Source: Craspedostauros australis (taxonomy: Eukaryota > Bacillariophyta > Bacillariophyceae > Mastogloiales > Achnanthaceae). Taken from it: a stretch of 64,000 nt of DNA. The position numbers and the translations under genes were made by a program. The notes below the pieces were generated by a model that was not told the DNA's origin, did no database searches, and saw only the letters and a list, made by a program, of their open reading frames with translations. Positions 1 through 64,000 of the stretch are shown here, piece by piece; the first letter of the stretch is position 1; each line of letters starts with the position of its first letter. The stretch covers positions 372,001 to 436,000 of the forward strand of contig JAMXDE010000034.1 in the NCBI GenBank assembly GCA_026770025.1, written 5' to 3'.

Positions 1-2
1 CC

Positions 3-3000
3 AACCTGCAGACCACGAAGAGTAGGAAGTGTGTCACTCCGTACGAGTCAATCTGTGACGGCCAAGCCGTCTACTGCATGCTGGTCCGCGAGTACACCAC
101 CGGTGCCACCGCTGTCAACACCATCAGACGCATCCGAGACGAGATCATCAAGTTCAAGCTGGACAAGCAGTGGCGCAAGACTCGTGAGCAGTTCCTGGAC
201 CTGTGGCAACACAAGGTTCACGAACTCGAGGCATTGCGTGATGATCCGATCGACGACGCGACGAAGAAGGAGTGGTTGACCAACGCCATCGAGGCCGACA
301 AGGCTCTGTACCAGTCTATCTTCCAGACTGACTACCTGCAGACCGCGATCCTGGCCTATTCACCCGGAACCTCCGCAACCACCATGGAGTTCGACACTCT
401 CGTTGAGCTCGTTCGGTCGTACGCCGTCCAACTCGATGGTCACGACGCCAACAAGCCAAAGACGCCACGGCAAGTCAACAACACTGATCAACGCAAGCAA
501 CATGGGAAGGATAAGGACGATGGACCCAATCTCTGGAAGCCAAACAAGGACTACAGCAAGGAGACACGAGGACGGCTGCCGCGTGACGAGTTCACGAAGC
601 TGACGGATAAGCAACGCAGCGACTACCTCCAAGCCCGGCGAGCCAAGTCTGGACGTGGTAAGAAGGACAAGCCTAGACGCTCCGCCAACAACACCAACCG
701 CAGTGACTCCTCATCCAACCAGAATGACCAACAGGACACTCAGACCAACGACAAAGGTAGTAACAATAACGAATCTAGTTCTACCGCTGGAACAGCAATC
801 AACCGTATGCTTTCCAGTGCCATGTCTAGCGCGTCCGGGAGCCCGCCGGCTACCCTCGTCATTGACGGTCGCACCTACACCCTGTCTCACACGAACGTAT
901 CGTACAAGTTCAACAACGCGAACGTGACTGTGCAAGGCGCATTGGTGGATGGAGGTGCGAACGGCGGTCTCGTTGGAGATGACATGCTGGTGATGGAGTC
1001 CACACCCAACCGTGCTGATGTTTCTGGAATCGGTGACGCAGAGATCAAGGATCTGGCGCTGGTCACGGCCACCGCTGTCATCCAGACCACCTCAGGGCCG
1101 GTGATCGGTTGGTTCCATCAGTACGCCAACTACGGGAAAGGGCGCACCATCCATTCTGCCAACCAACTCGCGGCGTTTGGATTGGATGTCAATGAGCGAC
1201 CAAAGAACCTCCCTGGCGGCCGGCAAACCATCGTCACACCAGACGGATTCATCATCCCGCTCACCGTGCGTCAAGGCCTCGCATACATGGATATGCACAA
1301 GCCAACTCAGGCGGAGCTAGACGATCTGCCACACGTGTTCTTCACCTCCGACCAAGAATGGGACCCATCTGTCCTGGACGGGGAGGCTGATCTGGACAAC
1401 ATTCCCGCAACCGAACGTGGCGAAGACGACGACATTGACGTCACCATCTCCAAGTGCGTTCAGTACGCTCAATCCGCTGCAACGCTCGGGGATGGGGAGA
1501 AGGCAACCAAGGCCGGGCCACGCAACATCGTGGGTAAAGCGCCCAACTTCCATGCGCTACGGCCGTACTTCGGGTGGATTCCAGCAGACCGCGTGCGTGA
1601 CACTCTTGCATGTACTACCCAATGGTATCGCATGTCTGAGCGTTATCCCATGCGTAAACACTATAAGTCTAGATTCCCCGCAGCCAATGTCAACCGACTA
1701 CACGATGTCGTTTCCATGGACACGTTGTTCTCTGACACACCTGCTCATCATGATGGAGTCCCCGGACACGGTGGATGTACCATGCTACAGGTGTTTGTAG
1801 GATCCAACACGCGCCTCACAGCGGCGTACCCTCTGGCAAGCGAGTCCCATGTTCCCCATGTTGTCCAAGACTTCATTCGGGAGCATGGTGCCATGGACGT
1901 GTTGATGTCCGACAACGCCACGGCGCAGATCGGGGGCAAGATGAAGGACATCCTCCGACAGTGCTGCATCGCGGACCACCAGTCCGAACCACACCACCAA
2001 CATCAGAATCCTGTCGAGCGACGCATCCAGGATATCAAGCGCACCACCAACGGCATCATGGACCGAACTGGCACCCCTGCCAGGTTCTGGCTCATCTGCA
2101 CCTTGTACGTCGTCGGACTGCTCAACCATCTGTCACAGTCCACGGCCGGTCACATCACACCCATCCAGGCCGCCACTGGCCAACGTCCCGACGTGAGCAA
2201 GTATCTCAGCTTCCACTGGTGGGAACCAGTGTACTACAAGGTTGGGAACGCTGCCTTCCCTGGCACCACCCAAGAGCGACGTGGACGCTGGGCTGGGCCG
2301 TGCGAGCACAAGGGTGACGAACTGACGTTCTGGGTTCTAGATGACGCGACACAACGGCTGTTGCCACGCTCGAGCATCCGACGTGTGTCTGATGACGCGC
2401 GAAACCTTCGGGCAGACTACCCCCTGCCTGATTCTGGGGAGGATGTTAGCGTGGGTGACGAAGCTAGCGAAACCGAAAATCCAGAAAATTTCGACAGTGA
2501 CAGCACACCTGAAGCTAGACAACCCGTTGTGCATGCACTATCTGACCTGGTAGCCACATCGCATGGGGAATCAGATCCAGGTGTAGTCAAAGTCCCCAAG
2601 TTCAGTCCTGATGAGCTGCTCGGATTGACCTTCCTCCATCAACAGGATGGCCTCAAGTGGAGAGCTCGAGTAATCCGCAAAATCAAGGACGGTGACGCAG
2701 CTAACCATGACAACATCAAGATGCTCATCGCATACGGCGACGACGACACCGAAGAACTCATCGCGTACACGGATTTAGCTGACATCATCGAACAACAGCA
2801 CGAACAGGAGATCGGCGACGGGGAGATGTGCGTTTTCAAAGCCATCACCGGTCATGAAGGTCCATTCCACTCCAGTCACAGCAAGTACAACGGCTCCTCC
2901 TACAACGTAAAGGTACAATGGGAGGATGGCAGTGTGACCATGGAACCACTGGACGTGATAGCCAAGGACGATCCTGTCTCATGCGCAAAGTATGCCGCAG

Positions 3001-4808
3001 ACAACAACCTCCTCGGTCTGCCTGGCTGGAAGCGATTCCGTAAACTAGCAAAGAGAAAGAAGAAACTCAATCGTCTTATCAATGCTGGTAAACGCAAGAC
3101 CCGTGCACAAGGTCCTATCTTCAAGTTTGGTGTTCAAGTTCCACGGAACGGGAAGGAAGCCCGCCAGCTTGATGAGAAGAACGGCAACTCCAAGTGGGTA
3201 GATGCTGAGAGAAAAGAAATGGATCAGCTCCACGAGTATGGCACGTTCAAGGATCTTGGAAAGAACGCTCGGAAACCAGATGGATACAAGCAGATCAAGC
3301 TCCTCTGGGTGTACGATGTGAAGCACGATCTTCGGCACAAGGCAAGATGCGTAGCAGGAGGCCACTTGACAGACCCGTGTAAGGATATGGCATATGCTGG
3401 AGTAGTCAATCTCAGATCATTCAGGATTGCACTGCTTGCAGCAGAACTCAACAACCTCAAACCCATGGTGGGTGATATTGGTAATGCCTATCTAGAAGCA
3501 TACACAAAGGAGAAGATCTGTTTTGTAGCTGGTCCTGAGTTCCAAGAGTTTGCTGGTCACATGATGATCATTGTGAAAGCGCTCTACGGACTACGCACGT
3601 CTGGTGCACGATTCCACGAGTCTCTGGCCGACACACTCCGTGACATGAAGTTCTTTCAGTGCAAGGCTGACCCGGATGTGTGGATGAGGGATGCTGGTAG
3701 ATGCTGGGAATACATCTGTGTGTATGTAGATGATCTGATGGCCGTCATGGAAGACCCACAGTCATTCTTCGACACGCTCATCAACAAGTACAAGTACAAG
3801 TTGAAAGGTGTAGGACCAATCAAGTATCACCTCGGCGCAGACTTCGACCGAGACAAAGACGGAACCCTGACTATGAGCCCGCAATCTTACATCAAACGGA
3901 TGCTGGCGAATTACGAACAGGTGCATGGGGAGCTTCCACGGACCTACACCAGTCCCATGGAACACAACGACGCCCCCGAGCTAGACACATCACGTGAACT
4001 AAACCCTGTAGAGACCAGACAGTTTCAATCACTCATCGGCGCCCTTCAATGGTGCATCACATTGGGACGGTTTGATATTGCTGCAGCTGTGATGACTTTG
4101 TCTAGATTCAGAGCCCAACCCAGGATTGGTCACATGGACCGCGCCAAACGTGTGTATGGATACCTCCGAAAGCGTTCTGATGCCGCCATCAGGTTCAGAA
4201 CGGGAATTCCAGATCACGAGCGCTTCTTCAAGGTTCCTGACCATGAATGGATGTACTCTGTATATGGTGACGCCGGAGAGGAGACTGCAGACGACGATCC
4301 AGCACCCAAAGGCAAGGCAGTTCGAATGACGACGTTTGTAGATGCCAACCTCATGCACTGCAAAGTGACAGGCAAATCTGCAACTGGTGTTCTCCATCTG
4401 CTCAACCAAACACCCATCGAATGGTTCAGCAAACGCCAGACTACCGTCGAGACTGCAACCTATGGATCGGAATTCGTCGCGGCAAGACAGGCAACAGAGC
4501 AAGTGATTGCGATGCGCCTCACTCTTCGTGCAATGGGGATTCCACTGGACGGACCCGCCTGGATGTTCGGAGACAACCAGAGCGTGATCACATCCTCCAC
4601 CATTCCCAACAGTGTGTTGTCCAAACGACACAATGCATTGGCGTACCACCGCGTGCGTGCCGCAGTAGCTGCGAAGATCCTGCATTTCTGCAAGATAGAC
4701 GGAACGGAAAACGTAGCCGACGTCATGACCAAGTTCCTTCCATGGGCGAAGTACTGGCCGTTAGTGAGGCCGCTTCTGTTCTGGAAAGGAGAGACTCTGG
4801 GTGGATGA
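3..4808 (+). CDS. Element A: Ty1/copia-like Gag-Pol polyprotein, 5'-truncated by the window edge
   Basis: The open frame runs from the window edge to a TGA at 4806-4808. Its first residues already align with about residue 219 of the complete sister copy B (6665-12124), so the start lies outside the window; the ATG at 78 is internal. Order: Gag remainder without a CCHC knuckle, aspartic protease with DGGAN near 943-957, integrase with the D (VSMD), D (MSDN) and E (PVERR) triad, a ~300-residue linker, reverse transcriptase with CVYVDD near 3718-3735, and RNase H with GDNQS near 4570. No frameshift or stop is visible. It differs from B by scattered substitutions only. As a retroelement polyprotein it would encode capsid, processing, reverse transcription and integration. 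Codon content is GC-richer than the flanking intergenic DNA. Confidence 0.95.
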   Translation, partial: NLQTTKSRKCVTPYESICDGQAVYCMLVREYTTGATAVNTIRRIRDEIIKFKLDKQWRKTREQFLDLWQHKVHELEALRDDPIDDATKKEWLTNAIEADKALYQSIFQTDYLQTAILAYSPGTSATTMEFDTLVELVRSYAVQLDGHDANKPKTPRQVNNTDQRKQHGKDKDDGPNLWKPNKDYSKETRGRLPRDEFTKLTDKQRSDYLQARRAKSGRGKKDKPRRSANNTNRSDSSSNQNDQQDTQTNDKGSNNNESSSTAGTAINRMLSSAMSSASGSPPATLVIDGRTYTLSHTNVSYKFNNANVTVQGALVDGGANGGLVGDDMLVMESTPNRADVSGIGDAEIKDLALVTATAVIQTTSGPVIGWFHQYANYGKGRTIHSANQLAAFGLDVNERPKNLPGGRQTIVTPDGFIIPLTVRQGLAYMDMHKPTQAELDDLPHVFFTSDQEWDPSVLDGEADLDNIPATERGEDDDIDVTISKCVQYAQSAATLGDGEKATKAGPRNIVGKAPNFHALRPYFGWIPADRVRDTLACTTQWYRMSERYPMRKHYKSRFPAANVNRLHDVVSMDTLFSDTPAHHDGVPGHGGCTMLQVFVGSNTRLTAAYPLASESHVPHVVQDFIREHGAMDVLMSDNATAQIGGKMKDILRQCCIADHQSEPHHQHQNPVERRIQDIKRTTNGIMDRTGTPARFWLICTLYVVGLLNHLSQSTAGHITPIQAATGQRPDVSKYLSFHWWEPVYYKVGNAAFPGTTQERRGRWAGPCEHKGDELTFWVLDDATQRLLPRSSIRRVSDDARNLRADYPLPDSGEDVSVGDEASETENPENFDSDSTPEARQPVVHALSDLVATSHGESDPGVVKVPKFSPDELLGLTFLHQQDGLKWRARVIRKIKDGDAANHDNIKMLIAYGDDDTEELIAYTDLADIIEQQHEQEIGDGEMCVFKAITGHEGPFHSSHSKYNGSSYNVKVQWEDGSVTMEPLDVIAKDDPVSCAKYAADNNLLGLPGWKRFRKLAKRKKKLNRLINAGKRKTRAQGPIFKFGVQVPRNGKEARQLDEKNGNSKWVDAERKEMDQLHEYGTFKDLGKNARKPDGYKQIKLLWVYDVKHDLRHKARCVAGGHLTDPCKDMAYAGVVNLRSFRIALLAAELNNLKPMVGDIGNAYLEAYTKEKICFVAGPEFQEFAGHMMIIVKALYGLRTSGARFHESLADTLRDMKFFQCKADPDVWMRDAGRCWEYICVYVDDLMAVMEDPQSFFDTLINKYKYKLKGVGPIKYHLGADFDRDKDGTLTMSPQSYIKRMLANYEQVHGELPRTYTSPMEHNDAPELDTSRELNPVETRQFQSLIGALQWCITLGRFDIAAAVMTLSRFRAQPRIGHMDRAKRVYGYLRKRSDAAIRFRTGIPDHERFFKVPDHEWMYSVYGDAGEETADDDPAPKGKAVRMTTFVDANLMHCKVTGKSATGVLHLLNQTPIEWFSKRQTTVETATYGSEFVAARQATEQVIAMRLTLRAMGIPLDGPAWMFGDNQSVITSSTIPNSVLSKRHNALAYHRVRAAVAAKILHFCKIDGTENVADVMTKFLPWAKYWPLVRPLLFWKGETLGG

Positions 4809-4822
4809 ACAAGACTCCCGAC

Positions 4823-4832
4823 CATAGGGGAG
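4823..4832 (+). other. Polypurine tract of element A
   Basis: The purine-rich cataggggag sits immediately before the 3' LTR and 14 bases after the Gag-Pol stop. The same position in B reads tataggggag. In LTR elements this tract primes plus-strand synthesis, and it fixes the LTR start at tatcaaca. Confidence 0.75.
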
Positions 4833-5545
4833 TATCAACATCTAGATCGAAATTAGGTACCCATCTCCCATGACTGAAACGTGATTCACTATTTTTGATT
4901 CGACTCGATTTGAGAGTATAGTCGAGTGAGTCTTGATACACGATTGATATTCGGTCACTACGGTCATCGAACATGACGTAGGCACTGACATCATCGTATG
5001 ACGTCAGAGGATCGGTCATTGTGATGCTCGGAATCGAGATTATGTTTTAGTCATGGTACACTGACCTGTCTAGACATGCCGAGTGCATCATCGAGCACGT
5101 GGCAACAATACTTAGGATCCAGAACAACATCGTCAGAGGTGATGCATGCACCTTGTCGACGTAGACGGATCAATCCATATGTGATCAAACAGAGATCAAG
5201 ATTAGGCAAGACCAGGAGAGATGAAGAAAGACCCAAAGGCGAGAATAACACGGAGTATCGTGTAGATCAACATGCCATCTTGGGCAATGTTTTAGAAAAG
5301 ACTGCAAGAGAAACCACAAGGTAATCGAGCAGCACGTTAGCAACCGTGCATTAGGCACCATCATTAGAAATAGGAGATCATCATCTCATAATCCAAACTC
5401 AATCATCAATTGACCACACCAATAACTTAGCAACCAAATACACCAAACATCTCCAACTTCACCTATTGGATTGATCACCCAGGCGGCGTAGTAAGTGCAG
5501 TGTTTGGTGCTCCCCTCTTGTCCTGTGTGTAATTGCTGATTATCA
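4833..5545 (+). repeat. 3' LTR of element A (713 bp)
   Basis: It starts tatcaacatc and ends gctgattatca, the same ends and length (713 bp) as the two LTRs of B, with scattered substitutions relative to them. The start is TA rather than the usual TG; the end is CA. A perfect TGACGTCA octamer lies at 4999-5006 inside a larger imperfect inverted repeat. The following five bases, tgaac (5546-5550), should be the target duplication; the partner is outside the window. Beyond the LTR the sequence continues directly into the coding frame of element C. Confidence 0.9.
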
Positions 5546-5927
5546 TGAACAACGAACGGAATGAGGATGGGATGGAACTAGCGAGCATCGCTATGCTGCT
5601 GGACCCAACCACATTCGAGGACTGCTGGGACCACGCGGACCCCAGTAAGAGAAAGAAATGGCGAGAAGCCATCAACAAGGAATTCTACGATATGGCCAGA
5701 AGGAAAGTATGGGAAAAGATCAAGAAGGACCGGATGCCAAGGAATCGGCGGTGCGTGAAGACCAAGTGGGTCTTCAAGGAAAAGAGGAACGGGGTATTCC
5801 GCGCCAGACTCGTGGCATGCGGATACTCGCAAATCACAGGAGTCGACTTCTCAGCGCACCACGCACCGGTGATACATGATGCAACCTACCGTATCATGCT
5901 CACCATGAAGATGATACTGAAGCTAGA
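5546..5927 (+). pseudogene. Element C: N-terminal reverse transcriptase fragment, cut by A and B
   Basis: The frame encodes the typical copia start of reverse transcriptase: a W-x2-A-I-x-K-E-F stretch, then RCVKTKWVFKEKRNG, RARLVACGYSQ and HAPVIHDATYR. It breaks off after MILKLD at 5927, where the LTR of B begins. The continuation is at 14393, so a single gene has been split by an 8.46-kb insertion. On the left it abuts the LTR of A, so the gag, protease and integrase parts of C lie beyond the window. It is closer to elements E and F than to A and B. The upstream methionine-like codons in this frame belong to the LTR of A and are not a real start. Confidence 0.9.
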
Positions 5928-6640
5928 TGATAATCAGCAATTACACACAGGACAAGAGGGGAGCACCAAACACTGCACTTACGACGCCGCCTGGGTGATC
6001 AATCCAATAGGTGAAGTTGGAGATGTTTGGTGTATTTGGTTGCTAAGTTATTGGTGTGTCAATTGATGATTGAGTGTGGATTATGAGATGATGATCTCCT
6101 ATTTCTAAAGATGGTGCCTATTGCACGGTTGCTAACGCGCTGCTCGATTACCTCGTGGTTTCTCTCGCAGTCTTTTCTAAAACATTGCCCAAGATGGCAT
6201 GTCGGTCTACACGATATTTCGTGTTATTCTCGCCTTTGGGTCTTTCTTCATCTCTGTCTGATCCTGTCTGCCTTGATCTCTGTTTGATTACATAAGGGTT
6301 GATCCGTCTACGTCGGCGGGGAGCTTGCATCATCCCTGACGATGTTGTTCTGGATCCTAAGTATTGTTGCCACGTGCTCGATGATGCACTCGGCATGGCT
6401 AGACAGGTCAGCGTACCATGACTAAAACATAATCTCGATTCCGAGGATCACAATGACCGATCCTCTGACGTCATACGATGATGTCAGTGCCTACGTCATG
6501 TTCGATGACCGTAGTGACCGAATATCAATCGTGTATCAAGACTCACTCGACTATACTCTCAAATCGAGTCGAATCAAAAAATAGTGAATCACGTTTCAGT
6601 CATGGGAGATGGGTACCTAATTTCGATCTAGATGTTGATA
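5928..6640 (-). repeat. 3' LTR of element B (left copy)
   Basis: It runs on the plus strand from tgataatcagc to gatgttgata, and appears identical to the right copy at 13675-14387 over the segments compared, including the whole 6148-6396 stretch. In element orientation it starts TATCAACA and ends TTATCA. The LTR also carries TGACGTCA and its near-palindromic surroundings near 6470-6500. Confidence 0.93.
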
Positions 6641-6650
6641 CTCCCCTATA
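6641..6650 (-). other. Polypurine tract of element B
   Basis: On the minus strand the ten bases before the 3' LTR read tataggggag, matching the tract of A with one change. It lies 14 bases past the Gag-Pol stop. Confidence 0.7.
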
Positions 6651-6664
6651 GTCGGGAGTCTTGT

Positions 6665-9600
6665 TCATCCACCCAGAGTCTCTCCTTTCCAGAACAGAAG
6701 CGGCCTCACTAACGGCCAGTACTTCGCCCATGGAAGGAACTTGGTCATGACGTCGGCTACGTTTTCCGTTCCGTCTATCTTGCAGAAATGCAGGATCTTC
6801 GCAGCTACTGCGGCACGCACGCGGTGGTACGCCAATGCATTGTGTCGTTTGGACAACACACTGTTGGGAATTGTGGAGGAAGTGATCACGCTCTGGTTGT
6901 CTCCGAACATCCAGGCGGGTCCGTCCAGTGGAATCCCCATTGCACGAAGAGTGAGGCGCATCGCAATCACTTGCTCTGTTGCCTGTCTTGCCGCGACGAA
7001 TTCCGATCCATAGGTTGCAGTCTCGACAGTGGTCTGGCGTTTGCTGAACCATTCGATGGGTGTCTGGTTGAGCAGATGGAGAACACCAGTTGCAGATTTG
7101 CCTGTCACTTTGCAGTGCATGAGGTTGGCATCTACAAACGTCGTCATTCGAACTGCCTTGCCCTTGGGTGTTGGATCGTCGTCTGCGGTCTCCTCTCCGG
7201 CGTCACCATATACAGAGTACATCCATTCATGGTCAGGAACCTTGAAGAAGCGCTCGTGATCTGGAATTCCCGTTCTGAACCTGATGGCAGCATCAGAACG
7301 CTTTCGGAGGTATCCATACACACGTTTAGCGCGGTCCATGTGACCAATCCTGGGTTGAGCTCTGAATCTAGACAAAGTCATCACAGCTGCAGCAATATCA
7401 AACCGTCCCAATGTGATGCACCATTGAAGGGCGCCGATGAGTGATTGAAACTGTCTGGTCTCTACAGGGTTTAGTTCATGTGATGTGTCTAGCTCGGGGG
7501 CGTCGTTGTGTTCCATGGGACTGGTGTAGGTCCGTGGAAGCTCCCCATGCACCTGTTCGTAATTCGCCAGCATCCGTTTGATGTAAGATTGCGGGCTCAT
7601 AGTCAGGGTTCCGTCTTTGTCTCGGTCGAAGTCTGCGCCGAGGTGATACTTGATTGGTCCTACACCTTTCAACTTGTACTTGTACTTGTTGATGAGCGTG
7701 TCGAAGAATGACTGTGGGTCTTCCATGACGGCCATCAGATCATCTACGTACACACAGATGTATTCCCAGCATCTACCAGCATCCCTCATCCACACATCCG
7801 GGTCAGCTTTGCACTGAAAGAACTTCATGTCGCGGAGTGTGTCGGCCAGAGACTCGTGGAATCGTGCACCAGACGTGCGTAGTCCGTAGAGCGCTTTCAC
7901 AATGATCATCATGTGACCAGCAAACTCTTGGAACTCAGGACCAGCTACAAAACAGATCTTCTCCTTTGTGTATGCTTCTAGATAGGCATTACCAATATCA
8001 CCCACCATGGGTTTGAGGTTGTTGAGTTCTGCTGCAAGCAGTGCAATCCTGAATGATCTGAGATTGACTACTCCTGCATATGCCATATCCTTGCATGGAT
8101 CCGTTAAGTGCCCTCCTGCTACGCATCTTGCCTTGTGCCGAAGGTCGTGCTTCACGTCGTACACCCAGAGGAGCTTGATCTGCTTGTATCCGTCTGGTTT
8201 CCGAGTGTTCTTTCCAAGATCCTTGAACGTGCCATACTCGTGGAGCTGATCCATTTCTTTTCTCTCAGCGTCTACCCACTTGGAGTTGCCGTTCTTCTCG
8301 TCAAGCTGGCGTGCTTCCTTTCCGTTCCGTGGAACCTGAACACCAAACTTGAAGATAGGACCTTGTGCACGTGTTTTGCGTTTACCAGCATTGATAAGAC
8401 GATTGAGTTTCTTCTTTCTCTTTGCTAGTTTACGGAATCGCTTCCAGCCAGGCAGACTGAGGAGGTTGTTGTCTGCAGCGTACTTTGCACAGGATACAGG
8501 GTCGTCTTTGGCAATCACATCCAGTGGTTCCATGGTCACACTGCCATCTTCCCATTGTACCTTTACGTTGTAGGAGGAGCCGTTGTATTTGCTGTGACTG
8601 GAGTGGAATGGACCTTCATGACCGGTGATGGCTTTGAAAACGCACATCTCCCCGTCGCCGATCTCCTGCTCGTGTTGCTGTTCGATGATGTCAGCTAGAT
8701 CCGTGTATGCGATGAGCTCTTCAGTGTCGTCGTCGCCGTATGCGATCAGCATCTTGATGTTGTCATGGTTGGCTGCGTCACCGTCCTTGATCTTGCGGAT
8801 CACTCGAGCTCTCCACTTGAGACCATCCTGTTGATGGAGGAAGGTCAACCCGAGCAGCTCATCAGGACTGAACTTGGGGACTTTGACTACACCTGGATCT
8901 GATTCTCCATGTGATGTGGCTACCAGGTCAGATAGTGCATGCACAACGGGTTGTCTAGCTTTAGGTGTGCTGTCACTGTCGAAATCTTCTGGATTTTCGG
9001 TTGCGCTAGCTTCGTCACCTACGTTACCATCCTCCCCAGAATCAGGCAGGGGGTAGTCTGCCCGAAGGTTTCGCGCGTCATCAGACACACGTCGGATGCT
9101 CGAGCGTGGCAACAGCCGTTGCGTTGCATCATCAAGTACCCAGAACGTCAGTTCGTCACCCTTGTGCTCGCATGGTCCAGCCCAGCGCCCACGTCGTTCC
9201 TGCGTGGTGCCAGGGAAGGCAGCGTTCCCAACCTTGTAGTACACCGGCTCCCACCAGTGGAAGTTGAGATACTTGCTCACGTCGGGACGTTGGCCAGTGG
9301 CGGCTTGGATGGGTGTGATGTGGCCAGCCGTGGACTGTGACAGATGGTTGAGCAGTCCCACGACGTACAAGGTGCAGATGAGCCAGAACCTGGCAGGGGT
9401 GCCAGTTCGGTCCATGATGCCGTTGGTGGTGCGCTTGATATCCTGGATGCGTCGCTCGACAGGATTCTGGTGTTGGTGGTGTGGTTCGGACTGGTGGTCT
9501 GCGATGCAGTACTGCCGGAGGATGTCCTTCATCTTGCCCCCGATCTGCGCCGTGGCGTTGTCGGACATCAACACTTCCATGGCACCATGCTCCCGAATGA

Positions 9601-12124
9601 AGTCTTGCACAACATGGGGAACATGGGATTCGCTTGCCAGAGGGTACGCCGCTGTGAGGCGCGTGTTGGATCCCACAAACACCTGTACCATGGTACATCC
9701 ACCGTGTCCGGGGACTCCATCATGATGAGCAGGCGTGTCAGAGAACAACGTGTCCATGGAAACAACATCGTGAAGTCGGTTGACATTGGCTGCGGGGAAT
9801 CTAGACTTATAGTGTTTACGCATGGGATAACGCTCAGACATGCGATACCATTGGGTAGTACATGCAAGAGTGTCACGCACGCGGTCTGCTGGAATCCACC
9901 CGAAGTACGGCCGTAGCGCATGGAAGTCGGGCGCTTTACCCACGATGTTGCGTGGCCCGGCCTTGATTGCCTTCTCCCCATCCCCAAGCGCTGCAGCGGA
10001 CTGAGTGTACTGAACGCACTTGGAGATGGTGATGTCGATGTCGTCGTCGTCGCCGCGTTCGGTTGCAGGAATGTTGTCCAGATCAGCCTCCCCGTCCAGG
10101 ACAGATGGGTCCCATTCTTGGTCGGAGGTGAAGAACACGTGTGGCAGATCGTCTAGCTCCGCCTGAGTTGGCTTGTGCATATCCATGTATGCGAGGCCTT
10201 GACGCACGGTGAGCGGGATGATGAATCCGTCTGGTGTGACGATGGTTTGCCGGCCGCCAGGGAGGTTCTTGGGTCTCTCGTTGACATCCAATCCAAACGC
10301 CGCGAGTTGGTTGGCAGAATGGATGGTGCGCCCTTTCCCGTAGTTGGCGTACTGATGGAACCAACCGATCACCGGTCCTGAGATGGTCTGGATGACAGCG
10401 GTGGCCGTGACCAGCGCCAGATCCTTGATCTCTGCGTCACCAATTCCAGAAACATCGGCCCGGTTGGACGTGGACTCCATCACCAGCATGTCATCGCCAA
10501 CGAGACCGCCGTTGGCACCTCCATCCACCAATGCGCCTTGCACAGTTACGTTCGTGTTGTTGAACTTGTACGATACGTTCGTGTGAGACAGGGTGTAGGT
10601 GCGACCATCAACGACGAGGGTAGCCGGCGGGCTCCTGGACGAGCTAGACATGGCATTGGAAAGCATACGGTTGATGGCTGTTCCAGCGGTAGAACTAGAT
10701 TCGTTATTGTTACTACCATTGTCGTTGGTCTGAGTGCCCTGTTGGTTGTTCTGGTTGGATGTGGATCCACTGCGGTTGGTGGTGTTGGCGGAACGCCTAG
10801 GCTTGTCCTTCTTACCACGTCCAGACTTGGCTCGCCGGGCTTGGAGGAAGTCGCTGCGTTGCTTATCCGACAGCTTCTGGAACTCCTCTCGCGGCAGCCG
10901 TTCTCGCGTCTCCTTGCTGTAGTCCTTGTTGGGCTTCCAGAGATTGGGTCCGTCGTCCTTATCCTTCCCGCGTTGCTTGCGCTGGTCGGTGTTGTTGACC
11001 TGGCGCGGCGGCTTTGGCTTGTTGGCGTCGTGGCCATCGAGTTGGACAGCGTACGAACGGACGAGCTCAACGAGGGTATCGAACTCCATGGTGGTTGCGG
11101 ACTTGCCAGGTGAGTAGGCCAGGATAGCGGTCTGCAGGTAGTCAGTCTGGAAGATAGACTGGTACAGAGCCTTGTCTGCCTCGATGGCGTTGGTCAACCA
11201 CTCCTTCTTCGTTGCGTCATCGATTGGATCATCACGCAAAGCCTCAAGTTCGTGAACCTTGTGTTGCCACAGGTCCAGAAACTGTTCACGAGTCTTGCGC
11301 CACTGTTTATCCAGCTTGAACTTGATGATCTCGTCTCGGATGCGTCGGATGGTGTTGACGGCGGTGGCACCGGTGGTGTACTCGCGGACCAGCATGCAGT
11401 AGACGGCTTGGCCGTCACAGATTGACTCGTATGGAGTGACACACTTCCTACTCTTCGTGGTCTGCAGATTGGATACAAACACGTTGAACAGGAAGGTGGA
11501 CTGCACTTTGAAGAGCTCGGCTTGTTCATCGGACGGGACGTAGTCAGTATCGAGAACATTGGAGATGCCATGAGCAGCAGCGGTGGCACGCAGACGACGA
11601 TGGAACGTAGCGAAGTACTTGTCATCAGACAACTTTGGGTAGTCGCTAATGTTACGCTTGATGCTACGGTTGAAATCTGCGGCGAGGTCGCGTCCGGTCT
11701 TCTCCGTTGGTTCGGTCTTCGTTGGTTCGAAGGGGAATGCGCTGGTGGTTCCATCGGGCATGGCAGCTGAGGATGCGGGCGAGGGTGTGAACGCCCGGGC
11801 GACATACTCCATGTACGAAGCTTGGTTGAGTTCCCGCCATGTCTCTGCAGTGGGATTAGGTTGAACACTGAACCAGCCAATGGCATTTATGAATTTCCGG
11901 ATTGCTACCTTAGACAGTTGGGCTACGTAGTCGGATTCTGGATCAGGCACCTGGATGGTGACGTCCATATCGAGCATGTCTTCGCGATGGAGCGAAGCGA
12001 AATCCATGATGGTTTGGATCTCTTCGTTGTGCAAGATAAGCCATTCATTGGATGAGTCGTCATATCCGAGAACGCTGAGGACGTGCGCCAGGATGGGGTC
12101 GTTGATTGGGATTGCGTTGGACAT
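6665..12124 (-). CDS. Element B: intact Gag-Pol polyprotein (1819 aa)
   Basis: A single uninterrupted frame starts at the ATG at 12122-12124. Gag spans about residues 1-500 and ends in a basic and Asn/Ser-rich stretch; I find no CCHC knuckle. Protease: DGGAN with catalytic D534 replacing the usual DSG/DTG. Integrase: D791, D855 and E890 in VSMD, MSDN and PVERR. A long linker (about 1000-1260) contains two beta-rich segments, one (about 1160-1230) resembling a chromo/Tudor-like fold. Reverse transcriptase: D1376 in GDIGNAYL and YVDD at 1459-1462. RNase H near the C terminus has FVDAN, a GSEFVAAR segment and GDNQS. This is a fused Gag-Pol with no frameshift. Copy A is collinear, and fragment D is a more distant relative. 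Confidence 0.96.
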   Translation of the reverse strand: MSNAIPINDPILAHVLSVLGYDDSSNEWLILHNEEIQTIMDFASLHREDMLDMDVTIQVPDPESDYVAQLSKVAIRKFINAIGWFSVQPNPTAETWRELNQASYMEYVARAFTPSPASSAAMPDGTTSAFPFEPTKTEPTEKTGRDLAADFNRSIKRNISDYPKLSDDKYFATFHRRLRATAAAHGISNVLDTDYVPSDEQAELFKVQSTFLFNVFVSNLQTTKSRKCVTPYESICDGQAVYCMLVREYTTGATAVNTIRRIRDEIIKFKLDKQWRKTREQFLDLWQHKVHELEALRDDPIDDATKKEWLTNAIEADKALYQSIFQTDYLQTAILAYSPGKSATTMEFDTLVELVRSYAVQLDGHDANKPKPPRQVNNTDQRKQRGKDKDDGPNLWKPNKDYSKETRERLPREEFQKLSDKQRSDFLQARRAKSGRGKKDKPRRSANTTNRSGSTSNQNNQQGTQTNDNGSNNNESSSTAGTAINRMLSNAMSSSSRSPPATLVVDGRTYTLSHTNVSYKFNNTNVTVQGALVDGGANGGLVGDDMLVMESTSNRADVSGIGDAEIKDLALVTATAVIQTISGPVIGWFHQYANYGKGRTIHSANQLAAFGLDVNERPKNLPGGRQTIVTPDGFIIPLTVRQGLAYMDMHKPTQAELDDLPHVFFTSDQEWDPSVLDGEADLDNIPATERGDDDDIDITISKCVQYTQSAAALGDGEKAIKAGPRNIVGKAPDFHALRPYFGWIPADRVRDTLACTTQWYRMSERYPMRKHYKSRFPAANVNRLHDVVSMDTLFSDTPAHHDGVPGHGGCTMVQVFVGSNTRLTAAYPLASESHVPHVVQDFIREHGAMEVLMSDNATAQIGGKMKDILRQYCIADHQSEPHHQHQNPVERRIQDIKRTTNGIMDRTGTPARFWLICTLYVVGLLNHLSQSTAGHITPIQAATGQRPDVSKYLNFHWWEPVYYKVGNAAFPGTTQERRGRWAGPCEHKGDELTFWVLDDATQRLLPRSSIRRVSDDARNLRADYPLPDSGEDGNVGDEASATENPEDFDSDSTPKARQPVVHALSDLVATSHGESDPGVVKVPKFSPDELLGLTFLHQQDGLKWRARVIRKIKDGDAANHDNIKMLIAYGDDDTEELIAYTDLADIIEQQHEQEIGDGEMCVFKAITGHEGPFHSSHSKYNGSSYNVKVQWEDGSVTMEPLDVIAKDDPVSCAKYAADNNLLSLPGWKRFRKLAKRKKKLNRLINAGKRKTRAQGPIFKFGVQVPRNGKEARQLDEKNGNSKWVDAERKEMDQLHEYGTFKDLGKNTRKPDGYKQIKLLWVYDVKHDLRHKARCVAGGHLTDPCKDMAYAGVVNLRSFRIALLAAELNNLKPMVGDIGNAYLEAYTKEKICFVAGPEFQEFAGHMMIIVKALYGLRTSGARFHESLADTLRDMKFFQCKADPDVWMRDAGRCWEYICVYVDDLMAVMEDPQSFFDTLINKYKYKLKGVGPIKYHLGADFDRDKDGTLTMSPQSYIKRMLANYEQVHGELPRTYTSPMEHNDAPELDTSHELNPVETRQFQSLIGALQWCITLGRFDIAAAVMTLSRFRAQPRIGHMDRAKRVYGYLRKRSDAAIRFRTGIPDHERFFKVPDHEWMYSVYGDAGEETADDDPTPKGKAVRMTTFVDANLMHCKVTGKSATGVLHLLNQTPIEWFSKRQTTVETATYGSEFVAARQATEQVIAMRLTLRAMGIPLDGPAWMFGDNQSVITSSTIPNSVLSKRHNALAYHRVRAAVAAKILHFCKIDGTENVADVMTKFLPWAKYWPLVRPLLFWKGETLGG

Positions 12125-13270
12125 CGTGTAGCTGGGCGTTGCGATGATGTGGTCGTTGGTCCAATTTGTTATTATTATCGGACGAGTATTTTCCCGCAGC
12201 TCCCAGGAAAGTGGTCACACTTGGAAATGACTGCGCCGTCCGCTGTGATGTCGAGACGTTCGCCAGAATGTGACGGTGAACTTCTGTGCCTATCGGAATT
12301 TGTCGGGATTGGAAGTGGTGCCGGATGGAAAGCGCCAGTGATGGCGAAGGTGTCAACGGTATCTGAAGTGGACTGTAGTTGGGTGATCTTGGATGACTGA
12401 TTGATAAAAACACCCAATGGGACCAAGCGAATTTCCCGATTGACCGAATGCGAAGACGATGAAAAATGTCAGTCAGGACCGTGTGAATTTCCTGGTTGGA
12501 TTATTTGTTGGCGCGCGACCCGAAGTCCGATGGATGACTGGGATGGCGAAGGAGTTGTGAGCCGATGTGACGCGCCAGTGATTGTATGAACCGTAGGAAT
12601 TCACAGCCAATCAGAAAGGTGGACTGAGCGCAAATGGGCGTTGTTGATGGAATTGTTGTTATTTTGTTGGTCTTGAAACGATGAAACGTCGCGGATGGAT
12701 TGCGCGTTGGATGGCCCTGCCCGTTCGGATTTCGTCTCTCCGAACGCTGTGTTCTTGCGCTTGTTCAGCTGTGCTCCACCAGGATGTGGTGCACCTTTGG
12801 TTTCACCCAGTTGGACCTTCGATCCAATCCGTGCCTCCTTTGAGTGCCACGGATCAGCTTGCTATACGTCTTTTAGATCTGGCAGCAGCTTGCCCGATGT
12901 ACCTGATACTAACAGGATTTTGCACGCTAATGAGCGCGGTGCCCCCCAGGTGCCAGCAACTGCTTTGATTCACCTGGTTCCACCACTCGCGTTTTCGTCC
13001 AGCGTATACCTGCCTTCCGGTGTCGTTAGACTCACTTGTGTGATATTGCTATCAGCACAATGCTAGCTTTACGGGTTGCTTCCGCGGTATCTCTACCGAT
13101 CACGTTTCTTCCCCAGTCAAGGGCAGACGCTAGTCTGGTTAGCAGTTATCTCTGCGTCCCTTTTGGACGTTAACCGATCTCAAGTACGGCTTAGACTTAG
13201 TGTTAACGACTGACCTGGTCGCGACAACTCACGGTGAGATTGCCGATAGGTTTCAGAGGGCCTTTGCGCT

Positions 13271-13389
13271 CCAAGTTTTTACGTGTGTCTTGCTTCACGG
13301 GCTTTCACCTTTGTCGATGCTGACCAGGCCAAGTGTTTACGTGTGACTTGCTTCACGGGCTTTTATACCTTTGTCTTTTAGCTGACCGG
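13271..13389. repeat. 58-bp imperfect direct repeat in the leader of B
   Basis: Copy 1 (13271-13328) and copy 2 (13329-13389) both contain ttgcttcacgggctttyayacctttgtc-like sequence and end in tgaccagg or tgaccgg. They differ by a few substitutions and a 3-bp indel. Confidence 0.8.
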
Positions 13390-13660
13390 CTATCGTAAGT
13401 AACGCAGTGGTGCGATACTTGGTTGTTTTAGGGAAGAATTACTCCGCCTGCGATATTCGCAACAGCGGGTGAGCCTTTCTGCACTTTAGCAGGGCAAAGC
13501 GGGTGTGGCGGCACGTAGCAATCTGCACACACGAGCAATTGGTCCGTCGTCACGAACGCGTTGGGCCTTTCTTGGGCCGGAATCAAAAGGAAGGGGACAG
13601 CGTGATGTCACCAGGGCATGCGCAGCACTTCAGTGTCCGTTCACTCTCACGATAGATGCT

Positions 13661-13674
13661 TGCGACTGTTAATC
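13661..13674 (-). other. Primer-binding site of B, complementary to the tRNA-Asn(GUU) anticodon arm
   Basis: Directly inside the 5' LTR, the plus strand reads tgcgactgttaatc. That is an anticodon stem with the CTGTTAA loop of tRNA-Asn(GUU), so the element's RNA is complementary to this tRNA segment. It is not the usual TGG start complementary to a tRNA 3' CCA end. Known: Drosophila copia primes from an internally cleaved half tRNA (initiator Met). The tRNA-Asn assignment comes from the loop and stem match, recalled from the yeast tRNA, and is inference. Confidence 0.6.
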
Positions 13675-14387
13675 TGATAATCAGCAATTACACACAGGAC
13701 AAGAGGGGAGCACCAAACACTGCACTTACGACGCCGCCTGGGTGATCAATCCAATAGGTGAAGTTGGAGATGTTTGGTGTATTTGGTTGCTAAGTTATTG
13801 GTGTGTCAATTGATGATTGAGTGTGGATTATGAGATGATGATCTCCTATTTCTAAAGATGGTGCCTATTGCACGGTTGCTAACGCGCTGCTCGATTACCT
13901 CGTGGTTTCTCTCGCAGTCTTTTCTAAAACATTGCCCAAGATGGCATGTCGGTCTACACGATATTTCGTGTTATTCTCGCCTTTGGGTCTTTCTTCATCT
14001 CTGTCTGATCCTGTCTGCCTTGATCTCTGTTTGATTACATAAGGGTTGATCCGTCTACGTCGGCGGGGAGCTTGCATCATCCCTGACGATGTTGTTCTGG
14101 ATCCTAAGTATTGTTGCCACGTGCTCGATGATGCACTCGGCATGGCTAGACAGGTCAGCGTACCATGACTAAAACATAATCTCGATTCCGAGGATCACAA
14201 TGACCGATCCTCTGACGTCATACGATGATGTCAGTGCCTACGTCATGTTCGATGACCGTAGTGACCGAATATCAATCGTGTATCAAGACTCACTCGACTA
14301 TACTCTCAAATCGAGTCGAATCAAAAAATAGTGAATCACGTTTCAGTCATGGGAGATGGGTACCTAATTTCGATCTAGATGTTGATA
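13675..14387 (-). repeat. 5' LTR of element B (right copy)
   Basis: 713 bp, same ends and sequence as the left copy, directly followed by the right target duplication ctaga (14388-14392). In the direction of transcription this LTR would carry the promoter; TGACGTCA lies in its first third (near 14213-14220). No TATA box was assigned. Confidence 0.93.
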
Positions 14388-15644
14388 CTAGACAGCATCA
14401 TCATCGACTTTGAGACAGCATTCTTGCATGGAGACCTCGACGAAGAGATCTACATGCAATGCCCAAAAGGCATGAAACACGAAACCGATGAATGTCTGCT
14501 GCTCAAGAAAACCATCTACGGACTCGTGCAAAGTGCCCGACAATGGAATAAGAAGCTCGTCGACATCCTATTCAAACTGGGGTTCAGGCAGAGCGAGGTA
14601 GACCCATGCCTACTGATTCGGAATCAGGAAGGGCAACTGCTTTTAATCGGCACCTATGTGGACGATTGTCTCTGCATCGGAGAAAAGCAGGAACTGGAGA
14701 AGCTCGTGAAGGATATACGAGCGGAACGGTTCGGGGTCAAAGTGGAGGAAGATCTTGAAGACTACCTAAGCTGCAAGATCATATTCAACCATGACAAGAC
14801 GAACTGTTGGGTGAACCAACCACACATCCTCAAAAACGTCATCGATACGTTCGGGAGCGATGTGCTGAAACTACAACGATACGGAACACCAGGAACACCA
14901 GGGCAGGGCATCCAAAGGAACAGCGATGCACCCAAGGTGGACGAACAGCGACACAGCCGATACCAAAGCGGAGTAGGCATGCTGCTATACCTGGTGAAAC
15001 ACTCTCGACCCGACATCGCCAATGCAGTGCGAGAGCTGACCAAAGTATTGGACGGACCAACGGCCTTAGCATACAAGGAGATGCTATGAGTCATGAAGTT
15101 CGTATGGGACACAAGAGAATATGGACTGAAGATGAAACCGAGTCCACTGACCCAAGATGCATGGAAGATTGCAATATTCACCGACAGCGAATTCGCAGGT
15201 GACAAGGACAATCGCATCAGCGTAGGAGGGCACATCGTCCTACTACAAGGAGTACCGATCATATGGAGATCAAAGGCACAACGCAGCGTAACACTCAGCT
15301 TGACAGAAGCAGAATACGTCGCACTGTCAGAAGCAGGGAAAGAAATCCGCTTCGTGACGCAACTGATGAGAGACATCGGATTAAAGATGCACAAACCCGC
15401 GGACGTTATGGTCGACAACGTCGGAGCGATCTTCATCGCCTCAAACCCATCGACATCCGCAAGAACAAGGCACATCGACATCCGACATCACTTCATACGT
15501 GAACTCGTCAAAAATGGAGAAGCCATAACCAAATTCGTGCGATCGGAAGACAACATCGCAGACGGCTTCACAAAGAACACCAAAAATGAGATCTACGACA
15601 ACCACAAGAGTCACTTCATCCAACTGCGGTCTGCAATGGATTAA
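14388..15644 (+). pseudogene. Element C: remainder of reverse transcriptase and RNase H, with a nonsense codon
   Basis: After the ctaga duplication the frame resumes with DFETAFLHGDLDEEIYM and continues through YGLVQSARQW, TYVDDCLC (the YVDD catalytic motif near 14656-14672) and GYLSCKI-like sequence into RNase H: FTDSEFAGDKDNR, RSKAQRSVTLSLTEAEYVAL, DNVGAIF and NIADGFTKN. A TGA at 15087-15089 interrupts the frame between KEML and VMKFVW. The relatives E1 and E2 have an arginine or tryptophan at this place, so a CGA-to-TGA transition is the simplest origin. The frame ends at 15642-15644. C is therefore dead twice over, by insertion and by the stop. Confidence 0.93.
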
Positions 15645-15718
15645 TGGGAGTAAGGCGAAAGGTGAGAGAGAAGGACGGTGATGATGGATGTTATGTTGTC
15701 GATGCGACAATGGAAGGG

Positions 15719-16422
15719 TGTTAGGAATTGAGGGTACGACTTTGTCGGAATAACCGTAATTGCCGCACCTCCCAACATTGTTCGTCACAGCTTTGAATAT
15801 TATTCGTCACATGTTCGGAGACTATTTGTCACACCTTTGCATACCATGTCATTATGACTATGACTAAGCATACGGACGCGATTGATACCTGTATAACCGC
15901 GAGGAGGGTAGCCTGTCCTCTGGTAATGTAAGGAAGACACCCACGGCGGATCAGGAGGTCCCGATACCACGCCAACCATGGCAACCATCCAGACGACGAC
16001 GTCGATCAGAACAGCATGTCCATGGGCAAGTGACGCACCTTCTTCAGAGGACAGCACGCGCCCCTCCTGCAGACAAGAACATCCGCAGGTTTGGAAACAT
16101 CAGAAAGGATCAGAACATCCACAGGTTTGGAACATCACCAAAGGTGACATCGGCTATGAGACGATGGTGTCATGAGGATCAACGAAGGAAACATGAGACA
16201 GGCAAGAGCTCAGGACTGCAGATCCCTACCATGCAAACGTAGACAGCTACGACAGTGCAGAGACAAGGAAGCAAGAACAGAGCATGATGAATGAAGAGGG
16301 AAGCACCTAAGAGACAACAGGATGCCCCGTGTCGTCACTGCGACAGATGCCTGCCAAGAAAACGAAATCGGAAGAGAAAGTGAGATTGTGCTCACAGTTC
16401 TAAAACGGTACAGTTTCTAACA
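15719..16422 (+). repeat. 3' LTR of element C (about 704 bp)
   Basis: It begins TGTTAGGAATTG right after a polypurine tract (ggaaggg, 15712-15718) and ends TTTCTAACA, giving a 6-bp terminal inverted repeat TGTTAG/CTAACA with canonical TG...CA ends. The 5' LTR is outside the window, so the end is inferred from the inverted repeat. Three spaced copies of a tt(c/t)gtcaca motif lie at about 15780-15835. The next bases, gcgga (16423-16427), should be the target duplication. Confidence 0.75.
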
Positions 16423-16911
16423 GCGGATTAGAATTTAGTACTAACTATAACCCCGGATTTCCAACAGGAGGGGAGCGGGTCACTCCTGCCATGGTTTGTG
16501 ATATTGTGTCCAGATGTCAGCACTGATTAGACCGGCGTAGGCAGTGGTGAGATCGTGGGCTCTGGTTTGGAGGTAATTGTTATCGTTAGTTGTCGATTAG
16601 TTGATTTGACTGTTGGTTGGTGAGTTTGTTTGAACTCAAAGATTATGAGATGAGGATGAGATGTTGTTCTGGACTGATTGCAAGTTGCAGGGTCAGCAGC
16701 ATCTCTCGTGTGAACGACCGTGATCATCATCATCATTCAGTTTGCATTCGTCGTGATGCGCCGCGTTATCGGCCATGAGCATCATCGACATTCGGTTTGA
16801 TTCTGTCGCGATGTACCGCGTTATCGGCCATGAGCATCGTTGACATTCTGTTTGTTTCGGTCGCACTGTCCCATGTTATTCTGGTCTTGGTCTTGCATTG
16901 CGACTGCACTC
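16423..16911. other. Intergenic, no gene seen
   Basis: No plausible coding frame. The only structure is the 55-bp tandem repeat listed separately. Confidence 0.6.
16747..16860. repeat. Tandem repeat, about 55-bp period, two copies
   Basis: The 20-mer ccgcgttatcggccatgagc occurs at 16761 and again at 16816, each followed by atc-(a/g)t-(c/t)gacattc and a ttt-rich tail. A degenerate third start may follow at about 16855. Confidence 0.8.
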
Positions 16912-17539
16912 CGATATCCCTAATGAGATTTTGGGCCCCCGATGTGACAAATTTGGCACTTCACATCGATGTGACAAATTTGGATCAATGTGCCACATTT
17001 GTCACATCCTGTGTGTTCGCATCGGCCAGCTGAGGTGGTACTGATAATGTTTTTTCGACTTCCACACAGCGTTATCGCGGAGAGGCGCTTTTGTGTCCTC
17101 AAAACTCTTGATTGTTGTTTCTCCAGGATTGGCGTTTGTGCTTCTGTTGGTTTCCGACGGCGGTGAGACTAATCAATGCTTCGCAGAACTTGTTTCAGTG
17201 CTATTTCCAAGCGAAGTCTGCGATTTTCATCCAATCATTGTCTTTCAACAGTGTCTATGCTCGAAGCGTTCCGGTTTGTTGATAAAATTCATTTATGGGG
17301 TATGTCCTTAGGGTTCTGAATTCCTTATGTGGCCTTGTTTGCAGCGGAAATTGCCTGCGCCAGAAGGTTCCAGTTAAACAATGAGAGAAGCCACCACACT
17401 GGAGGACCATGTTGGTCTGGCATGCGATCTCACCACCTACACGTGGAGGCCAATTAGCGCTGTTGATGCGAACCCAAAAGAAGTGACAAATTTGGCACAT
17501 GTGCCAAATTTGTCAGCAAAAAACTCATTAGGGATATCG
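16912..17539. mobile_element. MITE-like inverted-repeat element (628 bp), non-coding
   Basis: The 16-mer cgatatccctaatgag at 16912-16927 is repeated exactly in inverse orientation at 17524-17539. Just inside each end, tgacaaatttggcac recurs: two direct copies plus a degenerate inverted copy on the left (16944-17009), and a perfect 32-bp palindrome on the right (17484-17515). The interior has no recognisable protein. A TA at the edge of each repeat could be a mariner-type target duplication, but the flanks are too symmetric to be sure. Non-autonomous DNA transposon is the best reading. Confidence 0.65.
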
Positions 17540-18709
17540 TATTCGGTGGAGTTGATATCTGTCATCCGATTCCACGGTTGATTCGGATGCATTTATCGCG
17601 TGTTTTGTGTTATCGTGTTTCGGACTCCCACACGATGGACATTGTTGAGAAAATGTGGCGCGCAGTGATATCTTCGATTCGTGGATGATTCGATGATCAA
17701 TTCATCATGATCGAAGATTTGCTTCCGACACGATCAGGAAATTCCCGTGCCTTAAAATTTAGTCACTGGAATAATCCCACATGGTTGTGCTTTGTACGGG
17801 CATGGAGCACTTGCGCGTGCAGCGTATCCTCTACAATGCTCTCTCTTTGATTTGATTTGATTTGATGTATCCATGTTGGTTATATCCTTGGCGATCCATT
17901 TTGAGTCTCCATTCAGCGCACTGTGCTTCCGCTCATCTCTCTCCCTCCTTTGCCCCCCAACTCTACCGACACAACTTAACCGATTAACGCTTGCCCCTAT
18001 GCAGAGCCTTTGGAAACACATCCATCTGGCCGATGGCATTCACGATCGTCGACCTCACAATGGAGACTCAAGACAAGTTGGGTTCGCCGGGGATTGTCAG
18101 AACGTAATCGTAGATGGGTTTGAAGATACCGCACCGAGAACGTAGAGTGATCAAGTCGTTGTTGTTGGTGAGGAGAGTGTTTGTTTACTGTGTTATTCGT
18201 ATGGTAGTAGGAATGCTGTCAAGCTCACAAGATTGTCTTCTTGGAACTGTGAGCATGAGAGAGGCATGACATGATCTCATGCAAATGCAAGTAAAATTAA
18301 CACGGAGACAACACGACAAATGTGCGTGTTACTGCGTGAAGAAGATTTGCAAAAGTCAATGAACAAAAACACCGCGATACCCCGTGTTGTGAATTACGTC
18401 TTCTCACGATGTTGCTAGTAGTACGATCACACGATTGATCGTATTCACTTGAGAAGGTCATGGCAAGACTCGCACGTGTCGCACCCAAGACCGAAGTCTG
18501 TCCTGATTGGGCAGAGAGGTTCATCTTGGCAAGAAATTCATTTCCGCGACATCCGAAATCTGTGATTGACGGGAAAACGGTTCTTGCGACGCGAAATGTG
18601 ACACAAATTTGACACAACGGATTTTCGACCAAAATTTCCGTTCGGAACGGAAAAAGGAAGAAAAATGGAGATTTCTGATTGGTCGACGGGTGTCGCTATT
18701 GTTAGAGAT
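17540..18709. other. Intergenic, no gene seen
   Basis: About 1.2 kb without a convincing frame. A short (TTTGA)n microsatellite lies at about 17847-17867. Short frames on both strands lack family resemblance. Confidence 0.6.
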
Positions 18710-18750
18710 TTAGCGTTGCGCTAATACTCCCCAAAGCGTGTCCCGGACAT

Positions 18751-19324
18751 TCAGGTCTTGTAGGTCGGGGTAGAGGACTCGGTGTGTCCTTTCCAGAAGA
18801 GGATGGGCTTCACGAGGGGCCAGAAGACAGCCCACGGGAGGAACTTCGTCATCACGTCGGCGACGTTCTGCGTGCCGGGGATCTTGATGAAGTAGAGGAT
18901 GCCAGCGGCGACAGCGGACCGGACGCGATGGTAAGCCAGTGCGTTGTGGCACTTGGAGAGCATGCTCTTGGGGACCGTGGAGGAGGTGATGACGGACTGA
19001 TTGCCACCCAGCATCCAGCTGGGGCCGTCGATTGGAATGCCCATCTCGCGGAGAGCGAGGCGAAGGGAGATGATCTGCTCCGTAGCTTGGCGGGCAGCAA
19101 CGAACTCGGACCCGTAGGTGGCGGTCTCAACCGTGCCTTGGCGCTTGGAGAACCATTCGATGGGGGTCTGGTTTACCATGTGGAGAGCACCGGTAGCGGA
19201 TCTGCCTGTGACTTGGCAGTGGAGAAGGTTGGCGTCGACGAACGTGGTGGTTCGGACAGGCTTGCCTTTCGGCTCGGGGATGTCGTCCAGAATCTCCTCG
19301 GAGGTCTTCCCGTAGACGGAGTAG
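18751..19324 (-). pseudogene. Element D: decayed RNase H tail of an A/B-related copia element
   Basis: From 19323 downwards the minus strand encodes SVYG..., FVDANLLHCQVTG, MVNQTPIEWFSKRQ and NVADVMTKFLPWA, collinear with the last ~190 residues of A and B but clearly diverged. The RNase H motif GDNQS reads GGNQS: the catalytic aspartate codon near 19003-19005 is GGC. The 5' side stops abruptly at 19324, where the LTR of F starts, so F landed in D. After the stop, a tract tttggggag precedes tattagcgca at 18726, probably D's own LTR start, but its end was not found. Confidence 0.85.
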
Positions 19325-19884
19325 TGTCGAAATGTGTGTGTTCAATGCTTCGCTCCAATCACCATGACACTGATGTGTGTGTCGGTGACGACCAAACGAG
19401 AAAATGTGAGACTGTGAACTCGTGACTCATCACTCGTGACTCAAGGAGGAAAACAACAAAGGTGACCAAGACGACCATGTGACGTGGTATGAAGAAGATT
19501 CCGATCCTGACGTGGAATCTTCGTGTCAAGAGAAGAACAATGACTTAGTACTGGAGTCTACAGAAGAATGAAACTTTTAATGTTGATGCGAATCTCAGAA
19601 GAAGTTGATGAGAAACCAACACGGGAATGTGCGATGAACAGACCGAAACAACACGCAACATCATGGAGGAATTGTCGAGTGAAAGAGCAATTCGAGATGG
19701 TTGTGAACCGCACCAAATGCAGGAAAGATGTGTGGCATCCGCAATATGGCGCGATGACAACAATGCAAAGAAGAGGTGCTAATCTGTTTGTCTCATAACA
19801 CCTGTCGTCCTACAACCAATAACAACTAACAAACAACAGAACAGCAAGACTTCAGTCCATCTCCGTGCGCGGAGTTTTCTAACA
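19325..19884 (+). repeat. 5' LTR of element F (about 560 bp)
   Basis: It starts TGTCGAAATGTG, resembling the E-family LTR start TGTCGAGATGTA, at the point where homology of D to A/B ends. It ends TTTTCTAACA directly before the palindromic cgtttataaacg that also follows the E LTRs. Ends are inferred from those two junctions, since the 3' LTR of F is not in the window. Confidence 0.65.
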
Positions 19885-19900
19885 CGTTTATAAACGATAG
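19885..19900 (+). other. Candidate primer-binding site of F (cgtttataaacgatag)
   Basis: The same 16 bases follow the LTR in E1 (minus strand, 27623-27638) and E2 (31352-31367), although the LTRs differ. The first 12 bases are a perfect palindrome. By analogy with B it may be complementary to a tRNA anticodon arm, but I could not name the tRNA. Confidence 0.5.
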
Positions 19901-19937
19901 GTCGAGAGAGCCCTGCGTGACGGAACCGAATGGCTGA

Positions 19938-20477
19938 ATGAGCGAAGAGTCCGAAGAGACTGAATACCCTCTCACACCGGTGATCGAGGAAGAGACAGAA
20001 GGAGAGCAAGGCGCGCCAACACTCCCAACACCAATCCAAGAAGCAGCGATTGACGAGACAGAACAAGAGAGAGCGCAGCGTATCGCGGATACGGCTGGCA
20101 GACGACAGAGAGAATAGCCAAGACCGGCAGCAAGAACCGAGACAGAAGAGACACCGAGAGCAGAGGCAACAGCAATTAAGATCGAAGCCTACGAACAAGA
20201 GACGAGCAGACAGACAGAGAGAGAAGGCCAGCAGACAGCCAAGCAACCATCAACAGCAACACCCGGCGCGAGCGCACGGACAGGAACATCAACCATGACA
20301 ACAGAGATGAACAGGAGACGCAACAAGGCGCCTCTGTTCAGTGGCAAGAAGGAGGACTTCAATGATTGGGAGATGCAAGCCAAGGCGTACGCGCGAGCGC
20401 AGCGCACGAAGAACATCATGATCGGGCTGACGCCGATCCCAACCCAAGCTGAGGTGGCCGCGGCCGAAGGCGACGAG
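19938..20477 (+). pseudogene. Element F: N-terminal Gag, with an internal stop, cut by E1
   Basis: The ATG at 19938 opens MSEESEETEYPL, which parallels the Gag start MSEEEELRDVPL of E1/E2, and both share IDET(E/K)(Q/E)ER downstream. A TAG at 20115-20117 interrupts the frame, perhaps from CAG. The same frame then runs on through MNRRRNKAPLFSGKKEDFNDW and KAYARAQRTKNIMIG, the counterpart of E residues 142-180, until the E1 LTR begins exactly at a codon boundary at 20478. The frame continues at 28435 after E1, but about 0.7 kb of Gag (about 230 codons judged against E) is missing. Confidence 0.85.
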
Positions 20478-21261
20478 TGTTGGCAAGTTCCGCTCACGGT
20501 AACCTACGATCGTGGAAGATGGTGTTGGTTGATAGTCGTCTGTTTGCTATTTCATTACTTGGCTACTCCGATCCTCTCGGTGTACGCCGTTCTCTCGCCC
20601 GATGCTCTTGGCGCTTCAATCTGTTTCGTAGATTCAGTCTCCGACTATGAGTCGGTACGCGAGATCCTCTCTCGCTCCTCTCTGTATTCTCTCTCTCTAT
20701 ATCGTGTGCTCGTGCTACACGATACTTCGTGTTCGATGCGCACTCCGCATTCGACACTCTGTTCATTCAGTACTGGTTCCTACTCCATGAGTACTTGCCA
20801 TTTGAAGTTCACCTTCAGTATCCATGATCTTCATGGGTCATCGTATCTTTGCCTCCTGCTCTGACTTGGAGACAGCTGTCGACGTGGTGACATGTTGACA
20901 TCCTGTCAACGTCAGTAGGTGTCCTTCTGCTCTCCAGATGTCACGTTTCATTGGTGATGCTGTAGTCTGTCAGATGATATTGTCATCTGAGGTTTAGTTG
21001 GGAAGTACCTCGAGATTCTCTTGGTACCATTGATGCATGGACGGACGATCTTCTGATTCTCCCAGAAATCGTTATTTGCAAATTTCCTCCAGAAATCTTG
21101 CCCCTTTTCGTGTGTTCCGCTTCCTCTGTAATTCTGACGAATCACAGCATACTATCGACACGAGTGTAGTTATACCGTCCAAGTGCGTATGAGAGAATAA
21201 TGGGTGAATGATGCACATATACACGTACATCTTGACATATACTCACATGTACATCTCGACA
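20478..21261 (-). repeat. 3' LTR of E1
   Basis: Plus strand from tgttggcaag to catctcgaca. In element orientation it starts TGTCGAGATG after the polypurine tract acacaggaaggg and ends CTTGCCAACA, canonical TG...CA. It shares variants (gttccgctcacgg, gatcg) with the 3' LTR of E2 rather than with the 5' LTR of E1. Confidence 0.9.
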
Positions 21262-21281
21262 CCCTTCCTGTGTGCATTCGG

Positions 21282-24200
21282 TCATTCGAATGTTCTTGAT
21301 GTGTCAAGGTATGACTTCTCATGTTCGCGTTGTAAGTCGGCCTTGATGTTCTTGGTGAATCCGTCGCTTGTGTTCTGTTCGGATTTGACGAAAATGATTT
21401 CGATGGTTTTGTTGATTACCATGTTCCTCACGTAGTGATGGCGCATGTCGATGTGCCGCGATCGTTGGGATGTTGATGGGTTCTTGGCGATGAAGATCGC
21501 TCCGATGTTGTCCACGCGGACCTTGATCGGTGTCTTCACTGGGACGCCCACACTTTCGAGTAGCTGCATGACGAAGAAGATTTCCTTTGCCGCTTCGGAA
21601 AGGGCAACGTATTCTGCTTCGGATGAGCTGAGTGTGACAGCCTTCTGTGCCTTGGATCGCCAAAGGATTGGTACCTTGCACAGATATAGGATGAACCCTC
21701 CTACGCTGATTCTCGTGTTCTTGTCTCCTGCATATTCGCTATCGCAGAAGAGCTCCATGTCCCAGCCATCGTCGTCTGGACGCGCTGGATGGATCTTCAA
21801 TCCATAGTCCTTTGTATCGATCACATACTTGATGATCCGATACATCTCCTTCATTGCGGCTTTGGTGGGCCCGATCAATACCTTGGAGAGTTCCCTCACA
21901 GGGTTCGCGATATCTGGTCGCGAGTGCTTGATGAGGAAGAGTAGCATACCGACGCCTCGGCGGTATTCGGCATGTTCTTCCGGTTCGACCTTCTGCAGTC
22001 CGTTATCTTTGGATGGTCGTACAATGATTTGGCCCAGGGTTCCCAGTGTCCCATAGCGTTGCATCTTCTCAACCTTAGTTCCGAACTCTTTGATGAGGTG
22101 TTGGATGAGATGTGGTTGACGCAATGTCGCTCTAGTCTTGTCATGGTTCAGTTCGATGTTGCAGCTGAGGTAGTCTCCGAGTCCGCGCTCGATTGTCACC
22201 TTGAATTTGCTGCCTTGGATGTCCTTCAGGAATGTCTCCAGTGCCTTGGAGTCTCCGCAACAGAAGCAATCGTCCACGTAGATGGCCACGATCATGCTTC
22301 CTTCATTCGTCTTCCTGTAGAACAGGCACGGGTCTGCTGCGCTCTGTTCGAAGTTGATATTCTTGAGGGTCGATACCAACATCTTGAACCATTGCCTGGC
22401 GCTCTGTACAAGTCCGTAGATTGGCTTGTGTAGGGTCAGGGCTTCGTCTGGTTGATGATCCATCCCATTGGGACAGTTCATGTAGATCTCCTCGTCGAGG
22501 TCTCCGTGTAGGAATGCTGTTACGACATCGACGAGTGTGCAGTCCATCTTCTTGATCAGCATGATCACCATCATGACCCGATAGGTCACGTCATGGATGA
22601 CGGGTGAGTAGTGCTCTTGGAAGTTCACTCCTGCGACTTGTGAATAGCCACATGCAACGAGTCACGCTCGATGTGTGCTGTCGCGTTTCAGCTTGAAGAC
22701 CCATTTGCATTTGCAGCATCTGCGGCCGCGTGGAATGGCGTCTCGTTTGATCTTGCTGTACACCTTGCGTGTATCCATGGAGTCGAACTCTTTTTTGATG
22801 GCTGCTCGATATCCCTTCCGATGGATAGAATCTGGGTGATTGAAGGCTCCGTCGAACGTTGTAGGTTCGATGTGCTTCTCTGGTTCCTTGTTCTCGTCCT
22901 GCATCGACAATCCGATGTCGATCGCTGGTCTCTCGGTGATGATTGCATTCATCCCGTATAATCCAGTTGTGCTATGGTGAGTGATCTCGATCTCATCATC
23001 TTCGTCTTCGATTTCTTCATCATCTGTAGTTTCATTGTTGGAATCATCGATCATCTCGTCGCTGAGTTCGTCACTCGCCTCATTGGATGATGGATCGCTC
23101 TCATAGCCTTCTTCCTTTCGACCTTGTTCGTTGAAGTCTGCGAGCTCACGCAGAGCTCTGGGAATACTTTTCCCTGCAGTTGACTTGGAATTAGTTTCTC
23201 CCTTCCTGCCTCGTGATTCGTGACGTCGGATCCTCTCCTTTCTAGCTATGTCGCGCTTGCTTGGTTTGCTTGGTGGAGGTCTGGATGGTGTGTCATGTGT
23301 ATACCTTGCTGGTGTGTTCGGAGGGGTGACGCCTGTGTCATCGTCGGCTTCGTCGCCGGAAGGTAGGATCTCGTCATCATCATGATTGGATTCACTCCGA
23401 TCCTCCTCGTCATTCTGGATTAGTTGAGTCACTACTCCGTCGTCCTCATTATCCTCATCATCGCTGTCTGATAGGATGTAGTACCTGTTGCTGTCAGCGA
23501 AAGATACTCTCTTCGCTTCCGATGTTTGACGCGTTGCCGTCCTTGGCGTTGCTCCCTTCCGTCCGATAGTTGTGAAGCCGTCTGTGTCCGATGTTCCTGT
23601 TTTGTTGGATATGTTCGGTGCTGGTGACCAGCCACGGAACTGTCCGTATGATTGATTGAGCCACTTGATGTCCCGTGAACAGATGAGTGACTTGGTGGAT
23701 GGTCTGCACATGTTGTAGACCCCTGATGCATGTTGGTGTGCATATCCGATGAACACCATCTCTTCTCCTCTATTCTTGAGTTTGGCGGTGATCCCGCCGT
23801 AGGTAGTCTTCACAACACCCACCTCTCCAAACGTGCGGAGTGCATCCGCATATGGTGGATCGTTGCCGAAGAATTGGCGATATGGTGACTCTTTCTGATT
23901 CTTCGCTACGATGATGTTGGCGATGGCGGTGGCAGTGCTAGCAGCTGCTGCCCACAGGCCATGCCTATACTCTTCGTCGAGCTGTGCTCCGTTGAGCATG
24001 GAACGGATCTTGGTGTAGAGGTACGCGAACTTGCGTTCCACTCTGCCGTTCTGTTGTGGAGTATTCGATGCCGTGAATTCGAATTTCATGTTCAGTCCTG
24101 CATCGATGAGAATATCCTGTGTAGATTTGTTCTCTCCGCTGTTGTCACCTTGGAAGATGATCTGTTGGTCACCAGTCTGTGACTTGATTGTTTGGATGAA

Positions 24201-26292
24201 TCGTTTGATGTACCCTGGTTGATCACTTTTGTTCTTGAGAAAGAAACTCCAGCAGTGATCCGTGCAGTCGTCCACGATCAGGGTCCAGTAGCGTTTATCT
24301 CCAAAGCTTATGTGTTTAGTGTAACTAATGTCAATGAAGAGACGTTCGCCGCGGCGAGTGGCTCTTGGAATTGTCGCTTTCGAGATGTTCTTCACTCTTG
24401 CGTTCGCGACCGCGCAGTCGCGACACACTGGCATCTCGCCGACGATTTTCCATCCGTATTGGGCGGCTGTCCGCTTCATGGTTTCGAGTGGCGCGTGGCC
24501 GAGCATTCGATGCAAGTTCACCGCGCTGATCTTCTTGGATGGATTCTTGATGATGGCTGTGCAAGCCTTGTCGTCGTTCGTTGGCATGATGGGATGCATC
24601 TGCACTCCCGTGATGAATCCATTGGATGTGGGGAAGACTCGGTCGAATATGATCTTCGTTCCGGATCCGTTGATGATGTCCATCAGAATGCCGTTGTTAC
24701 CAAGCTGGTAACCGTTGTACAGAGGCTTGTTCGTGGAGAAAAGGTTCACCACCATTTTCGGTGTGTACTTCACGTCATCGAGCCGGATGATGTGGCCAGT
24801 GTTGTTTCGTTGCTTGACCTTCAAGCGAATGGATCCCATTTTGGGAGAGTCCAGCTTCGTGCTGTCTCCCACTTGGACGAATGACTTGATGTGCCGCACG
24901 TTGAAGAGAGCGGCGTCTGAATTGACGATGTGACACGAGGCTCCGCTGTCGGCGAGCCAGGTGTTCTTGTTGACCTTGTCCTTGTGCTTGGTGCTCAGCT
25001 CGTGGAGTTGCTCCACAGCTGCCGCAGCTATCTCGTCGTTGAAGCTGCCGTCATCGTCGTCTTCGTGAACTCCATCTTCGTTGTATGGATTGTGATGTTC
25101 CTTGTCATCCATGTTGTCGGGTAGTTGTGCGTAGTCCGATGGAATCGTGCTGTTGCGATGTGATCCTGTGGCTGGATCGTAGGGGTTGACTCGTGGTCGT
25201 TCGCGTAAGAGTACGCGCATGCATCCTCCAAGGATGTAGTGTAGATCCGTCTCTGGGATCGTCTCTGTCTCGTTCGCTTCGAGTATGCGGTTGATCACAA
25301 CTGAATTGGTCAGAATCTCTTCGATCGATCTGAAGTTTTCGGATAGGATCGATCCCATCATGTTCACCCATATTGGTCTGAGTACTCCTCGTTCGATTCC
25401 TGAGAACAGTTTCACTCCTGCTTCCATCACTGCATCGAAGATGAGTTGCTTCTGGATCACCAATGCTGTCTCTGTTGCATACGGGACGGTGTCATGACGA
25501 TGGAGGTAGTTGGACCTGTTGGGATCCTCGATTGGTGGGAAGTCGATGTTCCCTGGGTAGACGACACGCTCGTTTGGATTGAAGCTGTCGTCTGGATGAT
25601 TGCTGTCCTCGGATTCGTCGCTGTCATCCTCGTTGAAGATGCCCGATCTGTTGTTCCCCGCCGCTGGAGGAGGCGGCGCCGCGCCGCGGTTCGTTTCGCC
25701 TTGGCCTCGATTAATGAAGGTCCCCGTTCTCTCGTATCTCCCAGCTTGAGGAGGAGGCAACTCGTCGCGGTTCGCCTCGTCGTCTTCATCTGCGCCGTCC
25801 TCGTTGGTGTCGTCGTCGTCTTCGCTCATTGCCTCTTCGATGTCGCTATCGATGGCCTCGCTGTCCATCTCAGCTCCGTCGCCGTATGAACTGATCAGGT
25901 TGTGCGCGTTGAAGCAGCATTCGTAGCTCACTTCGCGTCTTGGATCCACCTCGTGGATGATGGGCTCTTCGCTGAGCCACTCCGGGACGATCTCATCGTC
26001 CTGCACTTCGTCGTCACTTCCGACGCACTCGAAGTTATCGAAGAAGGAGTCGTCAATGTAGTTGTCGGACACCAACATGCAGAGCGGCATGTCCTTCGCC
26101 GAGAGTACCATCTCGTGCCCGCTCTTGTCGTGTCCTTTCGTTGTTGTGTTGACCTGTTCGTCGGTCTTCTTCTTCTCGTTGAGCTTCTTCTTTCGGCACT
26201 CCGCCTCGCGGTGTCCGAAGATGCCACAGTAGTTGCATTTCCCGTTGAAGCCGCTTCCTTTGTTGCGATTGTTGTTGCGCTTTCCGTTCATC

Positions 26293-26325
<33 letters not shown>

Positions 26326-27557
26326 TTCTTGTTGTTCGATTTCTTGCGTTCTGGACAATCGGCGGATCTATGACCATACACGCCACAGTTGTGGCAAGTA
26401 CCCTTGAAGTTACCGGTGCTCGTGAAGCCAGTGTCGTTGCTCTTCGCATTGCTATCTTGGAAATCGTCGATGTACGCCTTGTCTCCTTGATGAGTGGCGT
26501 GTGCTGTGCGGAGTACTCCTCTGATCGCATTGATGGTGACCACTTCCGGATTGAACGTGAGTTGGTGTTGGAAGTTCACGATGTGAGTTCTGTACTCGTT
26601 GCTCACCGTGCTGAGGATTTGCATGATCATTTCCTCGTCCGTGATCTTGTACTTGACATCGTGGAGACGCGATCGTAGACCCTCGAGTCGCATGATGTAG
26701 ATGTCGGGGTCTGTGTCTCTCTTCATCTTTTCGTTGTTGAATTGGCGCTTGAGTTTGATTTTCGTCGCTGCATCGGATGGTCGAAACTTCTCCGCGAGAA
26801 CGTTCCACGCTGCGTGTGGATCTCCTTCGGGGTAGTCGTCGGAGACGCATTGGTTGATGTATTGGATGGCCTGCTTGCCTTTTCCTTTCTCTGCATCCAT
26901 CATGAGGATCAGATCACTGAAGCAGTCGCATCCCAGTTCGTAGATCTCCTCCATCGCTTCCTTGGCTTCACCGGCGGCTGCCGCGATCTCGCTCACTGTT
27001 GGCACCTTGGTGTTGCCCAACATCACGTCTCTCGTCTTCTGTGTACGAGCGTATGCCTTCGCTTGGGACTCCCATGCGCTGTAGTCTTCCTGTTCACCGC
27101 TGAACATCGGCGCCTTGATACGTCGCTTGTTCATGTTGGCTGATGTCGCCATGTTGATTCGTTGTTTCGTTATTGGTGCGCTCGCGCCCTTGATTTCCGT
27201 TTGTTTCTGTGTTGTCGATTCTTCGATTTTCGCCTGTTGTTTCGCGGAGATTGTTTTCGTCACAAATTCTCCTCCTGGTGGTGTCTCACTTTTACCACTT
27301 CGTTTGGCTGTGCGAATGCTCTCCGTCACACCAGTCTCCTCTTGCTTGATCGTCTTGAGGATCCTCTCCTTCTCGCAATGTTGCCTTGCAGACCGTTCTT
27401 CTTTGGTCTCGTCGATAGCGCTTGCCTCTGCGCCTGATAGGACAGTAGCCGCAGCTGCTTCCTTCTCTTCTCGTGGTGGAGTCTCACTCGCACCTTCTTG
27501 TCTCTTGATAGTCGGATTGGACAGAGGGACGTCTCTCAATTCCTCTTCCTCGCTCAT
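21282..27557 (-). CDS. E1 Gag-Pol polyprotein, interrupted by one in-frame TGA
   Basis: The ATG at 27555-27557 opens a 1631-codon frame that stops at TGA (22662-22664); the same frame continues without another stop to 21282. Gag has two CCHC knuckles at residues 388-401 and 441-454, separated by a poly-Asn run encoded by AAC repeats. A long acidic, variable region follows (about 560-830). Protease DSGAS is near residue 870, the integrase HHCC domain near 1015-1043, and the catalytic D, D, E near 1075, 1137 and 1175. The TGA falls in reverse transcriptase between THRA and LVACGYSQ, where relatives have arginine. Downstream are AFLHGDLDEEIYM, IYVDDCFC and RNase H ending in SDGFTKNIKADL. E2 shares the same TGA. 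It is either a dead element or one with stop-codon readthrough. Confidence 0.88.
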
Positions 27558-27638
27558 TCAGCCTGCTGCTCTTGAATGATGTCGTCTTCCTCGCACGATC
27601 AGATCTGCGGGCTCGCCCTGATCTATCGTTTATAAACG

Positions 27639-28434
27639 TGTTGGCAAGTACTGCTCACAGTAACCTACGATTGTGGAAGATGGTGTTGGTTGATAGTTGT
27701 TCGTTTGCTATTTCATTAGTTGGCTACTCCGATCCTCTTGGTGTACGCCGTTCTCTTGCCCGATGCTCTTGGTGCTTCAATCTGTTTCGTAGATTTGGTC
27801 TCCGACTATGAGTCGGTGTGCGAGATGCTCTCTTGCTCCTCTCTGTATTCTCTCTCTCTGTCTCAACATCGTGTACTCGTGGTACACGATACTCCGTGTT
27901 CGATACGTACTCCGCATTCCACATTCTGTTCATTCAGTACTGGCTCCTATTCCATGAGTACTCGCCATTTGAAGTTCACCTTCTGTATCCATGATGCTGA
28001 TGTCCTTCGGTCATCGGATCTTCGCCTCCTGCTCTGACTTGGAGACAGATGTCGACGTGGTGACATGATGACATCCTGTCGACGTCAGTAGGTGTCCTTC
28101 TGCTCTCCAGATGTCACGTTCCATTGGTGATGCAGTAGTCTGTCAGATGATATCGTCATCTGAGGTTTAGTTGGGAAGTACCTCGAGATTCTCTTGGTAC
28201 CATTGATGGATGGACGGACGATCTTCCAATTCTCTCAGAAATCGTCGATTGCAAATTTCCTCCAGAAATCTTGCCCCTTTTTGTGTGTTCCGTTTCCCCT
28301 GTAATTCTGACGAATCACAGCATACTATCGACACGAGTATAGTTATACCGTCCAAGTGCGTATGAGAGAATAGCGGGTGAACGATGCACATATACACGTA
28401 CATCTTGACATATACTCACATGTACATCTCGCCA
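27639..28434 (-). repeat. 5' LTR of E1
   Basis: Plus strand from tgttggcaag to about catctcgcca, where the other LTRs have catctcgaca. The region compared with the 5' LTR of E2 (first 140 bp from the inner end) showed no difference. The frame of F starts at 28435. Confidence 0.85.
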
Positions 28435-30583
28435 GCAGAGGCCGTAACGGAGGCAGAGGCAAAGGCCGTGGCTTCAAGGGCAACTGTCACTACGGTGGGA
28501 TTGCCTACCATCGAGAGTCAGAATGCAGAAAGAAGAAATACGACGAGCACATGAAGAAAGAACAAGAAAATGCAAACATGACTCGCGACTCGAGCGACAA
28601 AGACTCGAACGACATCGTCTTTACGATGATCGACGAACCATACTGTGTGAAGGGAACAGGGGAGATCAACAACTCCTTCTTTGACTCCTTCACCTACTCC
28701 AGCGAACCCGAAGAAGTCCACGATGACAACTCCACCCCTGATTGGCTGCAGGAACCAATCATCCACGAGGTGGATCCCAGCCAAGGCCTCGACTTCGACT
28801 TCAACTTCGAGTTCTGCATGAATGCTCAAGACGATTCAGATGAAGAAGAAATGGGCGGCGACACCAACGAGAGCGACAGTCGCGCAGCGACTGACCATCG
28901 TCCCAACAGAAGACGAGGCATCTTCGATGAGACCGACAGCGGCTCAGAATCGAGTGCATCCAACTTCGACGTGGATGGCTCGCAGAGCAACATCGAACCA
29001 GACGAGGATTCGGCATCAGACAACGACAACCACAGCAACAACGATGCCACTTTCAACCCTAACGAGAGGGTCCAATACCCAACGCAGGTGATCCTCGGAT
29101 CCCTTGCGCCGTACTTTGAGCAAGGACGGACCGGCCGACACCAGATCCTCCCGGATCCGAGTCCAACCGCCAGGACTACGCAGCGACAACACATCGCAAA
29201 TGCAGCATTCGCCGTGGCAATGTACCTCTTCCCAGACAACCCAGGGAACCAGAGCGACTGGATGAGCAACATGGTCTCGCTCTTCACAGCGGCAGGATTG
29301 TTCTCCATCGAACACATCCTAGCGAACGGCGCCTTCCTTCCCGACATCTTCGAACTACGAGGAATCCAGAGAATGGCTGACCTCGAGCACCACCTCATCC
29401 TAGGCAGCTGCATGGCTGAGCTACTTGTACAACGACCGCATCCACAACATGGGATGGCGTTGAACCCAGACCAAAGTCAAGCCGAAGACCAGAACAATAT
29501 GGACATCAACCACGCCATCGATGACATGGCCATCATGGCGATTGGCAATAACCTTCGAACTGTTGGACCAAGAGACGCACCCGATGAACACACATGGCTA
29601 GCTGACAGTGGCGCATCGTGCCACATCACAAACTCGGACAAGGGGATGTTCAACATCCGCCACGTTAAGTCGCATGTGAGAGTTGGCAACAACACCCAGT
29701 TGAGCTCACCGAAGATCGGTTCGATGCTCCTGGAAGTCACACAGAAGGACAACACGAAAACAACGATTCGCCTTGATGATGTGAAGGTCGCACCAAAAAT
29801 GTGGGTGAATTTATTCTCCACCAACAAGGCCCTGCAAAAAGGGTACCGGATCAACAACAACGGAATCATCATGAACATCGCGAAGAACAAGGGAAATCGA
29901 ATCGTGTTCGACCGTGTGTTCCCGACGAAGAATGGTTTCATCACCGGAGTGCAGATGCGGCCAATCAACCCGAACAATGACGTGGCCGCACTATCCATCG
30001 TGTCTAGCAACAAGCAGACAATCAATGCCACGACACTTCACCGTATCCTCGGACACGCACCACTTGCAACTATCAAGTGTACTGCAGCCAAATATGGATG
30101 GAAGATAATCGGAGATCTGCCCACGTGCCGCGATTGCGCCACTGCGAATGCGCGCGTGAAGAACCTGGCCAAGGCGACCATTCCAAGAGCAACAAAGAGC
30201 TTCGAACGGCTCTTCATCGACATCAGCTACACCAAGCACACGAGCTTTGGGAACAAGAGGCACTGGATACTGGTCGTCGACGACCACACCGACTTCGCAT
30301 GGAGCTTCTTCACCAAGAACAAGAGCGACCAACCAATCCACCTCAAGACACTCCTCCAACAGATGAGTCCCCACATCAAGGACCATCGAGTGATCTTCCG
30401 CGGGGACAACAGCGGAGAGAACAAAGCAACAGAGGCCCAGCTGATCGAAGCCGGCCTCAATGTGTCATTCGAGTACACCGCTCCCAACACTCCACAGCAG
30501 AATGGGAGAGTCGAACGCAAGTTCGCATACCTTTACATGAAGGTACGGTCCATGCTGAAAGAAGCACAGTTGAACGAAGAGCT
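28435..30583 (+). pseudogene. Element F: zinc knuckle, protease and integrase, truncated by E2
   Basis: The coding frame enters from the E1 LTR without a start of its own. It encodes a basic Gly/Arg stretch, a knuckle whose second cysteine is lost (CHYGGIAYHRESEC near 28482-28523), an acidic region, protease ADSGASCHI near 29600, the integrase zinc-binding segment HRILGHAP...CRDC (about 30040-30138) and the catalytic core with IDIS, RGDNSGE and GRVERKFA (about 30218, 30402, 30510). It stops at 30583 at the E2 LTR. Reverse transcriptase and RNase H of F are absent. It is similar to E1/E2 throughout but clearly a different copy or subfamily. Confidence 0.9.
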
Positions 30584-31351
30584 GTCGAGATGTACATGTG
30601 AGTATATGTCAAGATGTACGTGTATATGTGCATCGTTCACCCGTTATTCTCTCATACGCACTTGGACGGTATAACTATACTCGTGTCGATAGTATGCTGT
30701 GATTCGTCAGAATTACAGGGGAAACGGAACACACAAAAAGGGGCAAGATTTCTGGAGGAAATTTGCAATCGATGATTTCTGAGAGAATTGGAAGATCGTC
30801 CGTCCATCCATCAATGGTACCAAGAGAATCTCGAGGTACTTCCCAACTAAACCTCAGATGACGATATCATCTGACAGACTACTGCATCACCAATGGAATG
30901 TGACATCTGGAGAGCAGAAGGACGCCTACTGACGTCGACATCTGTTTCCAAGTCAGAGCAGGAGGTGAAGATCCGATGACCGAAAGGCATCAGCATCATG
31001 GATACAGAAGGTGAACTTCAAATGGCGAGTACTCATGGAATAGGAGCCAGTACTGAATGAACAGAATGTGGAATGCGGAGTACGTATCGAACACGGAGTA
31101 TCGTGTACCACGAGTACACGATGTTGAGACAGAGAGAGAGAATACAGAGAGGAGCAAGAGAGCATCTCGCACACCGACTCATAGTCGGAGACCAAATCTA
31201 CGAAACAGATTGAAGCACCAAGAGCATCGGGCAAGAGAACGGCGTACACCAAGAGGATCGGAGTAGCCAACTAATGAAATAGCAAACGAACAACTATCAA
31301 CCAACACCATCTTCCACAATCGTAGGTTACTGTGAGCAGTACTTGCCAACA
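30584..31351 (+). repeat. 5' LTR of E2
   Basis: Starts TGTCGAGATGTACATG and ends CTTGCCAACA. Shorter than the E1 counterpart because about 27 bp are missing near 30932-30944, between two gtcgacgt-type direct repeats that are both present in E1. Otherwise matches the 5' LTR of E1 closely. Confidence 0.9.
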
Positions 31352-31432
31352 CGTTTATAAACGATAGATCAGGGCGAGCCCGCAGATCTGATCGTGCGAG
31401 GAAGACGACATCATTCAAGAGCAGCAGGCTGA

Positions 31433-32664
31433 ATGAGCGAGGAAGAGGAATTGAGAGACGTCCCTCTGTCCAATCCGACTATCAAGAGACAAGAAGGTGC
31501 GAGTGAGACTCCACCACGAGAAGAGAAGGAAGCAGCTGCGGCTACTGTCCTATCAGGCGCAGAGGCAAGCGCTATCGACGAGACCAAAGAAGAACGGTCT
31601 GCAAGGCAACATTGCGAGAAGGAAAGGATCCTCAAGACGATCAAGCAAGAGGAGACTGGTGTGACGGAGAGCATTCGCACAGCCAAACGAAGTGGTAAAA
31701 GTGAGACACCACCAGGAGGAGAATTTGTGACGAAAACAATCTCCGCGAAACAACAGGCGAAAATCGAAGAATCGACAACACAGAAACAAACGGAAATCAA
31801 GGGCGCGAGCGCACCAATAACGAAACAACGAATCAACATGGCGACATCAGCCAACATGAACAAGCGACGTATCAAGGCGCCGATGTTCAGCGGTGAACAG
31901 GAAGACTACAGCGCATGGGAGTCCCAAGCGAAGGCATACGCTCGTACACAGAAGACGAGAGACGTGATGTTGGGCAACACCAAGGTGCCAACAGTGAGCG
32001 AGATCGCGGCAGCCGCCGGTGAAGCCAAGGAAGCGATGGAGGAGATCTACGAACTGGGATGCGACTGCTTCAGTGATCTGATCCTCATGATGGATGCAGA
32101 GAAAGGAAAAGGCAAGCAGGCCATCCAATACATCAACCAATGCGTCTCCGACGACTACCCCGAAGGAGATCCACACGCAGCGTGGAACGTTCTCGCGGAG
32201 AAGTTTCGACCATCCGATGCAGCGACGAAAATCAAACTCAAGCGCCAATTCAACAACGAAAAGATGAAGAGAGACACAGACCCCGACATCTACATCATGC
32301 GACTCGAGGGTCTACGATCGCGTCTCCACGATGTCAAGTACAAGATCACGGACGAGGAAATGATCATGCAAATCCTCAGCACGGTGAGCAACGAGTACAG
32401 AACTCACATCGTGAACTTCCAACACCAACTCACGTTCAATCCGGAAGTGGTCACCATCAATGCGATCAGAGGAGTACTCCGCACAGCACACGCCACTCAT
32501 CAAGGAGACAAGGCGTACATCGACGATTTCCAAGATAGCAATGCGAAGAGCAACGACACTGGCTTCACGAGCACCGGTAACTTCAAGGGTACTTGCCACA
32601 ACTGTGGCGTGTATGGTCATAGATCCGCCGATTGTCCAGAACGCAAGAAATCGAACAACAAGAA

Positions 32665-32697
<33 letters not shown>

Positions 32698-35600
32698 GAT
32701 GAACGGAAAGCGCAACAACAATCGCAACAAAGGAAGCGGCTTCAACGGGAAATGCAACTACTGTGGCATCTTCGGACACCGCGAGGCGGAGTGCCGAAAG
32801 AAGAAGCTCAACGAGAAGAAGAAGACCGACGAACAGGTCAACACAACAACGAAAGGACACGACAAGAGCGGGCACGAGATGGTACTCTCGGCGAAGGACA
32901 TGCCGCTCTGCATGTTGGTGTCCGACAACTACATTGACGACTCCTTCTTCGATAACTTCGAGTGCGTCGGAAGTGACGACGAAGTGCAGGACGATGAGAT
33001 CGTCCCGGAGTGGCTCAGCGAAGAGCCCATCATCCACGAGGTGGATCCAAGACGCGAAGTGAGCTACGAATGCTGCTTCAACGCGCACAACCTGATCAGT
33101 TCATACGGCGACGGAGCTGAGATGGACAGCGAGGCCATCGATAGCGACATCGAAGAGGCAATGAGCGAAGACGACGAAGACGCCGACGAGAACGGGTCAG
33201 ACGAGGACGCCAACGAGGATGGTGCAGACGAAGACGACGACGATACCACCGGAGACGAGGGGAACCGCGCCGAGGTGCCACCTCCCCCAGCAATTCGGAA
33301 CGAGAGAATGGGCATCTTCGATGAAGAGGACAGCAACGAAGCTGAGGACGGTCCAAGCGATGCGTTCAATCCTTATGAACACGTCGTCTACCCAATTCGA
33401 ATCCAATTTCCACCGGAGCCAAATCCCAGAAGAGTCGACGACATCTACCTACTCCAGGCCTTCCCGGAACCAACGGTCACTGCAAAGCGAATGCAGAAGT
33501 AGCTAATCTACGACGCGGTTCTAACAGCTGCATTACCGATGTTCCCAGGGTTCGTGAACAAACAATTGAGATACATTTGGGTGAACATGGTAAGCACCAT
33601 CCTATCCGATAACTTCAAATCGATTGAAGAGATCCTCGCAAATGCAGCCATCCTCAACAGACTACTGCAAGCAAACGAAGAAGACGAACTCTCTGAACTA
33701 GACTTGCACTACGTGCTCGGAGGATGCATGCAGGTGCTCCTGCGCGAGCGACCACGCGTCACACCATATGACACGGTCACCAGAGTTCATCGAAACAGCA
33801 CAGTACCAGCGCACTTCGCTGAGCTACCAAGCGATGACGAGATGGATGAGAATCACAATCCATACAACGAAGATGGAGTGCATGAAGATGAAGAAGAAGA
33901 TGGCCTCATGGATGAGATGGCCACAGCCGCCGTGGAGCAACTCCACGAGTTGAGCACCAAGCACAAGGACAAGGTCAACAAGAACACCTGGCTCGCCGAC
34001 AGTGGAGCCTCGTGTCACATCGTCAATTCAGACGCCGCTCTCTTCAACGTGCGGCACATCAAGTCATTCGTCCAAGTGGGAGACAGCACGAAGCTGGACT
34101 CTCCCAAAATGGGATCCATTCGCTTGAAGGTCAAGCAACGAAACAACACTGGCCACATCATCCGGCTCGATGACGTGAAGTACACACCGAAAATGGTGGT
34201 GAACCTTTTCTCCACGAACAAGCCTCTGTACAACTGTTACCAGCTTGGTAACAACGGCATTCTGATGGACATCATCAACAGATCCGGAACAAAGATCATA
34301 TTCGACCGAGTCTTCCCCACATCCAATGGATTCATCACGGGAGTGCAGATGCATCCCATCATGCCAACGAACGACGACAAGGCTTGCACAGCCATCATCA
34401 AGAATCCATCCAAGAAGATCAGCGCAGTGAACTTGCATCGAATGCTCGGCCACGCGCCACTCGAAACCATGAAGCGGACAGCCGCCCAATACGGATGGAA
34501 AATCGTCGGCGAGATGCCGGTGTGTCGCGACTGCGCGGTCGCGAACGCAAGAGTGAAGAACATCTCGAAAGCGACAATTCCAAGAGCCACTCGCCGCGGC
34601 GAACGTCTCTTCATTGACATTAGTTACACTAAACACATAAGCTTTGGAGATAAACGCTACTGGACCCTGATCGTGGACGACTGCACGGATCACTGCTGGA
34701 GTTTCTTTCTCAAGAACAAAAGTGATCAACCAGGGTACATCAAACGATTCATCCAAACAATCAAGTCACAGACTGGTGACCAACAGATCATCTTCCAAGG
34801 TGACAACAGCGGAGAGAACAAATCTACACAGGATATTCTCATCGATGCAGGACTGAACATGAAATTCGAATTCACGGCATCGAATACTCCACAACAGAAC
34901 GGCAGAGTGGAACGCAAGTTCGCGTACCTCTACACCAAGATCCGTTCCATGCTCAACGGAGCACAGCTCGACGAAGAGTATAGGCATGGCCTATGGGCAG
35001 CAGCTGCTAGCACTGCCACCGCCATCGCCAACATCATTGTAGCGAAGAATCAGAAAGAGTCACCATATCGCCAATTCTTTTGCAGCGATCCACCATATGC
35101 GGATGCACTCTGCACTTTCGGAGAGGTGGGTGTTGTGAAGACTACCTACGGCGGGATTACCGCCAAACTCAAGAATAGAGGAGAAGAGATGGTGTTCATC
35201 AGATATGCACACCAACATGCATCAGGGGTCTACAACATGTACAGACCATCCACCAAGTCACTGGTCTGTTCTCGCGACATCAAGTGGCTCAATCAATCAT
35301 ACGGACAGTTCCGTGGCTGGGCACCAGCACCGAACATATCCAGCGAAGTAGGAACAACGGACGCAGACGGCTTCACAACCATCGGACGGAAGGGAGCAAC
35401 GCCAAGGACGGCAACGCGTCAAACATCAGAAGCGAAGAGAGTGTCTTTCGCTGATACCAATAGATATCACATCCTATCAGATAGCGATGGTGAGGACAAT
35501 GGAGTAGTGACTCAACTAATTCCAACGACGAGGAAGATCGAAGCGAATCCAATCATGAGGATGACGAGATCCTACCATCCGGCGACGAAGCCGACGATGA

Positions 35601-37632
35601 CACAGGCGTCACTCCTCCGAACACACCAGCAAGGTATACACATGACACACCATCCAGACCTCCACCAAGCAAACCAAGCAAGCGTGACGTGGCTAGAAAG
35701 GAGAGAATCCGACGTCACGAATCACGAGGCAGGAAGGGAGAAACTAATCCCAAGTCAAATACAGGGAAGAGCATTCCAAGAGCTCTGCGTGAGCTTGCAG
35801 ACTTCAACGAATGAGGTCGAAAGGAGGAAGGCTACGAGAGCAAGTCACCATCCGATGAGGAGATTGACGACTCCAACAACGAAACTACAGATGACGAAGA
35901 AATCGTAGACGAAGAAGAAGAGATTGAGATCATCCATCATGGCACAACAGGACTATACGAGATGAACGCAATCATCACCAACGCACCAGCAATCGACATC
36001 GGACTGTCGATGCAGGACGAGAACAAGGAACCAGAGAAGCACATCGAACCAACGACATTCGATGGAGCCTTCAATCATCCAGATCCCATCCATCAAAAGG
36101 GATATCGAGCAGCCATCAAAAAGGAGTTCGACTCCATGGATACACGCAAGGTGTACAGCAAGATCAAACGAGACGCCATTCCACGCGGCCGCAGATGCTG
36201 CAAATGCAAATGGGTCTTCAAGCTGAAACGCGACAGCACACATCGAGCGTGACTCGTTGCATGTGGCTATTCACAAGTCGCAGGAGTGAACTTCCAAGAG
36301 CACTACTCACCCGTCATCCATGACGTGACCTATCGGGTCATGATGGTGATCATGCTGATCAAGAAGATGGACTGCACACTCGTCGATGTCGTAACAGCAT
36401 TCCTACACGGAGACCTCGACGAGGAGATCTACATGAACTGTCCCAATGGGATGGATCATCAACCAGACGAAGCCCTGACCCTACACAAGCCAATCTACGG
36501 ACTTGTACAGAGCGCCAGGCAATGGTTCAAGATGTTGGTATCGACCCTCAAGAATATCAACTTCGAACAGAGCGCAGCAGACCCGTGCCTGTTCTACAGG
36601 AAGACGAATGAAGGAAGCATGATCGTGGCCATCTACGTGGACGATTGCTTCTGCTGTGGAGACTCCAAGGCACTGGAGACATTCCTGAAGGACATCCAAG
36701 GCAGCAAATTCAAGGTGACAATCGAGCGCGGACTCGGAGACTACCTCAGCTGCAACATCGAACTGAACCATGACAAGACTAGAGCGACATTGCGTCAACC
36801 ACATCTCATCCGACACCTCATCAAAGAGTTCGGAACTAAGGTTGAGAAGATGCAACGCTATGGGACACTGGGAACCCGGGGTCAAATCATTGTACGACCA
36901 TCCGAAGATAACGGACTGCAGAAGGTCGAACCGGAAGAACATGCCGAATACCGCCGAGGCGTCGGTATGCTACTCTTCCTCATCAAGCACTCGCGACCAG
37001 ATATCGCGAACCCTGTGAGGGAACTCTCCAAGGTATTGATCGGGCCCACCAAGGCCGCAATGAAGGAGATGTATTGGATCATCAAGTATGTGATCGATAC
37101 AAAGGACTATGGATTGAAGATCCATCCAGCGCGTCCAGACGACGACGGCTGGGACATGGAGCTCTTCTGCGATAGCGAATATGCAGGAGACAAGAACACG
37201 AGAATCAGCGTAGGAGGGTTCATCCTATATCTGTGCAAGGTACCAATCCTTTGGCGATCCAAGGCACAGAAGGCTGTCACACTCAGCTCATCCAAAGCAG
37301 AATATATTGCCCTTTCCGAAGCGGCAAAGGAGATCTTCTTCATCGTGCAGCTACTCGAAAGTGTGGGCGTCCCAGTGAAGACACCGATCAAGGTCCGCGT
37401 GGACAACATCGGAGCGATCTTCATTGCCAAGAACCCATCAACATCCCAACGATCGCAGCACATCGACGTGCGCCATCACTACGTGAGGAACATGGTAATC
37501 AACAAAACCATCGAAATCATTTTCGTCAAATCCGAACAGAACACAAGCGACGGATTCACCAAGAACATCAAGGCCGACTTACAACGCGAACATGAGAAGT
37601 CATACCTTGACACATCAAGAACATTCGAATGA
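31433..37632 (+). pseudogene. E2 Gag-Pol, with several inactivating changes
   Basis: The ATG at 31433 opens a frame identical to E1 for about the first 580 residues, including both CCHC knuckles. The acidic region then diverges (about 33165-33925), after which similarity is again near-complete from VEQLHELSTKHKDK through protease and integrase. Lesions against E1: TAG at 33500-33502 (CAG in E1), a frameshift near 35520, a stop near 35812 in the restored frame, and the shared TGA at 36250-36252. The last part (36286-37632) encodes reverse transcriptase with IYVDDCFC and RNase H, ending at SYLDTSRTFE. This copy cannot make a full polyprotein. Confidence 0.93.
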
Positions 37633-37652
37633 CCGAATGCACACAGGAAGGG

Positions 37653-38459
37653 TGTCGAGATGTACATGTGAGTATACGTCAAGATGTACGTGTATATGTG
37701 CATCGTTCACCCATTATTCTCTCATACGCACTTGGACGGTATAACTACATTCGTGTCAATAGTATGCTGTGATTCGTCAGAATTACAGCGGAAATGGAAC
37801 ACACGAAAATGAGCAGAATTTCTGGAGGAAATTTGCAATCGACGATTTCTGGGAGAATCAGAAGATCGTCCGTCCATGCATCAATGGTACCAAGAGAATC
37901 TCGAGGTACTTCCCAACTAAACCTCAGATGACAATATCATCTGACAGACCACTGCATCACCAATGGAACGTGACATCTGGAGAGCAGAAGGACGCCTACT
38001 GACGTTGACAGGATGTCATCATGTCACCACATCGACATCTGTCTCCAAGTCAGAGCAGGAGGCGAAGATCCGATGACCAAAGGGCATCAAGATCATGGAT
38101 ACAGAAGGTGAACTTCAAATGGTAAGTACTCATGGAGTAGGAGCCAGTACTGAATGAACGGAGTGTCGAATGCGGAGTATGCATCGAACACGGAGTATCG
38201 TGTAGCACGAGCACACGATGTTGAGAGAGAGAGAGAGAGAGAGAGAGAATACAGAGAGGAGCGAGAGAGCATCTCGCGTACCGACTCATAGTTGGAGACC
38301 GAATCTATGAAACAGATTGAAGCACTGAGAGCATCAGGCAAGAGAACGGGCGTACACCAAGAGGATTGGAGTGCCAACGTAATGAAATAGCAAACGAACG
38401 ACTATCAACGAACACCATCTTCCACGATCGTAGGTTACCGTGAGCGGAACTTGCCAACA
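37653..38459 (+). repeat. 3' LTR of E2
   Basis: Follows the polypurine tract acacaggaaggg, starts TGTCGAGATG and ends CTTGCCAACA. Contains a (GA)n run at about 38222-38248 not seen in the other LTRs, and shares variants with the 3' LTR of E1. Confidence 0.9.
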
Positions 38460-39128
38460 AACACCCGCCCTGAGTGCTCCTTCGCAATCAATCAGTGTGC
38501 GCGCTTTTGCAATGATCCCAAGCAACCACACGAACAGGCCCTCAAACGCATCGGGCGCTACCTGCTCGGCACATCGCAAGAAGGTCTCCTCATCAAGCCC
38601 TCATCGCACCGCGCTTTGGACTGCTATGTCGACGCAGACTTCGCAGGACTGTGGAATGCGGAAGACAACCAGGATCCAACGTGCGTCAAGTCTCGCACAG
38701 GGTTCGTCATCATGCTTGGAAACATGCCCATCATCTGGAAGTCCAAGTTGCAAACCGAGATCGCCGTCTGCACTCAGGAGTCCGAATACACCGCGCTCTC
38801 CACGGCGATGCGCACGCTGGTCCCTTTCCGTGAGACCCTGCGTGAGATCACTTTGTGCTACGGCATACGCGCGCCAGAACTCTCCGACCTCACTACCATC
38901 CACGAGGACAATCAGGCAGCCATCGCGCTCGCAACCACTGAGCCAGCCAGAATGACTCCTCGCTCCAAGCATATCGCTGTGAAGTACCACTGGTTCCGCT
39001 CCCATCTCCGCAAGGGTGCCGTCGAAATCAAGCACGTATCTACAGACAAGCAATTGGCTGACATCCTCACCAAGGCCCTCGCTCGCGTCAAGTTTGCCGA
39101 GGCTCGCCAGCTCCTCATGGGTTGGTAA
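38460..39128 (+). pseudogene. Element G: C-terminal reverse transcriptase/RNase H fragment of another copia lineage
   Basis: The frame begins inside the protein with TRPECSFAINQCARF, the usual link between reverse transcriptase and RNase H, and proceeds through YVDADFAGLW, RTGFVIMLGNMPIIWKSK, SEYTALSTAM, EDNQAAI, PRSKHIAVKYHWFR and DKQLADILTKAL to a TAA at 39126-39128. The C-terminal motif differs from the DGFTKN of C/E/F and the DVMTKFLP of A/B/D, so it is a third lineage, closer to classic plant-type copia. The 5' part is cut off by the LTR of E2. No internal stop. Confidence 0.9.
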
Positions 39129-39656
39129 CATTTCGTTTCCTTTTCCCATTTCGTGTTTTCGCTCATTTTGTGAACCCCATTTGTCCATTGAGGGCGAGTG
39201 TCGGAGTCCATCGAGTCGTCTCGGTACCCGTGACTGGGGACTCGGTGGAAGATACCAATCAACAAATGGCGCCAACAACAAGTTCGCGCCGAAAAACACA
39301 ACTCCTCCATCATCATACGACTTCTGCCATGTTCATTGAAGCTTCAGATCCTCAGACGATGATGCAACATCTTCAAGCATCGTCATCCTTCGTTCGGTCA
39401 GCAGATCGACGACGTCAGAGTCATCGGTCATCCTGTTCGATCACCGCTCTACTAAAACTGAGAGCCTGCATCTCGTGCTTCCGCACGATGCATGCATGCC
39501 CTCGTTCAATCTCGCACTGCAGTAGAAGACGCAAGTCATGTATTCATAAATCAGCCTTTCACACTATTACAAGACAAACAGCGTTACTGTGTTGTAAATT
39601 ATTGCTGAGCGCAGTAGTACGTACGCATACGCATATGGTGCACCCGATCCTTCCAC
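39129..39656 (+). repeat. Untranslated tail and probable 3' LTR start of G
   Basis: The tract ttgagggcgag followed by TGTCGGAGTCC at 39199 resembles the polypurine tract and LTR start of plant copia elements. I could not locate an LTR end before the sulfotransferase gene, so the extent is open. No gene is seen here. Confidence 0.5.
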
Positions 39657-41123
39657 TCATCCATCCCACATGACGTCCGACAAGCCCCGTTCTTTCACAT
39701 ACTGATCGATGCAGGGTGTGCCGCAACCCATGTCAACCCACATGCAATCCAACTGATTGGCGGCACCAGTGAGCCGCTCCCCCGCAACCGAACAAGGAAA
39801 GACGGCGGTGTGGGCACAGCGATCTTGAATGTCGCGCAACGCATGACGCAACCGCATAACGGCAGAATCGACGCGTTTGCGTCCGATCTTCTCGATGGTG
39901 CGATCGAGGCTCTGATTGGCGACCTCGTGCAGCAATCGATCCCATCGTGACATCTCGTGCCATGTGGTGTTGTGTTGGAAGAAGTCGCGCATTCCCGGCG
40001 TGACGAAGCTAGGGATGATGTGGAAACACTTGTATTGGAAACGGCCGTCGTCGAATCCGCCGCTGACCTTGGCGCTGAGGAAGAGGATGTCGTCGAGGGG
40101 GAGATTCAAGAGGTACTGCAGCACGACAAGGGACTCCTCCATGCGTTCCGTGATCGCGATGAAGTCGAAATCCTCTATGATGGCGCCGACGGTGTAAGCG
40201 TTCGGGTTGATGGACCTTTCCTCGATATGTGGCGGCACCGCTGGTTGTCGATGCCGCAGCAATCGCAGATAGACACTCTTGAACTTCAGCGGATTCTTTA
40301 TGATGGTGTCTTGGAAGTTTGCATCCGACGGTTCCACCTTGCCTCTGGAGACATGGAAATGAAAGAACTGGCTGATGGCACGCTTGGTGGGGTTCCGTAT
40401 GACCGTCCATAGAAAGGATGCTGCTTGATCGCGATTTGGGACGGTCGTGATTGCCGTGCCGTGCTCGAATCGCACCTTGCACATTGTCGGGAAGTTGGGA
40501 TTGTTCTTTTCCTTGTTCTCAGGCAGACTCTGTCGCACGGCGACATTCCTGGCGATGCGTAGATGAATGCCCGCGAATGTCGTGCTGCCCGTCTTCGGAG
40601 GCCTGATGTAGAGGAGCCCATTCTTCGTTTTTGTTCGTGTTCGCCAGTTCTCTGAATCGATATCATTGTTTGGTTGGAAACATGGCAATGGCGGTAGTGC
40701 TTTTGATGACGATGCTGCCACCGCTGGTGAAGTAGATGTCGATGGTGAAGATGATGATCTCCAATTCCCATCCCACCGTCGCTCCCATACTCTCGGCTGC
40801 AAATCATGCAGATCGAAGATCTGATTGTCATCGCTTCCCACGATGAAATCAAGATTCTCGCTTTTGGGACGTCCGCTGTTGCCCATCGCCAATGTGCTGC
40901 CTGACTTCAATCCGGATGGTTGGCTTCTTCGCTCTGCGTCGCAGGGTCCGGAGTACATCATTTGAAATCCAAAGAACTCCCATCCCACAAACAGAGTGCC
41001 GATCGCCAGCAGGATGAAGAAGTTGGTGCGTGCGTTGAAAGCACGACGCGATCGTTGCGTCGCCTCCAAAGTGCATGGAGCGCTGCCAGCCTTGCCATTG
41101 AGGCTTTGTGAGATCGATGCCAT
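39657..41123 (-). CDS. Type II membrane sulfotransferase (PAPS-dependent)
   Basis: From the ATG at 41123 the protein has 488 residues; the frame is open further upstream but without an ATG. One membrane segment lies at about residues 34-57 (NFFILLAIGTLFVGWEFFGF), with a short N-terminal tail before it, as in Golgi type II enzymes. The 5'-phosphosulfate loop is RPPKTGSTTF (about 174-183) and the 3'-phosphate segment is TVIRNPTKRAISQFFHF, with R243 and S251 in the expected spacing. These are the two PAPS-binding motifs of the carbohydrate (Sulfotransfer_2-like) group, so the likely role is sulfation of glycans. The acceptor cannot be told from sequence. No intron needed. A DNA transposon starts about 250 bp upstream of the start codon. 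Confidence 0.8.
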   Translation of the reverse strand: MASISQSLNGKAGSAPCTLEATQRSRRAFNARTNFFILLAIGTLFVGWEFFGFQMMYSGPCDAERRSQPSGLKSGSTLAMGNSGRPKSENLDFIVGSDDNQIFDLHDLQPRVWERRWDGNWRSSSSPSTSTSPAVAASSSKALPPLPCFQPNNDIDSENWRTRTKTKNGLLYIRPPKTGSTTFAGIHLRIARNVAVRQSLPENKEKNNPNFPTMCKVRFEHGTAITTVPNRDQAASFLWTVIRNPTKRAISQFFHFHVSRGKVEPSDANFQDTIIKNPLKFKSVYLRLLRHRQPAVPPHIEERSINPNAYTVGAIIEDFDFIAITERMEESLVVLQYLLNLPLDDILFLSAKVSGGFDDGRFQYKCFHIIPSFVTPGMRDFFQHNTTWHEMSRWDRLLHEVANQSLDRTIEKIGRKRVDSAVMRLRHALRDIQDRCAHTAVFPCSVAGERLTGAANQLDCMWVDMGCGTPCIDQYVKERGLSDVMWDG

Positions 41124-41375
41124 GTCCAACGTCTGTGGAAGCAATGAGAGAATGGCGCTTGGAATAGTATCCGACAGCGATAATGGCTGTAGTGGTGGCG
41201 GCAACAAACCGAGTCGTTGCCGTCTGCTTCTGCAATCACCCGCTGTTTATCCGTGTAAGGCTATCTCTTTGTGCAAGGATTGCGTTGTAAGGATGTATCA
41301 GGCTCTCTCCGTGATGCAATGTAGCAGCATGCAATGGCATGCAATGACATGGAAGAAGAGGTTGCGAAGGAATAC

Positions 41376-41457
41376 GAGCCCCCCGAGTGAGTCGATCAAG
41401 ACTTTGAAATAGACCTCGCAACTTTTTTCCTGCGATTTCAAAACTAAGTACATATTC
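41376..41457 (+). repeat. Left terminal inverted repeat of the DNA transposon
   Basis: Outer 27 bp are identical to the inverse of the right end; the remaining 55 bp match in blocks. Preceded by atac (41372-41375). Confidence 0.88.
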
Positions 41458-43226
41458 CCAATCCTCGTAGATCTAAAACATATACCAATCCATTCCAGAT
41501 CTGAGGTTGGCCGTATTTTAAGTTTTATGGACCGATGGATGTGCGCATTTTTCGATCTCTTTCGGGTTTCAGCTGTTTGGCTACGACTACATCGATCCAA
41601 CTTAACCCTTTGCTGTTCTTTGTTTCAGCAAGGTTGTTCCCATTTTGAATTGTTTAGTCTCTTTTTCAGGCGTTCCGATCAGAGCATCCAACACCCTGTC
41701 CACGATAGCGCTAGTTGTAGAGTTCTGGGAGAAGCGGCGGGTGCGCGTTTACGTCCAATCTACTCTGTGCGTGTCCAATCCGTCGTCGACGTCAGCAAAC
41801 TGGCTGCTGCGTCATGAACCACCAATCACAGCACGATGTGCTAGGTTCTCACCAATGCCTTGTTGTGGTGGAATGGTTGAGTGAGGTTGGTACTCTCGAA
41901 GTGTTTTGTGTCATGCATTTTTCGTACGTGCGTTGCAATGTTTGACATTTACCTCAGCCCCCAGGATGCCCGACTGGCCGAGAGCGCCAAACTCGACACA
42001 AGAAGATGACAATGGCGGAACACCAAAAAAACATCACAATGGACACCCAACGGCATCGTCAGCGCCGCACCAACCAGCGGCCCAATGAAAAATCCAAGCA
42101 CATCTCCGTCACCACCATGCAACCCTTGGTGGGTGGACGAGCGGAGGCTGCGAGAGCGGTTGATTTGGGGCCGCCGCAGGCCTCCGCGCAAACGTCTCAA
42201 AATTGCGGCAGATTGGCTCGTTGGATGTAGCCTGTGTATTCCATGCACAGGCCACACCAACACCTGCGAATGGGCAAGACGCATCCAGGAGGTCACCATC
42301 AAGGTCCCCACGAAGTTTGAGGCTCGGGAAGGACCGGGAAGGTGTCCGCGCGGAGGAATCAGTGGAGGGCAAGAGTTTTGTTGGGCGGATCGTGGCGAAC
42401 CTGCCATGTGACTTTGGCAGTGAGGGGGCAGCATCATCAAGCTGCCCAATCTCCAAGTCACCCATACAAGACCCGCGCGTCATCGCCTGAAGATGCACGT
42501 CGCGAAGTTCGAGCTGCTGCAACGGTCTGGAAGAGGCTGCGGCATCGAATGAGTGCATACCTGTCATTTTTGGTGGGGCACCGAAAACCAACAGGGCCAT
42601 CACCAAATGGAGGTGTGCCATCGGGACCATCCACACCCAGCCCAGTCTGGATGCATCAGCATGTCGCCAGGTAGTGTGGGAATGCACGAGGGTCACGTGG
42701 AGGGGCTGAAAGGGTCCTGTGGATGAGATATGGATCCGTATCCATACCGCATCCGGCTTGCACTTCGTTTTTTGAAATCTTTCTTTTTCAGTGTATCAAC
42801 ACTTTGGGGTGTGCAATGTGGCAGAAATGTTCTGTCCTTCATGGAGTGGATAGCTGGGGAGCATACAGAGCCATTGTGGTGCGCAGTTTGAAGAAATACA
42901 ACGATGATGATGATGATCATGGGTGCTGAGGGGAGGGCAACATTGTGCCATCCAGAATTTTTCGAATTCACCACACAACTGTGTGGTGGTCAAACATGAC
43001 AATAAAAACAATTTCTATGTCAATTTAACTTTGATATTCTGTATAACCTATAGTCAGGCGTCTGAATGCAATGTTTAGATTTAATTGCAAACGATGTGTT
43101 GTTGAGATATAGCATGACAAGCAGATATTGGATGTGTTTTTTGGATGGCCTCTAGACTCGTTGTAGTAGCATGGTCTGCCACCCACAAAACTCCACAACT
43201 CGTGTTATCGCGGCGATGCACATCCA
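41458..43226. other. Transposon interior without a recognised gene
   Basis: The stretch 41940-42680 is more GC-rich than its surroundings and has overlapping open frames on both strands (for example minus 42109-42696, plus 42006-42230 and 42342-42674), none with a recognisable motif. It could be a second, decayed gene of the element or captured DNA. The rest is AT-rich and looks non-coding. Confidence 0.4.
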
Positions 43227-46200
43227 TCACAAAATTTCCATCCCATCATCCAACACAGCCTCACTTTCTGTGTTGGCCTTCAGTGTGTCAGCATCACACC
43301 ACATCTGATGATCCAGCTCCTCCTCCTCTCTCTGCAACTCCTTCTCTGTTCGTTCCTCCTGTGTTTCAGCTGGCGCATAGTGGGTCGCCACGATTGCAGA
43401 TGCTGTTGCTTTGCTTGTTGGGTTGGTGTTGGTGTTGGCTTCCGCCTTGATGAGAGCGGCCTCCTTCTTGTCCTTGCGTTGTTTGGCGTTGTACGCTGCA
43501 GACAGCGACGCTTTCACGCGCATGGGATTTGCGTGCAGTTGTACGTACCAGTCAGTTTTGGTTCTTTTGTTGGCCATCAATTGTTCGTGTGCTTCGTGTT
43601 CGGATGGCCTGTTTTTTGGGTCCTTCGCGGACGCTTCACTGATGTCCTTCAACTTGTCCGCGATGTAGTCTGGTAGTTCCGCTGGTTTGCGTGTTGTTTT
43701 GCTCGCCCAGCCTGGCACTGCGAGTGGAGGGTGTTCGGTTTCGGCGGTCTGGTCTTGTAGCGCTGTGGTGTGATCGGATGGTAGATGTTGTTGTCCGTCT
43801 GCGATGGCTTTGCCGAACGCCAGCCCCTTGCTCTCTGCCGCTGTGCGCCCGAGTTTTCGCGTCTTGTCCGTCTTCCTGAACGATTCGGATGTTATCGGCA
43901 GCTTGTCGGACTTGTGTGTGTGAACATCGGCAACGCCCAGCTGGTTGATGATCCAGCCGTCCCATTCAGCGCTCTTCACAAGGACGTCTTCCGTGATGCC
44001 AGATGCAGCCACCAACCGCGCCTGGTCATCATCATACTTCACCTCGTGAGTCTGACGTACCTGTTGCCCGTTCGCACGGAATCGTCGTTTGGGTGCGCCA
44101 GGAAGCGCGGTGATGTTGCCTTGGAGGGACGACGCGTTGACCAGTACCGTGGTGGTACCCGCGATGTCACCGGCTTTCAGTGCAAGGAAGAGTTGGAACG
44201 GGGTCTTGATGTCCTTGCCACTTTGCACGTATTTTCGCAGTACACGTGTGATGTACGCGAAGTGGGTGTCCAGCATGCTCTTACCAGTTTGGGCCTCTGT
44301 GTAGATCCACGCGATGATTTTGGCTGCTTTTCGTGTCACAAGGTTCTTGTTGAGTACCGATGTGATGAGCGCGATGTGCTCGTGACTGGAAAAGCAACAC
44401 GCGTTATCGCTCTGTAGGATGATCTCAGTCACGGATGGGAGAATGTCTTTGACCGTTTTTTGCAGGATGTCAAGTAGTCCACCAACTTGAAGTGTGTCTT
44501 GTGTCGGTCTTCCGCCGACCACAATGTCAATGAACTGATAAGTAAAAATGTCGTTGCGACACGTGATGACCATCGCCCCAAGCAGTGACATTCCCTTCTT
44601 CCCCCAATATTCTTGTTGGGCTTCGCTTTGGCCTGTCGGTAGAATTTTTTGCTTATGGTCAAGTACCACATAGGCTCTTTCAGGCTTATCATTGAGTTCG
44701 GATTGATAAAAGGCGATTTGTCGGAATTGAACTTTTGCACGCACTTTGTGAGCCATGTAGTTAACAATTTCGTTGGCGAATCCCGGCGCTGCCGCAAGCA
44801 TGGATTGCAATTCGTCCTTGTGTTCTGCGAGTTCGTTGTCCTTAAGCATTGTGACAAAAGGAACGAAACGATCATTCACAAATCGCATTGCTGATCCACA
44901 ACGGTTGCATACTTTACGTGGTTGTTCGGTTGTGGTGGTGGGAGGAATGTCAATTGTGATGGTTGGAGTGTCGTTTGTGATAGCAGTTTTCTTCTTGCAC
45001 TTGCGCTTGTTGGTGCGTGGTTTGCGTTGATTGGTTGATGTGGTTGGTGCCTTCTTCTTCTCCTTTTTGGTGGTGAGAGCGAACGCGGCCGAATGCATGG
45101 GGTCGTCACACTGAAGCTGCATGTGCGACGCGGTGAATTCCCATTTGAGGAACACAACAAGCAGCTCGAGCGCATGCAAGAGGGAATGGGCTGTGCGTAC
45201 ATGATGTGCGATGACGTCATCTGGCTCATCGGTATCGTTGTGGCTCCTGTCATTGGCATCGTTTTGTTCCTCCCCATCAGTTTCATACTTAGCCTTCAGT
45301 AGGTCTACTAGGCGCGAAATTGCCTGTTTGAGTTTCTCCGTCGCCATCCAGAAGTAACTCTCGAAGGAAGAGAGGCCCGTCTTGATCTTGCTTTTGCGTG
45401 TTAGTAGGTTGGTCATGGTGGTGAAAGCAGGCATTCCCACTGGGCAGTTGGTCGTAGACGAGTACATGTCGAATAGTTGTTCGATAGTCGTGCTTCCTCG
45501 ATCGAACACCGGAACATTTTCAAATACAACTCCACCATACTGTACCGTGTGACTCAACCCTGCCTTATATGTAGTAGTTGTCATGAGGAAGGACACCACG
45601 CCAGACAGGTCGCAAGCACACACACGGTACTGGAGAACTCGCTGTGGAATGCTTTCGCCATGGCTTAACATGTCGTAGTAACGACGCAAGGTGTATGTCT
45701 GGCTGGGTGTGATGATGTCGCGTTTGGCAAGCATGCGAGCCTTCTGTTCCTCCGACAGTCCATGTGTGTGCCTACCCAGAATAGCAGTACACAGTGCAGA
45801 CGGTGCAGACATGGCCAAAGCAACTCTTGCCGTGCGGGAAGAAGAAGATTCTCCGAGCAAGCAGAGGGTGTAGAGGTTAGATGCCAACATCGTGGGAGGA
45901 AGCTCCACGTTCCCGCGCACGTATGCAATCACCTGTTCCATCTGACGAGTTGGCACATTCTCTTCTGGAAGCAGGACAGTCCAAAGTGCAGATGATGTGA
46001 CACTCCACATCAGTTTGATGTAGCTCCAGATGGTCCGTTCGTGTCGGCCCGCGAGGACAAATCCTTTTTTTGGCATGAGCTGCAACAGTTTTGGATCTAG
46101 GTTAGATCTAAGCGCTGCCATCACACGAACAATGGCATGGCGCCTCCAGTTTCCCCCCTCCTCTTCCTGATCATGCCCGAACTCGCCTCCTCTCCTGTCC

Positions 46201-46856
46201 CAGCCAGCGCGCGCCTGTTTTTCGTCCTCGTCAACGTACGTACTGTCGCTGTCAATAGACGGATCTGCGTACCCCCCGGCAACAACAGTGTTGCAACGCC
46301 GGGGAACCCTCCCTGGCGGGGTAGGCTCGACAGGTGGTGCAACGTCGGCTGCAGTAGGCGAGGGTGGCGCGTTCACGATAACGCTCACCAAAGTCCCATC
46401 GCCGACACCTCGTCCCTCCGAACGCACCTCGACATGGGAGTCGTCGAAGACGCCTCCGTTGTCGTTGAGGATGTGGACGAACACATGCAGCTCGCGAGCG
46501 TGCGCATGCGTGCTGTTCGGGACGAGGTTGCCATCCGCTGCATGCATCGGTTTCACATCGATCACTCGTGTGATGGTGCTCTGCCTCCCCAATACAGCGA
46601 ATGGCTTGTCAGGCAACAGTTGCTCAGAGGCTGGCAGCAGGGCCCCCTTGGAGTCGAATGGGTGAGCAGGCATGGGGTGAGCAGAACACAGCTTCTTACG
46701 AGGAGAGGGGTTGCCATCCTTGGGGAGGGCTTTGTCAGCAGCAGAGGTAGGCATGGTGGAGTTGTTGCTGGAGAGTAGTGCTGTTTGCTTGTTGGATGTG
46801 ATGAACTGGTCTGAGAGGAAGTGAGGTAAGGAGAGCACAGGATGAAGGCCGATCAT
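43227..46856 (-). CDS. Transposase-like protein with a DDE-type domain (1209 aa)
   Basis: Uninterrupted frame from ATG 46854-46856; a second ATG at residue 35 (MPTSAADKALPK) is a possible start. The first ~240 residues are low-complexity. A CxxC pair (C650, C653, KVCNRCG) follows a Lys/Thr-rich linker. Then come VLDHKQKILP with D733, QEYWGKKGMSLLGAMV, LQSDNACCF with D817 and WIYTEAQTGKSMLDTHF with E854. The order D...D...E and the segments WxGKxG and EAQxGKxxxD recall uncharacterised metazoan and algal proteins read as DDE transposases; this similarity is from memory. Its position between terminal inverted repeats with a target duplication supports a transposase role. No frameshift is seen, so the protein may be functional. 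Confidence 0.75.
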   Translation of the reverse strand: MIGLHPVLSLPHFLSDQFITSNKQTALLSSNNSTMPTSAADKALPKDGNPSPRKKLCSAHPMPAHPFDSKGALLPASEQLLPDKPFAVLGRQSTITRVIDVKPMHAADGNLVPNSTHAHARELHVFVHILNDNGGVFDDSHVEVRSEGRGVGDGTLVSVIVNAPPSPTAADVAPPVEPTPPGRVPRRCNTVVAGGYADPSIDSDSTYVDEDEKQARAGWDRRGGEFGHDQEEEGGNWRRHAIVRVMAALRSNLDPKLLQLMPKKGFVLAGRHERTIWSYIKLMWSVTSSALWTVLLPEENVPTRQMEQVIAYVRGNVELPPTMLASNLYTLCLLGESSSSRTARVALAMSAPSALCTAILGRHTHGLSEEQKARMLAKRDIITPSQTYTLRRYYDMLSHGESIPQRVLQYRVCACDLSGVVSFLMTTTTYKAGLSHTVQYGGVVFENVPVFDRGSTTIEQLFDMYSSTTNCPVGMPAFTTMTNLLTRKSKIKTGLSSFESYFWMATEKLKQAISRLVDLLKAKYETDGEEQNDANDRSHNDTDEPDDVIAHHVRTAHSLLHALELLVVFLKWEFTASHMQLQCDDPMHSAAFALTTKKEKKKAPTTSTNQRKPRTNKRKCKKKTAITNDTPTITIDIPPTTTTEQPRKVCNRCGSAMRFVNDRFVPFVTMLKDNELAEHKDELQSMLAAAPGFANEIVNYMAHKVRAKVQFRQIAFYQSELNDKPERAYVVLDHKQKILPTGQSEAQQEYWGKKGMSLLGAMVITCRNDIFTYQFIDIVVGGRPTQDTLQVGGLLDILQKTVKDILPSVTEIILQSDNACCFSSHEHIALITSVLNKNLVTRKAAKIIAWIYTEAQTGKSMLDTHFAYITRVLRKYVQSGKDIKTPFQLFLALKAGDIAGTTTVLVNASSLQGNITALPGAPKRRFRANGQQVRQTHEVKYDDDQARLVAASGITEDVLVKSAEWDGWIINQLGVADVHTHKSDKLPITSESFRKTDKTRKLGRTAAESKGLAFGKAIADGQQHLPSDHTTALQDQTAETEHPPLAVPGWASKTTRKPAELPDYIADKLKDISEASAKDPKNRPSEHEAHEQLMANKRTKTDWYVQLHANPMRVKASLSAAYNAKQRKDKKEAALIKAEANTNTNPTSKATASAIVATHYAPAETQEERTEKELQREEEELDHQMWCDADTLKANTESEAVLDDGMEIL

Positions 46857-46859
46857 TCA

Positions 46860-46919
46860 GCAACAACAACAACAACTACTACTACTACTGCTACTACTAC
46901 TACTACTACTACTACTACT
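46860..46919. repeat. Trinucleotide microsatellite upstream of the transposase-like gene
   Basis: A (CAA)n run passes into a (CTA)n run with one ctg interruption, directly upstream of the ATG on the minus strand. A further 14-bp period repeat (gtgttttgtgtgat, three copies) lies at about 47031-47075. Confidence 0.85.
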
Positions 46920-47346
46920 CTGACAAGAACGGGCATTGAGCGAAAGAGCGAGTGTGCATGCCATTGGCGAGGAAAGTTGTGAAACGGAGCGAAAGTGTGG
47001 CGCGATTTTGCAAAATGATGGGGATGATGTGTTTTGTGTGATGTGTTTTGTGTGATGTGTTTTGTGTCATGTGTTATGTGACGAGCAGAATGTGGAATCA
47101 TGCGCCACATGCTAACGTGTAATTAACGTGTACCAAACGACTGAGACCTTCGGAAGCAAGTTCGTGACTGATCACCAGACGATAAATACTTGAGAACATC
47201 ATCGAACCTTCGGCAGAAACAAACGAATTTTGTGCTGTTGGATTCACGCGACTAGACTAAACACATTGATTGATCCATAAAACTTAAAATGAAACTAACT
47301 ACAATCTGAAAGGTTCCATTATACATAAAGAGACTACAAGGACTTC

Positions 47347-47428
47347 GAATATGTGCTTAGTTTGAAAATCCCAGAAATCCGATTAGACTTTTCATTTCAA
47401 GGTCTTGATCGACTCACTCGGGGGGCTC
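47347..47428 (-). repeat. Right terminal inverted repeat of the DNA transposon
   Basis: Inverse counterpart of 41376-41457, same length, followed by the target duplication atac (47429-47432). Confidence 0.88.
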
Positions 47429-47432
47429 ATAC

Positions 47433-47973
47433 ACGAATAGTAACTTCTTTGAGGTGGGGGTCACATCTCACTCCGCAAACCAACGAACGATTGTGATGAC
47501 CCTGAAATGTCTTTCAGCAGCATCCAAATCGTATCTTCGCGCCACCTCAATCGCCAATCAAATCGAGAAGCGATGGCGCGACGAGGATTATAAATCAACC
47601 TCCATGCATCTGCATGTTGCAATGGCATACCACGCTTGCTGATTGTTCGTAACATATTATATAATAGTACAATGTATTCCACTGGTGCTCTACGCATTAT
47701 CGATGGCCAGCTGGTATAATAGATGCTCTCTCAGCCCAAAGATGAAAATAAGACTAGAATAGAGCGGCATACTCGTATTTTCGCACTTCTGCGTGTCTCC
47801 GATTCAGCAACTCCATCCAACCAACTATCCGTACTCCAACTCGGTATAGTGTTACGTATACCCCGAAAGAGCAACTTCCATGACCGAGCCTTCATTCTGG
47901 TAGCATAGCATACCGCCCATCCATCGTTTCATTCATTCGTTCGTGCATCCGACCCGCTCGCATCCCTCTACCT
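47433..47973. other. Intergenic, no gene seen
   Basis: About 540 bp between the transposon and the 3' end of the WDR82-like gene; no coding frame with support. Confidence 0.55.
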
Positions 47974-49642
47974 CTACCACAGCCATAAGCACGTGTCCGA
48001 ACATGACGACGCTATCTGCGCGTACTTGGGATTGCAGGCCAGCGCACCGATCGGTCCCCGATGCCCCTCCAGCGTCTTGAGCAGCGCCCCATTCTCCACA
48101 TCCCAGCAATACAGCTTGCCATCATCCGCCCCCATGATAACGGACTTGTCGTCCGGCGTGAACACTGTTGAAGACTGCTGCGTCGGTTTCGGCGTGTGGA
48201 ATATCCGCTGCACGGTGCTTTCGTATCCGTCCAGGACGATGGCGATGCCTGGATCGGACTCCACCAGTATCCGGCTGCCGCTCGCGTTGAATTGCATGGT
48301 GCGCCAGTTCATGATGCTGGATCCGGACGGGATGCTGACGCGCTGTGTGGCCATGGCCTTTTCAATGTCGGCTTTCGTCACCTTCAGTTCTGAGAAGGCG
48401 CCGCCGGAGTAATTCCTGGCATCGTACAGATGCAGGTGATATCCCTCGCCGCCTGCCATGCCGGCCATGATCGCAAATACGAGTCCTGTACTGTCAAACA
48501 CACTGCATGGCGTGCCTTCCGTCTGCTTTGGCAGATCCATCTTGCCCAAACATCCCGCCTGTTGCACATTCCATAACCTGCGCCAGTCGTTGGACAAATC
48601 GATGTATGATAGCATCCGTGCATTCCGATACAATGTGAAGATGGCGTTGTGTCGAATGTGTGCCAAAGTGGACGTTGTTTGTTGCCGCCGTTGACGCCAA
48701 CGCATGCCGCATTTCAAATGGAAGCAATGAATCAGAACAAGAACTTGATGAGACACATGCATCGAAGGCGGATGGCCGCACCTTGAAGCATCCCGCTTTC
48801 ACGGTTCGATTGTTTCAATCCATGCAGAACCAACGCTCCCACCCAGTTTCAAATCTTCCATTTCACCAAGCAGACCACGCGATAGCGGCAGCAGCAGAAC
48901 GATTGATCGTAGAACAATAAACAACGGAGAGAGAACACCCGTCCTCTACAATCACAAACTCACCGCACTGTCCGATCCTTGCTGGATGTGAGGAAGGTGT
49001 CATCAGCAGGACTGAGACTGATCTTGGTCACCAAATCGCTGTGTCCGCGGAATTTGCGCAGCACCTTGTTATCGTACACGCTCATGTAGTTGAGGGAATG
49101 GCGTTGGGAGATGGGCAGGTCGGTGGAACCTTTCCCAGCCAGCAAGACGCACTGATCGTGGTGGCTGCATGTGCGGGTATGTCAGAGGATGGCCGTAGAT
49201 TGTGATGATTGTGGATGTGTGAAATGCAAGAAGATGAAGAACGAACAGCGAGGGCGTGAGTCACAAATTCAAAAGGAGGTTGTTGGCATTCCTTCATCAT
49301 CTTTTCATTGTTCCTCTCTATCTCTCTTCTTCTGCTTCTACTTCTCGCTCCTTGTACCCACCCCACCCCCACCCCCACCCACAACACTCCAGCACCTCCG
49401 TGCAAATATACGAGCGCCAGTCGTACTCACGTGCTCGACACCAACCGAATCCCATCGCGTTCGCAGCGTATCGCAGGAGAATCGCACTTGCCCGTCTGCG
49501 CATTGATCATGTAGAGCCTAGAATCATCCTCGCACGAGGCAAAGAGATGCACGCCATCGTTGTGATAGCACAGCCCCGTCGCCGGTTTCTGATGTGGAAT
49601 GACGGCGGCAATTCTTGGTCCGTTGGCAAAGTCCATTCTCAT
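47974..49642 (-). CDS. WDR82: WDR82/Swd2-like WD40 protein, three exons
   Basis: Exons: 49431-49642, 48964-49164 and 47974-48577, joined by introns with GTGAGT donors and CAG acceptors (266 and 386 bp); phases fit and give 338 residues. WD-type segments include ATGLCYHNDGVHLFASCEDD, KVLRKFRGHSDLVTKISLSP followed by DDTFLTSSKDRTVRLWNV, and a C-terminal KTLEGHRGPIGALACNPKY, ending in SSCSDTCLWLW. The order and spacing, especially YDNK-x-FRGH, DDTF-x-SxxDxTxRLW and the final NPKYxxxASxCSxxxxWL, follow WDR82 of animals and Swd2 of yeast, a subunit of the COMPASS H3K4 methyltransferase and of transcription-termination complexes. The start is M at 49642 or 49636; an additional 5' exon is possible. 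Confidence 0.8.
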
Positions 49643-50493
49643 GCAATTGTAGCGTGTCTGCAGTGTGGCTGTGACGTGTTTGGATTGATGAAAGCAGCAG
49701 CAGCAATATTGTATAATACTATGCTGGTGCGTTTGTTACAATGATCTTCCAATACTGGTACGACTACCCAAGGAGCAAGTCCTTTCAACAATCATCCGAG
49801 GACCGACGGTGGAATGGCACAAGCAAACAAGGAAACAAACAACGAGCCAAGAGAGTACGGCGATGGGTGCGGTTCCCTCCTTTCTTGGTTGCCTTGTTGG
49901 TGCGAAACGTGCGATGCCATCAATGATCGTGGTTTGGCGGGTTGTTTGTTGTCGACGCACGGACGAAACTAATGGTCAATCTAGTCAAACTTGCGACGAA
50001 CTATTCACGACTGGGTTGTTTTTGTGATGGATGTGGGAAGAAATTCAAAGGTATATTCGCCGTTAACTGAGCGTTATATTCGACAAGGCAAAGTTGCGCA
50101 CGACCAAAAACAAATGGACTCAACACGGGACTTTGTTCACGGAAGCAGACGTCAAAGGCACACGATGTTGGTGGGATGGATCATCGTGGAGAAGACAGAC
50201 GTGGACGATCACTGATGATCGCTGGAGGCGATGGCATTGTGCAATCAACGATCTATGGCACCCCCTCCCATACTTTCTGTACCAAAGAGAAGAGCTGTGA
50301 AGGGTGCAGCCATCGTTGCAAGGCATTGAGATCGAGACGGAAGACGGCATCCATCTCCGCATCAGAGACGATCTGATACCTTTGCACGAGTACGCGCATA
50401 GTAGCACGAATAGAGAGGAAGAGTGCACAGCGAGCATTCGCAAAAGTGATTCGCGAGAGGACCGGAGAAGTTCCAAACTGCATTAGCCCAACC
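49643..50493. other. Intergenic region between divergent genes
   Basis: No supported gene. It should contain the promoters of the WDR82-like gene (minus) and the acyltransferase gene (plus). No clear core-promoter motif was identified. Confidence 0.5.
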
Positions 50494-50853
50494 ATGAGAA
50501 GAGAAGAGCAAGCAGCGGAACCGTCCAAGGCCAGCGGCAACAACAAAGGATCATCATCGTCTGCCGCAGCGGCAGCCACCATGACGGCCCTGCAGGTGGA
50601 CACAGGAGCCGTGCAGAACGGCCACAACACAGAGACGAACATCATCTCTCCCACCACCAACGGATCATCCGCATCACCGCAGCAGCGAGAGCGGGCCTCG
50701 ACACCGAAGCGGCGGCGGCGGAAACTGTACGTGCGGACTCTAAGGTCGTCGTATGATGCGCAGTCAAGGAATTGGCGGCGCTGCTCTGTTGCCACACCGT
50801 CGATGGGTGCAATCGACGTGATATGCTGTTCTGGATGTTCATACAGGAGATAG
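50494..50853 (+). CDS. Candidate first exon of the DHHC-family gene
   Basis: The ATG at 50494 opens a frame rich in Ser, Ala and Asn, ending in a basic patch KRRRRKLY and stopping at 50851-50853. A GT donor after KLY (ending about 50729) is in phase with a CAG acceptor at 51198-51200 that leads into the membrane exon, so it could be the cytosolic N terminus of the acyltransferase. The link is inference, and the frame may instead be accidental. Confidence 0.35.
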   Translation: MRREEQAAEPSKASGNNKGSSSSAAAAATMTALQVDTGAVQNGHNTETNIISPTTNGSSASPQQRERASTPKRRRRKLYVRTLRSSYDAQSRNWRRCSVATPSMGAIDVICCSGCSYRR

Positions 50854-51218
50854 TTGAGATCGTGGCGGCATTCGGTTCGATTGAGCGTGGTTCGGTTGGT
50901 TTGCTTCCCCTCTTTCCGTGGTCAAGCTCAGGACTTCCTCATGAGGCTACAATCGTTCTCCAGCAGCAGCAACAACAGCAGCCTCTCACGCTCATTCTTC
51001 TCCACCTTTTACTGGGCTGCTTGTTTCTCTTTCACCGCACAAACATACAAAATGACGTACCCGAATACGCTATGCGTCGACGAATTCGCAAATGAACAAC
51101 CCAATGAAACCTATTATACCAACCCCACAAACCAACTGCGTTGAATCATCTGTGACATGGTATTCACAGCTTTGCAGTATCCACACGATGGGAACAACAG
51201 GTATCGGAGAGCGGCGAT

Positions 51219-52181
51219 GTGCGAGATTGCAACAGCTGGTTCTGCTGCTGCGCCAAACGGATGGGCAATATGTTCGTCCTCTGCTCCAGGCCGGATGGAA
51301 CTCCCGTGGTCATCGCCGGTCCCTGCTGGTCCTTCTGCTTGTTCGTCACCGTGCCGTTGATAGTAGGAATATCAGGTGCCGTGGCTTACTTCGTCATCAT
51401 CGATGAGAGTTCACCGTTGGTAGGTGCAATCGATGTCTTCTTGCGTGCTGTCACAGCTGTGCCTGCTTGCAGGCATGCTTGGTTCAATGGTCGACCCAAT
51501 GCTGGCTTCGCTCTCTGCGTTACTAATGCAATCATTCATTTACTCACTCGCTTATCTGTTCTTTTGGAAAACTGCGATCCGGCCCAACCAACGCAAACCC
51601 CACAGCCGTTTTGGATTGCGTACATATACTTCCCCGTCATCGGCTTCGTTCTGGCGGCGCTGTTCTGCGTGTCATGCCAAGACCCTGGCCTCATGGAACG
51701 CGTGCGCGACGAAGAGGCAGGCCAAGGCGGTTGGTTTTGGAATGAGCAGGTGGGCAGCTTTCGCCCGCCAGGTGCATTGTACTGCAGGGAATGCGGCGTG
51801 CTGATTCAGGACTACGATCATCTGTGAGTTGCATTGTTTTGGCGCGATGTGTCATTGTGAGACATGAGCGTTGCCTTCTCTTGTGCATCGTACCAATGAT
51901 TTCATCCTCTTGACCTGCAATCACGCGACTCCATTCCATCCGCTCACTCTTTTGGTTCCCGTTACTGTTCTTGCTCAACGCATTCAATGCACTCTATCGT
52001 CTCGCACGAATCTTCGCCGCTATCCTCCTTCCGTCGCCGCCACAGATGCCCATGGACGGGGACAGGAATCGGAAGAAAGAATATGCTTGCCTTCAAGGTC
52101 TTCATCGTCGGCGTCAACGTGTTGTGCTACTTCAGCATGATATTAGTCATTGTGGCTCTTCTATGGGGTTTGCGGAACTAG
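51219..52181 (+). CDS. DHHC-family protein S-acyltransferase, motif reads DHLC
   Basis: Exons up to 51823 and 52046-52181, intron with GTGAGT donor and CAG acceptor (222 bp), phases compatible. The position 51219 marks supported coding sequence; the true start lies upstream. Two membrane segments (SFCLFVTVPLIVGISGAVAYFVII and IAYIYFPVIGFVLAALFCVS) precede the cysteine-rich domain YCRECGVLIQDYDHL-CPWTGTGIGRKNMLAF, and two more hydrophobic stretches follow (FKVFIVGVNVLCYF, MILVIVALLWGL) before the stop. This is the layout of palmitoyltransferases, membrane enzymes that attach fatty acids to cysteine. The nucleophilic Cys is present, but the splice-created codon CTA puts Leu where the second His of DHHC belongs. 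Confidence 0.75.
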
Positions 52182-52850
52182 AGGTGGGTTGGGGGTTGGC
52201 ATTCATAGTCGTAGTCGTACCATGCGCGCCACCATACAAACGGATACTCAAACTTGGTGTCAACCTTGAGAATCGAGTGATGGTGGCGACATCAGCAGAG
52301 CGATGCAACCCTCACCTGCAGCAACGGCATGGCACAGCCAACAAACTGAAACTAACAAGGAGTGTATTCTAATCAACTCCATCTCCTGTGAAACGTCAAA
52401 CTATTTCCTTCACACAGGTCCACAAACGAATATGCGTGCGATCCCAACACTTCGGCGCATGGTGGGGTACACACACACATACTCTTTCTCCAGAAGGAGC
52501 TTACGCAGAACGCCATGTGATCCATTGCGGTGTTCGATGCAATTCCTTTGGAACGAAGGCGAAAGTGTGGCACAATCACAGCGGAGGATCATCGATCGAT
52601 TTGTGGCGATCTGTATTGCCGTTTGCGAGTTGTCCACGGCACGATTCCTGTCGAGCACTTGCGAGATATTTGTAACCATGGAGAGTCACGGTGGCTGCAA
52701 CACAGAGAGACGTATGGTCCGGGCGCCCGCGGTCGGTGTCACCAGGACAGGTCGCTGACGCATCAACATGATTTGATGCAAGTAGAGCACGGAGCATACG
52801 ATGGAAATGCGTAGAGTTTGTAGTGTAACAAAAAATATGAATCTACATCA
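52182..52850. other. Intergenic, no gene seen
   Basis: About 670 bp between the acyltransferase stop and the converging minus-strand exon. Short frames lack support. Confidence 0.5.
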
Positions 52851-53057
52851 CTAACACACGGTAATGGAATGAATAGTGTCGTCGTCGAACGTCATGAATA
52901 CTTTGTCATCTGCGTGGTTGGATCGGTATTGTGATGCAGCGCTCATGATCGGAGCTTGTGCCTTTTCATCAACTTCATGCGTCTTCCATTCAAAGTAAAG
53001 TGATGGCGCCACTGTAAGGTATAACTTGGCGAAGGCCCAGTTGGCAGCCGTGATTGT
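52851..53057 (-). CDS. Probable 3' exon of an unidentified gene
   Basis: The minus strand from 53057 to the TAG at 52851-52853 is open for 68 codons, starting TITAANWAFAKLYLTV and continuing PSLYFEWKTHEVDEK and DDKVFMTFDDDTIHSI. It is preceded by a good acceptor (ccctccttcag). The composition is that of a folded protein, and no other frame here is comparable. It has no start codon, so it must be spliced to something upstream, perhaps in 53300-53930. I do not recognise the family. Confidence 0.45.
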   Translation of the reverse strand, partial: TITAANWAFAKLYLTVAPSLYFEWKTHEVDEKAQAPIMSAASQYRSNHADDKVFMTFDDDTIHSITVC

Positions 53058-53567
53058 CTGAAGGAGGGATATGCACTTATAGTACGTATGTACAGAGCAT
53101 GGAAAGTTGCGGAGTCATCTCCAACGCGCTGCAGCCACGAGCGGAACAACGCGATCATCAGGGACGGAATGGCTTGGGCATGCCAATTGATCGTAGCGTG
53201 TTTGCGGTTGCATTCTGTGGTGTTTGACAAGCAGCGGGGAATGCGTACGAACGGACAGTGGAGCAAAATGAATGAGAATGAGAACGAGCAAAAATAGATC
53301 CTCATGCGGCACATGGGGTCGGACTTCTGTTCTTGGGATTTGCGTGTTCGGACATCCGTACCGCCCTCGCAATGCCGTCGTGCATGAATGTACTCCATGA
53401 CGTGTTGTGCAGAAGGCATTCCCACCCAGAGAAACGCCATGCCCGCATCATTGTGGTGGTGGACTGCTCTGCGGTTGTATGCATGTATGGTACATGCAAG
53501 TATTGTGCATCAGAGGGTTGTTGCTGAGCCACTACTGTTGCTGTTCCTGCCTCCGATGATCGAAGAT

Positions 53568-53930
53568 TCAACTGCTGGAATCTCGTTCTCCCTCCGACAA
53601 TTCCATTTGACGTACTGTGGCTTGTGGTGTTGGTAGTTCTGCTGCTTCTGTGATCGACTCTCCTCGCGGCCTCGTGACGGGAAGATCGCTCATCATGAAT
53701 TCATCCTCGACGGACAGTCTTCCCGCTCGGTCGTGCGTGTAGTTCACTGGGCTCGTCATGGTGGATCTGTTGTTGCTGTTGTTGCTGCTGCTGCTGTTGC
53801 TGTTGCTGTTGCCGATGTCGTCACTTGCTTTGTCTCTCCTTGTTGGTGCGTCGATTTTATGAGGCTTTTCCGTTCTGTTGTGGTGGATCAAGTAATTGCC
53901 AACACGATACGCAATGAAAAATTCGCGCAT
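53568..53930 (-). CDS. Hypothetical reading frame, possible 5' exon
   Basis: 120 codons; a likely start is the internal MTSPVNYTHDRAGRLS at 53757. The protein is acidic and disordered, with an Asn/Ser run upstream encoded by a CAG/CAA-type microsatellite (53765-53812). It could be the first exon of the gene ending at 52851, but no donor could be fixed. It may also be non-coding. Confidence 0.3.
   Translation of the reverse strand: MREFFIAYRVGNYLIHHNRTEKPHKIDAPTRRDKASDDIGNSNSNSSSSNNSNNRSTMTSPVNYTHDRAGRLSVEDEFMMSDLPVTRPRGESITEAAELPTPQATVRQMELSEGERDSSS
53765..53812. repeat. (TTG/CTG)n microsatellite
   Basis: Mixed ttg and ctg triplets over about 48 bp, between the minus-strand hypothetical frame and its upstream side. 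Confidence 0.85.
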
Positions 53931-54416
53931 TGAAGTTCTGGTTTGGGTCTCTCGTATCCCGCGTGTTTCGACGTCACGTCCGTTTTCGTGTTTCGAACAC
54001 GTGGGAGCCGAACACTCACAATGCGATCGGTTTGGTCGTATGGCCTATTGACATTTTTGACAAGCAGACAACACGGTTTCGGACACCAAATGTCCAACTT
54101 TCAGACAGACATATATTGTGTTTTGTCCTGCCGTTGCAGATAACGGTCAATAGTTCGCCAATGCGTCGTGTCGGTGTTCTCACACAGAGCGTGCATGGTC
54201 AGCTCAAAGAGGCGTGATTTGGTTCGTGTTGTTTTGGTTCGGCGGTTTGTCTTTGCAACTGCCACAACAGCAACAACAAGAGAGGTAACAAACCAAGAGA
54301 AGGCAAGAAGCAGTAGCTTGATCACATCTACCAACACCTCCGTCGCGCCAACCAACACAAACGCAGACACAACAACCCACCCACCCACCCACCCCAATAC
54401 CTTAGTCGCCATCACC

Positions 54417-55563
54417 ATGAAGCTGTTGACAGCCGCCGCCCTCTCTTTGTTCGCCGTGGCCGACGCCGCAACCCGCGTCGCGGTGATCGAAGTGGGAGCC
54501 GGCAGCACCGTGCACCGCACCGATGCCAAGAGCGCCGACACCAGCGCCGACGCCGTCGTCTCCCTGTGGGCCGCCCTGCACAGCCCGGGACGCAAGCCGC
54601 AGCATGCCGGCATGACCGTCGTGCCCGATCTCTTCGCGAAGCCGTCCGACGGCATCGTCATCGGCGTCTCCAACGTGGACCTCGACTCCATGCCGACCGT
54701 CAGCGACCTCATGACCACGGAGGGTGCTTCCGGCGTCGTGGGCCACATGGAGGTCGACGGCAACGCGCAGTCCGACATGTTCTCCGCCTTGGATGAGGTG
54801 GAGACCGTCCAACCGGCCCAGCTGGCCGCCACGGCCAAGCACCACTGCAAGCATGCCGGCATCTCCGGCATCCAGATGGAGGCCACCACGCAGAATGCCG
54901 AGTCCGTCGATCGCTCCGTCGCGGATATGCTCGCGGAGCTGCAGAGAGTGGCCGCGCAGGACCAACAGACCATCGTTGTGCACCTCGTCATCGAGGAGGA
55001 CGAAGGCTCCGCACGCAGGCGCCACCTTGCGCGTCGCCTCAATGAGGACGAGGAGGACAACAACAACAACAACAGCAACGAGGATGCAGACAACCAGGAT
55101 GGTCAGGACGGCCAGGACGGTGCCGACGATGACAAGGACATCTACGGATACTACTCCGATGGCGAATGGGTAAGTTCAACTACGCACCATGCATGCTGAC
55201 AAGAGAGAGACGGAGAGAAGATGGGAGCCACTGCCTCGTGACCATGGACCTCATTTGATTGCGTTGATGCCGAACACATCCCCTGCCTTGATCTAACCAC
55301 TCCACCTTCCTCGTCTTCACCGGCTCTGCGCTGCTTGCAATCGATCATTGCTCTCTCCCCCTTCCCCCTCCCAACAACAATTGATGTATCAGGTCACACC
55401 GTACAAGTCCATGTTCCAGATCCAGTACTTCAACGTCGTCTTGTGGACATCCGTCGGACTTGCCGTCATTCTCATGTTCACGATCTCCATGATGGTCAAC
55501 ATGCCGCTCATGGAGGACACCCTGCTCTTTGGTCAGTCGGCCAAGATGTCGATGGATGACTAG
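54417..55563 (+). CDS. ATP6AP2: Renin-receptor/ATP6AP2-like V-ATPase accessory protein, two exons
   Basis: Exon 1 is 54417-55169 and exon 2 is 55393-55563, with a GTAAGT donor and CAG acceptor (223 bp, phase 0), giving 307 residues. The start MKLLTAAALSLFAVADA is a signal peptide. The luminal part is small and mixed, followed by a polybasic RRRHLARR (about residues 200-207), then an acidic Asn/Asp/Gln-rich stretch. The C terminus FQIQYFNVVLWTSVGLAVIL forms one membrane helix, and a short cytosolic tail ends in AKMSMDD. The FNxVLW start, helix position and K-x2-MD tail match the renin receptor C-terminal domain. In animals this protein is an assembly factor of the V-ATPase and is cut by furin at a basic site. 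The luminal part is not recognisably conserved. Confidence 0.75.
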
Positions 55564-55980
55564 CGCGCAGAGAGAGAGAGAGAGTGTACGACACCAAATG
55601 CACCCAATGCATGACTACTCTCTGTCTGCCTCTCTGCAGCATCCTAACATCCAACTAATGTAATCACATCATTACAACAACAACAACACACCAAATCAAC
55701 ATGGCATGCTCTTGAACCGTTCTTGCGATTCTATCTTTGCATTCTCGTATGTAGTTGTTTGTATGGTATTGTGATCCATGAGATGGAGTATGCAAAGTGG
55801 GCAGACAACATAAGGAGGACAAAGCGTGCGCTGAGTATGGTTCATGTGTCGTATAATACCGCACTGCAGGCCAAGGCAAGGTGGTGTTCTAATCTCTCTC
55901 TCTCTCTAGTCTATTATCGTTTGTTGTCTCCTATTCAACGCAATCCAACGCAATGGAATGCAGCGCATGGAGGACTCTGC
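55564..55980. other. Intergenic between convergent genes
   Basis: Holds the 3' ends of the ATP6AP2-like (plus) and bestrophin (minus) genes. A (GA)n run follows the first stop at about 55568-55584 and an (AAC)n run lies near 55674-55688. No gene seen. Confidence 0.6.
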
Positions 55981-57973
55981 TCAGTTCCAAACATGCTCAG
56001 TTTCCGGCACTGCGATGGGCGCCTTCAGTGGCGATGCCTTCACCCTTTGTGGGAAGATGCTGCTGAGATCCAACCTTGGCAGCGCGTCTCCCATCGGCAA
56101 TCCGAACTGGTCGAGCTCGGCATGTGCGTTCACGTTCACACCATGTCCATTGCTGCCGCTGCTCTGGCTTTCGGAAGGATCCTCCTCATCGCATGCCGCG
56201 ACGTAAAAGGCCGAATCACGCTGCGATGCCACCGATCCGTCCAGATCCTTGTGCAGCACATCGCGACGGATGGAATCGCACAGGATGGAGAGCCGCAATG
56301 ACTTTTGGAAGGGATCCTCGATCATGTGCCCGATCTGGTACACGCCGAACATGAGCCAGGCGATCATGCCGGTGGTCGGACCCGTCAGCAGCCCCAGATC
56401 CTTCACGAGGGCGAACGGGATCGTGAACAGCCAGATGGACAGAGCGCGCAGGGCGTGCCGTGCGTAGTTCAGAGGCACGGAGGTCTGGTGGATGCGCTCG
56501 CATTGGCCGATGGTGTTGGTCAGCTTGTCGATGCTGCCCAGCATGCTGAGGCGCTCGCGCGATGTGAAGCGGTCCGACGATGCGATGCACATGAGCTCCT
56601 GTCCGATGCGATCGCAGACCCACAGCGGGCGGTTGGCGGATCGGGCCACGAATGCGGCGTCGTGGCCGTCAAACGATGACCACGGCCAATCCCGCTTGTC
56701 CACGAAGCATTCGATGGGGAGGCTCTCGCTCATGCGTTGCATGGCCAGCTTGTCGCCTTCGTAGCGGGTGTCGACGACGCGGCGGCCGCCCAGCGGTTCG
56801 TCCAGCTGCAGCTTGAACTCGTCTGGGATGGCCTCGTGATCATCCTTGCACAGGCAGCTGGATCGTACGTGATGACGCAGCAGGTAAGGGAATACAGCGA
56901 CCAGGCTCTTGAGTGTCTCCAAGCGCTGCTGGCCAATCTCTTCGCGGTAGACCGTGATCATGCGAGAGAAGTTGCGGGATATGTTGAGGATATCCTCCCA
57001 GATCTTGCGACCCTCCTGTGCACATGATGGAGGGTGGTGAAAGGGTTGATTGGAACGTGGATGGGAGTATTGGTATGCAACGCATGTGCAAGGAAGGGAG
57101 TGGAGGAAAGACAAAGGAAGGAAAAGAGATGATGGTGTTAGACCATGTCTTGTGTGATAGCGCGCAGGCAAAGTCCATTCACAGCTTAGTTGTTGTTGAA
57201 AGCAGAATGACTTCCGGGTTGCCTCTGGATGCTGCCAGACTCTTGAGACGAATCTAGAGAGAGCATGGGCCGAATCTGCACATTGCATGTCATTGCGATG
57301 GAATCGTGTCTCTTACCTGAAACCGCTGGTACGCCGAGTTGGTTCGAAACACGAGCAGGAGACTGAGCATGCTGACAAGGAAGGCGTGCGCCGCATGGGG
57401 TATGATCATTTGGTTCGCGAGAAGTTGGTGCCCGGTGGTTTGCAAGATTCGATGCATCACCGACACCGCGGAGCCCCACACGGACATGATGACGACGGGG
57501 TGACGGATGTCGCGCAGCACGGAGGATTGGGGCAGGCTGCGCAGGTTGTACCACCAGTCTCCAGCGGAATGTCGATTGACGGCATCGGTTTCATCGGATG
57601 CGATGAGCGTTGAATCTTCCTGCAATCCGAAGGTTTGCGGTTGTTTCGTCGAAGATTCGCGCGGATGTGCTGAGCTATCGCGGGATGGTTTCTGCTGGTC
57701 CGCTGTTTGCAACTGTTCCGTTGCGGCTGGCCAAGCGATGGTTCTTTGTGGGCCATGGTGGATGCCGCTGGGCGTGAACAGCGCCGACTTCTCGAGGTTG
57801 GCGTACTTCAGATGCTCCGCCCGATTCAATGAGGCACGGTTTCCGCCGATGCTCGTCTGAGGGTTTGTGAATGCCTCGGCGCAGAGATATGGGCGGGCTG
57901 AATGGTTCGTGGTGATGACAACGGCCAACGCCGCCGCCGCCATGGTTCGGTTGCTGAGGCTGTGTTTCGTCAT
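55981..57973 (-). CDS. Plastid-targeted bestrophin-like anion channel, two exons
   Basis: Exon 1 is 57317-57973 and exon 2 is 55981-57015, with a GTAAGA donor and CAG acceptor (301 bp, phase 0), giving 563 residues from the ATG at 57973. The N terminus MTKHSLSNRTMAAAALAVV is a signal peptide ending near LCAEAFTNP, where A-x-A-F fits the diatom plastid presequence motif. Bestrophin hallmarks: VVIMSVWGSAVSV helix, LLLVFRTNSAYQRFQ directly joined to EGRKIWEDILNISRN across the intron, two membrane segments (IWLFTIPFALVKDLGLL, GMIAWLMFGVYQIGHMI), then IEDPF. Bestrophins are pentameric chloride/bicarbonate channels; algal ones in the thylakoid are linked to carbon concentration, which is a reasonable inference here. 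Confidence 0.85.
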
Positions 57974-58089
57974 GGTCGTCGATTCTCGCTTGCGCAGATG
58001 CTCGTGCTCGTTGGGTTCTCTTTTGTCAACACTGATGTTGTGGCGATGTTGTGGCGATGTTGCTGCTGTTTCCGTTGCGGTTCGTTGGT

Positions 58090-58803
58090 TCAATTTGTGA
58101 GGCAGCTGAGAGTTGAGATGCCAGATCGATTGCGATGTGGATGATGAAGATGATGGTAGTGTGCTGATGGGCAACAAGATGGGCGGGACTGTGGTAGTAG
58201 AGGACTTGTCTCTGTCTCTCTCTGGATGGCAGTGTTTGGCGATGTCGTTTGTGCTTTGGGCAAGGTTGTGTCTGAGCTGTGCCTCCTTCCTCTCAGTCTT
58301 CCTGGATTCCCAAACACTCTTTTCGCCTTTTTCTCACCAGCTGATTCCTCCCCTTGATGTGTGCCGTTGTGTCCGTCACGTTCCTCCTCTTTCGGAGTTG
58401 GTGATGGTGTCTTTGGTTCGTTACTGTTCTCCTTGAGCACTGGAAGCACGGATGTAATTAGCACATGCATCGCCTTGAACGAACAAGATCGCATCGTCGC
58501 CACCTGGCGTTGTCCACAACGCCGACAGAACGGAAGACAGAACGGTACGAGCAGTTGGTTCTTGGCGGTCATGGAACATCTGTCGCCTCTTGTCGCCGCC
58601 AGAAACACGGTGATGATTGGTCGTCTTCGCCGCCACCAACACCACGTACAGAGATTCATTAAAAGCGAATCTCCAAAACACGAGAATTGTGGCGTCGTGG
58701 CAATGTCGACGTCATCACACTTAAGATGTCTTCGCCGATCCTTGCCATCCACGTTTCCAGAAGAAGAAGAATTTGAATCTCCCATCATGGATTGCGTCAT
58801 CAC
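58090..58803 (-). CDS. Hypothetical reading frame upstream of the bestrophin gene
   Basis: 237 codons from ATG 58803, Ser/Arg/Pro-rich and without a family resemblance. It ends 117 bp upstream of the bestrophin ATG on the same strand. It may be accidental or part of the 5' region of that gene. Confidence 0.25.
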   Translation of the reverse strand: MMTQSMMGDSNSSSSGNVDGKDRRRHLKCDDVDIATTPQFSCFGDSLLMNLCTWCWWRRRRPIITVFLAATRGDRCSMTAKNQLLVPFCLPFCRRCGQRQVATMRSCSFKAMHVLITSVLPVLKENSNEPKTPSPTPKEEERDGHNGTHQGEESAGEKKAKRVFGNPGRLRGRRHSSDTTLPKAQTTSPNTAIQRETETSPLLPQSRPSCCPSAHYHHLHHPHRNRSGISTLSCLTN

Positions 58804-59017
58804 ATTTAATGCACGACAATTCCGAACATGACATCAACCAAACACAAGGAATCTGTATCGCTTTCACATTTCCGCGTCATCGCGACACCGAGAACGGCCT
58901 GATCTGCATCAACGCAAGAGCCAAGGCCTGCTCAAACACTTGAACACGCAACACTCAAAGTGCACGAGGACGAACAATTAGCATCCATCCATCCATCCCA
59001 GGGACCCAGAATCAGAA

Positions 59018-59503
59018 TCAGGGAGCAACCAATGCGAGAATGAAAACGATCAAGACAATGCCAATGAGTGTTTGCAGATTCTGGGATCGAAAAGGCCGTC
59101 TTTTGTGGGACCTCATCTGCCTCCTTGTGCATTGAGATGTGGGCGATGATGAATTTTCTCCCTTGTCCCAACAGGACAACAGCGCGACGACGACCACAAC
59201 GATGCCGTCATCTTCGCGTCCTTTCGCGACAGCCGAATTGAGCGAGGGACGTTTGGATTCTCCTAGGTGGGGCCAAAGGAAAAGGAGTTGGAGAACTGTG
59301 CCACTCCACCAATAGTCGTAGTAGCCATGCCGTTGGAGAAGGATGTCACAACGATGGACTTTCGCCGAGTCATCATCAAAGAGGAACCATACAGTCGTCG
59401 TCATCATTCCCACGAACTCGATCATCGGCATATCACGATTAGGAAAGGTGGGGTGGTTGGAGGTTGACGTGGTCCGGTCCTGGTCGGTTCTCCCACCCAT
59501 CAC
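59018..59503 (-). CDS. Hypothetical small protein with a C-terminal membrane segment
   Basis: 161 codons. The end reads RRPFRSQNLQTLIGIVLIVF followed by ILALVAP and a stop, i.e. a basic stretch plus a hydrophobic tail, as in tail-anchored proteins. The upstream part is not recognisable and could include an intron. Weak call. Confidence 0.25.
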   Translation of the reverse strand: MMGGRTDQDRTTSTSNHPTFPNRDMPMIEFVGMMTTTVWFLFDDDSAKVHRCDILLQRHGYYDYWWSGTVLQLLFLWPHLGESKRPSLNSAVAKGREDDGIVVVVVALLSCWDKGENSSSPTSQCTRRQMRSHKRRPFRSQNLQTLIGIVLIVFILALVAP

Positions 59504-60899
59504 CTCTTGGGCATGATCACAAAACTTGAATGGCTGGCTACGGATATGCTGCTGATCTAAAATTACCTAACGCCGTTCCCCTGGAAGAGTATGCTCTCCT
59601 CTGCAATGGCGCTCTCCACGGCGAGATTGAATGCTGTACTTCTGCGCCGTTGTTGTGTGTGTGGGCAGCTTGAAAATGGGCTCCTGTGAGTATTGGTCCC
59701 CTTCATGCTCCCCTCCACCCGTACTCTCTCCAGACTTTCGTAGGAGCGTCACAGGCGTGTGTGCGTGCGTGCTACTACTGAGCAATGTTGGTCAAAATAA
59801 CCGCCGACAGTTTGAGCAGAGTAGTTGCGTGCCAATCGAATGCGTTGTCACTTCCCGTCTTTGTATGATTTGTCCCTCCCAATTCATATCGTACACATCG
59901 GAGGGTCCCACTATTGCATAGAATGCAGTCGTATTGAGCACGCCTCAGGATGTCCATACTGCTGTCGTCAAGGCGCAGGATGACTCCTTTGCGCTTCACA
60001 ACCTTCCCAACATCCATCCTGATCCAACGTCACAACCGCTGCCCGAATGATCGGACGCGTGAACGCACGGATGCAGGTGCGAATGCAACCCAAAGAGGAA
60101 CTCGCAACCAACGAAATCGAATCAAACTGAAGCATCCCTTCATGACCCAGAGATAATTACACTATTATATCGTTTATCTCGACACCGTGTTAAATTTTGA
60201 ACGCGTTTGTCCTACCACGGCCTACGTGAAAACTAAATCTGTACCATCGTTTACTAGTGCTATCGTTGGGAACCACTGAAATTATGTTTCACCATACTTC
60301 ATCATCTTCCATAGTAGATACCCCGATTTTATTTTCATATCTGGAATCCGCATAAGCTGCAGATCTGTTTTAACCTCTTTGGAGTGTTTCTTTCTAGGCC
60401 AGTATTTTTATTTGTGGCCTTCAAGTTGCAGCACTATCGGCAACGCTGTTGCGTTCCGTCCTCGTCGACTATCTGTCTGTGGTCTTCATACGTGCCCATG
60501 AACCTTTCCTCACCCAAAGATGGTTGAGTTCTGCTCATCCCTCTCTTCGTTCTTGGATACGATAGCCTCCGGAAGGGGACAGCAATGTATGTTGCCCACA
60601 ATCCGCGTGTCACTGAGCAATTTCACTCCAGTCCCGCAGTCTAGAGTTGATTCACGAGTACTTCAGGCTCGATTAACGATAAGATGGCAGTAAGAAACAT
60701 AAAACTTAAAAATAATCATAGGAAAGCTGTACTCAAGAGCTTTCGAACTATGTAAAGAAAATGGTATTGTACATGTAGATGTTGTCATAAAAATTGAACA
60801 TAACTGAAACTGAAAACGTTAAACGATTTATTGTATCGTTTAGGTCATGAAGGGATAGCAGTTGCCTCGAATGACCGTCTCCTCCGCGATACACCGGCG
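59504..60899. other. Intergenic, no gene seen
   Basis: About 1.4 kb between the weak frame at 59018-59503 and the 3' end of the CRAL-TRIO gene. The stretch 60140-60830 is AT-rich and without frames; nothing structured was noticed. Confidence 0.55.
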
Positions 60900-62618
60900 C
60901 TACCGCCTGGATATATTCCTCAAGCACATGGCGATCTTTTGACGTGCCACGGTATCCGAAACCTCCTCCCAAAAATTGCCGCTGGCGTCGCGCTTGACGA
61001 AACGCACGCCGCGCCCCTTGAGCTCGGCCATGATGTTGGTAGAGATGGTCGTCTTCTCGCTGCGCGACGATGCGTCGTTGTACTTTCTCTTGCGTGTTTC
61101 CAGCAGCTCGATGAGCTTGATGTTGCCCGAGTAGGACTGGTAGGGCCAGCCGCGGCCCAGCAAGATGTCGTCGACGAAGGGGAAACAGATGAAGCTGGGA
61201 TTTGACATCTTCGACATGTACATGTTCCACAGATGCGCCTCGATTTCTCGCTTGCCCTGCAGGTAGGACGCGATGAGCTCCCTGCGCGGCGTGCCGTCAG
61301 TATCCAGCGGCATCTTTCCGGATGGGACGCCGTACGTGGTGAGCTCGTAGGTGCATTCCAGAGGAGACCCGAAGTGAACCCTCGTTCGCAAACGCACCGT
61401 CTTGGGACAGATACTGATGAGGAGGCTGATGACCGATCCCAGGCGCTTATCGTTGACGCACAGGTGGTTGCTGGAATACCGGACCGGCATGGAATCCACC
61501 GCCTTGAATTTGCCCATGAACCGCATCGCATCCAGGCACAGGTACATTTGGGCCGCCGTGCACCCGATCACATTGAAGACGCTGATTGTGCTCTTCTGCG
61601 TGTCATATCTGTCCGACGCTGCCGACCTGCCAGGATTGTTGCCCGTCGCGTGCGTGCCGGGCACATCGGCAGGAAGTATGGTGGCGTTGATGTACCACAT
61701 GGATTGCAGGTACGATAGTGCGGTCTTGTAGTGAAAGCTGGCGGGATTGAGGATGAGCACCGTCCGCCCTCCAGGGGTATCGTTGGGCGCATCGTAACGC
61801 ACGACCGCACCATCCTGCAACGACCTCTGCGCGTCGTCATCAAGGTCCGACCAGAGGATGGGACGCAGGAATCGGTGCTCCCCGAATATCGCCAGCTTCA
61901 TCTCGAAGTACTTGGTCAGCATCAAGGCCGCCTTGCTGACCTGCCACTGCGCGCTGCGCAGGATCTTGAGCCTCAAGTGGACATCCTGCACGGTGGGCGG
62001 TGACAGAAAGGCGGCCTTGCTGTAGGCCTCTTTCTGCCGGACGTTCTTGATCTCGCGATCCATGGCGCGAAGGCTCTGGTCGATGAGCTGCGGCGTTTCC
62101 TGGATGTCCTGCTTTACGCCGTGGACGTCTTCGAATACGGTCTCTCTGTCATCGAGAGACAGCGACTTGAGGTCTTCGGCCAGCATCATTTCGCCTTCCC
62201 TGATGGTGTCGCCGATGCCGGATGCGTCCGTTCTGGCGGGCGCAGTGGAGGAGGACGATGGCGGGCGACGTGAGTAGAACCGCAGCGGATCATCTGACCT
62301 GTCTGTTGATGCCGAAAATGAATGAGACATTCCGAAGAAGTTGGTGGATCGAGCATGTTGGGTGTTGAAAACACTGCTGTGTTCACCGACATTCATTCTC
62401 GTCGCGCTGCTGGAAAGACAGAAGCAGTTGGCCCCGTTGCTGTCCTCTCCGGACGATGCGGCTGATTCACCGGACAAACCGACGCGCATGGTCTTGTGAC
62501 TGCTTTCCTGCGTCGCGAGGACTCCATGGGATTGGTTGCGATATTCCGGAACCACCTCCTCCTTCGTCTGCGGTTGCGGCTGCAGTCCAGTTGCCGGGTG
62601 TTCGTGTCGACGCTTCAT
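60900..62618 (-). CDS. CRAL-TRIO (Sec14-like) protein with a C-terminal DUF6824 domain
   Basis: Start chosen at ATG 62618 (572 residues); the frame stays open upstream only through a GT microsatellite. The first ~150 residues are disordered. A helical region (about 180-250) carries DREIKNVRQKEAYSKAA, LRLKILRSAQW and KYFEMKLAIFGEHRFLRPIL, followed by the lipid-binding core with GGRTVLILNP, MWYIN and the RVHFGSPLECTYELTTYGVP segment. The C terminus (about 482-556) reads DDILLGRGWPYQSYSGN, then KRKYNDAS, RFVKRDASGNFWEEVSD and ARQKIAMCLR, the DUF6824 pattern. From memory, this pairing is common in diatom Sec14-like proteins. Likely lipid binding or transfer; the ligand and the role of DUF6824 are unknown. 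Single exon. Confidence 0.8.
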   Translation of the reverse strand: MKRRHEHPATGLQPQPQTKEEVVPEYRNQSHGVLATQESSHKTMRVGLSGESAASSGEDSNGANCFCLSSSATRMNVGEHSSVFNTQHARSTNFFGMSHSFSASTDRSDDPLRFYSRRPPSSSSTAPARTDASGIGDTIREGEMMLAEDLKSLSLDDRETVFEDVHGVKQDIQETPQLIDQSLRAMDREIKNVRQKEAYSKAAFLSPPTVQDVHLRLKILRSAQWQVSKAALMLTKYFEMKLAIFGEHRFLRPILWSDLDDDAQRSLQDGAVVRYDAPNDTPGGRTVLILNPASFHYKTALSYLQSMWYINATILPADVPGTHATGNNPGRSAASDRYDTQKSTISVFNVIGCTAAQMYLCLDAMRFMGKFKAVDSMPVRYSSNHLCVNDKRLGSVISLLISICPKTVRLRTRVHFGSPLECTYELTTYGVPSGKMPLDTDGTPRRELIASYLQGKREIEAHLWNMYMSKMSNPSFICFPFVDDILLGRGWPYQSYSGNIKLIELLETRKRKYNDASSRSEKTTISTNIMAELKGRGVRFVKRDASGNFWEEVSDTVARQKIAMCLRNISRR

Positions 62619-62659
62619 TGTCAAGAGGGCTCGACAAGCAAGGCGGTCGTAGGCGATGT

Positions 62660-62750
62660 GTCGTATGAGTGCGTGTGTGTGTACGTGTGTGTACGTGTGT
62701 GTGTACGTGTGTGTGTACGTGTGTGTGTACGTGTGTGTGTAAGTGTGCGA
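62660..62750. repeat. (GT)n-rich microsatellite in the upstream region of the CRAL-TRIO gene
   Basis: Several units of gtgtgtgtac in tandem, 40-130 bp upstream of the ATG on the minus strand. Confidence 0.9.
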
Positions 62751-64000
62751 GTTGAAAGTTGATGCCGTGGCTTCAACGATTGGTGATGCGTCTGATGACG
62801 GTGCTCCTTTCTTGGCAGCCCTCGGATGTCGTAATTGTACGAGTATCGGTTTGTTGAAAGCTGTGCGGTGCCAGCGCAGATGCTCCTGTGTGGCGGAGAC
62901 GCGGCAGGATACTGTAGAGGGAAAAGTGCGTGGATGTGTCAGAATAGTTTGTCGATGATAGAAAATAATGAGCGATGGAGAGTGGCGCCTTGTGATCTGC
63001 AGCCGCGATGACGATCGCGCAATCGCAGTCGCAATCACAGTTGCAAACACAGTCGCAACCGCGGCCACACCGGCCACGGTGCCAACGACGATTGCAGCAA
63101 CCCAACACCCACGCACTGGGTTGTTTGGTGGTGCTCTTCCGTGGCCGGTACCATAAGTCGTGAAGCATTTCCATCCACGGTCCCACCGGTAGCGCGAAGC
63201 TGTTCTCTTGCGCGAACATAGTGTTCCGGGGGATCTGGCCTGGGCTATTCGTGCGATGTCTCTCTGGTTCGTGTTTTGGCAGGATTCGGTCGAGGATTGC
63301 GGAGTATTAGCAGATCGTGCATGATCCGAATGACCTCTTCCGTATCTCCGTTCTGGAATGGCGCAAGTACTTCGAGGAACACTTCCGACACAGCGGTCGC
63401 GCGTTCTATGATGTTCCGCAATTTTGTCTCCTTCGCCACTTCGTCCGCTGTGTCGCGCAGAAGCAAATCGCTCCACCCACAACTGTTCGAGGGAGAGGCA
63501 GTGGTAACCCTTCAAGGTGCTAGTAGCTCAGAGCTCGTACATTGTAGGTGCACAGAACGTGATCTACGACCTATGGCGTGAGGTGCCCCACCCCTCGTTG
63601 TCCTTTCGCTCCGGCCATCACCCAGAAATGCTGGATACCGGGTTGTTCCTGGTGTGAGAAGAGACATCACAAAAGTCCTTCCAGAATATAGTAATACAGT
63701 TAACCAGCTCGGTGTATCTGTGTTGCGCCGCCCATGGCCGCAAACCAGGATACAAGTGTAACTGTTAAATTGGCGTTGCGATGTGAACACGGGTGTCAAC
63801 CAATCAGGTAGCAGCAGTAGTGTGGCCCAGCATACAGGTTGCTCTCATTAAGACTCATAATCTGCGTTCTTTCGATCCCACAACTCGTATTGGGTCTCAT
63901 GCGTGCAATAACTTGGCCGCTTTGGCTCAGGGGGGAAGAAAACCTTCATTGGGACTCGCCACCCGCGTCCATTCCTTTCTCCTTCAGGCAGTACCTCAAG
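62751..64000. other. Upstream/intergenic region, no supported gene
   Basis: The minus-strand frame of the CRAL-TRIO gene stays open to 63515, but that part has no protein-like character. A run of gcaatcgcagtcgcaatcac-like 6-mer repeats lies at about 63017-63066. Nothing recognisable is seen in 63520-64000. Confidence 0.5.

Follow-up and report, generated by a model that had tools for sequence, protein, structure and literature searches.

The 6,053-bp interval at positions 41376–47428 of the window (the whole 64,000-nucleotide stretch of Craspedostauros australis DNA analysed here) raises the question of whether it is a mobile element and, if so, of what kind. It is a complete DNA transposon. 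Read directly from the sequence, its left (41376–41457) and right (47347–47428) ends match in inverted orientation at 63 of 82 positions, the first 27 perfectly, and the element holds a single long open frame (Table 1). The initial annotation had described a complete mobile DNA transposon flanked by ATAC on both sides, whose inverted ends measure 82 bp, 27 bp of them perfect. Each of these statements holds, and mobility is borne out by ends shared among many sites, by target-site duplications in other copies and by an empty site in sister elements. The extent of the ends needs revision, however, as the inverted similarity persists past 82 bp to a 16-mer common to both, at position 141 on the left and 140 on the right, and thus reaches about 156 bp.

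Table 1. Positions of the element's features in the window
Feature	Positions	Strand	Remarks
Left target-site duplication copy	41372..41375	.	ATAC, N-TA-N type
Left terminal inverted repeat	41376..41531	+	27 bp perfect; 82 bp in first reading; similarity continues to inner box
Left inner box	41516..41531	+	TTTTAAGTTTTATGGA; position 141 from end
Region 3' of gene	41532..43226	-	Probably non-coding
Putative transposase	43227..46754	-	1,175 aa from conserved Met; frame open on to 46856 (1,209 aa)
E820 to D829 (EAQTGKSMLD)	44268..44297	-	Either may be third catalytic acid; both in 26 of 26 copies
D783 (ILQSDNACC)	44406..44408	-	Candidate second catalytic acid; D in 23 of 26 copies, N in 3 of 26
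D699 (VVLDHKQK)	44658..44660	-	Candidate first catalytic acid; D in 26 of 26 copies
C616-x2-C619	44898..44909	-	Candidate zinc site preceding the core, together with C549 and H554 further upstream; 26 of 26 copies
Single GTAA	47119..47122	.	Matches target site hit by nested copy in sister element; from empty-site alignment
Right terminal inverted repeat	47274..47428	-	From sequence comparison of both ends
Right inner box	47274..47289	-	16-mer as in left end; position 140 from end
Right target-site duplication copy	47429..47432	.	ATAC

Ends, target site and copies

Three boxes are conserved in the ends, an outer one at positions 1–22 (GAGCC...AGYGAGTCGA), a middle one at 66–90 and an inner one at 140–156, and their spacing is constant in 31 distinct ends, 24 of which are right ends. 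All 31 of these aligned ends begin with GAGCCC; beyond them, three further ends start GAGCCA and one (L057) is altered. In 22 of 22 further ends scanned, the inner 16-mer lies at position 140 or 141 and matches at 15 or 16 of its 16 bases.

A genome search with both ends, the check proposed in the initial annotation, recovered several copies, and neither end is unique. The left 82-mer scored at no fewer than 40 places, ten of them, counting the window's own, at 96–100% identity and 30 at 79–82%, while the right 82-mer likewise has at least 40, eight at 98–100% (again with its own) and 32 at 83–94%. Because both 82-mers recur at so many places in the genome, the inverted ends cannot be put down to chance. 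The family is spread over at least about 65 regions on at least 33 contigs. Several of the places matched by the left 82-mer at 79–82% are right ends.

Four-base duplications, also foreseen in the initial annotation, are exact in 18 of 18 copies for which both ends were read; every one is of the N-TA-N type, and N-TA-N precedes all 36 ends of those copies. Empty sites were sought through repeat flanks, which yielded a single usable case, a copy (C15:1147328-1162540) nested in a sister element. When joined, the flanks of this copy align without gaps over 378 bp to seven uninterrupted sister ends (L018, L036, L031, L035, L027, L038 and L037) at 93.7–95.8% identity, and GTAA, single in those ends, is duplicated around the nested copy. 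The empty site thus agrees with the proposed boundaries, as seen in sister elements rather than at the same locus of another strain.

The family has been active recently, and recent copying is seen in the window copy and a copy on C39, which lie in different flanks and differ by a dS of 0 and a dN of 0.0007. DNA transposons of diatoms seem to have received little study. With its intact genes, a sister copy that shows no synonymous difference and a precise 4-bp N-TA-N target, this family is a candidate source of a working transposon and of tagging tools for microalgae.

The protein and its candidate catalytic residues

The 1209-codon gene reported initially is present as a 1209-aa frame (43227–46856, minus strand) that is intact in the window copy, but the protein itself probably begins at codon 35 (window position 46754) and comprises 1,175 aa. 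We favour this ATG as the initiator because the frame begins just 11 codons ahead of the matching methionine in 13 of the 30 loci fetched. The long frame is open in 28 of the 30 loci, and a copy with a broken frame (L025) is also present.

Relatives of this protein were sought in collections from which eukaryote genomes and transposon libraries are all but absent. There, the window protein matched no Pfam family at E ≤ 10, nothing in the PDB by sequence or profile search, no PHROGs or NCBIfam family and no phage relative; peptide patterns built from the protein, the alignment and the core found no relative in viral contigs, those from the core alone found none in prokaryote genome contigs, and a degenerate-motif pattern search returned no hits. 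When 15 copies were compared with Pfam, ten families appeared, the best being Ubiq_cyt_C_chap (E 0.017, in 4 of 15 copies) and none a transposase or integrase family; these matches are scattered, look like chance and were rejected. A looser motif drew in six contigs, of which five carry frames that by eye resemble phage primases and the sixth a chance frame of 59 aa, and these too were rejected.

Two AlphaFold models were both of low confidence (pLDDT 36.9 and 43.5), and fold searches with the better one (pLDDT 43.5) placed no RNase-H protein among the matches listed. As the predicted structures are too poor to locate an active site, the catalytic residues are put forward as candidates: D699, D783 and either E820 or D829. 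D783 may not be catalytic, since asparagine replaces it in three of the 26 copies at three different sites, unless those copies moved in trans; they form a sublineage (L030, L032 and L033) whose proteins are 98.9–99.9% identical. The C/DxxH motif that hAT, P, MuDR, Kolobok and Dada transposases have between the second D and the third acid is absent from residues 784 to 828 of the window protein; this carries weight only with D783 as the second acid.

Placement among transposon superfamilies

Several described superfamilies share one or more traits with this element. Ginger1 is described as having a 4-bp duplication, a size of 2.6–7 kb, inverted repeats of 40–270 bp, a TGTNR start and a CCGG or CCGT/ACGG target (PMC2836005). 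The duplication, element size and repeat length are alike here, but the ends are GAGCC rather than TGTNR, and none of the 18 duplications is CCGG or CCGT/ACGG, so that Ginger1 does not fit in ends or target. Neither the window protein (E ≤ 10) nor the 15 copies gave a Pfam integrase match; a divergent integrase-type DDE domain of the Ginger or IS481EU kind may still be present. Kolobok and piggyBac are both described as duplicating TTAA, and piggyBac as having CC..GG ends; a 4-bp duplication is common to them and to our element, but TTAA occurs in 0 of 18 pairs, so that neither fits in its target, and the GAGCC ends also speak against piggyBac. Mariner/Tc1 elements, whose duplication is a 2-bp TA (PMC10741241), share the central TA of the target, but differ from the present family in its 4-bp duplication (18 of 18) and 1,175-aa protein.

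Against this background, we consider the chances about even that the element is an ordinary diatom lineage, beyond the range of simple profile searches, within a superfamily already described, most probably Sola; such a reading would refine the explanation we favour and not oppose it. Sola transposons are described as having a DDD transposase, a 4-bp duplication, a length mostly of 2–9 kb, inverted repeats of 11–1124 bp and variable ends (PMC10741241), and the mean length given for curated Sola1 elements of bivalves is 5,445 bp (PMC10294476). The single large protein, the 4-bp duplication, the 6,053-bp length (close to that of curated Sola1) and the repeats of 82 to about 156 bp all fit and make Sola the nearest described group in anatomy; the likeness is one of anatomy alone, and the DDD triad is here a candidate one. 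The duplications quoted for Sola2 read AWWT or are rich in A and T, with ATAT, AAAT and ATTT among them, and have no fixed TA (PMC3627910), unlike the N-TA-N found in every copy here.

Two other placements appear unlikely, and to a similar degree. Academ duplications are 3–4 bp long, so that Academ, or another superfamily with duplications of that length and poor Pfam coverage, would be compatible with the duplication and with the lack of a Pfam match; nothing positive points to it. The initial annotation had suggested an undescribed family or a rare group's new lineage, and the lack of a credible match in the libraries searched is compatible with either. The element might even represent a superfamily of eukaryotic DDE/D transposons that has yet to be described, distinguished by its N-TA-N target, 4-bp duplication, three spaced boxes in GAGCC ends and a transposase without detectable relatives. 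The target in all 18 copies, the three-box ends and the searches described above, with no credible match in Pfam, argue for it, whereas the scarcity of eukaryote genomes and transposon libraries in the searched collections argues against it, as do uncharacterised eukaryote proteins that presumably share a similar D-x-K...E-x4-(F/W)-G-K-x-G spacing, which we treat as a lead only. Depending on where the transposase is placed, Sola would gain an abundant diatom lineage or a further superfamily would be recognised.

Proposed mechanism and the region 3' of the gene

We think it very probable that the element is a cut-and-paste DNA transposon, autonomous and recently active, whose single protein is most likely a DDE/D transposase with an RNase-H fold. 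Counting against this are the lack of a profile or structural match to any transposase, the low confidence of the models and the asparagine at D783 in three copies. The protein would bind the ~156-bp ends through their outer, middle and inner boxes, excise the element by cut-and-paste rather than copy-out chemistry and insert it into target DNA at N-TA-N through strand joins staggered by 4 bp, which repair would turn into the 4-bp duplication. The evidence for movement comes from the insertion side, and we infer excision.

Alternatively, the copies could be mobilised in trans, with the long protein a mere passenger. We judge this very improbable, despite the D783N sublineage at three sites and the frame-broken copy, both of which it would accommodate, as the transposase gene is the only long conserved frame found. 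For this, the 1.5 kb adjoining its stop (to about 41730) was checked in an alignment of 12 copies. A second gene there was considered and rejected, as frames vary between copies and substitutions follow no consistent codon phase; the region is probably non-coding. Its mean identity is 67–89% per 100-column block (10 copies, each compared with that of the window), and indels are few. The protein, by contrast, is under purifying selection, with a dN/dS of 0.18–0.29 in the 21 pairs other than the window and C39 copies.

Boundaries and target site of the element

The element belongs to a real, recently active and abundant family of DNA transposons that most likely move by a DDE/D cut-and-paste mechanism. 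The initial annotation described it as complete, with 82-bp inverted ends (27 bp perfect), a matching 4-bp flank and an intact 1,209-codon frame, and all three features held on rereading: the two ends match at 63 of their 82 positions, including all of the initial 27, ATAC lies on either flank, and the frame is open throughout. The 4-bp duplications that it proposed looking for at other copies were also present. Where both flanks were known and both ends recognisable, 4 bp are identical on the two sides (18/18 copies), a 5-bp duplication fits none (0/18), and N-TA-N precedes all 36 ends. This sample omitted single-end copies and four others with an end missing or unrecognised at the expected place (C30:321652-327768, C19:777001-783030, C7:1885936-1891949 and C2:1702601-1708649, one end of the last being altered).

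One copy, C15:1147328-1162540, is nested within a sister element. Joining its flanks minus one GTAA yields a gapless 378-bp block with 93.7–95.8% identity to seven sister elements (L018, L036, L031, L035, L027, L038 and L037), versus 79.9% and 2 gaps with the window element. The initial annotation had proposed comparison with empty sites in other strains; the empty site found here, in sister elements rather than at the same locus of another strain, supports the element boundaries independently of the inverted repeats. At another locus, L026, an element seems to lie directly against one from a different subfamily near position 876, with ATAT beside both ends, as if one had inserted into the other's duplication.

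Alignment of 31 distinct ends (7 left, 24 right), from 40 taken, revealed three best-conserved stretches at constant spacing. Positions 7–10 of the outer box vary by subfamily, and all 22 further ends scanned, many of them shared with the set of 40, carry the inner 16-mer with no more than one mismatch (15 or 16 matches), starting at position 140 or 141. We infer that the boxes may be binding sites of the putative transposase. The stretch from the start codon of its gene to the right end contains triplet repeats (ACT/CAA) as well as a tandem repeat with a 14-bp unit, TGATGTGTTTTGTG.

Features of the element and of other loci
Feature	Position	Sequence or remark
Complete element	window 41376-47428 (G000:C32:413376-419428)	
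Region beside gene	window 41730-43226	
Triplet and 14-bp tandem repeats	window 46851-46919 and 47011-47080	
Single GTAA	window 47119-47122	in window element; counterpart of C15 target site
Outer box	1-22 from end	GAGCC..AGYGAGTCGAYC
Middle box	66-90 from end	AAACYAAGYACATATTC..AATCCT
Inner box	140-156 from end	TTTTAAGTTTTATGGA
Copia-like long frames	window 78-4808, 6665-12124, 21282-27557, 28377-30674, 31433-37632	class by eye
Near-full PF03842 locus	C32:150184-151785	one of 32

Copy number and conservation of the family

Further copies, which the initial annotation regarded as a mark of mobility, were recovered with each end and with the protein. In the assembly (74.8 Mb, 90 contigs) each 82-mer had at least 40 scored matches; of those listed, own end counted, 10 were 96–100% identical to the left end and 8 were 98–100% identical to the right. 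The protein search gave 38 scored loci among the matches listed (8 at 96–100% identity, 30 at 82–86%) from 560 first-look candidates, themselves unverified as copies. Joined at 20 kb, at least 73 distinct ends and these 38 loci form about 65 regions on 33 contigs, a count on the low side, coming from matches listed, and possibly slightly high where the ends of one element lie more than 20 kb apart. Three copies (C32:477651-497192, C27:24159-38384 and the nested C15 copy) have matching duplications and ends 14–20 kb apart; thus, they probably carry insertions of other DNA.

Of the 30 loci fetched, 28 have an uninterrupted long frame between a Met and its stop, the exceptions being shortened at the 3' side (L016) or split by a stop (L025). 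Because the frame begins just 11 codons upstream of a conserved Met in 13 of the 30, translation probably starts at this Met (window 46754), predicting a protein of 1,175 residues. Over 1,175 codons, the window and C39 copies have dN 0.0007 and dS 0, with different flanks. In the remaining 21 pairs compared, dN/dS is 0.18–0.29, which argues that the protein is conserved while the family spreads. The ~1.5-kb region beside the gene, compared across the window element and 11 other copies, has a mean identity of 67–89% per block, with indels rare and codon phase absent. Stretches of this region look near-identical by eye in L017, L031 and L037, whose proteins differ more, as if by gene conversion.

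The putative transposase and its superfamily

No credible match to the protein was found in Pfam, PHROGs, NCBIfam, the PDB (sequence and profile) or phages, nor any relative in viral and prokaryote contigs by pattern search, a method limited to close relatives or a single motif. Of two low-confidence single-sequence AlphaFold models, the better one was used for fold searches, which returned nothing usable. Candidate catalytic acids are D699 (VVLDHKQK; 26/26 copies), D783 (ILQSDNACC; 23/26) and either E820 or D829 (EAQTGKSMLD; both 26/26). C549, H554, C616 and C619 are likewise invariant in 26/26, although invariance is weak evidence, as the copies are very alike. Coupling the element's behaviour (inverted ends and a fixed-length duplication) with this motif reading, we consider a DDE/D enzyme most likely. 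Against it stand L030, L032 and L033, a sublineage with N at position 783 and frames otherwise open, which occupies three different sites; thus, either D783 is non-catalytic or these copies moved in trans.

Sola has about an even chance of being the right superfamily. Sola elements are described as DDD, with a 4-bp duplication, mostly 2–9 kb long and with TIRs of 11–1124 bp (PMC10741241), and curated Sola1 elements as averaging 5,445 bp (PMC10294476); the testable features fit the window element, a likeness of description rather than of compared sequence. Ginger1 disagrees in its ends and target, and Kolobok and piggyBac in their target. The N-TA-N target form had no match in the literature searched, and no title or abstract on DNA transposon superfamilies, or on Sola with diatoms, was recognised as this element, which may nevertheless already be published. 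A new superfamily seems unlikely.

Other loci in the assembly and window

The silicon-transporter family PF03842 has 88 matches in the assembly, of which 32 span 480 or more of the 513 positions on a manual count, four of them with in-frame stops, whereas 3–8 SIT genes are given per diatom genome (PMC10328945); the excess may represent uncollapsed haplotypes or pseudogenes. The light-harvesting family PF00504 has 61 matches. Across 14 control genomes, PF03842 gave a weak signal in one, and PF00504 a signal in one cyanobacterium. The two families thus point to a diatom as the most likely host. Some of the window's Copia-like frames form inverted pairs with nearly identical proteins.
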